This document shows, piece after piece, positions 1 through 64,000 of a DNA stretch of 64,000 bases. The DNA comes from Porphyra umbilicalis (Eukaryota > Rhodophyta > Bangiophyceae > Bangiales > Bangiaceae), in contig KV918877.1 in the NCBI GenBank assembly GCA_002049455.2, positions 151,670 to 215,669 of the forward strand. The letters are read 5' to 3'. The notes beneath the pieces are model-generated. The model did not search any database and was not told the DNA's origin. It saw nothing but the letters and a program-made list of their open reading frames with translations. The translations under genes were made by a program, and so were the position numbers. Numbering within the stretch: position 1 is the stretch's first letter; each line of letters starts with the position of its first letter.

Positions 1-238
1 CACCTGCCACCATATTTGCCCACTGCTTGCGGAGTGCGTCAATGCCGCGCTTGTCTCGCATCGCTCTCACCCCCGCGTCCTTCTCGTTGCGCAGCATGTG
101 GAGCCAGTCCTTGAGCACGCGACCCCAAAACTCCTTGCCCGACTGGTCCGTTCCGCGGATCGGATTATTGGCCTCGATCAGCCACGCGTCGCTGAGCGCC
201 ATGTTTTCCACCACCGCCCATACCGGGCCGCGCCCCAT
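1..238 (-). CDS. NAM/SANT-like DNA-binding domain protein (partial, runs off left edge)
   Basis: Reading the minus strand from an ATG at 238 gives 79 codons that stay open to the window edge. The translation begins MGRGPVW and contains WAVVENMALSDAWL, NPIRGTDQSGKEFWGRV and a final DKRGIDALRKQW. The order of a Trp-led helix, an acidic AL..AW helix, the G-T-D/N-Q-S...FW.RV block and a terminal L...W helix is that of the Myb/SANT-like 'NAM-type' domain common in plants, oomycetes and algae, often in Harbinger-type transposon partners or domesticated regulators. The same frame is open upstream of the ATG, so the start is a choice based on the conserved domain beginning almost at once. It lies in a different frame from the ORF at 165-1457, which it overlaps. 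Nuclear DNA binding is inferred from the family; catalytic function is not expected. Confidence 0.55.
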   Translation of the reverse strand, partial: MGRGPVWAVVENMALSDAWLIEANNPIRGTDQSGKEFWGRVLKDWLHMLRNEKDAGVRAMRDKRGIDALRKQWANMVAG

Positions 239-1457
239 AGTGTCCGACGGCGGCGCCGCCGGCGTTGCCAACCGACTCGGCGGCGTCACCACCACGGCGA
301 CGCGACGCCGGTGGAAGGGGGGGTCGGCCGCCGCCGCAGCCCAACCGTTTAGGCGTAGGCCGATTGACGGCAGCGGCAGCCGCTCCCGCGCTGGCGTCGG
401 TCCGCGCCACAACCGGTTGCTGCACGTATCTACCCGTGAGGTAGGACACGGCGGCCGCTGCCTTGTTGGAGGCCACCGCCAACCTAGCTGCGGTAGCCTC
501 GGCGTTCTTGGCCGCGCGCTTGGCCGCAGCGGTGATCGCCGCCGACGCCCGGTAGGAGGCTCGCGCGGACTCCGACTCGGCTGCGGCCGCGGCGGCCGCA
601 GCGGCTGCCCTGGCCGCCGCGGCAACGGCAGCTGCTGTGGCGTCGGCGACTGCGGAACGGCGGTTCGTCACCAGTCGCTCGGGACTGCGCGGCCGCACGG
701 TCCGCCGTTTCCGCTGGGCCTGTTGGGCCCACTGCTCGCGGGGAGGCCAATAGCCAAAGAGTGAGAAAGAGGATGAGAAAGAGGATGCGCCAGATGTGGA
801 TGCCGCCGCAGATGCGGCGGTCGTGAAGGCTAGCCGTTCGGCGGCGGTCCGCTCCCCCACCTCCGCGGGCTCGGCGGTAGGTTGTCGGGCGGCGGCCCGC
901 TCTCCCTCCTCCGCGGGCTTGCCGGTCGTTGGTCGGGTGGCGGCCCGCCCCCCCACCTTTGCGGGCTCGACGGTCGTCCGCCCGTTCACCGGGGTGGGTT
1001 GGGTGGATAGCAGTCTGGCGGCGGGCCGCCGCTCCACCTTGGCGGGCTCGACGGTCGGCGGTCGGGTTGCGGGCCGCCGCTCCACCTCGGCGGGCTTGGT
1101 GGTCGCCCGATCGTCCACCGTTGTGGGCTTGGTAGTCGGCAGTCGGGTGGCGGACCGCCCCCCCACCTTGGCGGGCTTGACGGTCGTCCGCCCGTCCACC
1201 GCGGTTGGCTTGGTGGTTGGCGGTCGCGCAGCGGAGCGCCCCCCCACCGCGGCGGGCTTGACGGTCGTCCGCCCGTCCACCGCGGTGGGCTTGGTGGTTG
1301 GCAGTCGTGCGGCGGAGCGCCCCCCCACCGCGGCGGGCTTGACGGTCGGCGGTCGGGAGCCGGACCGCCGCCCCACCTCGGAGGGCTCGACGGTCGGCGG
1401 TCGGGCGGCAGGCCGGCCCCCGATCTTGGCGGGCTTTTCGGTCGCCCGCCGGTCCAC
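165..1457 (-). CDS. Uncertain Lys/Arg/Pro/Ala-rich repeat ORF
   Basis: A 430-codon open frame on the minus strand. The N-terminal half is a run of short basic repeats of the type TVKPAAVGGRSAARPPTTKP, encoded by the minisatellite at about 840-1500. The C-terminal half is alanine-rich (ADATAAAVAAAARAAAA, then YLTGRYVQQPVV). Two other frames are open across the same repeat, including a Pro/Arg-rich minus-strand frame at 986-1960, so openness alone is weak evidence. The Ala-rich part with scattered Lys/Arg and a YWPPREQWAQQAQRKRRTV segment looks more protein-like than the alternatives. It could be an upstream exon or linker of the NAM/SANT-like gene, or not a gene at all. No family recognised. 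Confidence 0.22.
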   Translation of the reverse strand: MDRRATEKPAKIGGRPAARPPTVEPSEVGRRSGSRPPTVKPAAVGGRSAARLPTTKPTAVDGRTTVKPAAVGGRSAARPPTTKPTAVDGRTTVKPAKVGGRSATRLPTTKPTTVDDRATTKPAEVERRPATRPPTVEPAKVERRPAARLLSTQPTPVNGRTTVEPAKVGGRAATRPTTGKPAEEGERAAARQPTAEPAEVGERTAAERLAFTTAASAAASTSGASSFSSSFSLFGYWPPREQWAQQAQRKRRTVRPRSPERLVTNRRSAVADATAAAVAAAARAAAAAAAAAAESESARASYRASAAITAAAKRAAKNAEATAARLAVASNKAAAAVSYLTGRYVQQPVVARTDASAGAAAAAVNRPTPKRLGCGGGRPPLPPASRRRGGDAAESVGNAGGAAVGHYGARPGMGGGGKHGAQRRVADRGQ

Positions 1458-1500
1458 CGCGGTGGGCTCGGTGGCTGGCGTTCGGGCGGTCGCCCTCCCG
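840..1500. repeat. Degenerate GC-rich minisatellite (81-bp composite unit)
   Basis: The motif GGCGGGCTTGACGGTCGTCC and its neighbours recur. Two clear copies start at 1181 and 1262, 81 bp apart, each made of a ~33-bp and a ~48-bp sub-unit. The units are multiples of three, which keeps frames open on both strands. Confidence 0.6.
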
Positions 1501-2009
1501 TCCTCCTTATTGGGCTTGGCCGCCTACCTCCAGGAGGCGGCTGCCCGCCTCTCGCCCCTTGCTGCAGCGGTCTTGGTGGTGGCGGCGGGCAGCAGCACTG
1601 GCACTGGCATTGGTCGAGGTGGGGCGCGACTGCCGCCACCCACTGTGCGACGCGTTGGCGCTCCCGTCTCCGCTGCTCCCTCCGCCGCGCGGTGTTGTCA
1701 ACTCGCTTCATGCGGGTCATGGCGGTCGCAGGAGGCAGCCGCAGCCGCCCTTTTGTAGGGGCAACCGGCGGCCCGAGGAGCCCGGTCGCAGCCGGCAGCG
1801 ACAGCCGGCCGTGCCTGCCGGCGGCAGCCGCTGCCCGCCACCACGCGATCCGCCGGCGTCGGAAGCCCGAGCGGCCACCGCGGGGTGGCCAGGCGGCGGC
1901 CGCGAAGGGCGCCGAGGCGGAGGAAAAAAGCGCGGGCGCCCCAAACCCGCCGGCAGCCAAAAACCCGCCGGCGGCAGCCGCAAACCCGCCGGCGGCAGCC
2001 GCTAACGCG

Positions 2010-3965
2010 GCCGCCGCCAGCCGCTGTCAGCAAAGCTGGGAGCTAGAGTGGAGCAAAAGGAGGTCGGGGGAGCAGGGGCGAGCCCGCTGCCACCGCGGCC
2101 AAAAGTGGACCCAAGACGCGGGCAAGAAAAGCGCGCGCTGTCCAGAGCTCACGAGCGCCACCCGCTGACAGCTGCAGGGGGAACCCCGGCAGAACCCACC
2201 AACGAAGCACGCACCAATGAGTGGGAAAAAAGGCGCGCGCGGAAAGTGCGCGCGCGAAAGACGGCGGTCCACGCGACGGCGGCGCAGGCGATGATGGGCG
2301 ATGGCGGGCACGGGCGACGGTGGGGGCGCAGGCGACGGAGGTCGTTGGCGGTGAGGGTGGGCGCAGGCGACGGTGGGATCGTTGTGGGACTCAGGCGAGG
2401 GCAGAGTGGCGAGGCCCCTGCCACCACAGGCTCACATGAGCACATTGCTCCCAGAGGCCGTTCACCGGCCACAGGGCTCCGTCAGGGCCCTCTTCCTGTG
2501 GGGTCGTGCGCATGCAGGTGCTGACAATCTGTCCCGCACGAGGGCGCACAAGTAAAAAGGGTGGCGATGCCCCCGCCAGAGACAGCAGCCAATGACCAGC
2601 CTCTGATCGGGGCGGGCCCTCCACCCGAAATAGGGGGAGAGAGAGGCCGCGAGGATCCGCGCAGCAGTTGTGGCTGTATGGCCTGCGGGCCACCTCGCAA
2701 GTGCGACCAACACGAGGCGGCTGCCTCACCTCCATCTCGCCGTCGCATCCTCACGTCCGCCTGTCAAACTGAGAGTACGCCACATGGCGCCAATTCTAGG
2801 CCCCAGCCAGCGAGAGCGTGGCCGCGTCACCGCCTGTTGAGGGTGTGTGGAGTAGGCAGCGCCATAATCTGGGGCCAACGATGCGGGGCGTACGGGCAGC
2901 ACACGGTTAGGAGCAATGCTTCTTTTGATTGGTGTACACAAGGCCGTTCCAGCGGCTCAATTTGGCATAGAAAAGCTGCCAGCGGTGCCTCGTGCGAGGC
3001 AAGAATGGTGTGATTGGCTGATTCAGTCTCGGCGGTTGCCTCGTCAGACGGGCTGGGAACACAATGTCACAGGCTGCGGGCCACTCCACTCCTTCATTTC
3101 GTGGTCACTCGTCTCTTTAGCCACATGCGGATGGCTGCTTTCCATTCGTAGCGTCACTCAGAGGTAGGCGCACAGAAGTCAGACGGAGCTCCGTTGCCCT
3201 CGCTCGATGGCACGGCCTCTTTCTTTCAGGCGGTCGAGCCTCGTCCCTCGATAGACTACGGTCTCCTAGTCACACTTCTGACTCAGCAGTAGTAGTGAGT
3301 GGCCACCATACATCCGAGTCATGCCGCCTGCTGAAACACCGCATGCCGCTGCGACGACCAAGGCTACACATGTGACAGGCGACCTGGCCTTCTGACAGCC
3401 TTGCGGGCTTGCGACGCTCATCGCCTGCTCACGACAGGGGAAACGTAGAGCGCTTCTTCGTTCCTTTGGCCTGGCTTTTGTCTTCTGGAACTTCATTGGC
3501 TCAAGAGACATGGTCCAACGACACGGTGGCAGCCTGGGGTGCTGCCATGTGTCAGATGATTGTCGTATATCAGCACGATCGGCCACTTCGCGTCGTGAAT
3601 GTGCGTCGTGTCTGCGTCGTGGCAGACGATCGCGACCTTCTACCAGCCTGAGCAGAGGAATCTCGGGCGGATCACAGGGATCTGGCCTTGCTGGCGCCTC
3701 TCTGATTCCACTGAGATATACTCCATTGGAATAGACTACGAACAACCCAACGTCAATCGGGACTATTGGAGAAAAGGTAGCCCGCTCCCGATTAACTCTA
3801 TTGCACATATCGTCCATTTCGGCCGCCCTTGATAGGTGACCTCTGAGAGGGCGCCACGTCGCATGCCCAATTGAGAATTTAAGAACATAGTCCCGACATT
3901 GGTGTCCTTGATCTCAGGCTCCCGTTCAAATGTCCACAGTTCTGACGATCGTTATTGCGGCCGCA
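2010..3965. other. No supported gene
   Basis: GC-rich at first, then more balanced from about 2.9 kb. Only short ORFs with random-looking composition are present. I see no domain, RNA gene or transposon end. Confidence 0.4.
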
Positions 3966-5947
3966 GCGCAGTGGTGACTAACCGGGGGTGGGACAAAAAC
4001 GCCATTTTGGGCCATGTGGCCCCCCACATTCGGACACGGAATCGGCCTGTGCGGGGTCACACACGCAGACTTTTTCCACAAACCTTTGTGGATGATTCCA
4101 GGCACGTGCGTGCAATACCCTGGCCTTCAGGGCTGTGGCGCGCTCGGCGACGCATTGACACCGGGCACGCCGGCCGGTTCTAGGCCGCGGGAGCGCACGG
4201 GGACACGTACAGCCACGTTGCCGTGGTGGGGGGGGCGTCGGGCGAGGAAAGGGGTGCCGCCTCCGCCACCGCAGCGGCGGCGGCCCGCCGGCGTCGCGCG
4301 GCGCCCACGGGCGAGGCCGTCACTCCGCCGCGCAGCGCACCTGCGCACGGCGGGCAGGGCGGCCGACACGGCGCACGGGCGGGCGGGTGGGACTGATCGC
4401 CGCGCGACGAGGCGCCTGTAACCTCGCCGCTAGATGGCGTCAGAAACCGCCGACGCGCCGCCGCAACAGAAGACGGCGCGCAGGCGCGATCACCCGCGGG
4501 TCATCGTGGGCGCGTCAAGCCCCGGAAGTCGCTGCGCGCGGTCACCGCACGCAACTCGGGGCAGTGGAGGGGGCACGGGGGCAGGCTCTTTCCGGGCTCA
4601 GTGACCCCTGTGGAACGACAGTCCTTCTCAGCCACGTAACTCCATTCGTTTTTAGCGTCATCGCGACCCTTCCAACACTGACCCCTCTTTTTCAGTATTG
4701 GGGCTGCGTGGATAGTTCACTGGCCAGAAACGGTCGCCGTGTCAAATGGCTGTCGGCTCACGCCGACTATTGTCACAGTGTCCCCTTCTCGGGCGGGGCG
4801 ATCAACGGTCAGACCTCAAGGGATATGCCCCTCAAAACATAGACTTGCAGGCCAGTGTCGGCAGACTTGAGCTCACTGATAGGTCTAGAAAGGCCGGTGG
4901 CTGGTGAGAGTCTGCTCGCACTTCATGTGGAAGGGCCTCGCTCTAAGCGGTTGACGGTGCGGTCCCAGCAAGTTGAGGAGAGCAGCGACGCGAATCGAAC
5001 ACGTTGTGGTTCTCAGCAAGAGACATTGCGACGATCCGTGGCGCGAGAGGCCAATGCGTATCATTCAGTCGCGCTGTCATGCCCTTGAGAAAGGTGACAG
5101 AGCTGACGGGCCGCGCGACCCTGTCTTTTTGAGTCCGACGCGAGGCCGCGCACCCGTCAACCTCTGCCGTGGTGCCGGCGGCTGATGGCAGGCACCGCGT
5201 GCCTGCTTTTGAAATGTTCGGCACAGGCCAATGAAAGTGGGTCATCGAGGGAGACATGCTTTCTCAAAGTTTGACACGTCCTCGTTGTGCGTCTGACCAA
5301 TGAGAGGGCAGCCGTTGTTGGGGCAGAGACACTCTTGGGGTCACCTCTGCCCCATTCCGACCCGATTTGGGGCAGCACCGGCCCCAAGATGTCGCTGCCC
5401 CAATAACGAGATTTGGACTTACCGGAAGGATCTTAAATCTTCCAGGACGTACCAATCGCTTGTTGGGCCTGTCGTTGTTGTTACCGCACTCGACACTGCC
5501 CCAATAAGCAACTATAGACACGTTTTAATTAAATATGTGTACGTGTCTGCAACGTGTGCGATATCGTTATTGGGCCAGCTGTTGTTGGATGTGCTCTCAG
5601 ATCCCTGAGGACACGAATGCAGGCTGCCACCTCTGAAACGAAGAGCAAGTCCCTTGATCTAAGTATATGTGTGCATCACTACACTTTGAGAGCACCCTGT
5701 CCTAAAGGCCAGGGAATTCTTCCTGTCTTCTTGGGTTGGATGTCTGTACACCGCCGGAAGCGTCTCGACGAGAGGAAGAGCATGGCGCCCAGTCTGGCCG
5801 CCCAAGTGGACAGGAAGTGCGCTTCACAAAGGTTTGTGGGAACAATCTGCGTGTGTGACCCCGCACAGGCCGATTCTGTGACCGAATGTGGATCCACATG
5901 GCCAATATTGGCATTTGTGTCTCACCCCCGTTTAATCACCACTGCGC
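3966..5947. mobile_element. Non-autonomous DNA element with ~125-bp terminal inverted repeats
   Basis: The segment 3966-4090 is repeated inverted at 5825-5947. Both outer ends read GCGCAGTGGTGA and the two arms share CACACGCAGA and CCACAAACCTTTGTG blocks with scattered substitutions and small indels. Long TIRs of this kind are typical of Mutator-like or foldback elements, but no transposase ORF lies between them and I could not find a convincing target duplication at the edges. A copy of the 0.7-kb dispersed repeat (4095-5718) fills most of the interior. Confidence 0.6.
4095..5718 (+). repeat. Dispersed 0.7-kb repeat, copy A (with ~0.9-kb insert)
   Basis: Begins ATTCCAGGCACGTGCGTGCA followed by CCCTGGCCTTCAGGG, and ends CACTTTGAGAGCACCCTGTC then CTAAAGGCCAGGGAATT, so CCCTGGCCTT is found inverted at both ends. 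Copies B (33962-34670) and C (52890-58284) share the ends and the GC-rich interior. Compared with B, copy A carries about 0.9 kb of extra sequence between roughly 4682 and 5590, which contains several GCCCCAATA motifs. No coding capacity recognised; a MITE is the likely nature. Confidence 0.65.
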
Positions 5948-7667
5948 AGCGGGGCTCGTGGGGCGCAGCTCTGCTGCGCCGCGTCGCCGCCCACTGCGGC
6001 GTCAGCGCTGCTTCCGTGGCTCCCTCCCACCTCCTACTGGTGGGCCGCGCGGCAGCCGCCGACGCGGCGGGTGGCCGCCCTCCTGCCCCCTGCCGTCGTG
6101 GTCGCCGGGACGGGCGCGTGGCGAGCGCGTGCCTGATCCCTACGCCCACTCCCCCTTCCCCCTCCCACCCGTCCGACCGGCGGCGGGGCGCCAAGTTGGC
6201 GCCGCCAACTCCCCAACGGGCACGCCGGCGGATCGTCAGAAAAGTCGACACGCTGGACGAGGGGTCCTTTGGTTCAGCCTTCCGCCGGGGCAGCTGTTCG
6301 CAAACGGGCAGGACCCCCATTCCATATGTGTTCAGGTGCATGGCTCTGGGTCACGGGACTCTCACAATTGCCACGCATCTTTGGGCTTGAACCTGCTATG
6401 AAGCACGCCATAAGGACCGATGGTTCTTGGTGGAAATCCAAGGCCTCATGAAAAATAGGAAGCAGCCAAGCGCACAAGATGATGAAAGGGATCGGACGGG
6501 GGAGAGGTGCGGGTGAAGACGGGACCCACACGAGTAGGACGCGGCTTCGGAGGCGCGGCCACTCACTGCCGCAAGGATCCGCACCTCACTCCCTCCCCCC
6601 CCCACAAAGCGGCACAAATGTATATCTGATATGTCACACACGGTGGGCAGGCAACTCAAACCGCCTCACACACGACACACAATCACGACGAAGGTGATAT
6701 CTCCTGGTTAGCGGGAGATGGGGTGCTTAACTCAATCTAGTGCGACCATTGGCTTGTTTTAGTCATAACCTAAAAGTGGACCTCGTGTTTGGTCTGCTGA
6801 TGCCGCGGAGCCAGTGCCTGGCAGGCTTTTTTGGAACGAGATTTCCTCCCGTTCAGTCTCCCATTTTCGAACGGAAGAGTGAACAGAATCGACTCCAGTC
6901 CAGCGGGTCCGCGAACAGGACTCCCGTCCAGGCTCCCCCCCCCCCCGTTCGGGACGTCGGTTTTCTGACGATCCCCGTGACGGATGCGCCGCCGGGCCGC
7001 GCCACGAGGCCGCTGCACCAGCGGGCGCGCGGGTGCCGGGCCCCCGCCCGTGCTGCACTGGCCGGCGGGACGGCCCGACAACAGCCGCCCCCACCCCCTG
7101 TGCCCCCCACCGGCGGCTGCGCCGCCCACGTGCGTGGGGGGGGCGCCCACGTGCGCCGCGGCGGCGGTCGGTGCCCCCCGCGACGCGTGCGCGCCTGGCG
7201 TAGGCGTGGCTGCGGGGGGGGTGGGGGGGGAGGGAAAACGGCCACCTGACCAGATCCCACAGGGGGGCGTGAGAGGAACGAAGGGAGGCGGGGAACGGAG
7301 GGGGGGGGGGCGGTTGTCGATGCATCTCGAGCCCCTCCGCCTCCCTGTGCCCGCCACCACACGTGCAGCCTCTGCGGACGCGTCCCAGTGGAGGCCGTCA
7401 ACCGCCGCCGGCGCGATGGGCTGGTGTGGTGTCTCGCCCGGCCGACGCCCCTCCACCCGCACGTACGGTTGTTGCCGCTGGCCGGGGGCTCTTGGCCGCC
7501 TCCCCACCGCCACCTTCTGATCTTCCGCAGGTCGGCGCCATCCTCCGCCCCTGTATCGTCGGGCTACGCCTGTTGCCGACGTGGGATCCCATCCCACATC
7601 CCCACCGTCAGCCCCCCTCTCCCCTTGCCGCGGCCGTCCCGCACGCATCCTCTCCACGCTGCCGGGC
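5948..7667. other. No supported gene; upstream region of the CCT gene
   Basis: Mixed composition, becoming very GC-rich from about 6.9 kb with C and G homopolymer tracts. Long minus-strand open frames here (into the CCT gene) are antisense shadows. No conserved domain seen. Confidence 0.4.
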
Positions 7668-8864
7668 ATGGACGACCACAGCGGCGGCGGCCCTCTGGCG
7701 CCGTCCGTGGACGTTGCCGCGTTCACAGACGGCGGCATGGCGGACGGCGAAAGCGGCGGGTGCGGCGGCGGTGATCGCAGTGGCGACGGTAGCAGCGACG
7801 GCGGCGTCGCGACTGCCGTCGCTCCGCTGCATTCGCCATCGCCACCCTTTTCCGCCGCCGCCGCAGCGGCGGCGGCCGACGCTCTGTGGGCGCCACCGCC
7901 GTGGCCACAGTCACAGACGGCAATGGCGACGGCCGACTGGGAGGTCTGGTGGGGGGATGTGACGGCCGCTGCCGAGGACCCGCCGGGGCTGTGGGCGGGC
8001 TGGTTTCCCGACGAAGGCGGGGGGGCCGATGCGCCACTGCCGTCACCCGTGGCCGCCACGCCGCTGTCGATGGCGGCGGGCCCCCCAGCCACGGCGCTGC
8101 CCCCACCCCCGCCGCCGCCGACAGCCGTAGCCACGCTGGGAGCGGCGAGCCGGCTCGACAAGGGCCCTCGGACCGCGTCGCCGCGCCACTTTGGTGGTGC
8201 CATGGCCGACCTGGCCGCTACGCTCCCGCCCGGGACGATTGACCGCGCCGTCGGCCGCACGGCGGCGGTTGTCATAGGGCGCGCCAAAGCCGCGGCGGCG
8301 GCCGCAGCGGCGCTCGCCCTGCCGCCGCCACTGATGCTACCAAGCCCTCTGCTGCCACCGCCATCGTGGACACCACCACCGCCAACGGGGGACGTACCAT
8401 CCACCTCCGACGCGGTCGACGTGGCCGCTTGCTTTGACGCGCTCATTGGCGTTGGCGCAGGCGTGACGCCGCTGCCGCCACCGTTGCCGCTGGCGAGCGG
8501 CGGCGCCAACAGCCACGTCGGCAGCCCCGTCTCGCTCGTCACGACCGACGGCTCCGCGTCGGACACATCGTCGGTGGTGGCCTACCGAGCCGCCGCCGCC
8601 GCTGCGACTGCTGTCACCGTGTGCTGCCCCAATGACAGCGGCGATGGCCGCGGCGCCGGTGGCGAAGATGTGGCGGCGGCCACGGCCGCCGACGCATCTC
8701 TCACCGCAGCCGCCCGAACAGTGGCACTGTGTCGCTTTCGTGCCAAGAAGGCGTTGCGGCGGGCGCGGCGTGGCGCGCCCGCCGTCGCGCTCACCGCCGA
8801 CCGGGTGCACATTGCCAAGACGCGGCCGCGCGTACGCGGCCGCTTTGTGCGCCTGCCGGTATAG
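7668..8864 (+). CDS. CCT-domain protein (CONSTANS/TOC1-type C-terminus)
   Basis: 398 codons from ATG 7668; the frame is open further upstream but only from a GTG. The body is low-complexity, rich in Ala, Pro, Gly and Asp, with acidic Trp patches such as WEVWWGDVTAAAEDPPGLW and WFPDEGGG that could act as activation segments. The last ~48 residues (about 350-398) form a CCT motif: an Arg-rich helix VALCRFRAKKALRR, then HIAKTRPRVRGRFVR, matching the family signature of basic residues with the invariant RPR.RGR(F/Y). In plants CCT proteins bind DNA or NF-Y partners and act in light, clock or nutrient responses. No B-box or receiver domain is visible, so this is a CCT-only protein. A paralogue lies 1.5 kb downstream in convergent orientation. 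Exact role cannot be inferred. Confidence 0.75.
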   Translation: MDDHSGGGPLAPSVDVAAFTDGGMADGESGGCGGGDRSGDGSSDGGVATAVAPLHSPSPPFSAAAAAAAADALWAPPPWPQSQTAMATADWEVWWGDVTAAAEDPPGLWAGWFPDEGGGADAPLPSPVAATPLSMAAGPPATALPPPPPPPTAVATLGAASRLDKGPRTASPRHFGGAMADLAATLPPGTIDRAVGRTAAVVIGRAKAAAAAAAALALPPPLMLPSPLLPPPSWTPPPPTGDVPSTSDAVDVAACFDALIGVGAGVTPLPPPLPLASGGANSHVGSPVSLVTTDGSASDTSSVVAYRAAAAAATAVTVCCPNDSGDGRGAGGEDVAAATAADASLTAAARTVALCRFRAKKALRRARRGAPAVALTADRVHIAKTRPRVRGRFVRLPV

Positions 8865-10322
8865 TCACGGGGGGGCACAACCGCCGCCACCACCGCGTTT
8901 CGTCTCGTGTATAGTTTGGGTTTGCGAGACGCGAGTGTGTCCCGGCAGTTTTCCTTGTAGATAAATACGCCCACGCTGCCACTGGGCGGTTGAGTACCGG
9001 AGCAATATAGCGAGCAACCGACATTGGGCGCCGCCAGACAGCGCGGCCACTCTCGTCAGACACTGGCGGCCGGGCGCAAACCGCGGCGGGGGATGACGCC
9101 AGTCCCGCCCACTTTCCATTCGGGCGCGCCAGCGCGGCATCTCGTGAAGGGAACCAAACCATAAAACCAGCTGGTTCTCCCTCCCCTGGTGCGTCCTGCG
9201 CCTCTGTCGCCCGCAAAGCGCTGGGTGAGGGGGGGGGGGAAGGCTCGCCAGCCGTACCGGACTGCCGCGGCCAAAGATGCACGCAGGCGGCAGCTTGCGT
9301 GTGTCGGATGGCGCGAGCGTCCTGTGATGCGGAACCATTCGATCCAAGCAAATATTTAGTGCCCAAGACGCTGATTTGATTCCGCCACGAGTGAGTTGTT
9401 GGGTGCCTGCACTGGGCGTGTTCCGCACGCGACGGGCTTGTTTGACGTACGAGGATGCAATTCCCATCTATCTTTCTCTTCCCGGTGATGGCCTACGCTG
9501 CCAGCATTCGTTGGCTACGATGTACCGCTGTGCACACCACGTCGTCGTATACGCTGTAGTCCCAAAAAACTCCCGAGTCCTGAGTGGCCACAAAATGGAA
9601 TCACGAGCGGGCAGGTACCGCAGATGCCAGCCGAGGGATGGCAGGTGAAGCTGCGTACAGACATCTTTCAACGAGGCGGCAGCAGCACGCTGACTGCAGA
9701 GAAAGGAAAACTTGGGCCACATCAGTAGCGGGGGGTCTGGCGACGGCGAGAGGCGCGTACTCGCCGGCGCTGAGAAATTCTCCCTCCAACATGTTTCCAC
9801 AAGGGAATTGCTTGCGGTCGGACCTGCCGGTGGCCGTCGGCGGCCGTCTGTAGCCAATACAACTGCCTGTGTCCCACGCAACCGCATCTACCGAGCGAGT
9901 GCGACGCCGCTGTCCGCCACCGCGTTGGCTATGCAACGGGAGAGTGCAGCTGCCCTAGAATCCATAGAAAGGTCGGACGCGCACAATGTTGATACTTGTT
10001 TCTCGTTGAACATACGGCGGGCAGACACACAGAAGGCGATAGTCATTGTATGCAGTCTCTCTTCTCCAATGCCGTCCATCCTCGTTGGCAGCTGACCGGC
10101 ACAGAAGTAGCCCTAAATTTAGCGTTTCCTCAAGAAAGAACAAGTCGTCCTCACGGCCAGTGCAGCGCTGATTCGCTGCTACCCACCCTTGGCGAAGAAC
10201 AGAAGCGACAGGACTGAAGACAGGCTGTATAGCAGAAACAGAAACATGAAGTGAAACAATACACAAGAGAAAATGCAAAACACAGAGGAGCGACAAGGGC
10301 AAAACACTCGCCACGACGGCGT
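8865..10322. other. Intergenic spacer between two convergent CCT genes
   Basis: No ORF with recognisable features. It holds the 3' flanks of both genes. Confidence 0.5.
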
Positions 10323-11411
10323 TCAAGTGCTTTGCCGCACATACCGTCCCCGCACGCGGGGGCGCGCCTTCGCAATGGACGTCCGAGCTGGAAAGTGCCC
10401 CCCTCCCCCCCCAACCCCTCCCGACGCCGCCCGCCGCACCCGCGCCGACGCCTTTTGGGCGCGGAAGCGGCACAGGGCGACCGCACGGGCAGCAGCGTGC
10501 AGGGTGCCAGCAGCGGCGGCCGCCGCCGTCGCATCCACGTCGACGTGCAGGGGCATTGACGCCGCCGCGGCCGCGGCGGCGCCTGTGACGTTTCCAAAAA
10601 CCGCAGGCGGGGGGGGTGGCGGCGACCACGCGGCGACCAATGACGACAAGGACGCGTCCGACGTCGGCGCCGCCGACGTCACCGACGACGACGTCGAGGG
10701 GGCGTCCCACAGCAGATCCGCGGCGGCGGCGCCGCTCCCCCACCCGTCGGCCACCGGTGGCGGTGGTGACAGCGGCGGTGATGGGGCCGGCGGCGGCGCC
10801 ACTGCCGCCGCGGTGCCGGTGGCGGCGGTGCGCGTGCCGCTGCCCCCGCCCGCGGCGGCGGTGCGGGCGATGCTGGCAGCGGCAGCGAGAGCGACGGCCC
10901 GCCTCACAGTGGCAATGGCGAGGGCGGTCGACAGCGCCGCCGTGGCCGCGCACCGCGGCCGCCGGGACGGTGGCGGCGGTGGCGGCGGCGGTGGTACCTG
11001 CCGCAACGGCGGTGCGGGTGACACAGCATGGCGGGCGGCGGACGGCGGCGACGGCGGCAATGGCGGGGGCGCCGCCGCGGCCGACGCGGCGGGTGGCCAT
11101 GTGGGCGACTCAACGGAAGGGACGGCCGGCGGCCTCGACGGCGGCGACGGCCGGCCGCCGCCGCACGGTGGTCCGCCCGCTGCAGACGGAGAGGGGGATG
11201 GCGGCGGCGGCGTCTCGTTGTCCCCCCATAGCAGAGCGTCCAAATCGCGGTCGGCGTCGGTCGGCGCCCACGGTGGCGGTGCCGCCGTGGTGGGCGGCTG
11301 GGGGAAAGGAGGGCGGGGGGGGGGCGCGCCACGCCAGGCAGCGGTGAGGTCGGCAAGGTCCGCCGAAACGCCGGACGCGGTGGCGCTGTGCATGGCGGCC
11401 ACGGCCCGCAT
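10323..11411 (-). CDS. CCT-domain protein, paralogue in convergent orientation
   Basis: Minus strand, 362 codons from ATG at 11411 (the frame opens upstream only from GTG). The N-terminal ~300 residues are Ala/Pro/Ser-rich with acidic Trp motifs (RDLDALLWGDNE, ADLLWDAPS) that resemble those of the gene at 7668. The C-terminus is a CCT motif: VALCRFRAQKASARVRRAA, a Gly-rich insertion, then SIAKARPRVRGRYVRQ before the stop. The VALCRFRA.KA and IAK.RPRVRGR blocks are nearly identical to the 7668-8864 gene, so the two are paralogues, probably from an inverted duplication. The Gly-rich insertion inside the basic helix region is unusual for CCT. The large plus-strand frame across this locus is its antisense shadow. 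Confidence 0.72.
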   Translation of the reverse strand: MRAVAAMHSATASGVSADLADLTAAWRGAPPPRPPFPQPPTTAAPPPWAPTDADRDLDALLWGDNETPPPPSPSPSAAGGPPCGGGRPSPPSRPPAVPSVESPTWPPAASAAAAPPPLPPSPPSAARHAVSPAPPLRQVPPPPPPPPPSRRPRCAATAALSTALAIATVRRAVALAAAASIARTAAAGGGSGTRTAATGTAAAVAPPPAPSPPLSPPPPVADGWGSGAAAADLLWDAPSTSSSVTSAAPTSDASLSSLVAAWSPPPPPPAVFGNVTGAAAAAAASMPLHVDVDATAAAAAAGTLHAAARAVALCRFRAQKASARVRRAASGGVGGGGGHFPARTSIAKARPRVRGRYVRQST

Positions 11412-12567
11412 GGCGGAGCAGGTAGGAAGCAAGGGGGGTGGGAGCGAGGAGGGAGGAGGACGACGCGCGGTGCCGGCAAGGAGATGCGCGCGACGCGGGG
11501 GCGGGGACACTGTCGGAAACGTTGGTGGTTGCTATGGCGGCGCATGGGCCGTCGCGGCGCGGGTGCGGCGGCTTAAGAGCGCCGCCGCGGCCGGACGGCC
11601 ACGCCGCCGCCGGTCCTTGATTCGATCGCATTCGCCATCGCGGCCAATGGTGTTGTGCGCCCCGCCTCCGCGTTCCGCCACCAGCCCCCAAAGCGGCGCA
11701 TGCGGAGCACCCACCCAACGCAACCGCTTGCGGCCACGTGCCGAGCCGCCGGCGGTGGGTGCCCCATCCGCCTGTGCGGGGCGCCGGCCGGCGGCAGCGG
11801 CGGCTTGCGACGGCGGTTTGAACTGTTTGGGCGCGGCGCCGGGTGCGCTCCACGCGCCGCCACGCGCAGCGCAACGCCCCGAGGGGCGCACAAGGGTGTC
11901 CTGCGCGGGTACCCAGCTGGTCCCCCCATCCCCATCGTTTCGTCGCGCGGCTTGACACATGCGGGCACGTGCAAGGGGTCGGTTGGTACCACTACAGCCG
12001 GTGGAAGCAAAGACCCTCACGCGAGACCGTCACGCTCCCAAACAAAGCCGGGGGCCCTCCGATATGGAACGGGCATTGACGGGGCGTCCACAACGAGGGC
12101 GCGGCGGGGCCGCATCTTGGCCTGCCGGCGTCGCAGCCCACCTGGCGCAGTGGCGGGAATGGCTGGTGTTCGTCGGTTCCACACAGCACAAGAAGATTCA
12201 TTGGGGTATTTGAATGAGACATGTCCCCAAGTACACGTCTATTCTAAGTTCTCAAGGAGGCCAGTAACTTCACTTGACCCCACCTTCGAGGAGACAAGGA
12301 TCCCGACATGATGAAGAACCACCGTGCACCGTACATGCGAGGATGTACAGCCATAGTAGTGTTTTTTGGCAAGCTTCTTCTGAAGATGGACTCGAACTAT
12401 CCCATGTTTTTTTTCAGCCGGCCTTCAAGGGTCAGATTTATTAGGATTCGCGTTGGCACTATCATTTCTGGATTGATGAGTGTAGAGGGGCTACTATGGT
12501 AGCAATAGACTTATTTTCTGGGTTACCACGAAGTGTACAGAATCAAGTGCGCTGGATTAACACGGTC
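11412..12567. other. No supported gene; left flank of the 15.6-kb transposon
   Basis: GC-rich near the CCT gene, then clearly more AT-rich from about 12.2 kb. No domain seen. Confidence 0.4.
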
Positions 12568-12575
12568 ATTGGAAC

Positions 12576-12594
12576 CAGGCCTCACCAAGAGTAT
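12576..12594 (+). repeat. Left terminal inverted repeat of the 15.6-kb transposon
   Basis: Reads CAGGCCTCACCAAGAGTAT; the partner at 28166-28184 differs at one position. Preceded directly by the duplicated ATTGGAAC. Confidence 0.88.
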
Positions 12595-13776
12595 TTCGGG
12601 AAGGGTATCACTCGAGTATATTTTTCGGGTATATACTCATACTCGCGGGATTTTTCGGTCCTTCCCCAACACTGCGTGGTGGTATGAAATTCACGAGATA
12701 AAGTGAGATCTTTTCTTCCGAAAGAAATAAGGAGGAGTTATTATTCTTCGATCGAAGGCAGCTCTGAGGCGTATCTTCAGGAAAGTTCCTGGAATTGTGT
12801 GAGATAATCTTGAGGATTATCTCTTGAGACGGCTCGATTCGTCCCGCGGATCGTTCTCGGAATTTGTCTGGTGCCATCCTGTGATTACCTTGGGTTTCGA
12901 CGCAAGATGGTCCTGGGATCAGTTCAGGGACTGTTGTCCGGACTGTTTTCCGGACTGTTTCCACGACTGTGTTCCAGTCTGTTTACAAGATAGATTTGCG
13001 GCGTATCTTGGGGTATGGTCTCCTGACCGAACCCCAAGTGAAACCATAGGCACTTTCAAAACACTGGTCCAGGGTTTTATCAGAATCCCATTTAGGCGAC
13101 GTACTCGGAGCAAGAGCACAAGCAACGCATCATTCCTTTCTTGAGAACTGCGCAAGAGCCTGAACCAGAGACGATTGCGACGTCAGACGGTGAGACCATC
13201 TCCAAAATAGACAAAGGACTAGCTCTGTGTACGATGCGAGACACATGCATAGCGATGATTCTGGGAACGTGCGACAGAATATTGCGGCAAATAAAGCCAG
13301 GTATGTCCTCCAAGAAGGTCTTCAATATGGAGGACCACATTATTCCCATGATGGTTCCATGGACCGGCTGAAGAGCTGCTTTTGATTTTCTTCTTGCGAC
13401 GACGCGCGCAACTAGTCCCAAGGACATGTTTCAAGACGATTCCGTAGGTGGGTACGCTGTTTATCTGTCAGATTTACCGACAGGAGGTCCCTCAGTTTTT
13501 CTCGTGGACGGGATGTAAGAAAACATATTGGAGAAAACTGCGGAAAATATATGGAAAAACGACAGGATCCAGCAAATAAATGACAATAATAAAAAGACAA
13601 ATGGACGGTCAAACACAACAAGAACGACAAAGAGAACGTGCGAGACCACCAGTATATGAAGAACGTATTCAGGACGGTATGCACGTCATGCGCACCGGCG
13701 TCAGCATCGAGTCGTGGGCCTTGACAGCACGGTAGACGACAAGGGGTTGACTGCAAGTAGCAGCGGTACGAGCCTC

Positions 13777-14804
13777 CTAGTCTGGTTCTTCATCGGAGAG
13801 ATTGACATCGCCAGCCTTGAGGTCCTGCAACTCATCCCGCATGCACCGGACGACGCCGTTGCGAGCCTCGGTACTCTCCGGGCGCAAAAACTTTGGGTAC
13901 TGTGCAGTATCCACATAGCTCTTCAGACAGGCGGCTCCGGCTGCTCGCACAGAGGTCCACACTTCACTTGAGTCCAGAAACAGAAGCTCAGCAATGATTG
14001 TCGCGGCCGCTCCGTTCAGATCAAGCGCTCGATCGACCTCGTTGTCACCGTCTTTTAGCTTCAGACGGTACCCAAAGACTGTGCTCTCGGCCAGCGCGCC
14101 GCCCGAAGCGACATTTTCTGCGCCCGCACTGAGGACCACGCGTTCCATGGATGCCTCCGGTACATCACTGTCCATGTATACTCCGAGAGTCCGATATGCA
14201 AGCAGTCGAGCAGAGGTGCGTCTTCGGTTGCAGCGAGTGCGTAGACCCTTCTTCAGAGCCATCTTTACAGCACGTCTGTTTCCTGTCCAGCCGTTGGCAG
14301 CGTAATCTATCTGGTTCGCGTACTTCTCGACAGCTTTGGTCATGACTGCACGAAGTGAGCGAGTACAGTCTCTGTTGGGTCCTTCCAGCTGTCCAGGGGG
14401 GGCCAGCCATGAGAGGCAATCGTGTTCGGGCGAGTCCACGGTGCTACCACTTTTCCCAGGGCTCACTGTTCCATTGGAGATCTTCTTTAGCATCGCCTGC
14501 GCGTATCGCGAAAACAGAACACTCAAGTCATCCTGGTTCAGCAAGAGGTGCGACACAGCGGCAGAAAGGCATGAGTACGAGGATGATGCGTACGGGTTAG
14601 ACAGCGTCAGAAAACTCGTACAACCAGTAATAGATCAGGGATCATCCGAGATAGGAACTCGGATAGAAGCCGTGCACGAAACACCACTGATTCAAGCGGG
14701 AAACGTACTCCATGTTCGTTCCAGACGCTCGCGAACAGGGCGCCATTGACAACTGGCGATGGGGAGGGAGCATCAGGAGCATCATCAGCATCGCTGCTGG
14801 GCAT
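13777..14804 (-). CDS. Small accessory protein of the transposon, two exons (unknown function)
   Basis: Proposed model on the minus strand: exon 1 14804-14709 (starts MPSSDADDAPDAPSPSP, ends VWNEHG), intron 14708-14533 with GTACGT donor and AACCAG acceptor, exon 2 14532-13777. The phases match and give 283 residues. The N-terminus is acidic and Pro-rich; the C-terminus has a helical stretch, LDLNGAAATIIAELLFLD then SEVWTSVRAAGAACLKSYVD, and ends acidic (LSDEEPD). The C-terminal pattern (Leu-Asp, Ile-Ile, Trp, Cys-Leu-Lys spacing) faintly recalls BEN-type domains, which is only a suggestion. It lies inside the 15.6-kb transposon, so an accessory DNA-binding or regulatory role for transposition is the natural guess. 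The splice sites are inferred, not proven. Confidence 0.5.
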
Positions 14805-14805
14805 T

Positions 14806-15465
14806 GTATCTGCAACCGTGACCGCGTCTCAATCAACGTCCGTCGCTCCGCAAGCGCATCAGGGAGGCAGTCGAGGTGTGTATCTCCGCACGTGTCACCG
14901 AGTCTCAGTCACTGTGCGCACCGTGCGCTCCGCAAGCGTAGCGAGGTCTCAGGCACAGTGGAGTGATTCCAGGATCAGGTATGGTGGGCGTAGCTATGGG
15001 CGCAGCCCTACAGAGTGACTCGGATCTGCCAAAGAGAAGGCGTACGCTCTCAGTGAGTCGGATATGAGGCGAGCGCATAGCTCCCGAGCACCAGAGCAGG
15101 ATCTCCGTGGGTCAGTGCCCCGCAGAGCTGGACCTCACGACCTCCCTGAGCAGGCGTAGATGCCCTCTCAGAGCCGGATACAGGACATGCGTGGAGCAGC
15201 CTACTGCTCTCCAGCGGGAGATGCGGGGCCCGAAAACCGTAAGTTGACGTATTTGTCGCCGTCGCGTCACGTCATATGCATGTTGCAGTAATCACGTAGA
15301 ACCAGAACCACGTCCTGGTGCGATGAGTCCCTAAACCCTGGTCTAGCAGCCAGTCAGGGTACGCTGAAATGTCGCCGGTGCTGATTACAGTATTGCTGCA
15401 GATCTCTGTCGGCAACGGCGGCGTGTATTTGACTGCATGTGTGATTGCATGTGGTAAATATTTTG
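14806..15465. other. No supported gene within the transposon
   Basis: Contains short reiterated CTCCGCAAGCG segments near 14.85-14.95 kb and no convincing ORF. It may hold the promoter of the minus-strand gene ending at 14804. Confidence 0.35.
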
Positions 15466-15655
15466 CATCGTTTCCCGAGATTGCTCAGTATCCGGTCCAC
15501 CCGTCTGCCACCGACATGTGATCTCACCTGGTGCGCCGCGCCCTCCACGCCGCCGCCAGGCAACAGTGTCCATCGTTTTTCGAGATTGCTCACTATCCGG
15601 CCCACCCAGCCGGGGCCGACGGGTGATCTCACATGGTGTTCCGCGCCCGTCGCGC
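15466..15655 (+). repeat. ~105-bp direct duplication
   Basis: CATCGTTT..CGAGATTGCTCA.TATCCGG.CCACCC starts at 15466 and again at 15571, and both copies continue with GTGATCTCAC and GGTG. Two divergent copies. Confidence 0.6.
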
Positions 15656-16019
15656 AGCCTGCCAGACGTGGGTGTCCGACGTATCCGGTGTGGGGGGGGA
15701 GCGCACAGCCTCTCAGCCGCACGCGCGGCTGTGGCGGCCGTGCCTGGCCGTGGCACGCCGAGAGCACGCGGCCGAGCCTGGTACTGTCCTCCGCCACACT
15801 CGGAGAGCAGCACGTGCGGTCTCGACCACGTATCACCGTCGTCGAGCTCGTGCCATCACTGTACCGTACCTCAGTACGTCTAGTACCCCAGCGACGCATG
15901 TACCGATCCCCTACTCGCTTGGTAATACTGTCCCCCCTCTCTTGATCTCATTCTACTATTGCACACCCTGTTCCCCCCTTTCCTACTTCCCCTTGGCTTT
16001 GTTTTTGGGGGCACGATTG

Positions 16020-17520
16020 AGCTTTGAGGCCCGCTACCCCGCCGGTGGGTGCGGGCCAGACCGCCGCGGAGCGCCCCAACGGGCGATCGCGCTTTGGCGG
16101 AGCCGCGGGCTGTGTCCCTCTCGCGGGGGGCCAACCGCTGGCCTTTTGGAGTGGCCGCCACACCGGGTGGGCGGTCTTCACTGTGCATTATCACTCGTCA
16201 CCCCGCCGGCGGGTGCTTGTGTGAGGGTGTCACCAATCGCCCATTTGGGCGAGCGGGGCTGGCTTGTGCAGCGGGGTGTGTCCCTTTTTCTTGGGCCGAC
16301 CGCTGGCATTTACGAGTCGCCGGCACACCGGGTGGGCCGGCTTGACTTTTCCTTCGAGCTCGTCACCCCGCCGGTGGGTGCGTGCCGAACGCGTCCATAC
16401 TGCCCGCACGGGCGGTTGCGCGTTGCTTGCACCGCGGGCTGTGTCCCTTTTGCTGGGGCCGACCGCTGGATGTTGCGAGTCGCCGGCACACCAGGTGGGC
16501 CGGCTTGACACATTGTTTGCAGCTCGTCACCCCGCCGGTGGGTGCGTGCCGAACACGTGCACACCGCCCAGGAGGGCCGTTGCGCGCTATTGTTACCGCG
16601 GGCTGTGTCCCTTTTTCGTGGGCCAACCGCTGGCTGTTGCTAGTCGCCGGCACACTAGGTGGGCCGGCTTGACGTGTTTTATCGAGCTCGTCACCCCACC
16701 GGTGGGTGCGCGCCGAACTCGTGCACACCGCCCAGGAGGGCCGTTGCGCGCCATTGTTACCGCGGGCTGTGTCCCTTTTTCGTGGGCCAACCGCTGGCTG
16801 TTGCTAGTCGCCGGCACACTAGGTGGGCCGGCTTGACGTGTTTTATCGAGCTCGTCACCCCGCCGGTGGGTGCGCGCCGAACTCGTGCACACCGCCCAGG
16901 AGGGCCGTTGCGCGCTAATATTTCCGCGGGCTGTGTCCTTTTTGCAGGGGCCGACCGCTGGTTGTTGCGAGTCGCCAGCCCACCAGGTGGGCCGGCTCGA
17001 CATATTGTTTGCAGCTCGTCACCCCGCCGGTGGGTGCGTGCCGAACACGTGCACACCGCCCAGGAGGGCCGTTGCGCGCTATTGTTACCGCGGGCTGTGT
17101 CCCTTCTCGTGGGCCAACCGCTGGCTGTTGCAAGTCGCCGGCACACTAGGTGGGCCGGCTTGACGTGTTTTATCGAGCTCGTCACCCCGCCGGTGGGTGC
17201 GCGCCGAACTCGTGCACACCGCCCAGGAGGGCCGTTGCGCGCTAATATTTCCGCGGGCTGGGTCCCTTTTGCAGGGGCCGACCGCTGGTTTTTTTGAGTT
17301 GGCCGCCCCACCGGGTGGGCGGTCCTCACTGTGGAAGCTCTCCCGTCACCCCGAAGGTGGGTACGAGGCAGTCCGCCGCCGATCGCCCGAAAGAGCTGAT
17401 CGTGCTGTGGTGGCGTAGGGGGCTCTGCCCATTACCCTCGACCAACCACCGACGTTTTTATTGACCGCCACTCTGATTCTACTGCGCTTCTTGGCTCGTC
17501 ATCTCGTCGGTGGGTGCAGG
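16020..17520 (+). repeat. 164-bp tandem array upstream of the JmjC gene
   Basis: The anchor CGTCACCCCGCCGGTGGGTG recurs at about 16032, 16196, 16361, 16525, 16689, 16853, 17017, 17180, 17344 and, degenerate, 17497. Spacing is 163-165 bp except for the last (153). Each unit also contains GGGCTGTGTCCCTTTT, GACCGCTGG or AACCGCTGG, and GTGGGCCGGCTTGA. The middle six units are most alike and the outer ones diverge, as expected for an array kept similar by unequal exchange. It ends just before the JmjC start codon, so it may be promoter or 5'-UTR sequence. Confidence 0.88.
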
Positions 17521-17522
17521 CT

Positions 17523-20500
17523 ATGGAGGGGGGTGATGCATCAGAGTCTCTCGGGCCGTTGCCGGGCGAGTTATCTCGCAACCAACGTCGTCAGGTGGCA
17601 CGCGCCCGTCGGCGGGCGGACGCTATGACTGCGGAAGCGGCCCGCGTGGTTGAAGAAGCCGCGCGGGCCGTCGATGCCGTGGATGCTTTTGAACGAGGGG
17701 CGGTGGCGCTGGCTCGAGAAGCCGATCGTAACGCCCACTCGGCCCCCGCGATTCCGGACGGCAGCATACTTGGAAGCAGACGCGGTGGCGACCGTGGCCG
17801 TCGTCGTGGCCGTGGCAGCGGGACAGGACGCGGCGGTGGCGAGGGCCAGCCGATTCGCCGTGTTGAGCCCTCCCACGTGCCAGACCATTGCAATGGCAGC
17901 GGATCGCCGCTCGGCCCGGTGGCAGACAGTGCCTCCATATCTGTAAGGGGTCTCCAGCTCGCGCGTGGAAAGAGTGTACGTGGTCGGCCGGGGGCGACGC
18001 AACAGACTACAGCGTATGGCCATGGCAGTCGGGTGACCCAGCGCACACATGCTATGGCACGTGGGGCGGTGCATGTGGTCGACGGGGCCCAGTCTGCGCC
18101 CGACATGATCGCGGTCGTCAACGATGCGCGGCGTGTATTGGCTGGTCGTGTAGGCGGGCTGACAGCTACGCAGATGCGGATGCTTTTGTCGGCCCTGGAA
18201 CTCGCCGGGCCGTGGTACTTGCCCAGCCCCAGCCGGCTGCAAGTTTTGAGCCAGTGCCGTGGCGGCTGTGGCGACGTCGAAGCGATTGATTCGCTATTGG
18301 CTTCAGCTGTAAGGATCTTACACGAAGACGTCGACGGTGTGCCGAGTTGTGGCGACACTGCAGCAGCAGGCTTCCTCGTCCAGCAAGCCTTGGCGTCCCA
18401 CGGATGCAAGGGCCAATGCTCTGCCGTGGCCCACCGTGCCCCGCCCTCTGTCCACCCTTTCGCGACGCCTGCTGCTCCTGTGCCGGCCCCACGTCCCTCC
18501 AACACGCCGATCGCGCCGCGTGCCAAGGCTGTGGCCGACCTGAGCGCACGTAGACGGCCACTCTTACGCCAAGCCCCACCTCCTCCTAAGCGCTTTTGTC
18601 TAAAGGCCAGTCGCGATGGCGACCCCCCGTCGACGGCCACTGTCACGACCTTTGCACCCCCGCCGCCGCATGGGCCTCAAGTGCTGCCACGCGCCTCTAG
18701 CGCAGGCGCACCCTCGAGGACACGCTCTGTGCCCGTTTGTCCGGTGCCCTCCGCATCGAGTCTCCCAGTGCCACCACGATTTCTTTTCCCGGTCCGCGCC
18801 GAGCGGCACGTACAACTGTCGGCAACGGACTTGGCGTCCTTGGAAGAGGGCATGGAAATGTCCAAGCACATGATGGACGGCCTCCTATTGTGGTTCCTCT
18901 ACTGGGCGAGAAGCAGCGGTGTTATCGGTGGCCTGCGCGTGCTCTCTGCACTGGACGGCGAGGACGTTAAGGACGCCTCGACGGACGACGTCTTGATCGT
19001 GAACAGGGCTGCCAGCGTCTTGCTCAACCGCCTTGTGTTCAGCGGCGGTACGGTCGTCATGCCGGTTTACAGTGGACGGGGTTGGTCGGGGGTGGTTATT
19101 CGAGGCTTAGACAAGGTTGTGCCGTCGGTTGTTCAGGCCGTGCTCGACGGCGAAGCCGAGCCCGTTCACGGGGCCGCCGTGGTGCTCATCAACACATACG
19201 CGGGGAATGGAGGCGCGGAGGTTGACTTTGAGGTGTTGAACGGCCTCTTCTGCTCCTTGACCGCAGCCATTTGCCAGACCCGCCTGCGCAGCAAGGACTG
19301 CATTGGGATGCGAATGCGTGTGAATGGATGCTTGAGGACTCGATTGCCGGTGCGCCGTGTGGGGACCCCGGCCGGAGAGATGGCGGACACGGCCGATAAC
19401 CTGCTGGCGTACTTTTCTCTTCTCCACTCTGCTGAGCCCGCAGCAGCAGCGTGCCTTTTGCGCGCCGACGATGGCCCGCAATGGCGCAAGGCCCATTCTC
19501 CTCGGCGCCTGCGTGGCCTAATCCGCCGCATTGTTGAAGCGCACCGCCCTGGTGGCAAGGTCTGGCATGAGCAAGAACCAGCCGCGGAGCTTTTGAACGG
19601 GTGCGACCTGTCCGAAGACGAGGCCTCTGACAGCGGGGACTGCATGAAGGACGTAACAGACGACGAAGACGCTGGCGCAGGTGGCAGCGCGCGCGATGGC
19701 GGCGGCGATGGCGGCGGCGGCAGCGATGGCGGCGGCGGTGGCGGCTCCATTCCCGGTCGAGCGGGCGATCGTGGCGCTCGAGGGAGCGAAGACGAAGACA
19801 GAGCCGACGGCCGTGACAAAGAAGATGAGGTTGAGAGCCGAGCTCGGCAAGTTTTCGGACGCGAGCACGGCCGACGCCGTGATCGTGGAGATGTTGTTGA
19901 TGAGTTACATGAGCGTGCAGGTCGTGATGCCGATGGCCGTGATGGAGGAGACGGCCGCGTTGACGGCGCCCGTGTCGACGCCGTCGTGCACGGCGATGTC
20001 CAAGTTGCCGCACGCGCCCACGGCCAACGCCGTGATCGTGGAGCTGTTGATGATGTGTTACATGTGCGTGCAGGTCGTAATGCCGATGGCCGTGATGGAG
20101 GAGACGGCCGCACTGGCGGCGCCCGTGTAGACGCCGCCGTGCACGGCGATGTCCAAGTCGCCGCACGCGCCCACGGCCAACGCCGTGATCGTGGAGCTGT
20201 TGATGATGTGTTACATGAGCGTGCAGGTCGTGATGCCGATGGCCGTGATGGAGGAGACGGCCGCGTTGACGGCGCCCGTGTCGACGCCGTCGTGCACGGC
20301 GATGTCCAAGTTGCCGCACGCGCCCACGGCCAACGCCGTGATCGTGGAGCTGTTGATGATGTGTTACATGTGCGTGCAGGTCGTAATGCCGATGGCCGTG
20401 ATGGAGGAGACGGCCGCACTGGCGGCGCCCGTGTAGACGCCGCCGTGCACGGCGATGTCCAAGTCGCCGCACGCGCCCACGGCCGACGCCGTGTTCGTGC

Positions 20501-23246
20501 AGCTGTTGTTGATGAGTCACATGTTCCTGCAGGCACCCGTGTGGACGCTACCAGCAGCGCCGGCGACGGCGAACGAGATGTTGCGGCCGTGGACGGCGAT
20601 GGACGAGTTGGTGCACGCGCGCAGGACCGACGCCGTGCTGGTGGAGTTGTCGTTGATGGCTATCATGTGAAGCGACGTCACGATGCCGACACCCGTGTTG
20701 GAGTAGAAGGCCGCGATGTCGGAGCCCGTGCTGACGCCGCCGTCGACAGCGATGGAGACCTCGCAACACGCACGCACGACCGACGCCGTGATGGTGGAGT
20801 TGCTGTTGATGGTGTTCATGTGCATCGAGAACAAGACGCCGCCGCCCGTGATGGCGTAGGTGGCGGCGCCGTCGACACCCGTGTCGACGCCGCCGCGCAC
20901 GGCGATCGACACGTTGTCGCTCGCCCACGCGATCGACACCATCATGACGGAGCTGCTGGAGACGCGCGACATGTGGCCACCGACGCTGCAGCTGCCGACG
21001 ATCAGGACGATGATGGCGGTAGCGGTTGTGATGTGGGAGGTGGTCAACTTGGGGGTGATTTGTCTCTGTTTAGTGGAGTCTCTGCCTCGCGCCATGACGA
21101 TCCGTTATCCAGCTTGGACGCGGAGGACCTCAGGTTTATTTCAGAGGCCCTCTCCTCTACATGCTTCAGAGGCAAACCTGGACGCTCCGGGTCGTCGTAC
21201 GTACCGTATATCGAGAGGGCAATGCAGCTCGGGCCTGTGTCCGACAACGCTACGACGAAAAAACACTGCCCAGACCACGTCAAAGGTGCCCCAGAGGTCA
21301 GCCGCCGCCGTGAAACCACGGCCGAGCGCCGAGAAGGTGCTATCAAGCACGATGTTGATGCTGCCAGAGAAGTACATGCCCCCTCAACCCGCGGCTCACA
21401 TGCCAATGAGGCGCGTGGCCCGGCAGCAGCACATCACGACGAAGGGCAGGCGTCTGCCCAGGCGGTTGGGTCCTCGTCACGACATGTCATGCAGTTCCAC
21501 TCAGCACCTGTTACCGAATTGACATCGGTTCCTGAATTCGGAATGCACGGTCTGATTCGATCAAAGATTGCGTCGATTCGGACATTTGGTGCTCACGTTT
21601 TCCGAGTAGTAGCCCCCGAGAGGCGTCCTCCGTCCAGTCGCATGCCCAAGCGACATACCGGGGATAAGCTCAGGGTGCGCGTTCAGACCTTCCCACAATA
21701 CCCGACCATTGTGAGTGACGCATTCTTTGGCAGGCCTGCGGCCGACTCTAGTGTGAAACGCAAAGAGTTGAGGGCTCAGCTGCCGTCAGAACAGGAAAAG
21801 CGGTTGTCTGCTACGGAACTCAACCGAAAGGTCAGCGAGAGCGCAGCTTACCTTCGAGCCGAGTACAAAGACTTTGGTGTGAAACGCTTCCTCAGCAGTG
21901 TGAATGATCCGAGCGTCACATGGGTGCAACAGGTGACCGCTGCTCGGAACGAGAAGATGGTGATGGGCGGTGAGCCAAGACCAATCGATGTGTACTATCT
22001 TTCAGATATGTCACCTCGAAACGAGGATGGGTGCAGCAGGAGCCTTGGCGACCCTTCCTGTACCGCCATAGCGGCTCCTGTTCCTCCTCGTGAGCGCTTT
22101 GAGAATCCACGCACTCTAAACCACCACACCATGCTCGGTGCCGCGTCTACGTACGAAGGGATCAACACCAACCTGCTTTACGCTGGGACCAGAGGGTCCC
22201 ACTTCAGCTGGCACGTGGAGGACAGTCTGCTGCAGTCCTCATCGTACTTGCAGAAGGGCTCAAATAAGTTTTGGTTTTTTATTCCTGCCCCCGAACGTCC
22301 GCGAGCCGAGCGCGTCATGCGAGAACACATGGACCCCGCTGTACTGGCAGCGGCTGGAGGGGATGTATGGGAGGTACTCGCCGTGAAAGCGTGCCTTTGG
22401 CCTGCGACTCTGTTTCTAGCGCATGGCGTTCGCGTGGGGTTCCACACGATGGAGACTGGGGACTTTGTTGTAACGGGGTATGGAGTACTGCACAGTGGTT
22501 TCAACGGGGGACCAAACATAGCCTCTGCGGTGAACCTGGCATGCACGGGTTGGCTCTCCTATGCGATAGAACATGCCGCACACTGGCGTACGAAGCTCAC
22601 AATCCACATCCCTTTCGAAAAGTTGCTGGTGTTTGCCGCTCAGAAGCTAGCCGACGGGGAGTGGTGGTGCGGCGATGCAAAGACCTATGAAGCGTGGGAG
22701 CCAGCAGAGTTCCGACGAGATGTCGCCGTGATGGTGTCGTACTTAGAAGAGTACCTCAACAGTGTTGTTACCTTCATGGAAGTGGACTCTCAGCAAGGCT
22801 GGGGAGGCAAAAAGCCCACTGCTGTGGCCCTTGGAAGCACATCACGAGCTGTTCAGCGGTTTGTCGTCGAAAATGCGATCCAGCCGGAGGGTGAGCCCTT
22901 AGTGCTCCCAAACGAGATGGAGGGAACTGCTACAGACTACTCTGTTGACGGCGCTTCATGCCCTCACTGTGGTGTGGTCACATGGATTTCTGCGGTTGTC
23001 TGCCCGGCGTGCATTGAGCAGCTCGGTGATGATGCGGTTCCTAACGCGCCACTGTGCTGCTGGCGGTGTGCACCTGTCATGTTCGATGCAGAGCACGATC
23101 GGCTCCGCCAGGGTCTTCCGACTTCTAAGGACCTGGCCGGATGCCATGCTCCTGTGCTGGTGCAGCGGCTGTCCAACAGCAGCGTGTACCTGTTGGTGGA
23201 CAAGCTGAAGGTGCTCGGGGGGGGGGGGCGGAAGGGTGCCTCTTGA
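17523..23246 (+). CDS. JmjN/JmjC-domain histone-demethylase-like protein with zinc finger, transposon cargo
   Basis: One uninterrupted frame of 1907 codons from ATG 17523, the first ATG after the tandem array. Residues 1-~330 are basic/Ala-rich then Pro-rich and likely disordered; ~430-700 is a globular region of unknown family; ~720-1150 is low-complexity, including 51-residue repeats rich in Arg, Gly, Asp and His. From ~1337 a JmjN-like segment (LIRSKIASIRTFGAHVFRVV) precedes a JmjC domain at ~1545-1680. The Fe(II) triad is visible: H1564 and E1566 in FSWHVED, and H1657 in VLHSGFNGG. The 2-oxoglutarate lysine equivalent is in NKFWFFIP. The KDM4 Asn of the YL block is Ser here. A CPHC...CPAC...CCWRC zinc finger at ~1812-1850 recalls the C5HC2 finger after JmjC in KDM5/plant JMJ proteins. 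The predicted activity is nuclear histone-lysine demethylation; the substrate is unknown. It converges with the transposase 245 bp downstream. Confidence 0.85.
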   Translation: MEGGDASESLGPLPGELSRNQRRQVARARRRADAMTAEAARVVEEAARAVDAVDAFERGAVALAREADRNAHSAPAIPDGSILGSRRGGDRGRRRGRGSGTGRGGGEGQPIRRVEPSHVPDHCNGSGSPLGPVADSASISVRGLQLARGKSVRGRPGATQQTTAYGHGSRVTQRTHAMARGAVHVVDGAQSAPDMIAVVNDARRVLAGRVGGLTATQMRMLLSALELAGPWYLPSPSRLQVLSQCRGGCGDVEAIDSLLASAVRILHEDVDGVPSCGDTAAAGFLVQQALASHGCKGQCSAVAHRAPPSVHPFATPAAPVPAPRPSNTPIAPRAKAVADLSARRRPLLRQAPPPPKRFCLKASRDGDPPSTATVTTFAPPPPHGPQVLPRASSAGAPSRTRSVPVCPVPSASSLPVPPRFLFPVRAERHVQLSATDLASLEEGMEMSKHMMDGLLLWFLYWARSSGVIGGLRVLSALDGEDVKDASTDDVLIVNRAASVLLNRLVFSGGTVVMPVYSGRGWSGVVIRGLDKVVPSVVQAVLDGEAEPVHGAAVVLINTYAGNGGAEVDFEVLNGLFCSLTAAICQTRLRSKDCIGMRMRVNGCLRTRLPVRRVGTPAGEMADTADNLLAYFSLLHSAEPAAAACLLRADDGPQWRKAHSPRRLRGLIRRIVEAHRPGGKVWHEQEPAAELLNGCDLSEDEASDSGDCMKDVTDDEDAGAGGSARDGGGDGGGGSDGGGGGGSIPGRAGDRGARGSEDEDRADGRDKEDEVESRARQVFGREHGRRRDRGDVVDELHERAGRDADGRDGGDGRVDGARVDAVVHGDVQVAARAHGQRRDRGAVDDVLHVRAGRNADGRDGGDGRTGGARVDAAVHGDVQVAARAHGQRRDRGAVDDVLHERAGRDADGRDGGDGRVDGARVDAVVHGDVQVAARAHGQRRDRGAVDDVLHVRAGRNADGRDGGDGRTGGARVDAAVHGDVQVAARAHGRRRVRAAVVDESHVPAGTRVDATSSAGDGERDVAAVDGDGRVGARAQDRRRAGGVVVDGYHVKRRHDADTRVGVEGRDVGARADAAVDSDGDLATRTHDRRRDGGVAVDGVHVHREQDAAARDGVGGGAVDTRVDAAAHGDRHVVARPRDRHHHDGAAGDARHVATDAAAADDQDDDGGSGCDVGGGQLGGDLSLFSGVSASRHDDPLSSLDAEDLRFISEALSSTCFRGKPGRSGSSYVPYIERAMQLGPVSDNATTKKHCPDHVKGAPEVSRRRETTAERREGAIKHDVDAAREVHAPSTRGSHANEARGPAAAHHDEGQASAQAVGSSSRHVMQFHSAPVTELTSVPEFGMHGLIRSKIASIRTFGAHVFRVVAPERRPPSSRMPKRHTGDKLRVRVQTFPQYPTIVSDAFFGRPAADSSVKRKELRAQLPSEQEKRLSATELNRKVSESAAYLRAEYKDFGVKRFLSSVNDPSVTWVQQVTAARNEKMVMGGEPRPIDVYYLSDMSPRNEDGCSRSLGDPSCTAIAAPVPPRERFENPRTLNHHTMLGAASTYEGINTNLLYAGTRGSHFSWHVEDSLLQSSSYLQKGSNKFWFFIPAPERPRAERVMREHMDPAVLAAAGGDVWEVLAVKACLWPATLFLAHGVRVGFHTMETGDFVVTGYGVLHSGFNGGPNIASAVNLACTGWLSYAIEHAAHWRTKLTIHIPFEKLLVFAAQKLADGEWWCGDAKTYEAWEPAEFRRDVAVMVSYLEEYLNSVVTFMEVDSQQGWGGKKPTAVALGSTSRAVQRFVVENAIQPEGEPLVLPNEMEGTATDYSVDGASCPHCGVVTWISAVVCPACIEQLGDDAVPNAPLCCWRCAPVMFDAEHDRLRQGLPTSKDLAGCHAPVLVQRLSNSSVYLLVDKLKVLGGGGRKGAS
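19870..20530 (+). repeat. In-frame 153-bp repeats with 306-bp higher-order unit (inside the JmjC gene)
   Basis: GTCGTRATGCCGATGGCC starts at 19921, 20074, 20227 and 20380, exactly 153 bp (51 codons) apart. Copies 1 and 3 share GTGATG and GTGTCGACGCCGTCG, copies 2 and 4 share GTAATG and GTGTAGACGCCGCCG. This shows a recent 306-bp duplication. More divergent units continue to about 20.98 kb. Confidence 0.9.
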
Positions 23247-23491
23247 ATAAGACATGTTTCTGGTTACCACTGATTTTCTTTTGTTTGATAGTCTCCGGGT
23301 CCTGAGCTCTTACTTCCGACGTTCCCGGTGGGGCGTGGAGGTTTGTGCGCTTTTTTCATCTACCTTTTCGTGTGATACTGCCTTGACAATATTGCTCGTT
23401 TTGCTGGGTGAGGTGATACATCCAGAGAACACAATATTCTCTTTCACTCAGCCCCATCCTAGCGCAGCCGCATTGGCAAAAACGCCCCCAG

Positions 23492-26478
23492 TCATCCACT
23501 CTTGAAGTGGAAGCCAGATCTCTTGGTGAACATCACGTTGTGCTGCCCGCAGGGCAGAACGAAGGCAAGTTGTCTCACATGGTCAGCTGGTATCAAAGAC
23601 AATCCAGCTTCAGTGTCGATTGTGACTTCAGCGGGCTGTCCCAAGACGCTGAATGCCATCGCTGGTATCTTCCAGGTCTCACAGGCGACATGGAGCTCGC
23701 CATCGATTGTTCCAATGGACTGCACACGGACAAAGCGCAATTCTCTGCTATCCAACAGATCGGAGCCGGACTCGTGTTCGGGGGTGGCTCCGTTCTTATG
23801 CAGAGACACTGTGGACCCTTCTCGGAGGACAGACGGTCGATGCGCTTGCGTGGCTTGACGCCAGAATGCCAGAGTTGCGTTGGGCGCACGACTTCGCCAG
23901 AACTCCTCCGTGGATCCCAGAACCGTACGCGCGGCTGTTCGTGGACGCCAGCGCATGTTGGTGGACAGTGATTGTCGTTTGTGAGGACCGAGGCTATGAA
24001 AAGTGACAGACTTCAGTGGCTGGCCTTCTTGACCAAGAAGCCACGAAGCAGGAATCCCATGTGCGCCGGGCATGGAAAGAACCCGTGAGTACTGCTCTGT
24101 GTCTCTCCACCTTTGCATGGAGTACTCAGCGGGGTTCCGACTGTTACTCTGGCTCACCTCCCGCTTCGAATGTTGGTGGAACTTCTCGAAAATGAGCTCA
24201 CATATCGCTGACCCCAGCTGCGCAAGTGGGGGGTGCGATATAACAGTTCCAGTACACGATGTACGGACGGTCTCTCCCAACTGCCGTTAAAGGGTAATAG
24301 TCGACGCAGCTCAATCATGAGGCTCTCGCCCATAACTTGGAGCTCAGCGACGGTCGGCCGCTCTCTCATGGCCTTCTCCCCGTCCGAAGAGAGTGTTGGC
24401 ACATAGAACAGTGCCGTGGAAAACCGTCGCAGGGCCTTGAGACCTCTGAGAGCAGCACGTGCGTGAGGTGACGTGGCCGTGCTGTGCACAAGGTACTGTA
24501 TGACAGTGGGACCTACTGTGATCAGCACTGCATAGTCTGACATTGACAGAGTTGTGCCACCCATTTTTTCTGGCTCGAATGAGGACAGGATCGTGTGTGT
24601 CGGAACATGCTTCGCACTTCGGCGCATTTCCCGCATGAACTTGTCTCGCTGCTCAACTGAGAGCGCCTCGTACGCTTCCATCAGGAGGTGTGAGCCGATG
24701 TTGTAGTATAGTAGATGTGAAGGAGCAACTATGACGTGCTCGTGTATGTCAAACGTCTCAGGTCCCCGGGCCTCGGTCAGGCGCATCATTAGACTGCCTG
24801 TCTTGTCCGTAATGCCATTCAAGAGGAGTGCGTCCTTCACTGCGTCTGTCGATAGTCCCGGTTTGTTCTTTATGACAGACATGATGAGAGAAGTTCGCTC
24901 TTGCGTTCTTGAGTACCGTGAGTCCTTCACGTTGAAAGATACCGTGCTGCTCATCGCTCTCTCCTTCCTTTCTGTGTGTGTTTTTGTTTGCACAATGTCG
25001 CAGCTTGTGCAGTGCTCTGTGCCTGGGGCGCCTATTGAGTTGGAGAACTTGGCGGCCATGGGGAAATCAAATACACCGAGGCACAGGTACACCCGAATGA
25101 CAACACTCTCCTTTTTGAAGGCGTCATAGACAGCCAAGCCCTCCTTACCTGCTATTATCAAGTCGTCGACGATTTTTTTGAGCAGGGCATCCGGGCTTGC
25201 TCCTGGGGGGAGGTAAAAGAGAGGACGGACAGAATACGCACGATCCTGCAAGCACAGCGATGTGTAACCCCCGTAGTAGCCCTCCAGGCTTCCGCGGCGA
25301 CGCTTATGCACATTGAACTCGTCGCCGTACAGCGACACGTACAGCACATATGGGTCCTTCTCGGAAAGGTTGTCTTCGCAGGGCTGAGGCACATGTGACA
25401 GCTCTAAGGGGCTGGTGGCAGTCAAAGCTGACCATGAATTCTTTTCATGCTCGGTGGACTCCCGTACGGCGATAACAAACACGCCACCGGACCGCGTGAA
25501 GCGTAGCGTAACACGGCGCTCTTCCGTGAAACAGGACGCCCAGCGCTCTGGCGGCATAAACCCGGGGAGCGCCTCAAACAGCGCGAGTGAGTCACCTACC
25601 CGCAACGTGCGTTCAGGAGCATACGTGGACGCCGATATGGTTACGCATCCGTCAGGCGCCATGGAGGTGCTTAACAAGCGGGCCTCGAACACGGTCGCTT
25701 CATCAAAAGAGATCTTGGCGGTGCATCCAATGTCAAAGCTGTGTTCGTCTCGGAAGAAGACCCTGTTCACATTAAACCTGGCGGGGTCCCTGGCCGCCAC
25801 TGTTTGAAAGAACTCGGCCGGTCGCTCGACAGTGCCCATTCGAGAGTCCCCTTTGTTGTGGAACAGTGCTGCTGTTACAGGATCCGCAAAGTCCCTCTTT
25901 ATGTGCTCAGAAAACGTAATGTACGACACTTCCACGTTCGGCAGTTTACGCATGGCTTTCCCTTTTCCAACAGGTAGCTGGCGTGTTGTCGTCTCCCGTC
26001 GTAGGGGTATTGCAGACTTCAACATGTGCTCGCGCAGTTTTCGCAAGCGCCACCGCGACGGCCATTTTTCTGTCGGATCAAAGGAGTTTTCTGCCTCTCG
26101 CATAATGTCGTACTGCCTCAGCGTGACGCGCGCTCTGCCGTACAGGTAACCGAAGCACACGAACTCGCGACGTGATACAAAGCCCCCACGATCGCGGTCC
26201 CCCTCGAAGGAGAATTCCGAGTCATCTGAGGGACACCCGTCACGCCCAGAGTCGGAGGATAGAGCAACGTCCTCATAGTCTCCCACAGAATGCGCTGGTG
26301 CCTCCCTGGTGCCTGAATCATCTGGGGTTTGGTTTGCGACGCTGCTTTCAGGATCCTCCAAGCCGCCAGTACGGGCAGCCGAGCCTGATGACGCTTGCTG
26401 CTCTTCCATGTGCAATAGGTTCCCATCATTGAGATGAAAGAAGGCAGCACCTCGCGGGCCACGCCGGCGACGCTTCAT
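23492..26478 (-). CDS. Tnp2/KDZ-type transposase, two exons
   Basis: Proposed model: exon 1 26478-24282, intron 24281-24208 (GT...AG, 74 nt), exon 2 24207-23492; phases match and give 970 residues. The start is the first ATG (KRRRRGPRG follows, a possible nuclear signal); the frame upstream opens only from GTG. Seen motifs: YVSLYGDEFNVHK (candidate catalytic D386), VDDLIIAGKEGLAVYDAF and GAPGTEHCTSCD (C490, C493), an arrangement shared by Tnp2/CACTA and KDZ-like transposases. They are followed by FDIHEHVIVAPSHLLY. The intron joins LLPFNG to ICELIFEKFHQHSKRE (~734-749), a conserved E-L..E..HQ..KR block. The C-terminus has RFVRVQSIGT and SLIPADHVRQLAFVLP. A relic with homologous blocks lies at 49752-51153. 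The family level is my judgement; the exact superfamily needs a profile search. Confidence 0.72.
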
Positions 26479-28165
26479 GTCTTCTTTTGTGCCGTGGTCG
26501 TACACTGCGGAATAACACGTTCTGTAAGAGCACGGGCAGTCACCCAAGTTTAGTGGTAGTGACACACACTAGACGTCAGTCCAGGGAGAGGCCTTTTGTG
26601 TACACGGATAGTCAAGCATAAGACGGTCAAACTCAAGAACGCAACCACAGAGGGAAAGCAGAACAAAGAGATCCTCATATAGAGACGGTACACAGTGCGA
26701 CGCGAGGAGAGGTGACACCACGAGCTGGGCATATGCACGGAGCGGGGGCAGTACGATAACAGCAGCGTACAAGGACAAGGTTGCAGGAGAAACGGTGGAG
26801 GAGGGCGGTGCAGAGGCAATGCACCACGCCGAGGCTCTCCCGAGACTCAGGTGCGTGCGCCAGAGACGAGCGACGTTCCGGTAGTCAGATCTGTACGTTT
26901 TGCGTCGTTCCCGGTTGCAAGACCCTCCAAGATCAACCGCACTTGGGCGACAAAGCGACGTGTCCACTTGTGCAACTGCTCCTGCCATGGGCTAGTCCGT
27001 TGCCTGGTTCTCAGTTTGATCCTGACGACTATCTGGGGGACTGTTCCTGAAGATTCCGCAGATGATCCTCACGATGATCTTCAGGATAGACTAGACGGGA
27101 GCACTGGAAGAGCTCGCAGGATAGAGTGCTGATTAATTCCATGTCTCGCCCCACATCGGGTTTGGGATCGCCTCAGGACGATCCTTCGGAATAACTGACA
27201 GACGGTCCTGAGCCAATCTGTGGATCAATACAGTACGATCTTAGAAACGCGTCGAACCAACCTCGAGAATCGATGTGGCTGTATGGGAAACCCGATCCTC
27301 AGTCTTATCCCGTGGATTTCTCGATTTTGCGGCTAGGATTAAATAAGGACGAGCATCCGTCTCGCTGTGAATACCCATACTCGGTGAATGAGCAGTGGTC
27401 AGATACCCGCGAAACCTGACGTCCAAGGGTATCAAGAGTGTTACTCGTACTCTCGATTCTGGATAATTCGACACTTTTGACGGTGAATTGACCGGATACT
27501 CCCACATCAAATCGATGCCTGGCAATCTGAGCAGAGGCAGAGCGTGCGATTCGGGCCAACATCACGCATCTGCATGCGTGCGAAGCGAGTGACAGCCCAC
27601 CATCCACCCTCTTGCGCTCTTAGGCGTTCGTCATCCTTCTCTGCTCTCCCCGTTCCTCCGCCCCGATCTTCATCCTCGCCCACCACGCGGCGCGGCGGCG
27701 GTCACCTTCCCAACCCTCCCGTTCGTCTCGCCTTTCGCGAGCCTCTCGCTCGCTCCTTGCACTTCCACCGAGAGTTCCAATCGGTCCTTGGGGTGGACGC
27801 ATTCGACAGGGCCTGTAGCCCTGATCGCCGCCCGGTCGGACCCAGTGACAATGCTCGTTCGGGCCGAGGAGCCAACGGAGGTCCGGCACCACGACGACAT
27901 CAGCCGCTTAACGAATAAATTGGTATCAAAACTACAAAGTTAGCTGCACGAAGGAGGTATGCATTCCTGTGAAAGGTATACGCATACCCGCGCCTCGGAA
28001 CGACATCGAATACCGACGTCCCAAAACTTCAAGGGTATGTACTCTTGATACCCGCTCTGTCAGGTTTGAGCGATACTCATACTCGGACGTCTAAAATCCG
28101 GCCCACTGTCAGCCAATACTCGGTGGCTGGATCCGAGCCACATACCGTACTCGTGGCTGAAACTG

Positions 28166-28184
28166 ATACCCTTGGTGAGGCCTG
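28166..28184 (-). repeat. Right terminal inverted repeat of the 15.6-kb transposon
   Basis: Reverse complement reads CAGGCCTCACCAAGGGTAT; followed directly by the second ATTGGAAC at 28185-28192. Confidence 0.88.
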
Positions 28185-28449
28185 ATTGGAACCCAAGGGC
28201 GCATGACAGTTGGCGCTCTGTCCGTTTCTTCGACTGAAGGTGTTGGTGGGGGCGAGCCGGGGAGCATGCGTGGGGTGGTGGAGCTGGCTGTCGCTGCCGC
28301 CGGCTCGAGGGGGGGCGGAGGTCCTATTGTTGTCACATCCCAGTGAGCGTGGCGGTCTGCGGCGAGAGAGAAAGTACTTTCTAGAGACAAGAGAGAGAAA
28401 GGAAACAGAACGAGAACAGCGAGAGAAAGGCAAAGAAGAGGTGGGGGGA

Positions 28450-29150
28450 CGACGCGGCCAGATCCACCTCCAGGTCCACCCCGCCCTGCGTGGACACGTC
28501 CATCGCGTCCACGTCCAGGATGGCACCACAATCGCCTACACGCGGCGACGAGGACGAGCCCGCCGCCACGTCCGCCACCAGCGGCTCCCCCTCCCTCCAC
28601 AACCGCCGACTGCAGGGCGGGCGACAGCGGCAGCGCAGCCGAGCCCGCCGCCACGGCCGCCACCACCTGCTCCCCTCCCCCAACCGCCGACTCGGCGGCG
28701 GGCGTCGGCGACGTCCAAGCCGAGCCCGCCGCCACGGCCGCCGCCACGGCCGCCGCCACGTCCCCGCCTTCCACGGCCGTCGACTGGGGGCCAGGCGACA
28801 GCGTCGACGCGGCAAAGCACGCCGTCACGGCCGCCGCCACCCCCTCCCTCCGCCGGACCGCCGACTTGCGAGCCGGCGAAAGCGGCGACGCAGCCGAGGC
28901 CGCCGCAAAGCCGCCCACAGGCTGCTGCCCGCCCCGCGACCACCAACTCGGGGGCGGGCGACAGCGGCGACGCGGCCGAGTCCGCCGCCACGACCGCCAC
29001 CGGCTGCTCCCCCCCCCAACGACTGCGGACTCTGGGGCGGGCGATGGCGGCGACGCCGCCCAGCCCGGCGACACGCCCACAGACGAGACTGGGGCGAGGT
29101 CGCCCGCACTGCCCCCAGGCAACAACGTTGATCGGGTTTGCACCCGCCCA
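28450..29150. repeat. GC-rich degenerate repeats, coding status unclear
   Basis: Blocks of the type CGACAGCGGCGACGCGGCCGA followed by CGCCGCCACGACCGCCAC recur about six times with irregular spacing. Plus-strand frames read acidic units such as AGDSGDAAES but change frame between blocks, and a 344-codon minus-strand frame is open through them. This looks like either a decayed low-complexity coding region or simple repeat expansion; I do not support a gene here. Confidence 0.4.
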
Positions 29151-29199
29151 GGCGGTTCCCCCCTAACAGTCAGGACCCCCGATCATTAAAAAAGGCGCG

Positions 29200-30660
29200 A
29201 AGCGCAACAAACAGCCTCGGAGCATGCACCCCCAAAACGCCCGGACAAGGCAAGCGCCACAGAGAAACCACAAGCGCTCGACAGGCCGGGACCGCAGACG
29301 CCCGACCGCCCGCCGTCCGACGCGGCTGGTGCCGTGCCCCGCGCCGCCGCCGCCGCAGTGCGGCGCTGCCGGCGGCCGCCACGGTGGCAGTGACGGCGGC
29401 AGCGCCAGTGGCGGCACCGCCGCCGATGCAGCGCCACTCGCGGTGAGGGGGGGGGGGGGGTCGATGGAGGGGCGGGGGGGTAGGGCGTACGGACTGCACC
29501 GCCCCCACAGACGGCGACGCGACGCCCGGGGGCGAGCCGCCGCAGCGCGCTGCGCCACCGCCGCGCGCGTGGCCGCAGGTGCGCCGCGCGTGTCCGACTC
29601 GGCCCCCGCCCGTGGCGCGGCCGTCGCCACCCAGCTCCACACGGGGGGGACACGCTCCGCGCTGCGTCGGCGGCGGCGTCGGCGGTGGCACCCGCAGCCG
29701 CGCCGTCGCCGGCTAGTGCCCACCCACCGGCGGCGGCGGCGGCGGCGGCGCCCGCCACCGGCGGCAGGTCGCGCGCGCCGTCGCCCGCGCGCCCGTGGCA
29801 GACGTCGCGCCGCCGCGATGGGCAGATGCGCCGCTGCCGCCACGCGTAAGGGACGGGGGACGCCCCCCCCCCCCCGCCCCCCCCTCTCAGTGACCGCCGG
29901 CCGCGGCGCCGCACGCCGCCCTGTTATTGGCGCCGCTGCCGCCGGCGGGCGAGCGCCGCGCGCCTGTCGGTACCGCCAGCCACGGCGGCGGGTGTGGCCG
30001 ACGGTGGCCGCGTCGCCGCCGCCCGCCCCGCGCGCCCCGTCCGCGTGCCACCCGACGGCGACCCGCGCGTGCGACGGCGACCGCAGCGGCCATCCCCCCG
30101 CCCGTGACCTCACCGCCCCCGCCCACGGGGGTCCCCTCACCAGTGCGCGCGGCACACCCCACACGACGACCACACGGGCAACGTCGGCGACGGCCGCCGC
30201 CGCCCCCGACGCGGCGGCTCCGTCGACCGTCAAGAGCCGCCGCCGCGGCGGCGGCCGACGCGCCGAGACGCACCGCCACCGCTCGCCGCAGCCGCAGGGC
30301 GGGGGAGGGGGGGGGGGGGAGGGTGCACCGCCGGCGGCAACGCCGACGCCACCCCCGTCGCCGGCATGGGTGGGGGCGGCAGAAGCGCAGCTGCTCGCGA
30401 CGTTTTAGTCATCGACGGCCGGTGGCGGTGGTGGCGGCGGGGGGGGCGGGTGGGCGGCGTCGGAGGCGGGGGCGGGGGGGGGGGGGAGCGGCCGCGCCGC
30501 CGCGGCGGGCGTGGCGGGCGCTGGGTGCCCGACCGTCCCGCCGGCGCCCCCTCCACAAGTGTGCAGAACGAAGCGCGGCGGCATCCACCGCCGACGCGAA
30601 CTTTCGTACGGGTCCGAAAGGAAACACAGACACGCAGGTGCACACACAGGTTTTGCCATG
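29200..30660. other. Very GC-rich region with overlapping open frames; no gene supported
   Basis: Frames are open on both strands (for example 29224-30408 plus and 30233-29163 minus) because of (GCC/GGC)n composition. Translations are Arg/Pro/Ala/Gly low complexity without any recognised motif; there is no CCT motif here although composition resembles that of the CCT genes. Confidence 0.4.
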
Positions 30661-33600
30661 CCTGCGGCGCGCACGCGGGCCAGAACGCCCTGAGCACGCC
30701 CCCCCAGGTTCCAACTGTGCTGCTGGCTCGACAAACCCAACAACCTTTGCTGCCAACGCAATGCGATCATGCTCACCGCCAGGCCCGCGTCAAAGCCCTC
30801 GACCAAAGCATCTGGCCATCGAGGCACCTTTCATGCTGGGAGCACCCAACGTAAGCGATACGATTGCGATGATCTCTCGTCCGTCAGACCAATGAAGACG
30901 CAACCCGCTTCATGCTCACCGGCCCCACGGCCCGCTCCACCAACAAACTGGATATGAACTCTGCAGACGCCATATGAAAGCATCATACAACAACAGACAC
31001 GACGGGGAACGCTCGAGAGACGCCTACGACCCGGACAAAGACGGCGAGGCGTCGCTTCCGAGAGTCGTGCATGATCGCAGGGCGCTACTTGACGTGGCCT
31101 GGCTACTGGGACCCTTCTGGGCAACATTACGTACGTGACCGTTCCCACAACCAATAGGATCACGTCCTTGGCTCGATTTGCGGGCCGGCACATTGAAATG
31201 CAACACACAATTTCAAGCGTGCTCACACATTTTAGTTTTGGCCATCCTGACAAGTACAGCCTTGTAACCTCGGCTGGACAAAATGGACAACTGAATTACG
31301 GACTTCATATAGTGGCCCCTCTGGAACTTAACGATGTCTACTGTTGTACAGTCTTGTCCCTTACTAAGGATCTTATCAACTCAGCCGACTCCGAACAGAG
31401 CCGCTCCCCAGACTAAGGCGGACTGGCGACCCAACAAGGGCCTGCATGGGAAGGATGTATGTTCCAATGACCCAGTACTTGGAGAGTATCCGTGTGCTCT
31501 GGCCGAGTGGTAGATGCCGGACGTGGAAGGGTGGCTAGAATACAAATGAATGAAAAGAACAAACTGTGAGCCTTTCGTTCCTGGATAGCGGTCAAAGAGC
31601 AACGTGGAGGTCCTCGCAGCCTGTTAGATGTGTACACCACGAGAGCTCTGCGCTGCACGGAAAAGACTCATGCAGAATGGGTGCTGGGTGTCTATGTAGC
31701 TGCGAAGCGAACAGGAGATTATGCTTTTTGTCGATGGTCTGAGACGGCACAGTCTGGCAGCATGACCGCAGGGAGGGAATGCACCTTTGGGCTCATTATT
31801 CATGCTGGGAGGGCCGGGAGTCAGTGGTCGCTTCGTGTAGTCGCGACAGATGGTCTGAGACGGCGCCGTCTGACAGCATGACCGCAGGGAGGGAATGCAC
31901 CTTTGGGCTCATACTTCATGCCGGGAGGGCCGGGCGTAAGTGGACGCTTCGTGTAGTTGCGAAAATTAGGAAAGCGTGCACCAGCGCAACGGGCCCAAAA
32001 CCGACGTCAAAAGCACGTCTGCTTCTGCGTGTTTTGGGACAAACAAATAATCTGCAAACCGCCCTGGGGCTCTGTCAGGGCTGCTTTTTTCCAGAATGGA
32101 CGCCAAAATCATCTGTTCGCCGGGATAGATGCATCTCCACTCGTAAAATGAGAGACACAGCATAAGACATATACACTTCACCCTTCCAGAAAGAGAGAGA
32201 GACGGAGAAGCATCCATGGCCCTGCTACCAGGCGCAGTGTGTGGAGTGAGGAACGATTCCTGTTCTCGCAAACACTAATATGCAAGGACCTCGCATGGGA
32301 TGGCCTCTGAGAGCCTGACAAGGGGGATCGATCTGTTTTTTGCACAGGAATTCCGGTTTTTGAAACAGGAACACGGGCCACCAAGAGACTCAAAACAGGC
32401 AAGAACATACGTGCTTTGGTCGACTGTTCTGGGCTCGCTGCGCAGATGCCTCTAAAAAACGAAGAGCGAGAATGATGTTATTTCATTTGAAAACGGCGAA
32501 AAGAAAATGGAAAAAGTGCCTTGACATGCAGTGAAAATGGGAAGAAAATGGATGAGCTCTGGAAGATTGTGTGCCGTGTCCGAAGCGGATAATCGTGCGG
32601 CTCAGAGCGGTCTCCCGTGCACGTGACTTGTCTGACAATCGGCTGTCATCATGCGAGGCGCACCGAGGCGGTCAACGACAGCCTTTTGCTGATCCCCGAA
32701 TTTGTCCTGGGGGACAGAGACAGAGACTGACTGTGAATAAGAGCACTCTACTAGTCTAAGATGAAAGTAAGAAAGAATCGAAGCCAATAGAAAGCCCGCA
32801 TTCGGTGCCAGGACCTTGCATCCAGCAGAACTCACTGTTCGTTGCCGCTTGACCCGCTTTTGTTGACACGGAGCAAGCTGCTCACGCGAGATCACGAGGT
32901 TTTATACTGTCTCCTTGCCAGAAGAGCAGAAATAAAAGGAGCTGATGTTGACTTTGAGGCTGCATGGGCACATGTAAGCAATCAGGAGCATCCAGTCAGT
33001 CCCAGGGGCGCTGATTCGTGAAGAAAATTCGTCCGCAAGACAGTCTCTGTCCACCAGGACACAATTCGGGGATCACCAATACCGTCAGTCATTCGGCGCA
33101 CGTGACAATCAGTAACGTTTGGACAGGAATTCTTCCCGGTTTCTGAAACGGGGTGCGTGCATGGTATGGGGGCCGTAAGAACCAACATTTTTGGCGGCGG
33201 GAGAGTACCCATATCCACGGCCGAGGCGACCACAGGGACGCTACCACCGCCCATCGCCGTGACCACCCCGAGCGCCAACGACTGGCGGTAGCGGTGGCGG
33301 CTGTGTGGGGGGCGCTCCTCCGAAGAAGGCGACAGCCAGTGTTGGGGCCGACAGAAGCGTCGTCAGTGCCTAAAGAGCCGCGTCGACGGAGTCGTCGATG
33401 CTCTGAAAGACACGCGCTTGCCACACACGCTCCCGTCGTGGCCTGTACCCGCGGGCCGATCGCACACAACAGCGACCAAGAATGGTGACCGGCGCGGCCG
33501 CCTACGAGGCCTTCCACCGCCGGCCGCCCGCGCGCCTGCACTCTGCCCTCGACTGACCAGTCGCTCGCCAGGCAAGCACCCGCCACCGAGACGGGGCGGC

Positions 33601-33961
33601 ACGGGCCACCGACCGCCGCCTCGGCGGCACCACGGCACCTCCCCGCAATCCCCGCCCCACGGACGCGCACTAATTCCGACACGAGGAGCCCTTCAATTGG
33701 GGAGGTCCCCACACAGCGGCAGCCACAGGTCGGTGCCGCCTCCATGGCGCCACGCGTAGTCGTGCGCTCGCCAACGGGGGTACGACCGCGGCAGCTAGAG
33801 CGCCCGATTTCGGCCCTGTGGCCGAGGCATCCCCGCGTGGATATTAAAAAACATCTCGCGCTCGTCAACATGTTCGGCTTGAATGCGCCGAATGAGCCCG
33901 TTTCGGTTCGGAAGTCTCTTGTGTGCGGGATCGCACGGTCGGTCGGATTGGGTCTAAAATT
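30661..33961. other. No supported gene; intergenic
   Basis: Balanced base composition and only short random-looking ORFs. The only structure seen is the 116-bp duplication at 31736. Confidence 0.4.
31736..31967 (+). repeat. 116-bp tandem duplication
   Basis: GGTCTGAGACGGC begins at 31736 and 31852; both copies continue GCATGACCGCAGGGAGGGAA and CTTCGTGTAGT. About 90% alike by eye. Confidence 0.75.
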
Positions 33962-34670
33962 ATTCCAGGCACGTGCGTGCAATACCCTGGCCTTCAGGGC
34001 GGTGGCGCGCTCGGCGACGCATCAACACGGGGCACGCCGGCCCGCCCCATGGCCGCGAGTGCGCACGGGGGCATGTACAGCCACGTTGCCGTGGCGGGGG
34101 GCACGCGGGGTGGGGAAAGGGATGCCGCCGCCGCCACGACAGCGGCGGCGGCCCGCCGGCGTCGCGCGACACCCACCAGAGGGGCCGTCACTCCGCCGCG
34201 CAGCGCACCTGCGCACGGCTGGCGGGGCGGCCGACACGGCGCACGGGCGGGCGGGTAGGACAGACCGCCGCGCGACGGGGCGCCTCTAACCGCGCCGCTC
34301 GATGGCGTCAGAAATTGCCGACGAGCCGCCGCTACAGAAGCTGGCGCGCAGGCACGATCACCCGCGGGTCATCGTGGGCGGGTCGAACCCCGGAAGTCGC
34401 CGCGCGCGGTCGCCGCGCGGAACTCGGGGCGGTGGGGGGGGGCCACGGGGCAGGCGCCCTGTGACCCCTGTGGCAGGACAGTCCATCTCAGCCACTTAAC
34501 TCTATTCGCTTTTAGCGTCATTGCGACCCTTCCAACGCTGGCACGCTCTCAGATCCCTGAGGACACGAATGCAGGATGCCACCTCTGAAATGCACAGCAA
34601 GTCCCTTGATCTAAGTATATCAGTGCATCACTACACTTTGAGAGCACCCTGTCCTGAAGGCCAGGGAATT
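33962..34670 (+). repeat. Dispersed 0.7-kb repeat, copy B (uninterrupted)
   Basis: Same ends as copy A (ATTCCAGGCACGTGCGTGCA; AAGGCCAGGGAATT) with no insertion, 709 bp. It is the best reference copy in the window. The interior is GC-rich with (GCC)n runs; several open frames cross it but none is protein-like. Confidence 0.7.
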
Positions 34671-37600
34671 AGCGTGGTCGGGGTGTGATTGGAACAAAGC
34701 GCTCTCATTGGCCGTCACGTGTCTGAGCACGCGGCGAAGGCGCCGCGTAGACTGGGCTTCATCGGCGACCGCTGCCAATCGACCGCTTCCATCTGACCGC
34801 CACTGGCATCGTTTGTGCTCGGCCATCGCGCTCAACACCCATTTTCCACCACCATCCCCACCACTCGCTCAACCACCGTCATTTCCACCATCCTTACCGC
34901 TTGGTGACCCCCAAACCCGGGGACCTGGGGACTGGTGAGCGTTTCCCCCTGAAACAGCGATGAGACCATTATCAGCGGACTGCCTCCAGCCTACACTGCC
35001 GGCGCTCGACGCCGGACCACGGCGGCGGAGGTGAAGGCGGCAGCAGGGGAGGAGGGGGGGGGGCGGGGAGGGAGACGTGGCGGATGGGGGGGGGGTGGGC
35101 AGACTGAATTGGTCGTTTGGATTCTGGGCGGAGGCGGTGGGCTTGATCGGGGGGACGGGGAAGGCGCGGTTGCCGAGGTGGCTGCGCCGGAGAGGCATTA
35201 CACCCCCGCCGACGACGTCGCCGACGACGCCGGCCTCTCGGTCCCAGAGGTGGAGAAGGACGCTGGAAAGAGCTTCCTTTCATGCTGGTAGCGTGCGACG
35301 TGGCCGGGAGTGGGCTGAGGCGAGGGGGGGCGGGAGGTGCCGGGGGGGGAGGCGAGGGAGGAGGTAGGCGAAGTGGGGGGGAGGCCAGGGGGGGGGTGAA
35401 TGCTGGGAAGGCGGGGGGGGACGGCGAGCGTGGGGGTGTTGGGGACGGATAGAGGATATGCTGCGTCAATCGGAGGCGACTATGGGATCGGACGCCGCTA
35501 GTCTGGCGGTCCCCATGCCAGCCCGATTTCTTACAGCTGCATCAATGACCCATTCCTCCTGAGTGGGCTGGCCGAACGTGCCAATCAGGGGGCGGGCCGC
35601 GGAGATGGCCCGTGTCCGTGCACCCAATTTGAAATTCACCCACCTGGGAGCCGCCCCCGGCCTTCTCATTGGGCACCCGTGCTCATGTATAGATGTACTG
35701 GGTAATGTACCGAAGCATCTCCGGAGGACGGAAAGACCCACGGGCGGCCACAGGTGAGAGACGTGTGTGGGCTGGGTGCGTCTATCCTGGCCGATCGAGC
35801 CGTCCCTGCAAAATAGTTTGCGGCGGCGCGACATGGGGCTGTCGATGGCTCTCGCAGCATACTTGAGGGCACCCGCCGCCACCCGCCACCGCCCCGATCC
35901 AACCAGCAGTGCGCCCGCGTTCGCCAAGTCACATAGAGCAACTGCTGCTCGTAGGCACGCCGAGCAAGGGTGTGCCTGCGCTCTCGGGGGGGGCCGCTCC
36001 CGCCTCTCCCGCAACCCTCACCTTTCCACCCACGCCTCTTTCTCTTAGATTCCCCTCCTCCATAGCCCACTTCCAGCTATGGCGCTCTTGTAGCTGGTGT
36101 GTGGACCAGCGGCATGTGTGTCTGCACACTTCCGGCACCTGCCCCCCCCCTCCCCCCCCCCCGCCTGGGGCTTTCTGCGGCTTCTGCTCGTTGGCTGCCA
36201 CGCACCACGTGGTAGTGCTTCCTGTATCTCTTCGTTTTGAGTGGCCTGCCTGCGTCCTTCCGTGTCGCCTGCCGTCGTCGGTCGTCGGTTGCCGCCGGTT
36301 GCCTCCGGCCACTCCCCACTGTGGTTTGCGGTCACCTCTGCTTTGCACTTCACTCTCTCTCTGCACGCATGCTCTTTCGTCCACCCCACACCCTACATCC
36401 TGCTCCCGCCGTATGCGAATTCGGGGGCACATCCACGCCCGCGGCCAAGTGCCCGAGTTGCCGGGGTGCTCGTGCAGGGCAGAGGGGGTGAGCGCGGGTG
36501 GGCGGGGGTGGCGGACCAAGTACCAACTCAGGCCCGCCCGCGCAGACTGCTGCTCTGCACTGCCGTTGCACGTGCGTGGGGCCGGGAGTCACCCCCCTTC
36601 CCCGAGCACAGGCACCTCAGGTGAGTCGCTCATTTTGAGCTCTGTGGTTTTGGTCGTGGCGACTAGTCGCCGTGCCGTAACGAAGTCAAATGCTCTGTTG
36701 TCCTGTTCCTCGAAAAACCTACTCGTTGTTCTTGGTATGTATTGCTGATGTCCCAATTTTTTCCTCTCCGGACAAGAACAACAGTGCTCATGTACAACTC
36801 TGAGGACTCCGAAGTACGGAATTACTGTCAATAAGGACGAGTTCAAAGTACATCTGAGGACAGACTGTTCGAAAGCTGTGTCGGCTTTGGATAATTGTAT
36901 CATGGCCGGTGCCTTCATGCCCCAGCAACGCTCGATTTGGTTGGAATTCCGCTCCGAAAGTCTGAAGGAGAACGCTCGGAGCTAGACAGTTGCGCACCTC
37001 TCGTCCCGACCTTCGCATCTCAGCTGATTATCCGCGGATCGGTCGGTCTGGCTCTCCTGGTGGGACAATTCGCACCTCTGGGCGTGGAACCGACTGTGGA
37101 TCGCCGCGGACCGCCCGCGATCCCCGAGAAACGTCAGGAAGCAGCCGGGCCCGACTGGCCTCCTTGGGTGTTGCGCAACAGTCCGGCGAACAGAACAGAC
37201 GCTCTTTACAGTTCTCTATCATCTGATTGGCTGCAACGCAAGAGCCTTGCACGAAAGATTCGAACGCTGGTTGGCCATGCGGTCCCGTCGACGCGCCTTC
37301 GTCTTCGTCGCCGACTTCAGCCTGATGCACGTTGCTAGGTGCGACACAGGGGTGATCGTGCTCGTGGTGCGGGAGCAGAGGGGGGAATGCAGCCTGCTTA
37401 AGGGGAGTCAATCCGAGGTGCGGGGAAGAAGACAATGCCTCTGCGCGTACTGTTTATTTGTAAAACATCCAAGCACACGCCATATTGGTACTCTGGCCCC
37501 TCGTCCCCGACCGCCGCCCCCCTCCGACGAAGCCTCCTCCGTGCTGTCAGGGAAAAAATACATGCGTGAAGGACGCCGCTGGGCTACGCCCTATGCTCCA

Positions 37601-39277
37601 CGCTGTATGGATGACAAGTAGGTGGGAGGCAAGCAGGGAGTATCGGGCGGGGACGGAGAGACACGTAGGAGGGCGCGATGCAGGCCCGCCACAGTACCGG
37701 ATCACACAACGAAGCACGGAGGATGTCACCCGGAAAATGCTTTAACAAAGGCAGAGCGATGCTGGCATGAACATTCAAAATCACCACGGGAGGCATCCAG
37801 CCCCTGCATCCCTGGTCATCACCCCACGCCCCTCACACCCCTCCAGCGTGACCTTCCCCCGACCCCCCGGCCACCCCTCTCAGAAACGGCTCACACATGG
37901 ACGCTCACGTACCCGAGAGATTGCCAGCACAGCACGGAGCACCGGCGCGAAGCGAGACGACGGTGGCGGGCACCACGACGACGGGCCGACGGTTCTGACC
38001 ACGGTCGTGGCCAACGGCCGGGGTGGCACCAACCGTTTTGATGGCTCAGACAATTTTACTTAACAGTCGGTTTTAGCATGAAAAGTGTGCGGAGAACCCC
38101 TTGTTATGTACGCAGTTAACAACATTTTCCAAAATTTCAAGAGCACTGTTGTTCTTGTCCGGAGAGGACAAAATTGAGACATCAGCAGCACATACACACA
38201 ACCGTTACCACATTCCTTCCGATCTTTTTTGCTACGCATGTGCTTCTTATACGGCCGTGCATATGCTGTTTCACGCAGTCTCCTGACTGCTGTCAAAGAT
38301 GTCGAGAAGCTGCCCAGGTCGTATCTCTCCCGTAATTACGTCTGCGGGCGTCTGTTACAGTATGGTGCCATCGCACGTCGTTTCTTTCGCCGCGTGCTGG
38401 CTCTTCTGTACACCATCCCCAACGTTGTCCTCGCCAGCACCCACCCGCTTTTTTTCTCTTGTTTCTCTGCTTGTTCCATCTGCCGCGTGCATCCCCGCCC
38501 AGAATCATCATACTCAGCCCATCTCCCTTGACCATCTTTGCCGAGGACGGTGTGCGGACATGTCTATTTGCCTCAGTCGTACGTCGGCATTGGTGGCCGT
38601 CCCCGTCCCCAAGTCAGCTCGTCTTTTCGGTTCGCACTGGTCGCGATGGTGTGTGCTGCACCCGCCACTTCCGGCGGTTCGGCGCGATTGTGAGGCTATT
38701 GCGTGCGACGGCCGTGGTCAGTTCAGTCTGTCGATATACACACTATCGCTGCGACTTTGTTCTACTCTATCTTGGCGTTTGTCGTGTACCCGAGTGTGGT
38801 GCATGCATGTGAAACCGACCACGCCGCAGACCAGCGGCAACGACCAATATTGGGAACAAAAGCCGCCTTGTCTCGTCGCGCCAGCCCGAACGCCCACGTT
38901 GTATCCATCAATTCGGTGTCGTCTTTTGCACAATGATATCAATCCTCTCTGTCAACGTCGTGCCTCCGTTCTGCAGTGCGCCGCCCTCTTCTGGTGTCTT
39001 GATATTTGTATGTCTTTAGCATTGGTCTATTGTCCTCACCCCCCCCCCCGTGTGACAATAGATTCCCCTCTCCAGGCTTCGGAGGCACAAGCAGTCAGTC
39101 GCCCGCCGCTACCATGCCGCCCAACGGCTATCCCCTCCAAAGTCAGCGGGTGGCAAACGCGGCAGCCGCTCGCCGACCGTCACCTCCCAGCCCAAAGAGT
39201 GCGTCACCTGTGTCACAGACTATTGCGCAAGCCACCTACACTAACCATGGACGCCGGGCGTCCATTGAATCTCCTCA
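34671..39277. other. No supported gene; low-complexity and intergenic DNA
   Basis: From 35.03 to 35.46 kb the plus strand is strongly G-rich (runs of 7-10 G) and could form G-quadruplexes. The rest is mixed sequence with short ORFs of random composition. An ATG with good context (ACCATGCCG, 39114) lies near the right end and might start the gene interrupted by the retrotransposon, through an intron I could not place. Confidence 0.35.
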
Positions 39278-40080
39278 TTGGTCTCGCCGGCACGCACAGC
39301 AGCAAGCACCCGTGCCGCGCCCCAGTGTGATGGTCGCATCGTTACTCAGCCCTTGCCCCTTACAGTGGTTCAGGCACCATCTAGGGGGGCTGCAGTACGC
39401 GGGGTGCACGCAAGTACTGGCCGTGTCCTCCAAGCATCCACGATAGTTGGCATCGGATACGCCGAAGCGGCACACGCGGGTGCTGTTGCGAGCACGCTGT
39501 CGCTCTGCGCGCCTTCGGTATCAGGCCGGGATGACTCTGCGCCCTCTCCGCTGCCACCCCAAGGTCCGAGCGTGCTCGTGTCGGTGGAATCCCTGAAGAT
39601 GGTTGGGGCCGGTGGCGCCACGTCTCTTCCACGTGTCCCCCCAACGTGGTCAGTGCCTAAGCAGGATGGCGGAACGACCCCGACCCCGCCTCTCCGTTCT
39701 CTCGTGGTTGCCCCCGTGGTGCACGTGCACGGGGTCATGCAGGGGGACGTGACAGCCGTTATTTCGGCGGGGTACGAGTACTGCTTCGATGCCGAGCATT
39801 CGCTGACGCCGTGCAACCTTGTGGGGCGGCTCTTTTTGAGAGCCGCTGCAGAAGCGAGCCGACTTATCCGCTTGGGTTGTCTCTCCGGGTGCGCCAACGA
39901 GGACATGTCCGCGGCCGGGGTGCCGAAGCAGCGGGTCGTGCCTCTGCCAACGGGGGCGCCGCCTCGTCGGACACCAGCGGAGCTGGCCAAGGACCTGGAA
40001 GCGTACCTACATGTCGTCACTCTCGGACATTACGCGAAAATGTTTGCGCTGTCGGAAAGCAACGTCGAGGCAGTGGTGAT
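39278..40080 (+). pseudogene. 5' part of a gene split by the retrotransposon (possible SAM-like domain)
   Basis: Open frame running to the 5' LTR. The N-terminal portion is Ser/Pro/Ala-rich. The C-terminal part reads VIVAPVV-like hydrophobic segments and then LAKDLEAYLHVVTLGHYAKM and FALSESNVEAVV, where the LTR begins. The pattern YL..V.LG.YA..F...N.....VL followed across the insertion by HLAETGQNATVV fits a SAM-type helical bundle, a weak inference. If the 5' copy of the target duplication is removed, the frame continues exactly into 48984-49235. No ATG is available in this frame at the beginning, so an upstream exon (perhaps from ATG 39114) is probable. Confidence 0.45.
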
Positions 40081-40474
40081 TGTAGCATATCTCTGCTCCC
40101 AATTGGCAATTAGCCACGAGTAGCCCCCTTGACTGGCCGAATCCACGGATGTGTGTGACTCGGCTTGTGGCACGCCCTTTGGGGGGTTACTTCCGCATTG
40201 TTTATTTTTTATTGCTTGCTTGCTTGCCTGTCTTATCTGTCTGCCGGCACTCATTACGATCGCTTGATCGGATGGTCGATCGACCAGTGCCGTTGTTTGT
40301 ATTAAACCACCGTGGGTCCGGGGTCGCCGACGTGGGCACCACCCGGCTCCCCATCGGATGCCCTTCAGCAAAAGGTCTTTCTTCCTCGCCGCGACGGCGA
40401 TAGAACTCGCTTTATTGCTTGGCTACGGTCGGTCTCAGTACACTGGTAATTGAACTAACGTTATTAATACCACA
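40081..40474 (+). repeat. 5' LTR
   Basis: TG...CA ends; an AT-rich TTGTTTATTTTTTATTGC segment could serve as the core promoter. 394 bp, the same length as the 3' LTR. Confidence 0.93.
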
Positions 40475-40476
40475 TT

Positions 40477-40494
40477 TGGTGGAGCAGCAGGGGA
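40477..40494 (+). promoter_or_regulatory. Putative primer-binding site
   Basis: Two bases after the LTR, TGGTGGAGCAGCAGGGG starts with the TGG complementary to a tRNA CCA end. The matching tRNA was not identified. Confidence 0.55.
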
Positions 40495-40704
40495 TACCCT
40501 CGCCTTCATCGTGCCTCGCGGCACGGTGTCCCCGAGAACTTTCTCGCTGCCTCGTGGCATTGTGATGGTGTCGATACGGTCGCTTGGCGCGCGCGGCGTA
40601 AGCCATCGACTTGTGGGCGTGGTGCCGGGGGCATCACGGTTGAGATCTCCGACGTTGGCGCGCAGGGCGTAAGCCAAGTCGGAACACTTTGTTCAGGTCC
40701 CAGT

Positions 40705-42351
40705 ATGTCTACTGGTGGTACCGGCGGCACTCGGCGAGCCAGAGACGGCAGGTTGCCATCTGGCTACCGGCCGCCGGGCGGGGGACAAGGCACTCCTGCC
40801 GCCTCCGCCGCCCCCACGGACGGTGCTCCAACTCCTCCCATCCCTGCGGATCAAGCCGCCTCTGGGCAGATGCAGGTGGTGGAGAGCCTGAAGGCGGCCG
40901 TTGAAGCACTTCAGCGACGCCTAACGGCCCAAGAACAGACTAACGAGTCTCTGGCGCGAGCCACTGACAAGTTGGTCGACGACGTCGAGGCCCTGCGCAA
41001 GGTTGACTCCCATGAGGAGGAACGCCGTGTGGCTAAGTCTCGCCGCCAGTCGGGCGACAAGACCAAGGACGTCAAGAAGACGAGCAAGGTGATTAAGGAC
41101 AAGTCCGTCCGCAAGGACGCTCCGGCTAACGCCGCGCTTTCCTCATCTTCCGACGATTCCGCTTCTGGGTCAAGCCCGACGTCGTCAGACGACGACAACC
41201 CCGACGCGACGGACACGTCCTCTTCGGACGATGGCCACGGGCCCCCACACCCGCCGTCGCCCCCAAGTGGGTCCTCGCCGAGCGACAGCTCGAGCGAGTC
41301 GGACGCGGCCGCGCGCAAGCGCCCCACGCCCCCCACCAAACGGAAGGAGCGACTTGAAAAAGCCGATAGGATCAAGGTGATCCGCCCGGCTAATAGCCGC
41401 TTCAAGGCACTCCTGGACTACAGGACGTACTTCCTGATCCGCCGTCAACTGATGTATACGCCTAAAGAGGCACAGCGGTCGCACCGTCTCAACAAACGCT
41501 TGGACGGAGCGTTTCATGGGCAACAGCCATTCACGGGAGGCCTGCCCTTGGGCATCTTCACGTTCCTGACGACCTTTCGCCGCGCATGCGACGCGGCTGG
41601 GCTGACGCATGGTCAAGCCCTTCCGCTTATGGTCTTTCGACTAGCCGGCAACGCCAAGATGGCCTTCTCCTGCGCGCTGAACAGCACCCTCGGACGTAAG
41701 CGTTACGCCATCCGTACCTACGGAGATGCCGTCAACTGGCTTCTTTCGAAGTATGCGCCACACGCAACCATGGCTAACGCCTATCAACACATCATTACGA
41801 TGAAGCAAAAAGACAACGAGGCGCCCACGGCCTTTGGTCATCGCTTGGAAACGCAATGCGACCTCCTGAACGGTTTGTTCGACATCCAAGACGTTAAGGA
41901 CGTCTTCATCACTGGTCTTTCGGACCTTGTGCAAGCGCACGTCCGGGTACTGAACGACCAGTTCCCCGACCGAACCCTGTCCGAGACGGTCGCCACCGCA
42001 CAGATGGACTGGGACGGCACCAACAAGTTGCGTTTGCAACTCAAGATTACCCGCCCAACGGCGATCAAAGTCGCTTGCGCGACACAAGACCAGCGGACGA
42101 CGACGGAACGACCGTTCACACCGGTTCGCACCCCGCCGCCCCCTCGGGCCGCCGTCCCTCAAGCCAATCGGGCTGACATCTGTTACAACTGTAACAAGCC
42201 GGGGAACTTCGCCGCACAGTGTGCCGAGCCTTATCGCCCTCGTGAGCGTCGGCAACCGCCTATCGGCGTTCATGCCCTTACCGACGGTAACGTCGAGGAA
42301 GACGAAGTCGAGCATCCGGCCGACGCCGTGGACGACTCGAAAAACGTCTAG
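40705..42351 (+). CDS. gag: Gag polyprotein
   Basis: 548 codons from ATG 40705. Residues ~50-105 are a predicted coiled coil (VVESLKAAVEALQRRLTAQE). Then come a Lys-rich and a Ser/Asp-rich linker, and a retrotransposon-gag (capsid-like) domain at ~225-450, with FRLAGNAKMAF and YQHIITMKQKDNEAPTAFGH typical of the Ty3 family. A single nucleocapsid knuckle starts at C493: CYNCNKPGNFAAQC. The expected His of the CCHC knuckle is Asn, so the zinc site is altered. The stop at 42349-42351 is followed by pol in the -1 frame. Gag would assemble the virus-like particle that packages the RNA. Confidence 0.92.
   Translation: MSTGGTGGTRRARDGRLPSGYRPPGGGQGTPAASAAPTDGAPTPPIPADQAASGQMQVVESLKAAVEALQRRLTAQEQTNESLARATDKLVDDVEALRKVDSHEEERRVAKSRRQSGDKTKDVKKTSKVIKDKSVRKDAPANAALSSSSDDSASGSSPTSSDDDNPDATDTSSSDDGHGPPHPPSPPSGSSPSDSSSESDAAARKRPTPPTKRKERLEKADRIKVIRPANSRFKALLDYRTYFLIRRQLMYTPKEAQRSHRLNKRLDGAFHGQQPFTGGLPLGIFTFLTTFRRACDAAGLTHGQALPLMVFRLAGNAKMAFSCALNSTLGRKRYAIRTYGDAVNWLLSKYAPHATMANAYQHIITMKQKDNEAPTAFGHRLETQCDLLNGLFDIQDVKDVFITGLSDLVQAHVRVLNDQFPDRTLSETVATAQMDWDGTNKLRLQLKITRPTAIKVACATQDQRTTTERPFTPVRTPPPPRAAVPQANRADICYNCNKPGNFAAQCAEPYRPRERRQPPIGVHALTDGNVEEDEVEHPADAVDDSKNV
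42340..42351 (+). promoter_or_regulatory. Candidate -1 frameshift site before the gag stop
   Basis: In the gag frame the codons are AAA AAC GTC TAG; with the preceding base the heptamer is GAAAAAC, one base from the classical A AAA AAC slippery site. Pol lies in the -1 frame and is open across this point. No downstream pseudoknot was assessed. Confidence 0.4.
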
Positions 42352-42356
42352 GCCGG

Positions 42357-45300
42357 GTGCCCGACTTGGGGTTGCCCGGCGGAACGCGAAAGCGTACGGT
42401 GACAAGACTCTTACGTCGTACCCTTCGGCACTATGAGATCGCAGCCACGTTAGGCCCATGCCTGCGCGTAATGCAAAGTTGCCGCCCTGTCTTAGACACG
42501 GGCGCCGGGGTGAACATAGTGCGAACTAGTGTTCTCCCATTGAACTGGATGGCTTACGCCGAAGAGTTGACTACGCTTCCGCGCATCCGAGATGCAAACA
42601 ACAATCGTCTTGTGACGAAGTATGCCATACATCTGTATGTCGACACCGGAGGTGTGCGTCTATTTGACCGATTCCTCGTTGCCGACAACTTGTCAGTCCC
42701 GTGCATTCTTGGCACCGAGTTCATTGAACAAAATATCAAGGGCATTCTGCCGCGCTTGCGCAAGATCGTCTGGCAGAAGCACGTGCGATGCACGGAAGAG
42801 CAACCTCGGCCAACGCCGATCTTAGCTTGTCTTAACGACAGCGCGTGGGACCGCCACTGGCAAGATAAACCCGCTCGGGTTCGAGCCTGCAAACAGGTGC
42901 GTGTCAACGGACACAAGGAGGAGTGGATCATGGCCACGTGCGACACGCCTGATATGGTTACCATCACACCGAACATTCGGTTGTGCCGACACAAGTCCAT
43001 GGCAGTCGCCCGCGGCATCGCCATCGTCAAACCGGACGAACCATTCCTGGTCAAGTTATGCAACTTCGGCAAGGACCAAGTCATTGTTCGCAAGAACTCT
43101 ACCTTGGGGTTTGCAGAACCCTATCAAGGGCCGATGCTTTCCGCCGTGTTGGATGACAACACCCCAAAGGGTGGAACCGATAACTCATCGGACGACGCGA
43201 GTCGTGACCCACTCGAGGACCTCGACCTCAGTGAGGCCCCCGAGTACCTGCACAAGCAGATTCGAGACATGCTGAAGACGCATTCGTCTATGTGGGATGG
43301 AACCCTTGGCGTCATCCGTGCTACGGAGCACGCCATCGTCACTCCTCCCGACGCTCTGCCCATACGGGCCCAACCCTACCGGACCGGGCCGTTCAAACGG
43401 CAGATCATCGCTGATCAGATCAACAAGATGTTAAAGCTCAACGTCATTGCTCCTAGCCATAGTGCTTGGGCCAGCCCCGTGGTAATTGTACCAAATAAGA
43501 ACCGCAAAGCCCGGTTCTGTGTCGACTATCGTCGGTTAAACAACATCACCAAGAAGGATGCTTATCCATTGCCTCGGATGGAGGACTGCCTCGACTCCTT
43601 GGGAGATGCCCAGGTGTTCACGTCCCTCGACTGCACCGCGGGGTACTGGCAAGTACCCTTACGCAAGGGCGACCAAGAGAAGACGGCGTTCACGACGCAC
43701 TGTGGTATATACCACTGGTTATCCATGCCTTTCGGCTTGACGAACGCGCCCGCTACCTTTCAGCGCGCGTTGGATATTATCCTCTCGGGTTTGAAGTGGC
43801 AGATATGCCTCGTCTACTTAGACGATGTCATCATCTTCTCCGCAAACGCGGAACAACACGTCAAAGACGTTGACACGGTTCTTCACCGTCTCCGCGAAGC
43901 CGGGGTCACCCTCAACTTGGAAAAGTGCACGTGGTTCTCCGATGAGGTCGAGTACTTAGGACACATTGTCCGCCCCGGGCAACTGCACGTGCACAACAAG
44001 AACGTGGATGCTCTGAAGCATGCCAAGTTCCCAACCACAAAGACCCAGCTGAAAAGCTTCTTGGGCATGTGCAACGTCTATCGACGGTTTGTCAAAGACT
44101 TTGCCAAACGAGCAAAGCCCCTGAACGCCCTGACTAGGGCCGAGATCCCACCGGATTTACCACCACCGACGGACGTGGCTATCGCCGCCTTCGAGGACCT
44201 TCGCAACGCACTGTTGTGCCCACCGGTACTTGCCTTGCCGAAGGCCAATCGGAAACTCGTCGTTGACGTGGACGCATGCGCCGACCAAGTTGGTTCTACC
44301 CTCCTCCAAGAGGAGCCGGGCGAACTGCTTCACCCTGTCGGGTATTGGAGCGGAGGATTCACTGCTGCAGAGCAAAACTACTCCACCACGGAGCGAGAAT
44401 GCCTCGGCGTCGTGTGGGCTGTTCTCAAGTTGAGGCACTTCCTCGACGGACAACGGTTCCTCATCCGAACGGATCACCAAGCACTTAGCTGGATCGACAG
44501 CTCCACCGACTCAAGCGGACGCTTGATGCGATGGCGACTTCGCCTCTCTGAATACACATTTGATATGGTTTATAAACCAGGTGCATCGCACCACTTGCCC
44601 GACTTCCTGTCGCGCGCCTCTACGGTGGCTCCGCCAGAGGATATCCATGATGATATACCTTGTCTGGCATTGGCCGAGACGGCCAACGGCTTAAGAACGG
44701 GGAGGTACACGGGTACCGACACACCGGAACCGGTGGAGTTCGACGATGTTGTCGAAGCACAACAAAGAGACGACTTTTGCGTCGAGATGTCCACTCGCGT
44801 GGAGCGCGGAACGGCCAAGGCCTTCTTCCGCGATGAGCATCACGCTCTGTACCGCCGTGCGCCTTCCGGCAATCAACTGGTTATTCCAAAGTCGCTACGC
44901 GAACGCGTGTTGACCCTCGAGCACCACGCAACCGTGGCCGCCCATCCTGGTATGAACCGGATGTACTACACAATGCGTAAGGCATACTACTGGCCTTCAA
45001 TGGTGACGGATATTCATTCGACCATCACCAAATGCACAACGTGTGCGCAAAACCGCCTCGCCTTGCGGCGACACACCACGCCCTTGACCCTGTTCCAGGC
45101 TACCGAGCCTCTCACGGAGCTATCCGTTGACATCTTTGGGCCCATCCCGGCCTCCAAGAAGGGCAACCGCTTCATCTTGGTTATCACCGACCGCTTCGCC
45201 AAGCTCACCAAGTGCGTCGCCTTGCGGCGAATCACGGCTATGTCCGTGGCGTCAGCCATCATCGACGCGTGGGTGTCAGCCTACGGGCCACCGGACCGGA

Positions 45301-46088
45301 TCCTATCGGACCAAGGGCCCCAGTTCATGTCGAACTTCTTCATCGCTGTGATGAAAATGCTTGGCATTGAAACGGTTCGCACCACGGCGTATCATCCCCA
45401 AACCAATGGGCAAGTCGAACGGTACAACCGTACCATGGCTACTCAGCTGCGACACTACGTCGCCGACGACCCATCACGATGGGATGAGCTACTCCCGGTA
45501 ATCACCATGGCGTATAATAGCCAACCACATCGGTCGACGGGCATCGCCCCATTTGAGCTCGTTATCCCAAGGCGGATCCCCAACCTCACGGTTCGCAACT
45601 TGCCGCCGGGCACTCCGCTTACCAATAAGGGAACGCTCAAGGATGGGTCACCCCTAGCTCGCAAGCGCGAGTTCATGGCCCGCCTGCGCAAGCAGATCCC
45701 CATCGTGGTCGAGGCCTTGCGTAAGACGCAACAACGTTACAAACGTAACTTCGACCATCGGGTCGCAACCCGCAATGCGGACGTCAAGATCGGCGACTAC
45801 GTATACACGACCAACCACGATCGGCAAAACAAGCTGCAAAGCAAAGCCATTGGCCCCTTCGTGGTCGTCGACGCGGACGCGGACGCCTCCACGTTTGTCA
45901 TTGACATTGACGGCGAGGAGAAACGCGTCAGCAGTGACCATGTCACCCCAGCTCCTCGTCCAACGACGACGGACAAGGTTCCACACCCCTTGCTAGATGG
46001 TCTAGACCAACGCAAGTCACCCCCGGCAACTGCCGATGAGTATGTGATCGACAAACTCCTAGGCTTACGCCAGACGGGTGACAGCTAA
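42357..46088 (+). CDS. pol: Pol polyprotein: protease, RT, RNase H, integrase, partial chromodomain
   Basis: 1243 codons; the first codon given is GTG, because expression is expected by -1 frameshift from gag rather than a separate start. Domains: aspartic protease with VLDTGAGVNIV (~46); reverse transcriptase ~340-590 with FTSLDCTAGYWQ, MPFGLTNAPATFQ and the YLDD box at ~487; RNase H from ~635 (VVDVDACADQVGSTL, TTERECLGVVWA, IRTDHQALSW). The integrase follows with its HHCC finger at ~855-900 and DD(35)E core (LSVDIFGP ~925, LSDQGPQF ~984, GQVERYN ~1020), then a GPF-type module, and the first half of a chromodomain (EYVIDKLLGLR). TAA at 46086 cuts the chromodomain; the same frame continues to 46808. 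All core catalytic residues appear intact. Confidence 0.93.
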   Translation: MPDLGLPGGTRKRTVTRLLRRTLRHYEIAATLGPCLRVMQSCRPVLDTGAGVNIVRTSVLPLNWMAYAEELTTLPRIRDANNNRLVTKYAIHLYVDTGGVRLFDRFLVADNLSVPCILGTEFIEQNIKGILPRLRKIVWQKHVRCTEEQPRPTPILACLNDSAWDRHWQDKPARVRACKQVRVNGHKEEWIMATCDTPDMVTITPNIRLCRHKSMAVARGIAIVKPDEPFLVKLCNFGKDQVIVRKNSTLGFAEPYQGPMLSAVLDDNTPKGGTDNSSDDASRDPLEDLDLSEAPEYLHKQIRDMLKTHSSMWDGTLGVIRATEHAIVTPPDALPIRAQPYRTGPFKRQIIADQINKMLKLNVIAPSHSAWASPVVIVPNKNRKARFCVDYRRLNNITKKDAYPLPRMEDCLDSLGDAQVFTSLDCTAGYWQVPLRKGDQEKTAFTTHCGIYHWLSMPFGLTNAPATFQRALDIILSGLKWQICLVYLDDVIIFSANAEQHVKDVDTVLHRLREAGVTLNLEKCTWFSDEVEYLGHIVRPGQLHVHNKNVDALKHAKFPTTKTQLKSFLGMCNVYRRFVKDFAKRAKPLNALTRAEIPPDLPPPTDVAIAAFEDLRNALLCPPVLALPKANRKLVVDVDACADQVGSTLLQEEPGELLHPVGYWSGGFTAAEQNYSTTERECLGVVWAVLKLRHFLDGQRFLIRTDHQALSWIDSSTDSSGRLMRWRLRLSEYTFDMVYKPGASHHLPDFLSRASTVAPPEDIHDDIPCLALAETANGLRTGRYTGTDTPEPVEFDDVVEAQQRDDFCVEMSTRVERGTAKAFFRDEHHALYRRAPSGNQLVIPKSLRERVLTLEHHATVAAHPGMNRMYYTMRKAYYWPSMVTDIHSTITKCTTCAQNRLALRRHTTPLTLFQATEPLTELSVDIFGPIPASKKGNRFILVITDRFAKLTKCVALRRITAMSVASAIIDAWVSAYGPPDRILSDQGPQFMSNFFIAVMKMLGIETVRTTAYHPQTNGQVERYNRTMATQLRHYVADDPSRWDELLPVITMAYNSQPHRSTGIAPFELVIPRRIPNLTVRNLPPGTPLTNKGTLKDGSPLARKREFMARLRKQIPIVVEALRKTQQRYKRNFDHRVATRNADVKIGDYVYTTNHDRQNKLQSKAIGPFVVVDADADASTFVIDIDGEEKRVSSDHVTPAPRPTTTDKVPHPLLDGLDQRKSPPATADEYVIDKLLGLRQTGDS

Positions 46089-46808
46089 AGCGCTAACGTG
46101 CGCTGGTTCGACTACGGGTCGAAGGACGACACCTGGGAACCCCTGGAGAACCTCCCCCGCAACGTGGTGGTGCGTTTCCTTCGACAGAAGAAGAAGCATG
46201 TACCGGGGTACGAGTGGCAAACGCCAACGCGACGAAGTCGCCGACAGGCCGGGCTCACAACCGTGGCCAACATCGTCATGGACTCCACGTGGATACCCAC
46301 TATCCAACATGTCCATGTTACCGGTGACGGAGTTATCCATGCCGACGTCTCGTGGACAGAGTCAAGTACAGACGATGCAATTAAGGAAGTAATTCCTGTT
46401 GCGTGGCTCAAGACCACTCTGCCGTCCATGACGCGCAACTTTTCGTATGATCCGCAACTTGCCTTGCGGCATCTCCCTCGGCTGAACCGTGTTTACGGTC
46501 CGTACACATATGTGTGGCCGAAGTCCGCGCAGGCGACACTGATCGGGAGCGATCCCCCTGTACCAGTGCTCCCCAACGGGTTTCTGGTACCTCCGGTGCA
46601 ACACTTGGACTCAGTCCTTCGACGCTTGGTAACAACCACAGAGGAAGCAACCGTGGTAATACCACAATGGACCAACACCAGTTGGTACGCTACTGCCATA
46701 CGTGCATGTTTCGAGTACGAAGTGCTTTTATCAGCAGACTCAAGGGATGCAAATCCCACACCATGGGCCATGCTGGCATGCCACTTCCTTCATCGCTATG
46801 ATGACTGA
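46089..46808 (+). CDS. In-frame continuation of pol after an internal stop: second half of chromodomain plus C-terminal extension
   Basis: After the TAA the same frame stays open for 239 codons. It starts with the rest of the chromodomain (VRWFDYGSKDDTWEPLENLP, matching the V.W..Y...DDTWEP.ENLP signature), a basic stretch, then about 190 residues with no known role in Ty3 elements. Near the end ATVVIPQWTNTSWYA and NPTPWAML recall the V(V/I)P.W....W motif downstream of RNase H in DIRS-type elements, a resemblance only. The part would be made only by readthrough, or if the stop is a recent mutation or an error. Confidence 0.7.
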   Translation, partial: SANVRWFDYGSKDDTWEPLENLPRNVVVRFLRQKKKHVPGYEWQTPTRRSRRQAGLTTVANIVMDSTWIPTIQHVHVTGDGVIHADVSWTESSTDDAIKEVIPVAWLKTTLPSMTRNFSYDPQLALRHLPRLNRVYGPYTYVWPKSAQATLIGSDPPVPVLPNGFLVPPVQHLDSVLRRLVTTTEEATVVIPQWTNTSWYATAIRACFEYEVLLSADSRDANPTPWAMLACHFLHRYDD

Positions 46809-47039
46809 CAGGAAACTGCGAAGTGATACGCCGAGTGTGCGCGCGAGCGCCGTTGCGGACGCAAATGTCGTACGGACTCTGGTCAGCAATGACCGGGATC
46901 CCATCGACCACCTCGGTCGGGCCAACATGCGCGCAGAACGAGCCGCGAGGCTGAGGCGAACATACATCTCCGGGTCGGTGGACCAAACGACATCGGGTCC
47001 GTCACCCGCAACGGCGTGAGCCACGTGCGCCGCGTCGCC
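46809..47039. other. 3' non-coding part of the retrotransposon before the minisatellite
   Basis: No ORF of note continues from pol; transition into the 49-bp repeat. Confidence 0.5.
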
Positions 47040-47640
47040 GGCCGTTGCCACCCTTGCCCGCGCCGTAAGGCGAATCGCCCGCGCCAACGGCTGTCGTCAA
47101 CCGCGCCGCCAGTCGACCCGCCCGCGTCGCAGGCCAATGCCGCCCTTGCCTGCGCCGCAAGGCAAATCGCCCGCGTCACCGGCCGTTGCCGCCCTTGCCT
47201 GCGCCGCAAGGCAAATTGCCCGCGTCGCCGGCCGTTGCCGCCCTTGGCTGCGCCGCAAGGCAAATCGCCCGCGTCGCCGGCCGTTGTCACCCTCGCCGCA
47301 AGGCAAAATTTGCCCACGTCGCCGGCCGTTGCCGCCCTTGCCTGTGTCGCAAGGCAAATCGCCCGCGTCGCCGGCCGTTGCCGCCCTTGCCTGCGCCACA
47401 AGACAAATCGCCCACGTCGCCGGCCGTTGCCGCCCTTGCCTGCGCTGCAAGGCGAATCGCCCGCATCGCCGGCCGTTGCCACCCTTGCCTGCGCCGCAAG
47501 GCAAACCGCCCGCGTTTCAAGCCAATGCCGCCCTTGCCCGCGCTGCCGGCCCTAGACGCCCGCGCCGCAAAGCGAATCGCCCGCGCCGCCGGCTGTTGTC
47601 ACCCTCGCCGCAAGGCAAAAACCGCCCGCGCCGCAAGGCA
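47040..47640 (+). repeat. 49-bp minisatellite inside the retrotransposon
   Basis: GGCAAATCGCCCGCGTCGCC followed by GGCCGTTGCCGCCCTTGCCT repeats with unit starts at 47161, 47210, 47259 (43-bp unit), 47302, 47353, 47402, 47451 and 47500, plus degenerate units on each side. Because 49 is not a multiple of three, the open frames across it (both strands) cycle through three phases and are not taken as genes. Confidence 0.85.
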
Positions 47641-48589
47641 AATCACCGCCGCCGCCGCGCTTGGCCACCGGGCGCGCCGCCCGCACCGCCGGACTTGCCG
47701 CCCTTGCCGCCCTTGTGCCTTGCTGCAGGGCGCGCCGCCCGCGTTTCCGACCTCGCCGCCCTTGCCGACCTGGCCTTCCTTGCGCCTTGCCGCCCTTGCC
47801 AACCTTGCCTTCCTTGCGCCTTGCCGCCCTTGCCGCCGTCGCCGCCGGGCTTGCCGCCCTTGCCGCCATCGCCGCCGGGCTTGCCGCGCTTGCCGCCGTG
47901 CGCGCCGCCCCCCCCACCCGGCGCAAACCCACACTCAACGGGCCCACCACCTCGCGGTGTGCCACCTTGCGGCGGCGCACCCCTACTCAACCTTGCCGTT
48001 AGGCGTCAACCTGTGCGCGAGCACGATGACACGGGATGGCCCCGTGCCGACAAACGGAGACCCGCACAAGACACGGTGGTAACCGGCCGCAGGGTACACA
48101 CCCCCCCCCCCCCCCCCCCCCCTTCCCCCCGGCAACAAGCACCCGCGTCCCGGCTTTCGCCTTCTCGCCGGGGTAGTCAAACCCCGACGAAGCTGGCGCC
48201 ACACGGCACCGACGATGGTCACCCCAGCACGTGCTGCTCGACGCGCCGCCGCGAACATGGGTCTTAACCCTGGCACCCGCGCCCGCCCCCGCACCAACGT
48301 ACCCACACGCGTGGAACCGCCCGCGCCGGCACGCCTACGCGTAAGCGTCGAGCTGACCCGCAGATCAACCTGCCCGCCACGCACGCACGCGCGTGCGTGA
48401 TCGGACGGTCGCGGCCGACGCCGGCGAACCGCCACCTCCCCCCAATCGGGACTGAGCGGCGCGCCCCTTCGCGACTCCCGCCGCCCGGGCAGTTACGCCC
48501 GCGCGGGCCCGTAAGAGTCCGCGATTGCCCAATCGGGTTCCACCATTCTCGGATCTCACCGGGACGGTTCGAATCTCGCGTTAGAGGTA
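47641..48589. other. GC-rich 3' region of the retrotransposon, with poly-C tract
   Basis: Reiterated TTGCCGCCCTTGCCGCC to about 47.9 kb, then a run of about 22 C at 48.10 kb. No clear polypurine tract precedes the 3' LTR; only AGAGGTA is present. Confidence 0.5.
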
Positions 48590-48983
48590 TGTAGCATATC
48601 TCTGCTCCCAATTGGCAATTAGCCACGAGTAGCCCCCTTGACTGGCCGAATCCACGGATGTGTGTGACTCGGCTTGTGGCACGCCCTTTGGGGGGTTACT
48701 TCCGCATTGTTTATTTTTTATTGCTTGTTTGCTTGCCTGTTTTATCTGTCTGCCGGCACTCATTACGATCGCTTGATCGGATGGTCGATCGACCAGTGCC
48801 GTTGTTTGTATTAAACCACCGTGGGTCCGGGGTCGCCGTCGTGGGCACCACCCGGCTCCCCATCGGATGCCCTTCAACAAAAGGTCTTTCTTCCTCGCCG
48901 CGACGGCGATAGAACTCGCTTTATTGCTTGGCTACGGTCGGTCTCAGTACACTGGTAATTGAACTAACGTTATTAATACCACA
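48590..48983 (+). repeat. 3' LTR
   Basis: 394 bp; differs from the 5' LTR at four positions that I could find, for example GCTTGTTTGC for GCTTGCTTGC and CCGTCG for CCGACG. Confidence 0.93.
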
Positions 48984-49235
48984 GTGTTACAGGCAGTTCA
49001 TCTTGCAGAGACAGGCCAGAACGCAACTGTCGTCAGCGCCACCATCAAGGTCATCAACACGTGGGCCTTGCACACCGTGAGCGGTACGACGAGCGGCGTG
49101 AAGCAGAAGATGCTCGACTATTATGCCTCAATGAAGGACTTCTGCAATAGGGCCGCTGCGCCCCCAGCGAGCCAACCTGACGGCGTCGTGGTGCCAGTCA
49201 GCCGACATGTTGTCGTCGCCTTTCTCGAATTCTAG
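48984..49235 (+). pseudogene. 3' part of the gene split by the retrotransposon
   Basis: Begins with the right copy of the target duplication (GTGTT) and reads VLQAVHLAETGQNATVVSA, KVINTWALHTVSGTTSG, KMLDYYASMKDFCNRAA and ends at TAG 49233. Joined to the segment ending at 40075 it restores one continuous frame, so these 83 codons were the C-terminus of the interrupted gene. The helices may complete the SAM-like bundle suggested for the 5' part. Confidence 0.5.
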
Positions 49236-49751
49236 AAACAATAGGTGCCAAAGGCGCAGCTTGGGTCAATCACACGGTGCATTCGACACATGAACCAATA
49301 ACTGAGGTCCCTTGGCGCTCTGTGAATTGGATCAGCGCAGAGTGGTTGTAATCGAGAGAAGCAGCCCCCGACGTGCTCTGGGCGAGCCGGTGGCAGTCCG
49401 CAGCCAGGAGCCCTTCCACGCCGTGGACTGGCCAGCGACGAGGCTTCACTGCCCCCACAGTCGCTGACGCCCCCCTCTACCCCCCCAACCCCCTGCCCCC
49501 CCTGTTCCTCGGTGCCTGCGGCGGCCTCCCACTTGAGTGCGGGCAGCACCCGGACGCCGTTCGCAGAGCGGTCGGCCGCGTCAGCTGTGACAGCAGCATT
49601 CCGATCGCCGACGCGCCGACTGGCCGCGCGCCCTCGACCACCCGCCACCCCGCCGCCGGTGCCAGAACCGGCGTCACAACCACCACTCCGTTTTGAAGGG
49701 CTCTATTAGACGGCGTCGGGCAGCCGTCCACGCGTTTCGCGGCCGTCTCCT
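49236..49751. other. No supported gene
   Basis: Only short frames of random composition. The N-terminal half expected for the transposase relic at 49752 is not present here. Confidence 0.4.
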
Positions 49752-51153
49752 ATGGGCGGGCTCGCAGGCTGGGCCATGGCTTGTGACCAGCCGGCCGCGT
49801 CGTCTTCGGTGGGGACGGGTGCGGCACCATCTGCGCGGCCGCGTCGTCCGGTGGAGGTGGATCACACGTCCAAGTACGTCAACAACGACCTCAAGTCGTT
49901 CGGCATCACCACTAGTGGCGCGTCCAGTGTCTTCTACGAGTGGGCGCTCGCCTTCCCGGAAGGCATGTTTGATGGCCACCGCAGTGTCATGCCGTCGCCT
50001 GGCCACCTCTTTTTCATGGGGCTCAAGCGGTGCGTGGTGTGGGCTTTTTACGCCATGCTGCCGGTCGACATGCGCTCGGCCGCCGAGGTGTCCCTTAGGG
50101 ACGCATTGTCGCGGGCGCGCCTGAACCGAACACGCGTTTACAATGTCGACAAGAGCAAACCATACACCGGCAAGAAGATCTCGGAGTGGACGACGGTGTT
50201 AGCGGCGGCACCGCTGGCGTTTGCCCGCGTGCTGCCAACTGCCACCATGTCAGCTGCGATGGGTGTCGTCATGGGCGTCCTCAAGAAAACAAAGACCCTG
50301 GTCGGAGCCATCTACGCCTACCCGCGGGTCGACCTGGACGGCGCTGACGCGTTCCGTGCACGCACTACGCACGCCGCTCTGCTGATGCTCGCCGACGACT
50401 TCATATCAGCCGTCGTGCCTGCGTCCGGATTGCGTGAAGCTGGCAAAGCTGATTGACGTCCCCAACCTCCACCGGATGCACGAGGTGGTTGCCTTCACTG
50501 TCCCCGCTTTGCCGCACGTGCGTCACACGGTGGAGTTGGACTTTGAGAGCTCCCACCAGCCGCTCAAGCGGGCAATGGTGCGGGGCAACGGGCACGATGA
50601 TGCCAAGCAGGCGATGATGCGGGTGGTGGAGGGGGAGCTGGCGTCCCGTCTACCCATGGAACCAGCACGCTTTGGCATCCCCGACGACTGCACGGCGCAT
50701 GCTGGCGTCAATGAGGCGCTGAAAAATGCCATGCCGCTGTGAAGCGAGAGCTCTGCTCCCTGGCGTTTGACCGGCGCCACCGTGCTGCTTTCCAACGTGC
50801 CGCAGCAGGCCAAGGACGTGGCTGCTTCACCCACTCGTGTGGGAGGGACTCTACGCTGGCGGGAGCGAGCGACTCGAGGCAACGACGATTGGGTGGGTGT
50901 GGGTGACTCGGTTGCTGTGCTGGTCACGTCCGAGGCCCACTCCCGGAGGCAGTTTGTCGACTGCTCGCGAACGCTTGGGGCGTCCGGCACCACTGTGGCC
51001 TACTTTCGCGTGGTGGGGTTCGCCTCAAGCGACGATGGTCACCCCTTTTTCATTGTCAACCCGTACGGCCCTGCCGATGACGAGGGGTGCCGCGTCGTGC
51101 GGCATCGGCGCTTCCAGTACATGCCGCTGGTGGCCTCGGCGCGCCGTGCTTGA
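49752..51153 (+). pseudogene. Decayed, 5'-truncated transposase related to the KDZ/Tnp2-type gene
   Basis: Three open segments in order. The first (49752-50456) has LKSFGITTSGASSVFYEW and FDGHRSVMPSPGHLFFMGLK, which aligns with FDIHEHVIVAPSHLLYYNIG of the transposase at 23492-26478. A one-base frame change near 50.42 kb leads to 50434-50742 with VPNLHRMHEVV and VELDFESSHQPLKRAMVRGN, matching its ELIFEKFHQHSKRE block. After a stop the frame resumes at 50767-51153, with FIVNPYGPADDEG and RFQYMPL as the C-terminal region. The N-terminal catalytic part is missing. The second gap could be an intron; the first looks like a frameshift. It belongs to a clearly different lineage from the intact copy. 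Confidence 0.65.
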
Positions 51154-51233
51154 ATTGCGTACGACTGCGACGAGTTCAAGCCGAATAAGAACCGCCGCAT
51201 GACCCACTCGGCTGCTAACCGGTGGGTCATCCT

Positions 51234-51792
51234 TAGGGTTGTTATGTGAGCCCCTATTTTGGGGGCGCTGTGCGTATTAGCGCCCTATGAGCGCCTTAAC
51301 AGCGCCTACCAGCGCCCCCAGCGCCCTAAGCGCCCTCAGTAGCCCCCCATCAAATACAGCTGTAGCCCACCATGCTTTTCCAGATTGAGGAGTCGATTTC
51401 TTGTCAATAACCAGATTCAAGGAGACTTGACCTCATCTGGTCTTTCCGAAGCAGCCGACGGAGCGAGTCAAGAGGGGGGCGTATCCGCTGTGGGGATAAG
51501 AGGTCATCTGGGTGCAGTTTGACCACGCCCTACAACATCGCCTCGACAGCGTTATTGCAAGGCGTGGTCAAAATGCACCCCCCCCCCCAGATGACCTGTT
51601 TTGCAATGCTCAATTCTGAGGAGCCCTGCGAAGGCAGCATTCCGGATCGAGGCAAGCTACTGGTCAATCCTAAAACTGTTATCTAGCGCCCTAATAGCGC
51701 CCAGCGCTGGGCGTAAAAGCGCCCAAATCGCGCCCTATTAGCGCCCTATCTGCGCCCCTTATGAGCGCCCCAAGGCTCACATAACAACCCTA
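51234..51792. mobile_element. 559-bp non-autonomous hAT element (MITE)
   Basis: Ends are perfect 19-bp inverted repeats TAGGGTTGTTATGTGAGCC, flanked by GTCATCCT at 51226-51233 and 51793-51800, an exact 8-bp target duplication. Both arms carry short subterminal reiterations of GCGCCCTA/AGCGCC. No coding capacity. The terminal TAGGGTTGT is shared with the outer hAT element at 53581-58261, so one source may mobilise both. Confidence 0.93.
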
Positions 51793-51800
51793 GTCATCCT

Positions 51801-52889
51801 GCAGCGCCCTCGAAGCGGATGAGTTTGTGTCGTGGTGTGTGAGTTTGGTTTGAATTGTAGAGCCGACGGTTCGCGTGGTCTGTGTTGGTGCAGCACTTGT
51901 TCTCAGTGGTGTGCGTAAGCGTATGTTTGTACGGCTACATTCCATCACCATATGTTCAAACGTGGGATTGTTTCCTTGCCGCCCCTTCTCGGACACGTCC
52001 TTCTTGTGCCAAGTCATCATACGGCTTCTTCGTGCTATCACCGGCGCCCTGTCTGATGCTAGCCACACATTGCCATGGTGAGCACAGTGAAGTATTCTTT
52101 GACGTCAAGAGAGCAGCTTGCCTCAATGGCAAGAGGGAACACACGTCATGGCCACATCTGGGCCGCCAAGGCAAGCGGTCTTTCCTGCGCATGGAGGGGG
52201 ATGAATATGCTTTCAGGTTCTCGCGGCCTCATGTCGGAAAATCATAAGGCACCTCAGATACATTGCGTTCTCCTTATAAGAGAATCGTTTACAAAAGAAT
52301 ATGGGTCGCGAGTCTTCCATTCCAGTCCGTGTGGGCCACTTGTTCTTCATATTGAGCCGAATCAGCTGTCTCATATAAAGAGAACGCACTGTACAATCAG
52401 CACGTGTGTACCAGGCATATTTGGGCCCTCACAGACATAGTTCTGCGGAAAGCATGAGATTCGATCTGCAGGTGTGAAATTTACGGTGCTGTGTCCGTGA
52501 GAAGGGCGCGGCGTCCGCGTGGTGGACCATCGATGCAGAGGACTCGATCGGACTGCTCAGAATCATGATCGCCATCAGTTATCAAGTAGCTCGTGTAATC
52601 AATCCAATTTTGAGTGATCCATCTTCGCGTGGCTGGAGAAACAAAACGACGTCAGTGAAACACAACTTCGGCCTACACAAAGGGCAAGAAGAACAAAGAA
52701 AAAGAAAGCACATGCCGTAGGCAAAAGAACGATCTCCTCACAACCTTCTCAGATATGCCTCTAGATCTCTTTTCTGACAACATCCCACGACGCTATGCTC
52801 TATAGCGAGAAAAGTGATCCAAACACGCGTCAGGGACAGTATATGTGTGTGCATGGTCCCCGGGCCAAGAGCTTCATGTCAGTAGTCAA
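51801..52889. other. No supported gene
   Basis: Relatively AT-rich intergenic sequence with short ORFs only. Confidence 0.4.
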
Positions 52890-54031
52890 ATTCCAGGCAC
52901 GTGCGTGCAATACTCTCGCCTTCAGGGCGCTGCGCGCTCGGCAACGCATCGACACCGTACACGCCGGCCGGCTGCATGCCCGCGAGCACACACGGGGACA
53001 CGTACAGCCACGTTACCGTGGAGGGGGGGGGTGGGGCGAGGAAAGGGGTGCCGCTGCCGCCACCGCAGCGGCGGCGGCCCGCCGGCGTGGCGCAACGCTC
53101 ACGGGCGGGGCCGTCACCCCGCCGCGCAGCGCACCCGCACGCAGCGGGCGGGCCGGCCAACACGGCGCACCGGCGGGCGGGTGGGATCGATCGCCGCGCG
53201 ACGGGGCGCCTCTAACCGCACCGGTAGATGGCGTCAGCAAGCGCCGACGCGCCGCCGCAACAGAAGCTGGCGCGCAGGCACGATCACCCGCGGTTCATCG
53301 TGGGCGCTTCGAACCCCGGAAGTCGGTCGCCTCGCGCAACTCGGGGCGGTGGGGGGAGGCAGGGGGGCAGGCGCCGTCAGGGCCCAGTGACCCCTGTGGC
53401 AGCACAGTCCTTCTCAGCCACGTAACTCTATTCGCTTTTAGCGTCATCGCGACCTTTCCGACGCTGACACGCCCTCAGATCCCTGAGGACACGAATGCAG
53501 ACTGCCACCTCTGAAACGGAGAGGATGTCCCTTGTTCTAAGTATGTGTGTGCATCACTACACTTTGAGAGCACCCTGTCCTAGGGTTGTGCATCCAGGGT
53601 TGCGAGATTCAACCAAATATCTGGGCGGGCGATGCATTCAAGGTAAATTCAAGTAAACGTTAACGTTGAATTCTATTGAATACTTGCAAAGTGCCCATTG
53701 GCAACTCTTGTGACACGCAGTCGCGTATTCAAGGTTGGACTGGCCCCAGTTGGACGCTTGCCACGTTCTCCCGCCAATCCTGCCGTGGACCGCGCTTTTC
53801 CACTGCCGCCGTCAAGGATCTGGCCTCGCAGACACCTCTGCCGCTCCTAAGTGTTGGCGGGAAACCCTGCCATCCGAGACCTTTGTGACGGGGCGCACTG
53901 GTAAGGACACACAGCCTTCTCCTGTGCAACGCAGAGTGACTGCCGACGCGTGGCCGCGCACACCCCGCTACCCACACTGCTGCCACCCCGATTCTCCCCC
54001 TCCCCCATTATTGATCCGTCACGTGCGCACA

Positions 54032-56122
54032 ATGTCTGACCCTGTGCGCGCCTACATGGTAGTGTGCTTTGACTCTAGACGTGCTGTTTGCAACTTTTGC
54101 GAGAAGGAGCTGTCCTCCAACGTCACATACTTCAAGCGGCACATCGTCTCCCGCGCCTGCTGCGCCCCCGACGACGTCAAGAGCAAGCTGGTCGGTCTCC
54201 TGCTGTCGGGGCAACACAACGTCTCCGCCAACACTGATCGCTTGCAGCGGCTGAAGCGGACGCTGGACGATGTGGCCGTTGACGTTCACGCGCCGGGCAT
54301 GTTGGCCGGCGGGAAACGACCAAACACCGGCACAGGGGGCGACCAGTCGACTGTGGATGCCTACGTGAAGGTCATGTCGGAGAAGGAACGGGACTCCACC
54401 GACGAGCTACTAGCGCGGTGGGTGTACCGGGAGGCCCTCCCCTTTCGCTTGGTCGAGAGCTCCAATTTCCTGGCCTTCACGCGGTCGCTGAACCCAGCCT
54501 ACAAGCCGCCATCCAAGCACTCTATGGCCAACCGCCTGCTCAAGAACGCTTTTGTTGCGCAAAAGGCCGTGGTGGAGCCGCTGCTGCGGCAGAGCAAGGA
54601 GAACGGCAATTTGGTGATCGGCGGCGACCAGTGGTCGGACGCGAATCTCACGAGCATCAATAACATCGTGCTTTTCACCCCCTTCCCCGTCTACATGGAG
54701 ACGGCCGTCTGGCCAGAGGAACGACATACGGCGGACAACACCAATGTCTTTTACGTCAAGCGCATCGAGGAGCTCGGACCCCGCAACGTCTTTGCGTTCG
54801 TCTCTGACACCGAGAACAAGATGCAGGCCGTGTGGGCGGCGCTGCAGCTCAAGTACCCGTGGCTGGTGGTGTTACCTTGCGCTGGGCACGGCTACAACTT
54901 ACTTTTGGCGGACCTGTCTAAGCACACGCTACTGGCAAAGGGTCTAACTTTTTGCAACAACATGACCCAGTTTTGGCGACACCATTCGACGCCGAAGCAG
55001 ATTTTGGAGCGGTGCCAGACCGTGGAGTACGGGTCCGTGCGCCAGCTGGAGCGGCCGGTCGCGACGAGGTGGAAGTTCCAGGTCACCGCCGCCGAGTCGC
55101 TTTACAAGACGCAGACAGCAATGGAAAAGGCTGCCGTCGACGGCAACTTCCGGGCGCTGTGCTTGAGGTCTCCCACGGCGTCGCAGCGGGAGGCGGCAGC
55201 GGCGGCGGTCATGCAGATCAAAGACGAGGCCAATTGGGACGCACTGAAGCTTGTCGTGGACCTGCTCAAGCCGGTCGCCAAGGCGCTTGACGTCGCGCAA
55301 CGGGACGGTGGGGGACTTGGTCTGGTCGTGCACTCCTTCTTCCTGATGGATGAGCACTTTACCAATTTCCAGTTCCCCATGACGACTGCGGGCAGGCAGC
55401 TTAAGACCCACTCTCTGTCCTATTTGTCGCGCCGTCGGTCGTACCTGCTGCGTCCAGTGCATACGCTCGCCTACCTGCTCGATCCCCGCTTCTCTCGCGC
55501 CGCATGCCAGCCCAGCGGGGCGGAGGTGGGCGAGGCCGTGGCTCTCCTCAAGTCGTTGGCCGAGGCTCATGACACGCGGGCGGCTCTGTGCGCGGCCAGG
55601 GAGACGGACGAGACCAAGTTGCCCAACGACTACCCGCGCCCCACCCGTACAAACATTTTGGGTGAGTACACGGACTTCCGCTCACGCACTGGCGGCGCCT
55701 TCTTCATGGACACAACGTGGGAGGAGGGGACGGTGCGCAACCCACTTAGCTGGTGGCAGGCGTGGGCGGCGCACCTACCGGCGCTCACGTCTGTCGCACT
55801 CAAGGTGATTAAGCTGCCGCTGTCGTTTGCTGCGGGCGAGCGCTCTTTTTCGAATGCTGCGCACATCCAGGGCAAACTACGCACTCGGCTCACCCACGAG
55901 CGCCTCCACCAGCTTCTCTATGTGTACTACAACTCGCGCTCTCTTTCCCACCTACCTGTAGGCATGGGTGGTCACGTGGCGGCTGCGCCTGAGTTGGGCG
56001 AGGGCAGCAGGGGGGAGGCCGCTGAGGACGCTGACACGGTCGGATCTGATGGCGAAGGCGGCCTGGATTTGCTAGCAGCTGCAGCGGCAATGGAGACAAT
56101 TGCCCATGAAGGGATGGAATGA
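54032..56122 (+). CDS. hAT superfamily transposase
   Basis: 696 codons from ATG 54032 (MSDPVRAYMVV). The frame is open upstream, but the BED finger starts right after this ATG. Domains: BED-type zinc finger C20-x2-C23-x13-H37-x5-C43; a linker with basic and polar residues; an RNase H-like core with D199 in GGDQWSDANL, D259 in AFVSDTENKM and C283-x2-H286 in LPCAGHGYNLLL; E603 in the C-terminal dimerisation region FAAGERSFSNAA, followed by KLRTRLTHERLHQLLYVYYN. The D, D, E residues and the hAT C-x2-H motif are all present, so the protein may be active. The C-terminal tail is acidic. It would act in the nucleus on the element's CAGGGT termini and might also mobilise related non-autonomous copies. 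Confidence 0.93.
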   Translation: MSDPVRAYMVVCFDSRRAVCNFCEKELSSNVTYFKRHIVSRACCAPDDVKSKLVGLLLSGQHNVSANTDRLQRLKRTLDDVAVDVHAPGMLAGGKRPNTGTGGDQSTVDAYVKVMSEKERDSTDELLARWVYREALPFRLVESSNFLAFTRSLNPAYKPPSKHSMANRLLKNAFVAQKAVVEPLLRQSKENGNLVIGGDQWSDANLTSINNIVLFTPFPVYMETAVWPEERHTADNTNVFYVKRIEELGPRNVFAFVSDTENKMQAVWAALQLKYPWLVVLPCAGHGYNLLLADLSKHTLLAKGLTFCNNMTQFWRHHSTPKQILERCQTVEYGSVRQLERPVATRWKFQVTAAESLYKTQTAMEKAAVDGNFRALCLRSPTASQREAAAAAVMQIKDEANWDALKLVVDLLKPVAKALDVAQRDGGGLGLVVHSFFLMDEHFTNFQFPMTTAGRQLKTHSLSYLSRRRSYLLRPVHTLAYLLDPRFSRAACQPSGAEVGEAVALLKSLAEAHDTRAALCAARETDETKLPNDYPRPTRTNILGEYTDFRSRTGGAFFMDTTWEEGTVRNPLSWWQAWAAHLPALTSVALKVIKLPLSFAAGERSFSNAAHIQGKLRTRLTHERLHQLLYVYYNSRSLSHLPVGMGGHVAAAPELGEGSRGEAAEDADTVGSDGEGGLDLLAAAAAMETIAHEGME

Positions 56123-56864
56123 CGGTGCCGTCAATGCGAGATAGCACGTTGAAGCAAGATTGCAAACTTTTCTAAATTCCTCATTTTGTTGAAGCTTGCC
56201 CAAGCGATGGTTGGTTCGGCGTCCCGGTCGTTCAAACGCCCCACACCCATCGTGAACGTGCGGGCAGCCCTTCTTGCCGACTAGGAGCGCAGGGGACACC
56301 AAAGAGCGTGCAGAAAAGCGCGCAGGCGCGGGCAAGGGCAAAATGCCATGTACGCTTGCGAGAAAAGAGTCTCACCACACCCTTTTTCCCCCTGCCTGAG
56401 CGCCGTCCAAAGCGACTACGTGCCAACGCGAAAGATATAACCTGACAGAGACGTGCAGGACGGTACTCAGAGTCGAAGTTCAAAGCTACTGACCTCCAGG
56501 TGCCCCCCACCCCCCCCCTTTCCCGCCGCCCTCTCTTGACCACTCCTCCCGCCAACATCCCCGGGGTAACAAGTGACATCGGCCACAGCGGGTTGGACGT
56601 GGCGGACTCACCAACGCCGCAACGTTCCTCGGGTCGGCCGACATGCACAGGAGTAGAAGCGCGGTAGGCCCCGTGGGCACGGAAAAGACGGAGTAGAGGT
56701 AGAGCATGTGCCCCTCGATGAGGCTTGGAGGGGCAAGGGGGAGTAACAATACAAGCGCGGGCAGGCACAGGACGACACGGAAACAGAGAGACGAAAGAGC
56801 ATATCGCCCTAGCAGAGTCAACGTGACGTTGCGCATTATGGTCATGGACCGTAGGAGCAGGTAC

Positions 56865-56932
56865 ACGGGGGCACGAGGGCGCGGGGGCACGAGGGCGCGG
56901 GGGCGCGGGGGCGCGGGGGCGCGGGGGCGCCG
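56865..56932 (+). repeat. GGGGGCGC microsatellite
   Basis: About eight units of GGGGGCGC/GAGGGCGC downstream of the hAT transposase stop; capable of G-quadruplex formation. Confidence 0.75.
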
Positions 56933-58284
56933 CATCTCAGGGGCGCCGAGGCGTTGCGGCGTGGCGTCGCATTGTTGTGAGTGTGCGGCTGTGGCAGCGG
57001 TGCGGTTGGTGGTTCACCTTCTGGACTGGCTTACCTCATGTGAGCGAGAAGAAGGCAGCTGACTGTAGCTGAGAACAACCAGACTATTTACTTTGGTTGC
57101 CTGCACTGAGGCGCCAGAATGGCACCTCGGTAAGCTAAGTCCATCTTATGCTGACACGTGGACTCCACGTGGATGTTGAATTCAACCTACCGTCGTCTCA
57201 GACCGTTGCATTCAATGTAAACGTTTGGTTGAATTGGGTTTGATTGAATGCACCCCTCGATACCCTGTGTGCGTCACGCCCCTTTTTGGGTGGCGGGGTG
57301 GGCGATGCACGCCTAATCACGACCTTCTGCACGCCCCCAACATTGGCACGCCCCTCTCACGCCCCTAATGTAGCCCCCATGTTTTGACACTTACTTGGTC
57401 GGCGATGAAAAGTACCCAATACTCTTACAATTTGGCTGGTGCAAAGGACCACAAAAATGCCAGAAAACATGGAGGAAACAGCTGCATGCGATACACTCTC
57501 TTGGCCTCTGCCACTCTGCCTCAAAGATACTTTGCAGCATCAAGGGACGTCGGCTCGCCTTGCCTCCACCGGCCGCCCCACCGCCCGCAGTCCCACCCAT
57601 CTCGCCGCGCACAAAGCCAGAGCAGATGGTCATCAAGTTATTCTCGGTCATGGCCGCCGCGGCGTCCTCGTCGCCGGGACGACCAACGTCCTGTCAAAGG
57701 ACGCCGGCGCCAGCCGTGGCGCATCGGGCGACCTTCTCGTTCAGGAGGCGCGTAGCTCGCCGCCGGCGCTCCCTCCATCACTGCCGTCGGCCTGGTCGTT
57801 GCCGGCGCGCGATGCATCGCATTCAACGTCCTCATTGGCGCCCGTGTCGAGGAGCCCCTCTGCGTCCTCCCAGGCTGATGACAGCAGGTGGCCGTTGCTG
57901 TGCCCATCCCGCACAAATGGTGCCCGCGCATCATGGCGTCGAGCACATTGTTTGTGGGCACACGACGGAAAAATGATCCCCACGCCTCATAGCGTCGAGC
58001 ACCTTTCTTGTGGACGCTAGACGGAGCAGTAAGACGCCGCGCCCTGAAAAAGTAACGAAGGTGGCACAAAACTGCACCGAAAAATAATTGGTGGACTGGC
58101 GCCCCAAGAGCGCGTTTGAAATGATGTACCTTTTTTGCCAAGCACGCCCCAATCACGCCCCTAAAACTCTGGGCGTGCAGGGCGTGTCACGCCCAAAACA
58201 CGTGAAATTGCACGCCCCAGGCGTGCAATTTAGCACGCCCCGGGCGTGTTGCACAACCCTACCATGTCCTAAAGGCCAGGGAAT

Positions 58285-59249
58285 ATCCGGTTATATGGCA
58301 CCCTTGTGCACTTTGTAGCCCACCTTGTGTTTCAAGAAAAATATTCTTTGACGACGGCTACTTCCTGTCGTTTCCTGGATCGGGCCAATGAGATGCCTTC
58401 TTTCCGCACGTTCGTCCGCTGCTGCTCTCTGGTGCGTCCTCAGCGATCGCGATCCTCCCAGGTTTATGGCAGGGTGCCATATTTTGCTGTTCGCTCGATT
58501 TTGGCTGGTGTCAAGTGCTTCCTCAGCGTGTCGACCAATTGTACGGTTCAAAATTGCATGATCGTTTCTGTTCAAGATGCTCATGCAAGCCAGTATCAGG
58601 CTCGTCTGATTGGTTCAAATTCAGGATCGGCCGTATTTTTCAGAAGATTTTCATGAGCACCCGCGGCCGCTGGCACGTCACTACCTCAGCTGTCCTGCTT
58701 GGCGCGCATTTGGCTCGGATGCATTCCTTGACGTGGTCCATGTCATTCCCAATGAGGGTGTCACGAACGGGCTCAGCTGTGTGGTGCACAAGCTTGTTGG
58801 ACCTTGCACCCGAACGGAGCCAGCACTGGCCCGGGTTGCAACAAATTGAGAGACTGCGGCTGGGAAGCGACTCGGAGTGCAGAAAATCTGACGGCAGGCG
58901 CCTGAATGTGCGGGACAGCTGGAGCAAAGCTTGGCGTCCTGCCCGTGATCGTTCTCGTCGACGGCTTGGCCGCTGCATCTTGCCAACTCTGCCTTGCATG
59001 ATCCACCACTTTTCGTCGACCTAGCCACCGCCCCCTCCGTATCCGCCCCCAGTCCACCCACCGCCATCTTTTGAGCCCAACCCCTGCAGCGTCGTGCTTC
59101 CATGAAGTCCCTGGAGACACGTCGGCGCCTCGTGGAGATGGTACGCGAGAGCAGGGGAGAAGTGTTGCGGCCTTTATATCCCGTGATCACAACAAAATTG
59201 GTCCTCACTTGTACGCTTCCGGACAAAGAGAACCATAGCCCAGAACGCT
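58285..59249. other. No supported gene
   Basis: Balanced composition with short random-looking ORFs on both strands. Confidence 0.4.
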
Positions 59250-60180
59250 CGTACACCCCCCGCGCCGCCGCGCTGCTGCGTCGCCAACCACCTCGGCGGC
59301 GGCGCCGACGGCAGCACCGCTACAGCCCGCGCGCAGCAACGGCCTCGCCCTGCCGACGACAGCACCAAACAGCCCCCGCGCACCAACAGCCCCCCCGCGC
59401 CGCCGTGCCGCCGCCTTGCCACCGCCGCCTTGCCGCCTCCACTCTGCCGCCGCCGCGGCGCCGCCGCCGCCGCGCCGCCGCACCGCCGCCGCGCCGCCGA
59501 CCTGGTGTGCAGCTGAGGCGGCGCGGCAATGATCGTGCCGCCGCCGCGGCCGCCGCGGCCGCCGCATACGAGTGCGGCGGCGGGGCGCTCTTTTCAAGCA
59601 CCCAATCCGCAGCCGCCACCGCCTGGAACCCCCCCCCCCCCCACCGAAGACCGCACGTACAGCCCCCGCGCACCAACAGCCCCCCCGCGCCGCCGTGCCA
59701 CCGCCTTGCAGCCGCCGCCTTGCCGCCGCCACCCCGCCGCCGTTGCTTCGCCGCCACCCCGCCGCCGTTGTTTCGCCGCCACCACCCCATTGCCGCAACG
59801 CCGCCGCGACGCCGACCTGGTGTGCGGCGGCGGCGTCGCGACAGCAGTCGCGCCGCCGCCACCGCGGCGGTGGCTGCCGCCTGTCTGGTGCGGCGGCGAG
59901 GCGGGCATTTACAGCACCCGCCCCGCCGCCGCCGCCACCCGGAAGTCCGCCCCCCCCCGCCGACAAGCACACAAACATCCTCCGTGCACCGACAGTCCCA
60001 CCGCGCCACCGCGCCGCCGCCTTGCCGTCTCCGCCTTGCCGGCGCCTCTTTACCGCCGCCGCCGCGCCGCCGCACCGCCGCCGCGCCGCCTACCTGATGC
60101 GCGGCGGCGGCGGCACGGCAGCGATCGCGCCGCCGCCGCCGCAGCGGATGGTGCCGACGGCGCCGATGCCGTCAGCCAGG
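59250..60180 (+). repeat. GC-rich tandem repeat, about 0.28-0.32-kb units, three copies
   Basis: GACCTGGTGTGCAGCTGAGG-like segments occur at ~59500, ~59816 and, as ACCTGATGCGCGGCGG, ~60091; the CGCACCAACAGCCCCCCCGC block recurs at ~59380 and ~59690 and degenerate near 59990. Frames on both strands (for example 59529-60608 plus, 59205-60075 minus) are open through it, with Arg/Pro or Gly/Ala low complexity; no domain, so no gene is called. Confidence 0.6.
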
Positions 60181-62760
60181 GGCTTCCGACCTGTCTATCT
60201 CAACTGAAAGCGCGTACGCGCAAACACCCTGGCCTGGAGTTGTGCTGTGATCGAAGACAATCTATACGAGTAAGTTCTGGAGCATTATTTAGACTTGAAG
60301 CATGCCGCGTCGCGCTTCACTTGGCACGTGGTTATATTCATCATGCACTGCATTGGTTTTTATTTTTATGTCATTGCGGGCGTCCACGGGCAGGCGCGCG
60401 CGCCAGAGCCGTCCGCCCCGGAGCGCGCCGGCCCCCCACCCAGGCGACGCCGTGCTTGCGACAGTCCCAAGCCACGCACGGCTCGCCGACAGCCTCACCC
60501 CCCCCAGCCCACCGGCCTCTCACCCACGTCCGCCTCCGCCGCCGCTACCGCGCAGTCCACCCGCCCCCTGGGGCAAACGCCACGCCAATCCCGCCCCCTC
60601 GTCCATGATGGCTAGGCTTGTTGCCAGTAGCAAGCCTATCGCAGCAGGGGGCGCGGGCGCAGGGTCCGCCGCCGCCGCCATAGGGGCTGCCACCGGCTAG
60701 CCAGCGGCGTCTTCACCCCTCCCCCCCTCCAGCCCCACGGCCCCTCAACCCCTCCACAGCCCCCCGAACGTACCCCCTTGTCCGTTTTCCTCCCCCCACG
60801 ACGTACCGCGCGGTCAGTTGCGCGACATCCCGCACGGCCGGATCCGCCACCGCGACACCACCACCCCCTCGCACAGGCCACACGCACGACGCCGCCCTCT
60901 CCTCGTCACAGGTCCGCGCACAGAACCACGCGGGCAGCTGCGTCACGCCACTCGCGACTGCCCGCTTCAGTCACTGCGCGCCACCGTCAAACCACATTCC
61001 ACAACTCTCGGCCGTCCCCGATCTTGGCCCTCTCCTGCGCGTTAACAAAATTGAAGAACAAAAACACCGTCCAGAGCATCTCAGGGGCATGTTTCACCAA
61101 TTACGTCTTCAATTCCTCACCCGACGCGGTCATATGCAGCACGCATCCTCGTTTCCAGCTCGTCTGAAGCACAGACCCCCCGTTTCAAGCCATCTGAACG
61201 AGAAAAAAACCCTCTTTCTACATGGTTGGACCTCACAAACGCCCAACGTACGGCCATCGTGCAAAAATACATGTACGGATAGTGTGCAAGTTGACGCTGC
61301 TAACCATGTCGGACTCAACGTACGGCGACGTCCGCTCGAGCCGTACGAGGTCTCTCCGCGTGCACCCCGCTTTTTCGCAAGTACTCCCGCAACGTGCACT
61401 AGCTCGGAAAAGTTTTAGAATGGGGGCCCCTATGCGCATGTTGGATAGTACCCTGTCCTAAGGGCCAGGGGATTTTGAGAGCAAATCGTCCACACTCAAC
61501 ATTTGACGCAGTCAGTGGAGTTACATGAAAATCAGAAGAGTTATTGTTAAAATGTAAAGTCCCTCTGTTGCTTGCGTAGCGCTTGGCATCGGCCAAAATT
61601 GGGTTAACAGCAATAACTGGGACGCATATAACCGGATATTGACTGTAGGCCCGGCTGGGTGTCTGCGTCAGAACGGCCGATTGGAGACAAATAGCTGGGA
61701 CGTGTCTGATCGTGGCCTGAGCGCCCGGTGTGCGCTCCCAATGGACTCATTTGTGCTAGGCGGCCTGCCCCGCCTGAGTGGTTGGTTGACGGATCGCGGC
61801 ACCGTGGCGCGCCCCTGCAGCTGTGGGGTGTCAGCCGTGTCCATGCATCCTCTAGGATACCGCAACGCCGCCACGGCAGGCGGCCAACGGTTCAGCCGTG
61901 CACTGGCCGCTGCGGGAGGGTTGACCACGTGTCTGTCCCCAGTGCGCCGGGGGGCACCCGGTGCCGGACTCACCCGCCCCCCGCCGGTTGCGGTTGAGAT
62001 TTATTGACCCGGAGTGGCGACTCGATTGGCGGCGCGGCCCCCATCACCATTTGTGTCATATCTATTTCTTCGCTGGACGTGACTGATTTGTCTGGTGTAG
62101 CCTATTGTGGTCGCACACGAGGGGCGATGTGGGCTTCCATCCGCCACACTTGGCGGCACGAGAGACCGGCCACAGCTCGGCTGTGCCTGTCGGGGGGGGG
62201 GCAGGGGAGACTGGCAGCACGGGAGAGCCAACCGGCTAGGCTGTGCCGGGCGGCGCGGATGCCAAGGCTGCTTTATGCGCGGCGGAGAGCCACCGCTGAA
62301 CGATTTTGTTATCATTCCGCCGTTTTCTTGTTCTTTTTTCGATAGCACGACGCTTCACGATACGGTGACTGGGGTCCGACTGGACGGCCCTAGGTTCGTT
62401 CCACTGCTACTTGGGGGTCTGATTGCACGGCCCTTGTCTTTTTTCCTTGAGATTTGCCCTGCTTTCTCGCAGCGGTACGTGCGTCGACAGAGCTTGCGCA
62501 CCCCCCTTTGGACGAGAAGCTCGTGTGGCGGCCATCCGCGCCCCGTGCACGGCGAGCCAACGGCGTGCGCGGTTCCGGCGGTGCACGGGGCAGACACGTG
62601 CGCCGCCGGCGCGACGCTCGCCACGCTGAGCACGCGCACCATCGTCGAGGGAACGCCACCGCGCGGCAGAGTCTCGTGGCCTCTGCGGTCTCGTCATCCA
62701 CCCTGACCGTAGCGCGCGGGTAACGACTAGCCGCACGCTCCGCCGCGGGGTCGGCCTGCC
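60181..62760. other. No supported gene; upstream region of the sulfotransferase gene
   Basis: GC-rich to about 61.0 kb, then mixed. A fragment of the dispersed-repeat right end (CCCTGTCCTAAGGGCCAGGG) lies at 61451-61470. Short ORFs only. Confidence 0.4.
61450..61474 (+). repeat. Fragment of the dispersed 0.7-kb repeat (right end)
   Basis: CCCTGTCCTAAGGGCCAGGG matches the right ends of copies A-C with one or two changes; no left end nearby. Confidence 0.45.
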
Positions 62761-62878
62761 ATGTGGCACTCCAATGGCCCAGGCGGCGGTGCAGACGGCG
62801 GCGTGACCGTCGTCGTCGGCGGCGGTGCGGGCGGCAGAGGCGGCGCCAGCGACGCTGGCGGTGACCACGGCGGTGGCA

Positions 62879-62918
<40 letters not shown>

Positions 62919-64000
62919 AGGCGGCGGCGGCGGCGGCAGCGGAGGCGGCGGCGGCGGCGGCAGTGACGACGGCCCGCCGAGCGACTCCCCGCGGTCGGTG
63001 GAGGAGGCGGTCGCCATGGGCGGCGACCACGGCGGACCCCGCATCCGGCGGCCCGGCCTGTCGCTCCGGGGGCGGCTCGGTGCGGGGCGCCTCCCCCCCT
63101 CGGCGCTGGTCGTGATGCTCGCCGGCGTGTGTGTGGTGCTCCTCGTCACCGTCGCCGTGCAACACCACCGCTTGTCGGCAGCGGTCGGGCAGGCGCAGCG
63201 GTATGACACGGCGCCTGAGGCGCTCGACCTGCACAGCGTCGACGTGCGGGCGGACGCGGTGGACGGGATGGGCGAGCTGCTGCCGGGGGGGGGGGGGGTC
63301 GTCGAGCACCACAGCATGCCCGCGTGCGCGGCGGGGGGGACGCGCGCGCGCAACTTCTTGCTTGTGTTTATGGGGCACAGTGGTGCGTTTGGGGAACGAG
63401 GGGTGGGGGGGGGGGGCATGGGGTGGGGGGGCATGGATGCGGGGGTGCCCGTTTGGATGATCACTGGTGATACACGCTGGACCGCCGGGGTCAAGAGCGG
63501 ACAGGCGCCGCGTCTGTCGCTCCACTGCTGACCGGCGGCTGTTGCATTTCTTCCATGTCGGCACTCGGGTCTGTTGATGATGGCACCGCGCTCCTCGCAT
63601 TGGCCTTATGGCTGGCGTGTTGCGTCTGTCCGTACCGTTTCCCTCCACAGGCAGCACGGCAATGATGACGGCGCTCCAACAGCACTCGGCCATGCACATC
63701 ACGGGGTACGTTGGGGTCTTTTGGAGAAGGACAGGGGGGTGGGGCGGGACAAGTACTGCCAAGATAGCCATGCTTCCCGACGTTTGGTGTGCCGCCGTGC
63801 CAGGGAGCTCCCTTTGACTCGTTGGTAGGCGGTTGCTAACTTGCCCTCGTCGGCCGTGGCCTCTCCGTCCGCGCGTACCGTGCCGTGTATTGCGCTTCCG
63901 GTTTGGTGCTCGACGCGCAGCTTTGAGCCCGTCGACCACTATGAGCGGGCGACCGACACCAAGGCGGCGCTGGCCTATGCCGACGCCTTCTTCACCAAAG
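62761..64000 (+). CDS. Membrane-anchored sulfotransferase-like protein, three or more exons (partial)
   Basis: Proposed model: exon 1 62761-63382, intron 63383-63650, exon 2 63651-63705, intron 63706-63920, exon 3 from 63921 past the window edge. Both introns are GT...AG and the phases agree. Residues ~35-80 are an expanded poly-Gly tract encoded by GGC triplets; ~114-134 is a single membrane segment (LVVMLAGVCVVLLVTVAV) after basic residues, giving a type II Golgi topology; then a stem. The first splice creates FLLVFMGHSGSTAMM, a PAPS-binding loop of the sulfotransferase type, and the second creates HITGFEPVDHYE. Carbohydrate sulfation in the secretory pathway is inferred from fold and topology; the acceptor is unknown. 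In an alga, cell-wall polysaccharide would be a natural substrate. A 510-codon antisense frame here is a shadow. Confidence 0.7.

Follow-up and report, generated by a model that had tools for sequence, protein, structure and literature searches.

A CACTA/EnSpm-like transposon lineage of the red alga Porphyra umbilicalis carries a JmjC gene of the histone-demethylase type beside its transposase

Two nested transposons at the locus

The window analysed here, a stretch of 64,000 nucleotides of Porphyra umbilicalis contig KV918877.1, contains two transposable elements, one inserted into the other, and both the JmjC gene and the convergent Tnp2 transposase gene lie within the inner one (Table 1). 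An earlier note, made from the sequence alone, had described a single complete transposon of 15.6 kb and of Tnp2/KDZ type, bounded by matching 19-bp inverted repeats with one mismatch and an exact 8-bp target duplication. These repeats are indeed present at 12576 and 28184, flanked on both sides by the exact duplication, but they are the ends of an outer, non-autonomous element of 0.9 kb, into which the gene-bearing element of 14.7 kb has been inserted.

The two elements can be told apart by their copies elsewhere in the genome. The outer pieces 12576–12669 and 27370–28184 adjoin each other without an insert in 10 distinct other full-length copies, whose loci were read, and the 8-bp duplication of these empty copies is exact in six, matches at 7 of 8 bp in three and is absent in one. 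Copies of the inner element respect different borders: at the left end all 10 other long matches start at 12667–12670, while at the right end, for which 24 other transposase loci were examined, all 15 loci with DNA similarity there stop at 27369; the remaining nine are truncated, run into the limit of the locus or have diverged too far in this part. The inner element has CACTG...CTGTG ends, of a kind also seen in the sister copies, and a 2-bp duplication, AA, marks the nested junction; matching 2-mers (AA, AT, AG, GA, GT and TA) flank all six copies in which both ends were read, the window copy included. The chance that the CAGGCCT repeats and their 8-bp duplication bound one 15.6-kb KDZ transposon is therefore negligible, since separate copies of both elements exclude it. 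The genome holds many copies with the same gene order and, at those with both ends read, their own duplications, which the note had named as support, the duplications of the gene-bearing element being of 2 bp and not 8 bp. For the short reading frame near the left end, estimates of selection scatter between ratios of 0 and 2, its copies being too similar.

Table 1. Features of the nested elements (window coordinates).
Feature	Position	Strand	Remarks
8-bp target duplication of outer element, left	12568..12575		ATTGGAAC
Outer 0.9-kb non-autonomous element, left piece	12576..12669		TIR CAGGCCTCACCAAG; empty copies elsewhere
2-bp target duplication of inner element, left	12668..12669		AA; matching 2-mers in copies
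Gene-bearing transposon	12670..27369		14,700 bp; CACTGCGTGG... / ...GTCTCGCTGTG; similarity borders of other genomic copies
ORF of 238 codons	13777..14493	-	No known domain; aligned part stop-free in 9/9 near copies
Array of ~164-bp repeats	16018..17521		Just upstream of JmjC ORF
JmjC protein ORF	17523..23246	+	1907 codons; catalytic part at the C terminus, preceded by a long stretch with no known domain
JmjC domain	22176..22535	+	Residues 1552-1671; Pfam PF02373 E=2e-14; PDB matches to KDM4/KDM5/JMJ13
Cys-rich stretch CxxC..CxxC..CWRC	22959..23069	+	C-terminal, residues 1813-1849; zinc-finger-like; similar in element copies and C344 JmjC
ORF with transposase C-terminal part	23492..24118	-	Other frame; tblastn of P0003 751-992 to 24229-23495
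Transposase ORF, Tnp2-like	24154..26478	-	N-terminal 774 codons; PF02992 E=1.2e-6
2-bp target duplication of inner element, right	27370..27371		AA
Outer 0.9-kb non-autonomous element, right piece	27370..28184		Empty copies elsewhere
8-bp target duplication of outer element, right	28185..28192		ATTGGAAC

The transposase

The window transposase matches the Tnp2 profile PF02992 with 28.3 bits, just short of the cut-off of 28.6, and the same profile is found in 16 of the 17 members of an alignment of related transposases (A2) at E<=0.1, with a best value of 3.1e-8. Pfam also holds a KDZ model, and no KDZ family was matched in it by the window protein or the 17 aligned transposases. Because the Tnp2 domain is present and no KDZ family appears in the Pfam scans, the transposase is CACTA/EnSpm-like and not KDZ; the gene-bearing element is accordingly a Tnp2 DNA transposon, and of its first designation only the Tnp2 half stands. 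Across the alignment (P0003 numbering) D386 is conserved in 16 of 16 members, C490 in 17 of 17, C493 in 16 of 17 and E765 in 9 of 9, with D452 (17 of 17) and D471 (15 of 17) as candidates for the second Asp, and an HxxxxH motif at 624–629 is missing in some members. A PDB search with the transposase profile gave no match. The element had also been called complete, but the coding part of this copy is not, as the transposase frame breaks near codon 755 and resumes in another frame; elsewhere in the genome, an open frame of 986–1070 residues, stop-free in the match, is present in 21 of 58 transposase matches.

The JmjC protein

On the strand opposite to the transposase, the 1907-codon protein that had been read as having the JmjC iron and 2-oxoglutarate ligands in place is confirmed as a JmjC protein by Pfam, the profile check proposed in the note having returned JmjC and Tnp2 and no KDZ. 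Residues of the JmjC catalytic type are present (Y1553, H1564, E1566, K1582 and H1657), and the WHVED motif and the later His are kept. The domain was found in all 14 members of alignment A1. Alignment A3, of 12 rows, shows no variation at the Tyr, at either His or at the Glu, and 11 of its rows have the Lys; a divergent copy (C212) has Gln in place of the cofactor Lys. At the site aligned to an Asn that aids 2-oxoglutarate binding in KDM4A, the element JmjCs have Ser. The C-terminal Cys pattern is conserved, with weak zinc-ribbon matches below the Pfam cut-off. No JmjN match was returned by Pfam upstream of the JmjC domain at E<=10, in a search whose filters drop weak matches, or among the 14 family members at E<=1, the likeness there being one seen by eye, and no C5HC2 finger was matched in the element JmjC proteins. 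Likewise, Pfam matched no TET/JBP domain in the window proteins, the oxygenase being the PF02373 JmjC, and a homologue search with the full-length protein gave no match.

The closest solved relative of the JmjC protein, in both sequence and profile searches of the PDB, is Arabidopsis JMJ13. Each of the 56 matches listed for the single protein is either a lysine demethylase (of the KDM4, KDM5, JMJ13 or JMJ14 kind) or a related chain entered under the name 2-oxoglutarate oxygenase, Rph1 or rice protein, and the profile search added at the bottom of its list JARID2, which is not known to be an active demethylase. The element JmjC is likely a 2-oxoglutarate oxygenase of the histone-lysine-demethylase type, from which demethylase activity would be expected. 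JMJ13 itself is described as an H3K27me3-specific demethylase (PMC6428840), and H3K27me3 is perhaps the substrate of the element protein, a preference that the aligned part does not itself reveal.

Pairing, co-inheritance and selection across the genome

A convergent JmjC domain lies within 5 kb of the transposase at 53 of the 58 transposase matches in the same genome and was not seen at the other five; the 53 paired matches rule out a lone host gene that happens to sit beside a transposon and bear out the proposal that a JmjC gene of the histone-demethylase type travels with the transposase, in many copies and in the same gene order. The genome holds 105 JmjC matches, host genes included, of which 52 have no paired transposase by the 5-kb criterion. 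Two of these unpaired loci were read on the transposase side and both hold transposase sequence, one with 46% identity along most of the protein and the other as a C-terminal remnant at 27%. Stops occur inside 18 of the 105 JmjC matches, and 87 are stop-free within the match.

The two genes have diverged together. Over 25 loci, JmjC and transposase distances are correlated with r=0.947, a value reached in 0 of 10,000 permutations, and the correlation is r=0.859 for the 245 pairs drawn from different subfamilies. Between subfamilies dN/dS is 0.09–0.15 for the transposase and 0.13–0.27 for the JmjC protein, rough values with dS near saturation (pS 0.59–0.72 in most pairs), and among near-identical copies it is an uninformative 0.3–1.1. 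Both proteins are under purifying selection between subfamilies.

In a tree that included only three unpaired host-like JmjCs, the 12 JmjCs of the element type, seven from the genome and five from metagenomes, group in a single clade (100/99). The JmjC of contig C344, assumed to be a host gene, is placed on the side of this clade by a supported branch (96/97); its own branch is long and was flagged as unsure by the tree program. Metagenome proteins were found for both the JmjC and the transposase kinds, and two of them, P0007 and P0024, have the same reported contig size, 12,285. A single capture of a host-type demethylase gene is the probable origin of the element JmjC.

Proposed role and alternative explanations

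The fungal setting that the earlier note had in mind does not apply, the host being a red alga with phycobilisome proteins on a plastid-like contig and chlorophyll-binding proteins. No C5 DNA methyltransferase was detectable in the genome, and E(z)-like CXC-SET proteins are present. In another red alga, Cyanidioschyzon, H3K27me3 is described as lying mainly on transposable elements and repeats, which are expressed when E(z) is knocked out (PMC13353863, citing Hisanaga, 2023).

The reading that we favour, with a probability of roughly 0.6, builds on what was observed, namely the two genes and their joint inheritance, the ends with their target duplications, the number of copies, purifying selection and the conservation of catalytic residues, and holds that a multi-copy CACTA/EnSpm-like lineage captured its JmjC gene once, has kept it together with the transposase and uses it to erase a repressive histone mark on the element. 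In such a lineage of red-algal Tnp2 transposons, marked by the two convergent genes, a host-type demethylase gene would have been captured a single time and then inherited and retained by selection alongside the transposase. The transposase would cut and paste the element via its CAC...GTG ends with a 2-bp duplication, and the oxygenase would strip chromatin at the element or close to it of a repressive methyl mark on histones, possibly H3K27me3, such that the transposase could be expressed or could reach the ends. As a hypothesis, then, the JmjC protein serves against host silencing of the element. More tentative is a wider reading, in which the alga silences transposons by histone and not by DNA methylation and a DNA-transposon lineage carries its own eraser, perhaps of H3K27me3; that eraser might contest strongly multiplied E(z)-like writers, of the host or of another mobile element. 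With this family one can test directly if chromatin erasers are encoded by mobile elements themselves, and among its JmjC matches, in elements and host genes, the genome offers naturally diverged versions of the enzyme.

JmjC enzymes include non-demethylases, for example hydroxylases of other proteins, and the element JmjC could aid the transposon as a hydroxylase or chromatin reader, in target choice, transposase control or expression, without demethylating histones. The replaced KDM4A Asn, the lack of JmjN and C5HC2 matches in Pfam and the very long N-terminal part, with no assigned role, would suit such a function, which we nevertheless consider unlikely in view of the retained WHVED with its later His and of the demethylases and related chains that make up the listed PDB matches. 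Pieces of host genes are also often captured by transposons, Helitrons being an example, and the JmjC gene might be a passenger, caught once and amplified along without use to the element. This is improbable, and selection and co-inheritance lead us to reject it: the pair persists in near-identical copies and in others whose transposases are as little as 46% identical, the distances of its two genes are correlated, most JmjC matches are free of stops inside the match, and the JmjC dN/dS between subfamilies is well below 1, whereas neutral carriage needs a value of about 1. More improbable still is an origin of the elements as relics of a giant virus that became endogenous, although KDM4-like JmjC genes are reported in 39% of the giant-virus insertions of Amoebidium (PMC11244446), as the partner here is a Tnp2 transposase within defined ends and 2-bp duplications and no viral hallmark domain was found among 19 window ORFs scanned (9 + 10).

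Comparison with known systems

With JMJ13/JMJ14 and KDM4/KDM5 the element protein has in common the JmjC core with HxE...H and cofactor Lys and a C-terminal Cys-rich stretch; it differs in that similarity is confined to a core of ~170 residues, with no JmjN or C5HC2 match, and in being transposon-encoded with a very long N-terminal part. The element shares with CACTA/EnSpm and the wider CMCT group the Tnp2 domain, CAC..GTG ends, a 2-bp duplication (2–5 bp in CMCT) and, as a candidate, the C(2)C motif; in CMCT the DDE triad has C(2)C and H(3-4)H located between its second D and the E. However, the window match to PF02992 is weak, and the excerpts on the group mention no JmjC gene. KDZ elements, in contrast, make duplications of 7 bp (Kyakuja) or 8 bp (Zisupton). 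The Amoebidium giant viruses also represent a genome parasite with a eukaryotic JmjC demethylase gene, but there the carrier is a virus with a multi-exon gene in a minority of insertions (PMC11244446), and here a transposon with the gene at 53 of 58 matches.

Transposons with an eraser of a DNA mark are already known from fungi, where TET/JBP genes are carried by Kyakuja, Dileera, Zisupton, Plavaka, EnSpm, ESTA and other DNA transposons, some of them EnSpm/CMCT with CAC..GTG ends, and escape from silencing has been proposed as their use (Kojima, 2025; PMC12730594). The word JmjC is absent from that text, and no transposon with a JmjC gene is among the literature matches listed (open-licence PMC papers, at most 20 of up to 576 matches); the author of the earlier note likewise knew of none. 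Common to both systems are a 2-oxoglutarate/Fe oxygenase of the element's own beside the transposase and a high number of copies, while TET/JBP enzymes act on 5-methylcytosine and the gene here, from a genome in which no C5 DNA methyltransferase could be detected, is of the JmjC histone-demethylase type. If the wider reading is true, the lineage would do with histone marks what the TET-carrying transposons of fungi do with DNA marks. A conserved, co-inherited gene of the histone-demethylase type would show that the eraser strategy also arose against histone-based silencing, in a distant lineage.

Nested elements and their borders

A 14,700-bp element carrying a JmjC gene and a Tnp2-like transposase is inserted into a 0.9-kb non-autonomous element. 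An earlier note had taken CAGGCCTCACCAAGAGTAT at 12576 and its inverse at 28184 as the ends of the gene-bearing transposon, and both repeats are present, as is the exact 8-bp duplication ATTGGAAC on either side of them; however, the two outer pieces belong to a separate 907-bp element. Elsewhere these pieces adjoin as one unit, in 10 distinct other full-length copies among the loci read (97.7–98.8% identity), six with an exact 8-bp duplication, three with a 7/8 match and one without, and partial copies occur at two more loci (L042 and L059). Queried with 27370–28184, the genome gave at least 43 matches (a lower bound, with 40 of 118 candidates scored), of which at least 16, the window's included, are full length; matches confined to 12565–12672 formed a separate set in a query with 12560–13400. 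The ends of the outer element are CAGGCCTCACCAAG; it is flanked by 8-bp duplications and contains GATACCC/ATACTCG-like motifs close to either end.

The transposase has 61 listed matches in the genome (83.8 Mb, 665 contigs), or 58 after three second pieces were dropped, which is a lower bound with 58 of 294 candidates scored; the best 25 loci were read, the window's own and 24 others. The right end is visible by DNA similarity in 15 of these 24, and all 15 stop at window position 27369, in ...TGTG or ...CGTG, with differing flanks beyond. Similarity is lost earlier, at 27284, in L012, the locus boundary cuts the right end of L015, and seven further loci are too divergent there. On the left, all 10 of the other long matches to 12560–13400 start at 12667–12670, at CACTGCGTGG, while five shorter diverged matches (72–73%) start at 12668–12669 in four cases and at 12656 in one. 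The insertion is read as nested because the inner copies stop and start at borders of their own and because the outer pieces are joined elsewhere. The inner junction in the window shows a 2-bp duplication, AA, and the six copies with both ends read (window's included) have AA, AT, AG, GA, GT and TA, the pair on contig C80 assuming a second copy nested within the first. Two loci among the 15 right ends, L018 (C16) and L019 (C391), have the same flanking sequence and possibly represent a single insertion; the assembly may contain allelic or duplicated stretches, so that not all copies counted are independent insertions.

Features in the window (window positions) and related examples elsewhere in the genome
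Feature	Position	Strand	Remarks
Outer element, left piece	12576-12669
Inner element	12670-27369
JmjC ORF	17523-23246	+	1907 codons
Tnp2-like transposase ORF	24154-26478	-
Outer element, right piece	27370-28184
Retrotransposon	40705-46088		gag-like, reverse transcriptase, RNase H, integrase domains
Transposase remnant	50461-50712		32–34% identical to C-terminal part of the Tnp2-like transposase; more distant relative
hAT-type transposase ORF	54032-56122		DUF659, hAT dimerisation, BED finger
Unpaired JmjC	C344:4000-5900 (L063)
E(z)-like CXC-SET	C71:275213-275311
E(z)-like CXC-SET	L074-L079
E(z)-like CXC-SET	C117:4556-4654		window's contig, outside the window

Transposase class and pairing with the JmjC gene

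Both reading frames proposed in the earlier note exist, whereas its assignment of the transposase to the KDZ type does not hold: the element instead matches CACTA/EnSpm-like transposons, as Kojima (PMC12730594) describes them, in its ends, duplication and domain. Public protein collections yielded 17 transposase and 19 JmjC relatives; PF02992 is matched at E ≤ 0.1 by 16 of 17 aligned relatives, and D386, C490, C493 and E765 (numbering of the relative P0003, as below) are conserved. Candidates for the second catalytic Asp are D452 (17/17 relatives) and D471 (15/17), an HxxxxH at 624–629 is lost in some relatives, and a PDB profile search with the transposase found no match. Nor is the window's copy complete, as had been supposed, since its transposase frame is broken near codon 755 and continues in a different one, where the last Glu is encoded; in 21 of the 58 listed matches the matching stretch is free of stops and the frame stays open for at least 980 residues.

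The same gene order recurs across the genome: 53 of the 58 listed matches have a convergent JmjC domain downstream within 5 kb, at 1.6–1.95 kb in 48 pairs and 2.3–3.1 kb in the remaining five, and no such partner was found for the other 5. In all 24 other loci first read, the C-terminal JmjC part lies next to the transposase. PF02373 has 105 matches in the genome, 87 without internal stop, the element's being the only one on the window's contig. Fifty-two lack a listed transposase; five were read (C263, C30, C344, C212, C173), two of them (C212 and C173) also on the further side, where the transposase at C212 shares 46% identity with the window's over residues 2–749 and C173 retains a C-terminal remnant of one (27%), which argues that the pairing is older than the 53/58 count shows. 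The public relatives P0007 and P0024 probably sit together on one contig, as their source contigs are both given as 12,285 long.

Selection and origin of the JmjC gene

Between subfamilies, dN/dS is 0.09–0.15 for the transposase and 0.13–0.27 for JmjC (seven comparisons each, some of the latter on the C-terminal part only), rough values since dS is near saturation in most comparisons and saturated in the three most distant JmjC pairs; among near-identical copies it is 0.3–1.1, too noisy to interpret. Pairwise JmjC and transposase distances across 25 loci correlate at r=0.947, reached by 0 of 10,000 permutations, and at r=0.859 for the 245 pairs with transposase distance >0.05. A JmjC-core tree combined 12 transposon-type proteins (seven from the genome, five metagenomic chosen from the 19) with the host-like JmjCs of C344, C263 and C30 and with KDM4D, KDM5A, JMJ14 and JMJ13. 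The 12 form one clade (support 100/99), and a branch at 96/97 sets them, with the C344 JmjC, opposite all others, C344 being flagged by the tree program as a long branch of unsure place. These results fit a scenario in which the gene was taken up once from a host-type demethylase and then inherited vertically. The C344 JmjC, which has a similar C-terminal Cys-rich stretch, is assumed to be a host gene and could be the source of the capture or a domesticated copy.

Predicted function and chromatin context

The JmjC core retains Y1553, H1564, E1566, D1567, K1582 and H1657. Arguing against a simple demethylase, the element JmjC proteins have no Pfam match to JmjN or C5HC2, Ser replaces the Asn of KDM4A, and in the C212 copy the position of the cofactor Lys is taken by Gln. 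Their best solved relative is Arabidopsis JMJ13 (6.1e-18 by single sequence, 9.2e-26 by profile), described in PMC6428840 as H3K27me3-specific, with Asp296 contacting H3S28. Going by construct numbering, the D of WHVED should correspond to Asp296; the aligned part does not reach JMJ13 Phe179 and Asp236 and so gives no indication of substrate choice.

H3K27me3 would be the likeliest mark for the predicted enzyme to remove, given E(z)-like proteins in the genome and work on the red alga Cyanidioschyzon, where, according to PMC13353863 (citing Hisanaga 2023), H3K27me3 lies chiefly on transposable elements and repeats, which are expressed upon E(z) knockout; an earlier paper places it on genes and repetitive elements (PMC5405695). 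The E(z)-like CXC domain has 76 matches, 30 of them in open frames of at least 900 residues. Six were read: one, on C71, has CXC and SET by Pfam with EZH2 as best PDB match, and the other five align to it across both domains (40–98% identical). Such copy numbers far exceed those expected of a Polycomb gene, so the family is perhaps another mobile element, carrying a histone methyltransferase.

The genome has 10 matches to chlorophyll-binding proteins, 12 to phycobilisome linkers (4 on C665, taken for the plastid) and 11 to phycobiliproteins (10 on C665), a combination that most likely marks a red alga. Chitin synthase had no match, in a search that also matched no control genome. C5 DNA methyltransferase had none either, in a search positive in 10 of 14 control genomes, all 10 prokaryotic, and which an intron-split gene could escape; a TET-type eraser would accordingly have no target here.

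Comparison with known systems

Among the best-ranked open-licence papers none showed a transposon with a JmjC or histone-demethylase gene, and the pairing is provisionally regarded as not described before. The nearest systems among these papers are the TET-carrying transposons of fungi and the KDM4-like genes of giant viruses endogenised in Amoebidium.
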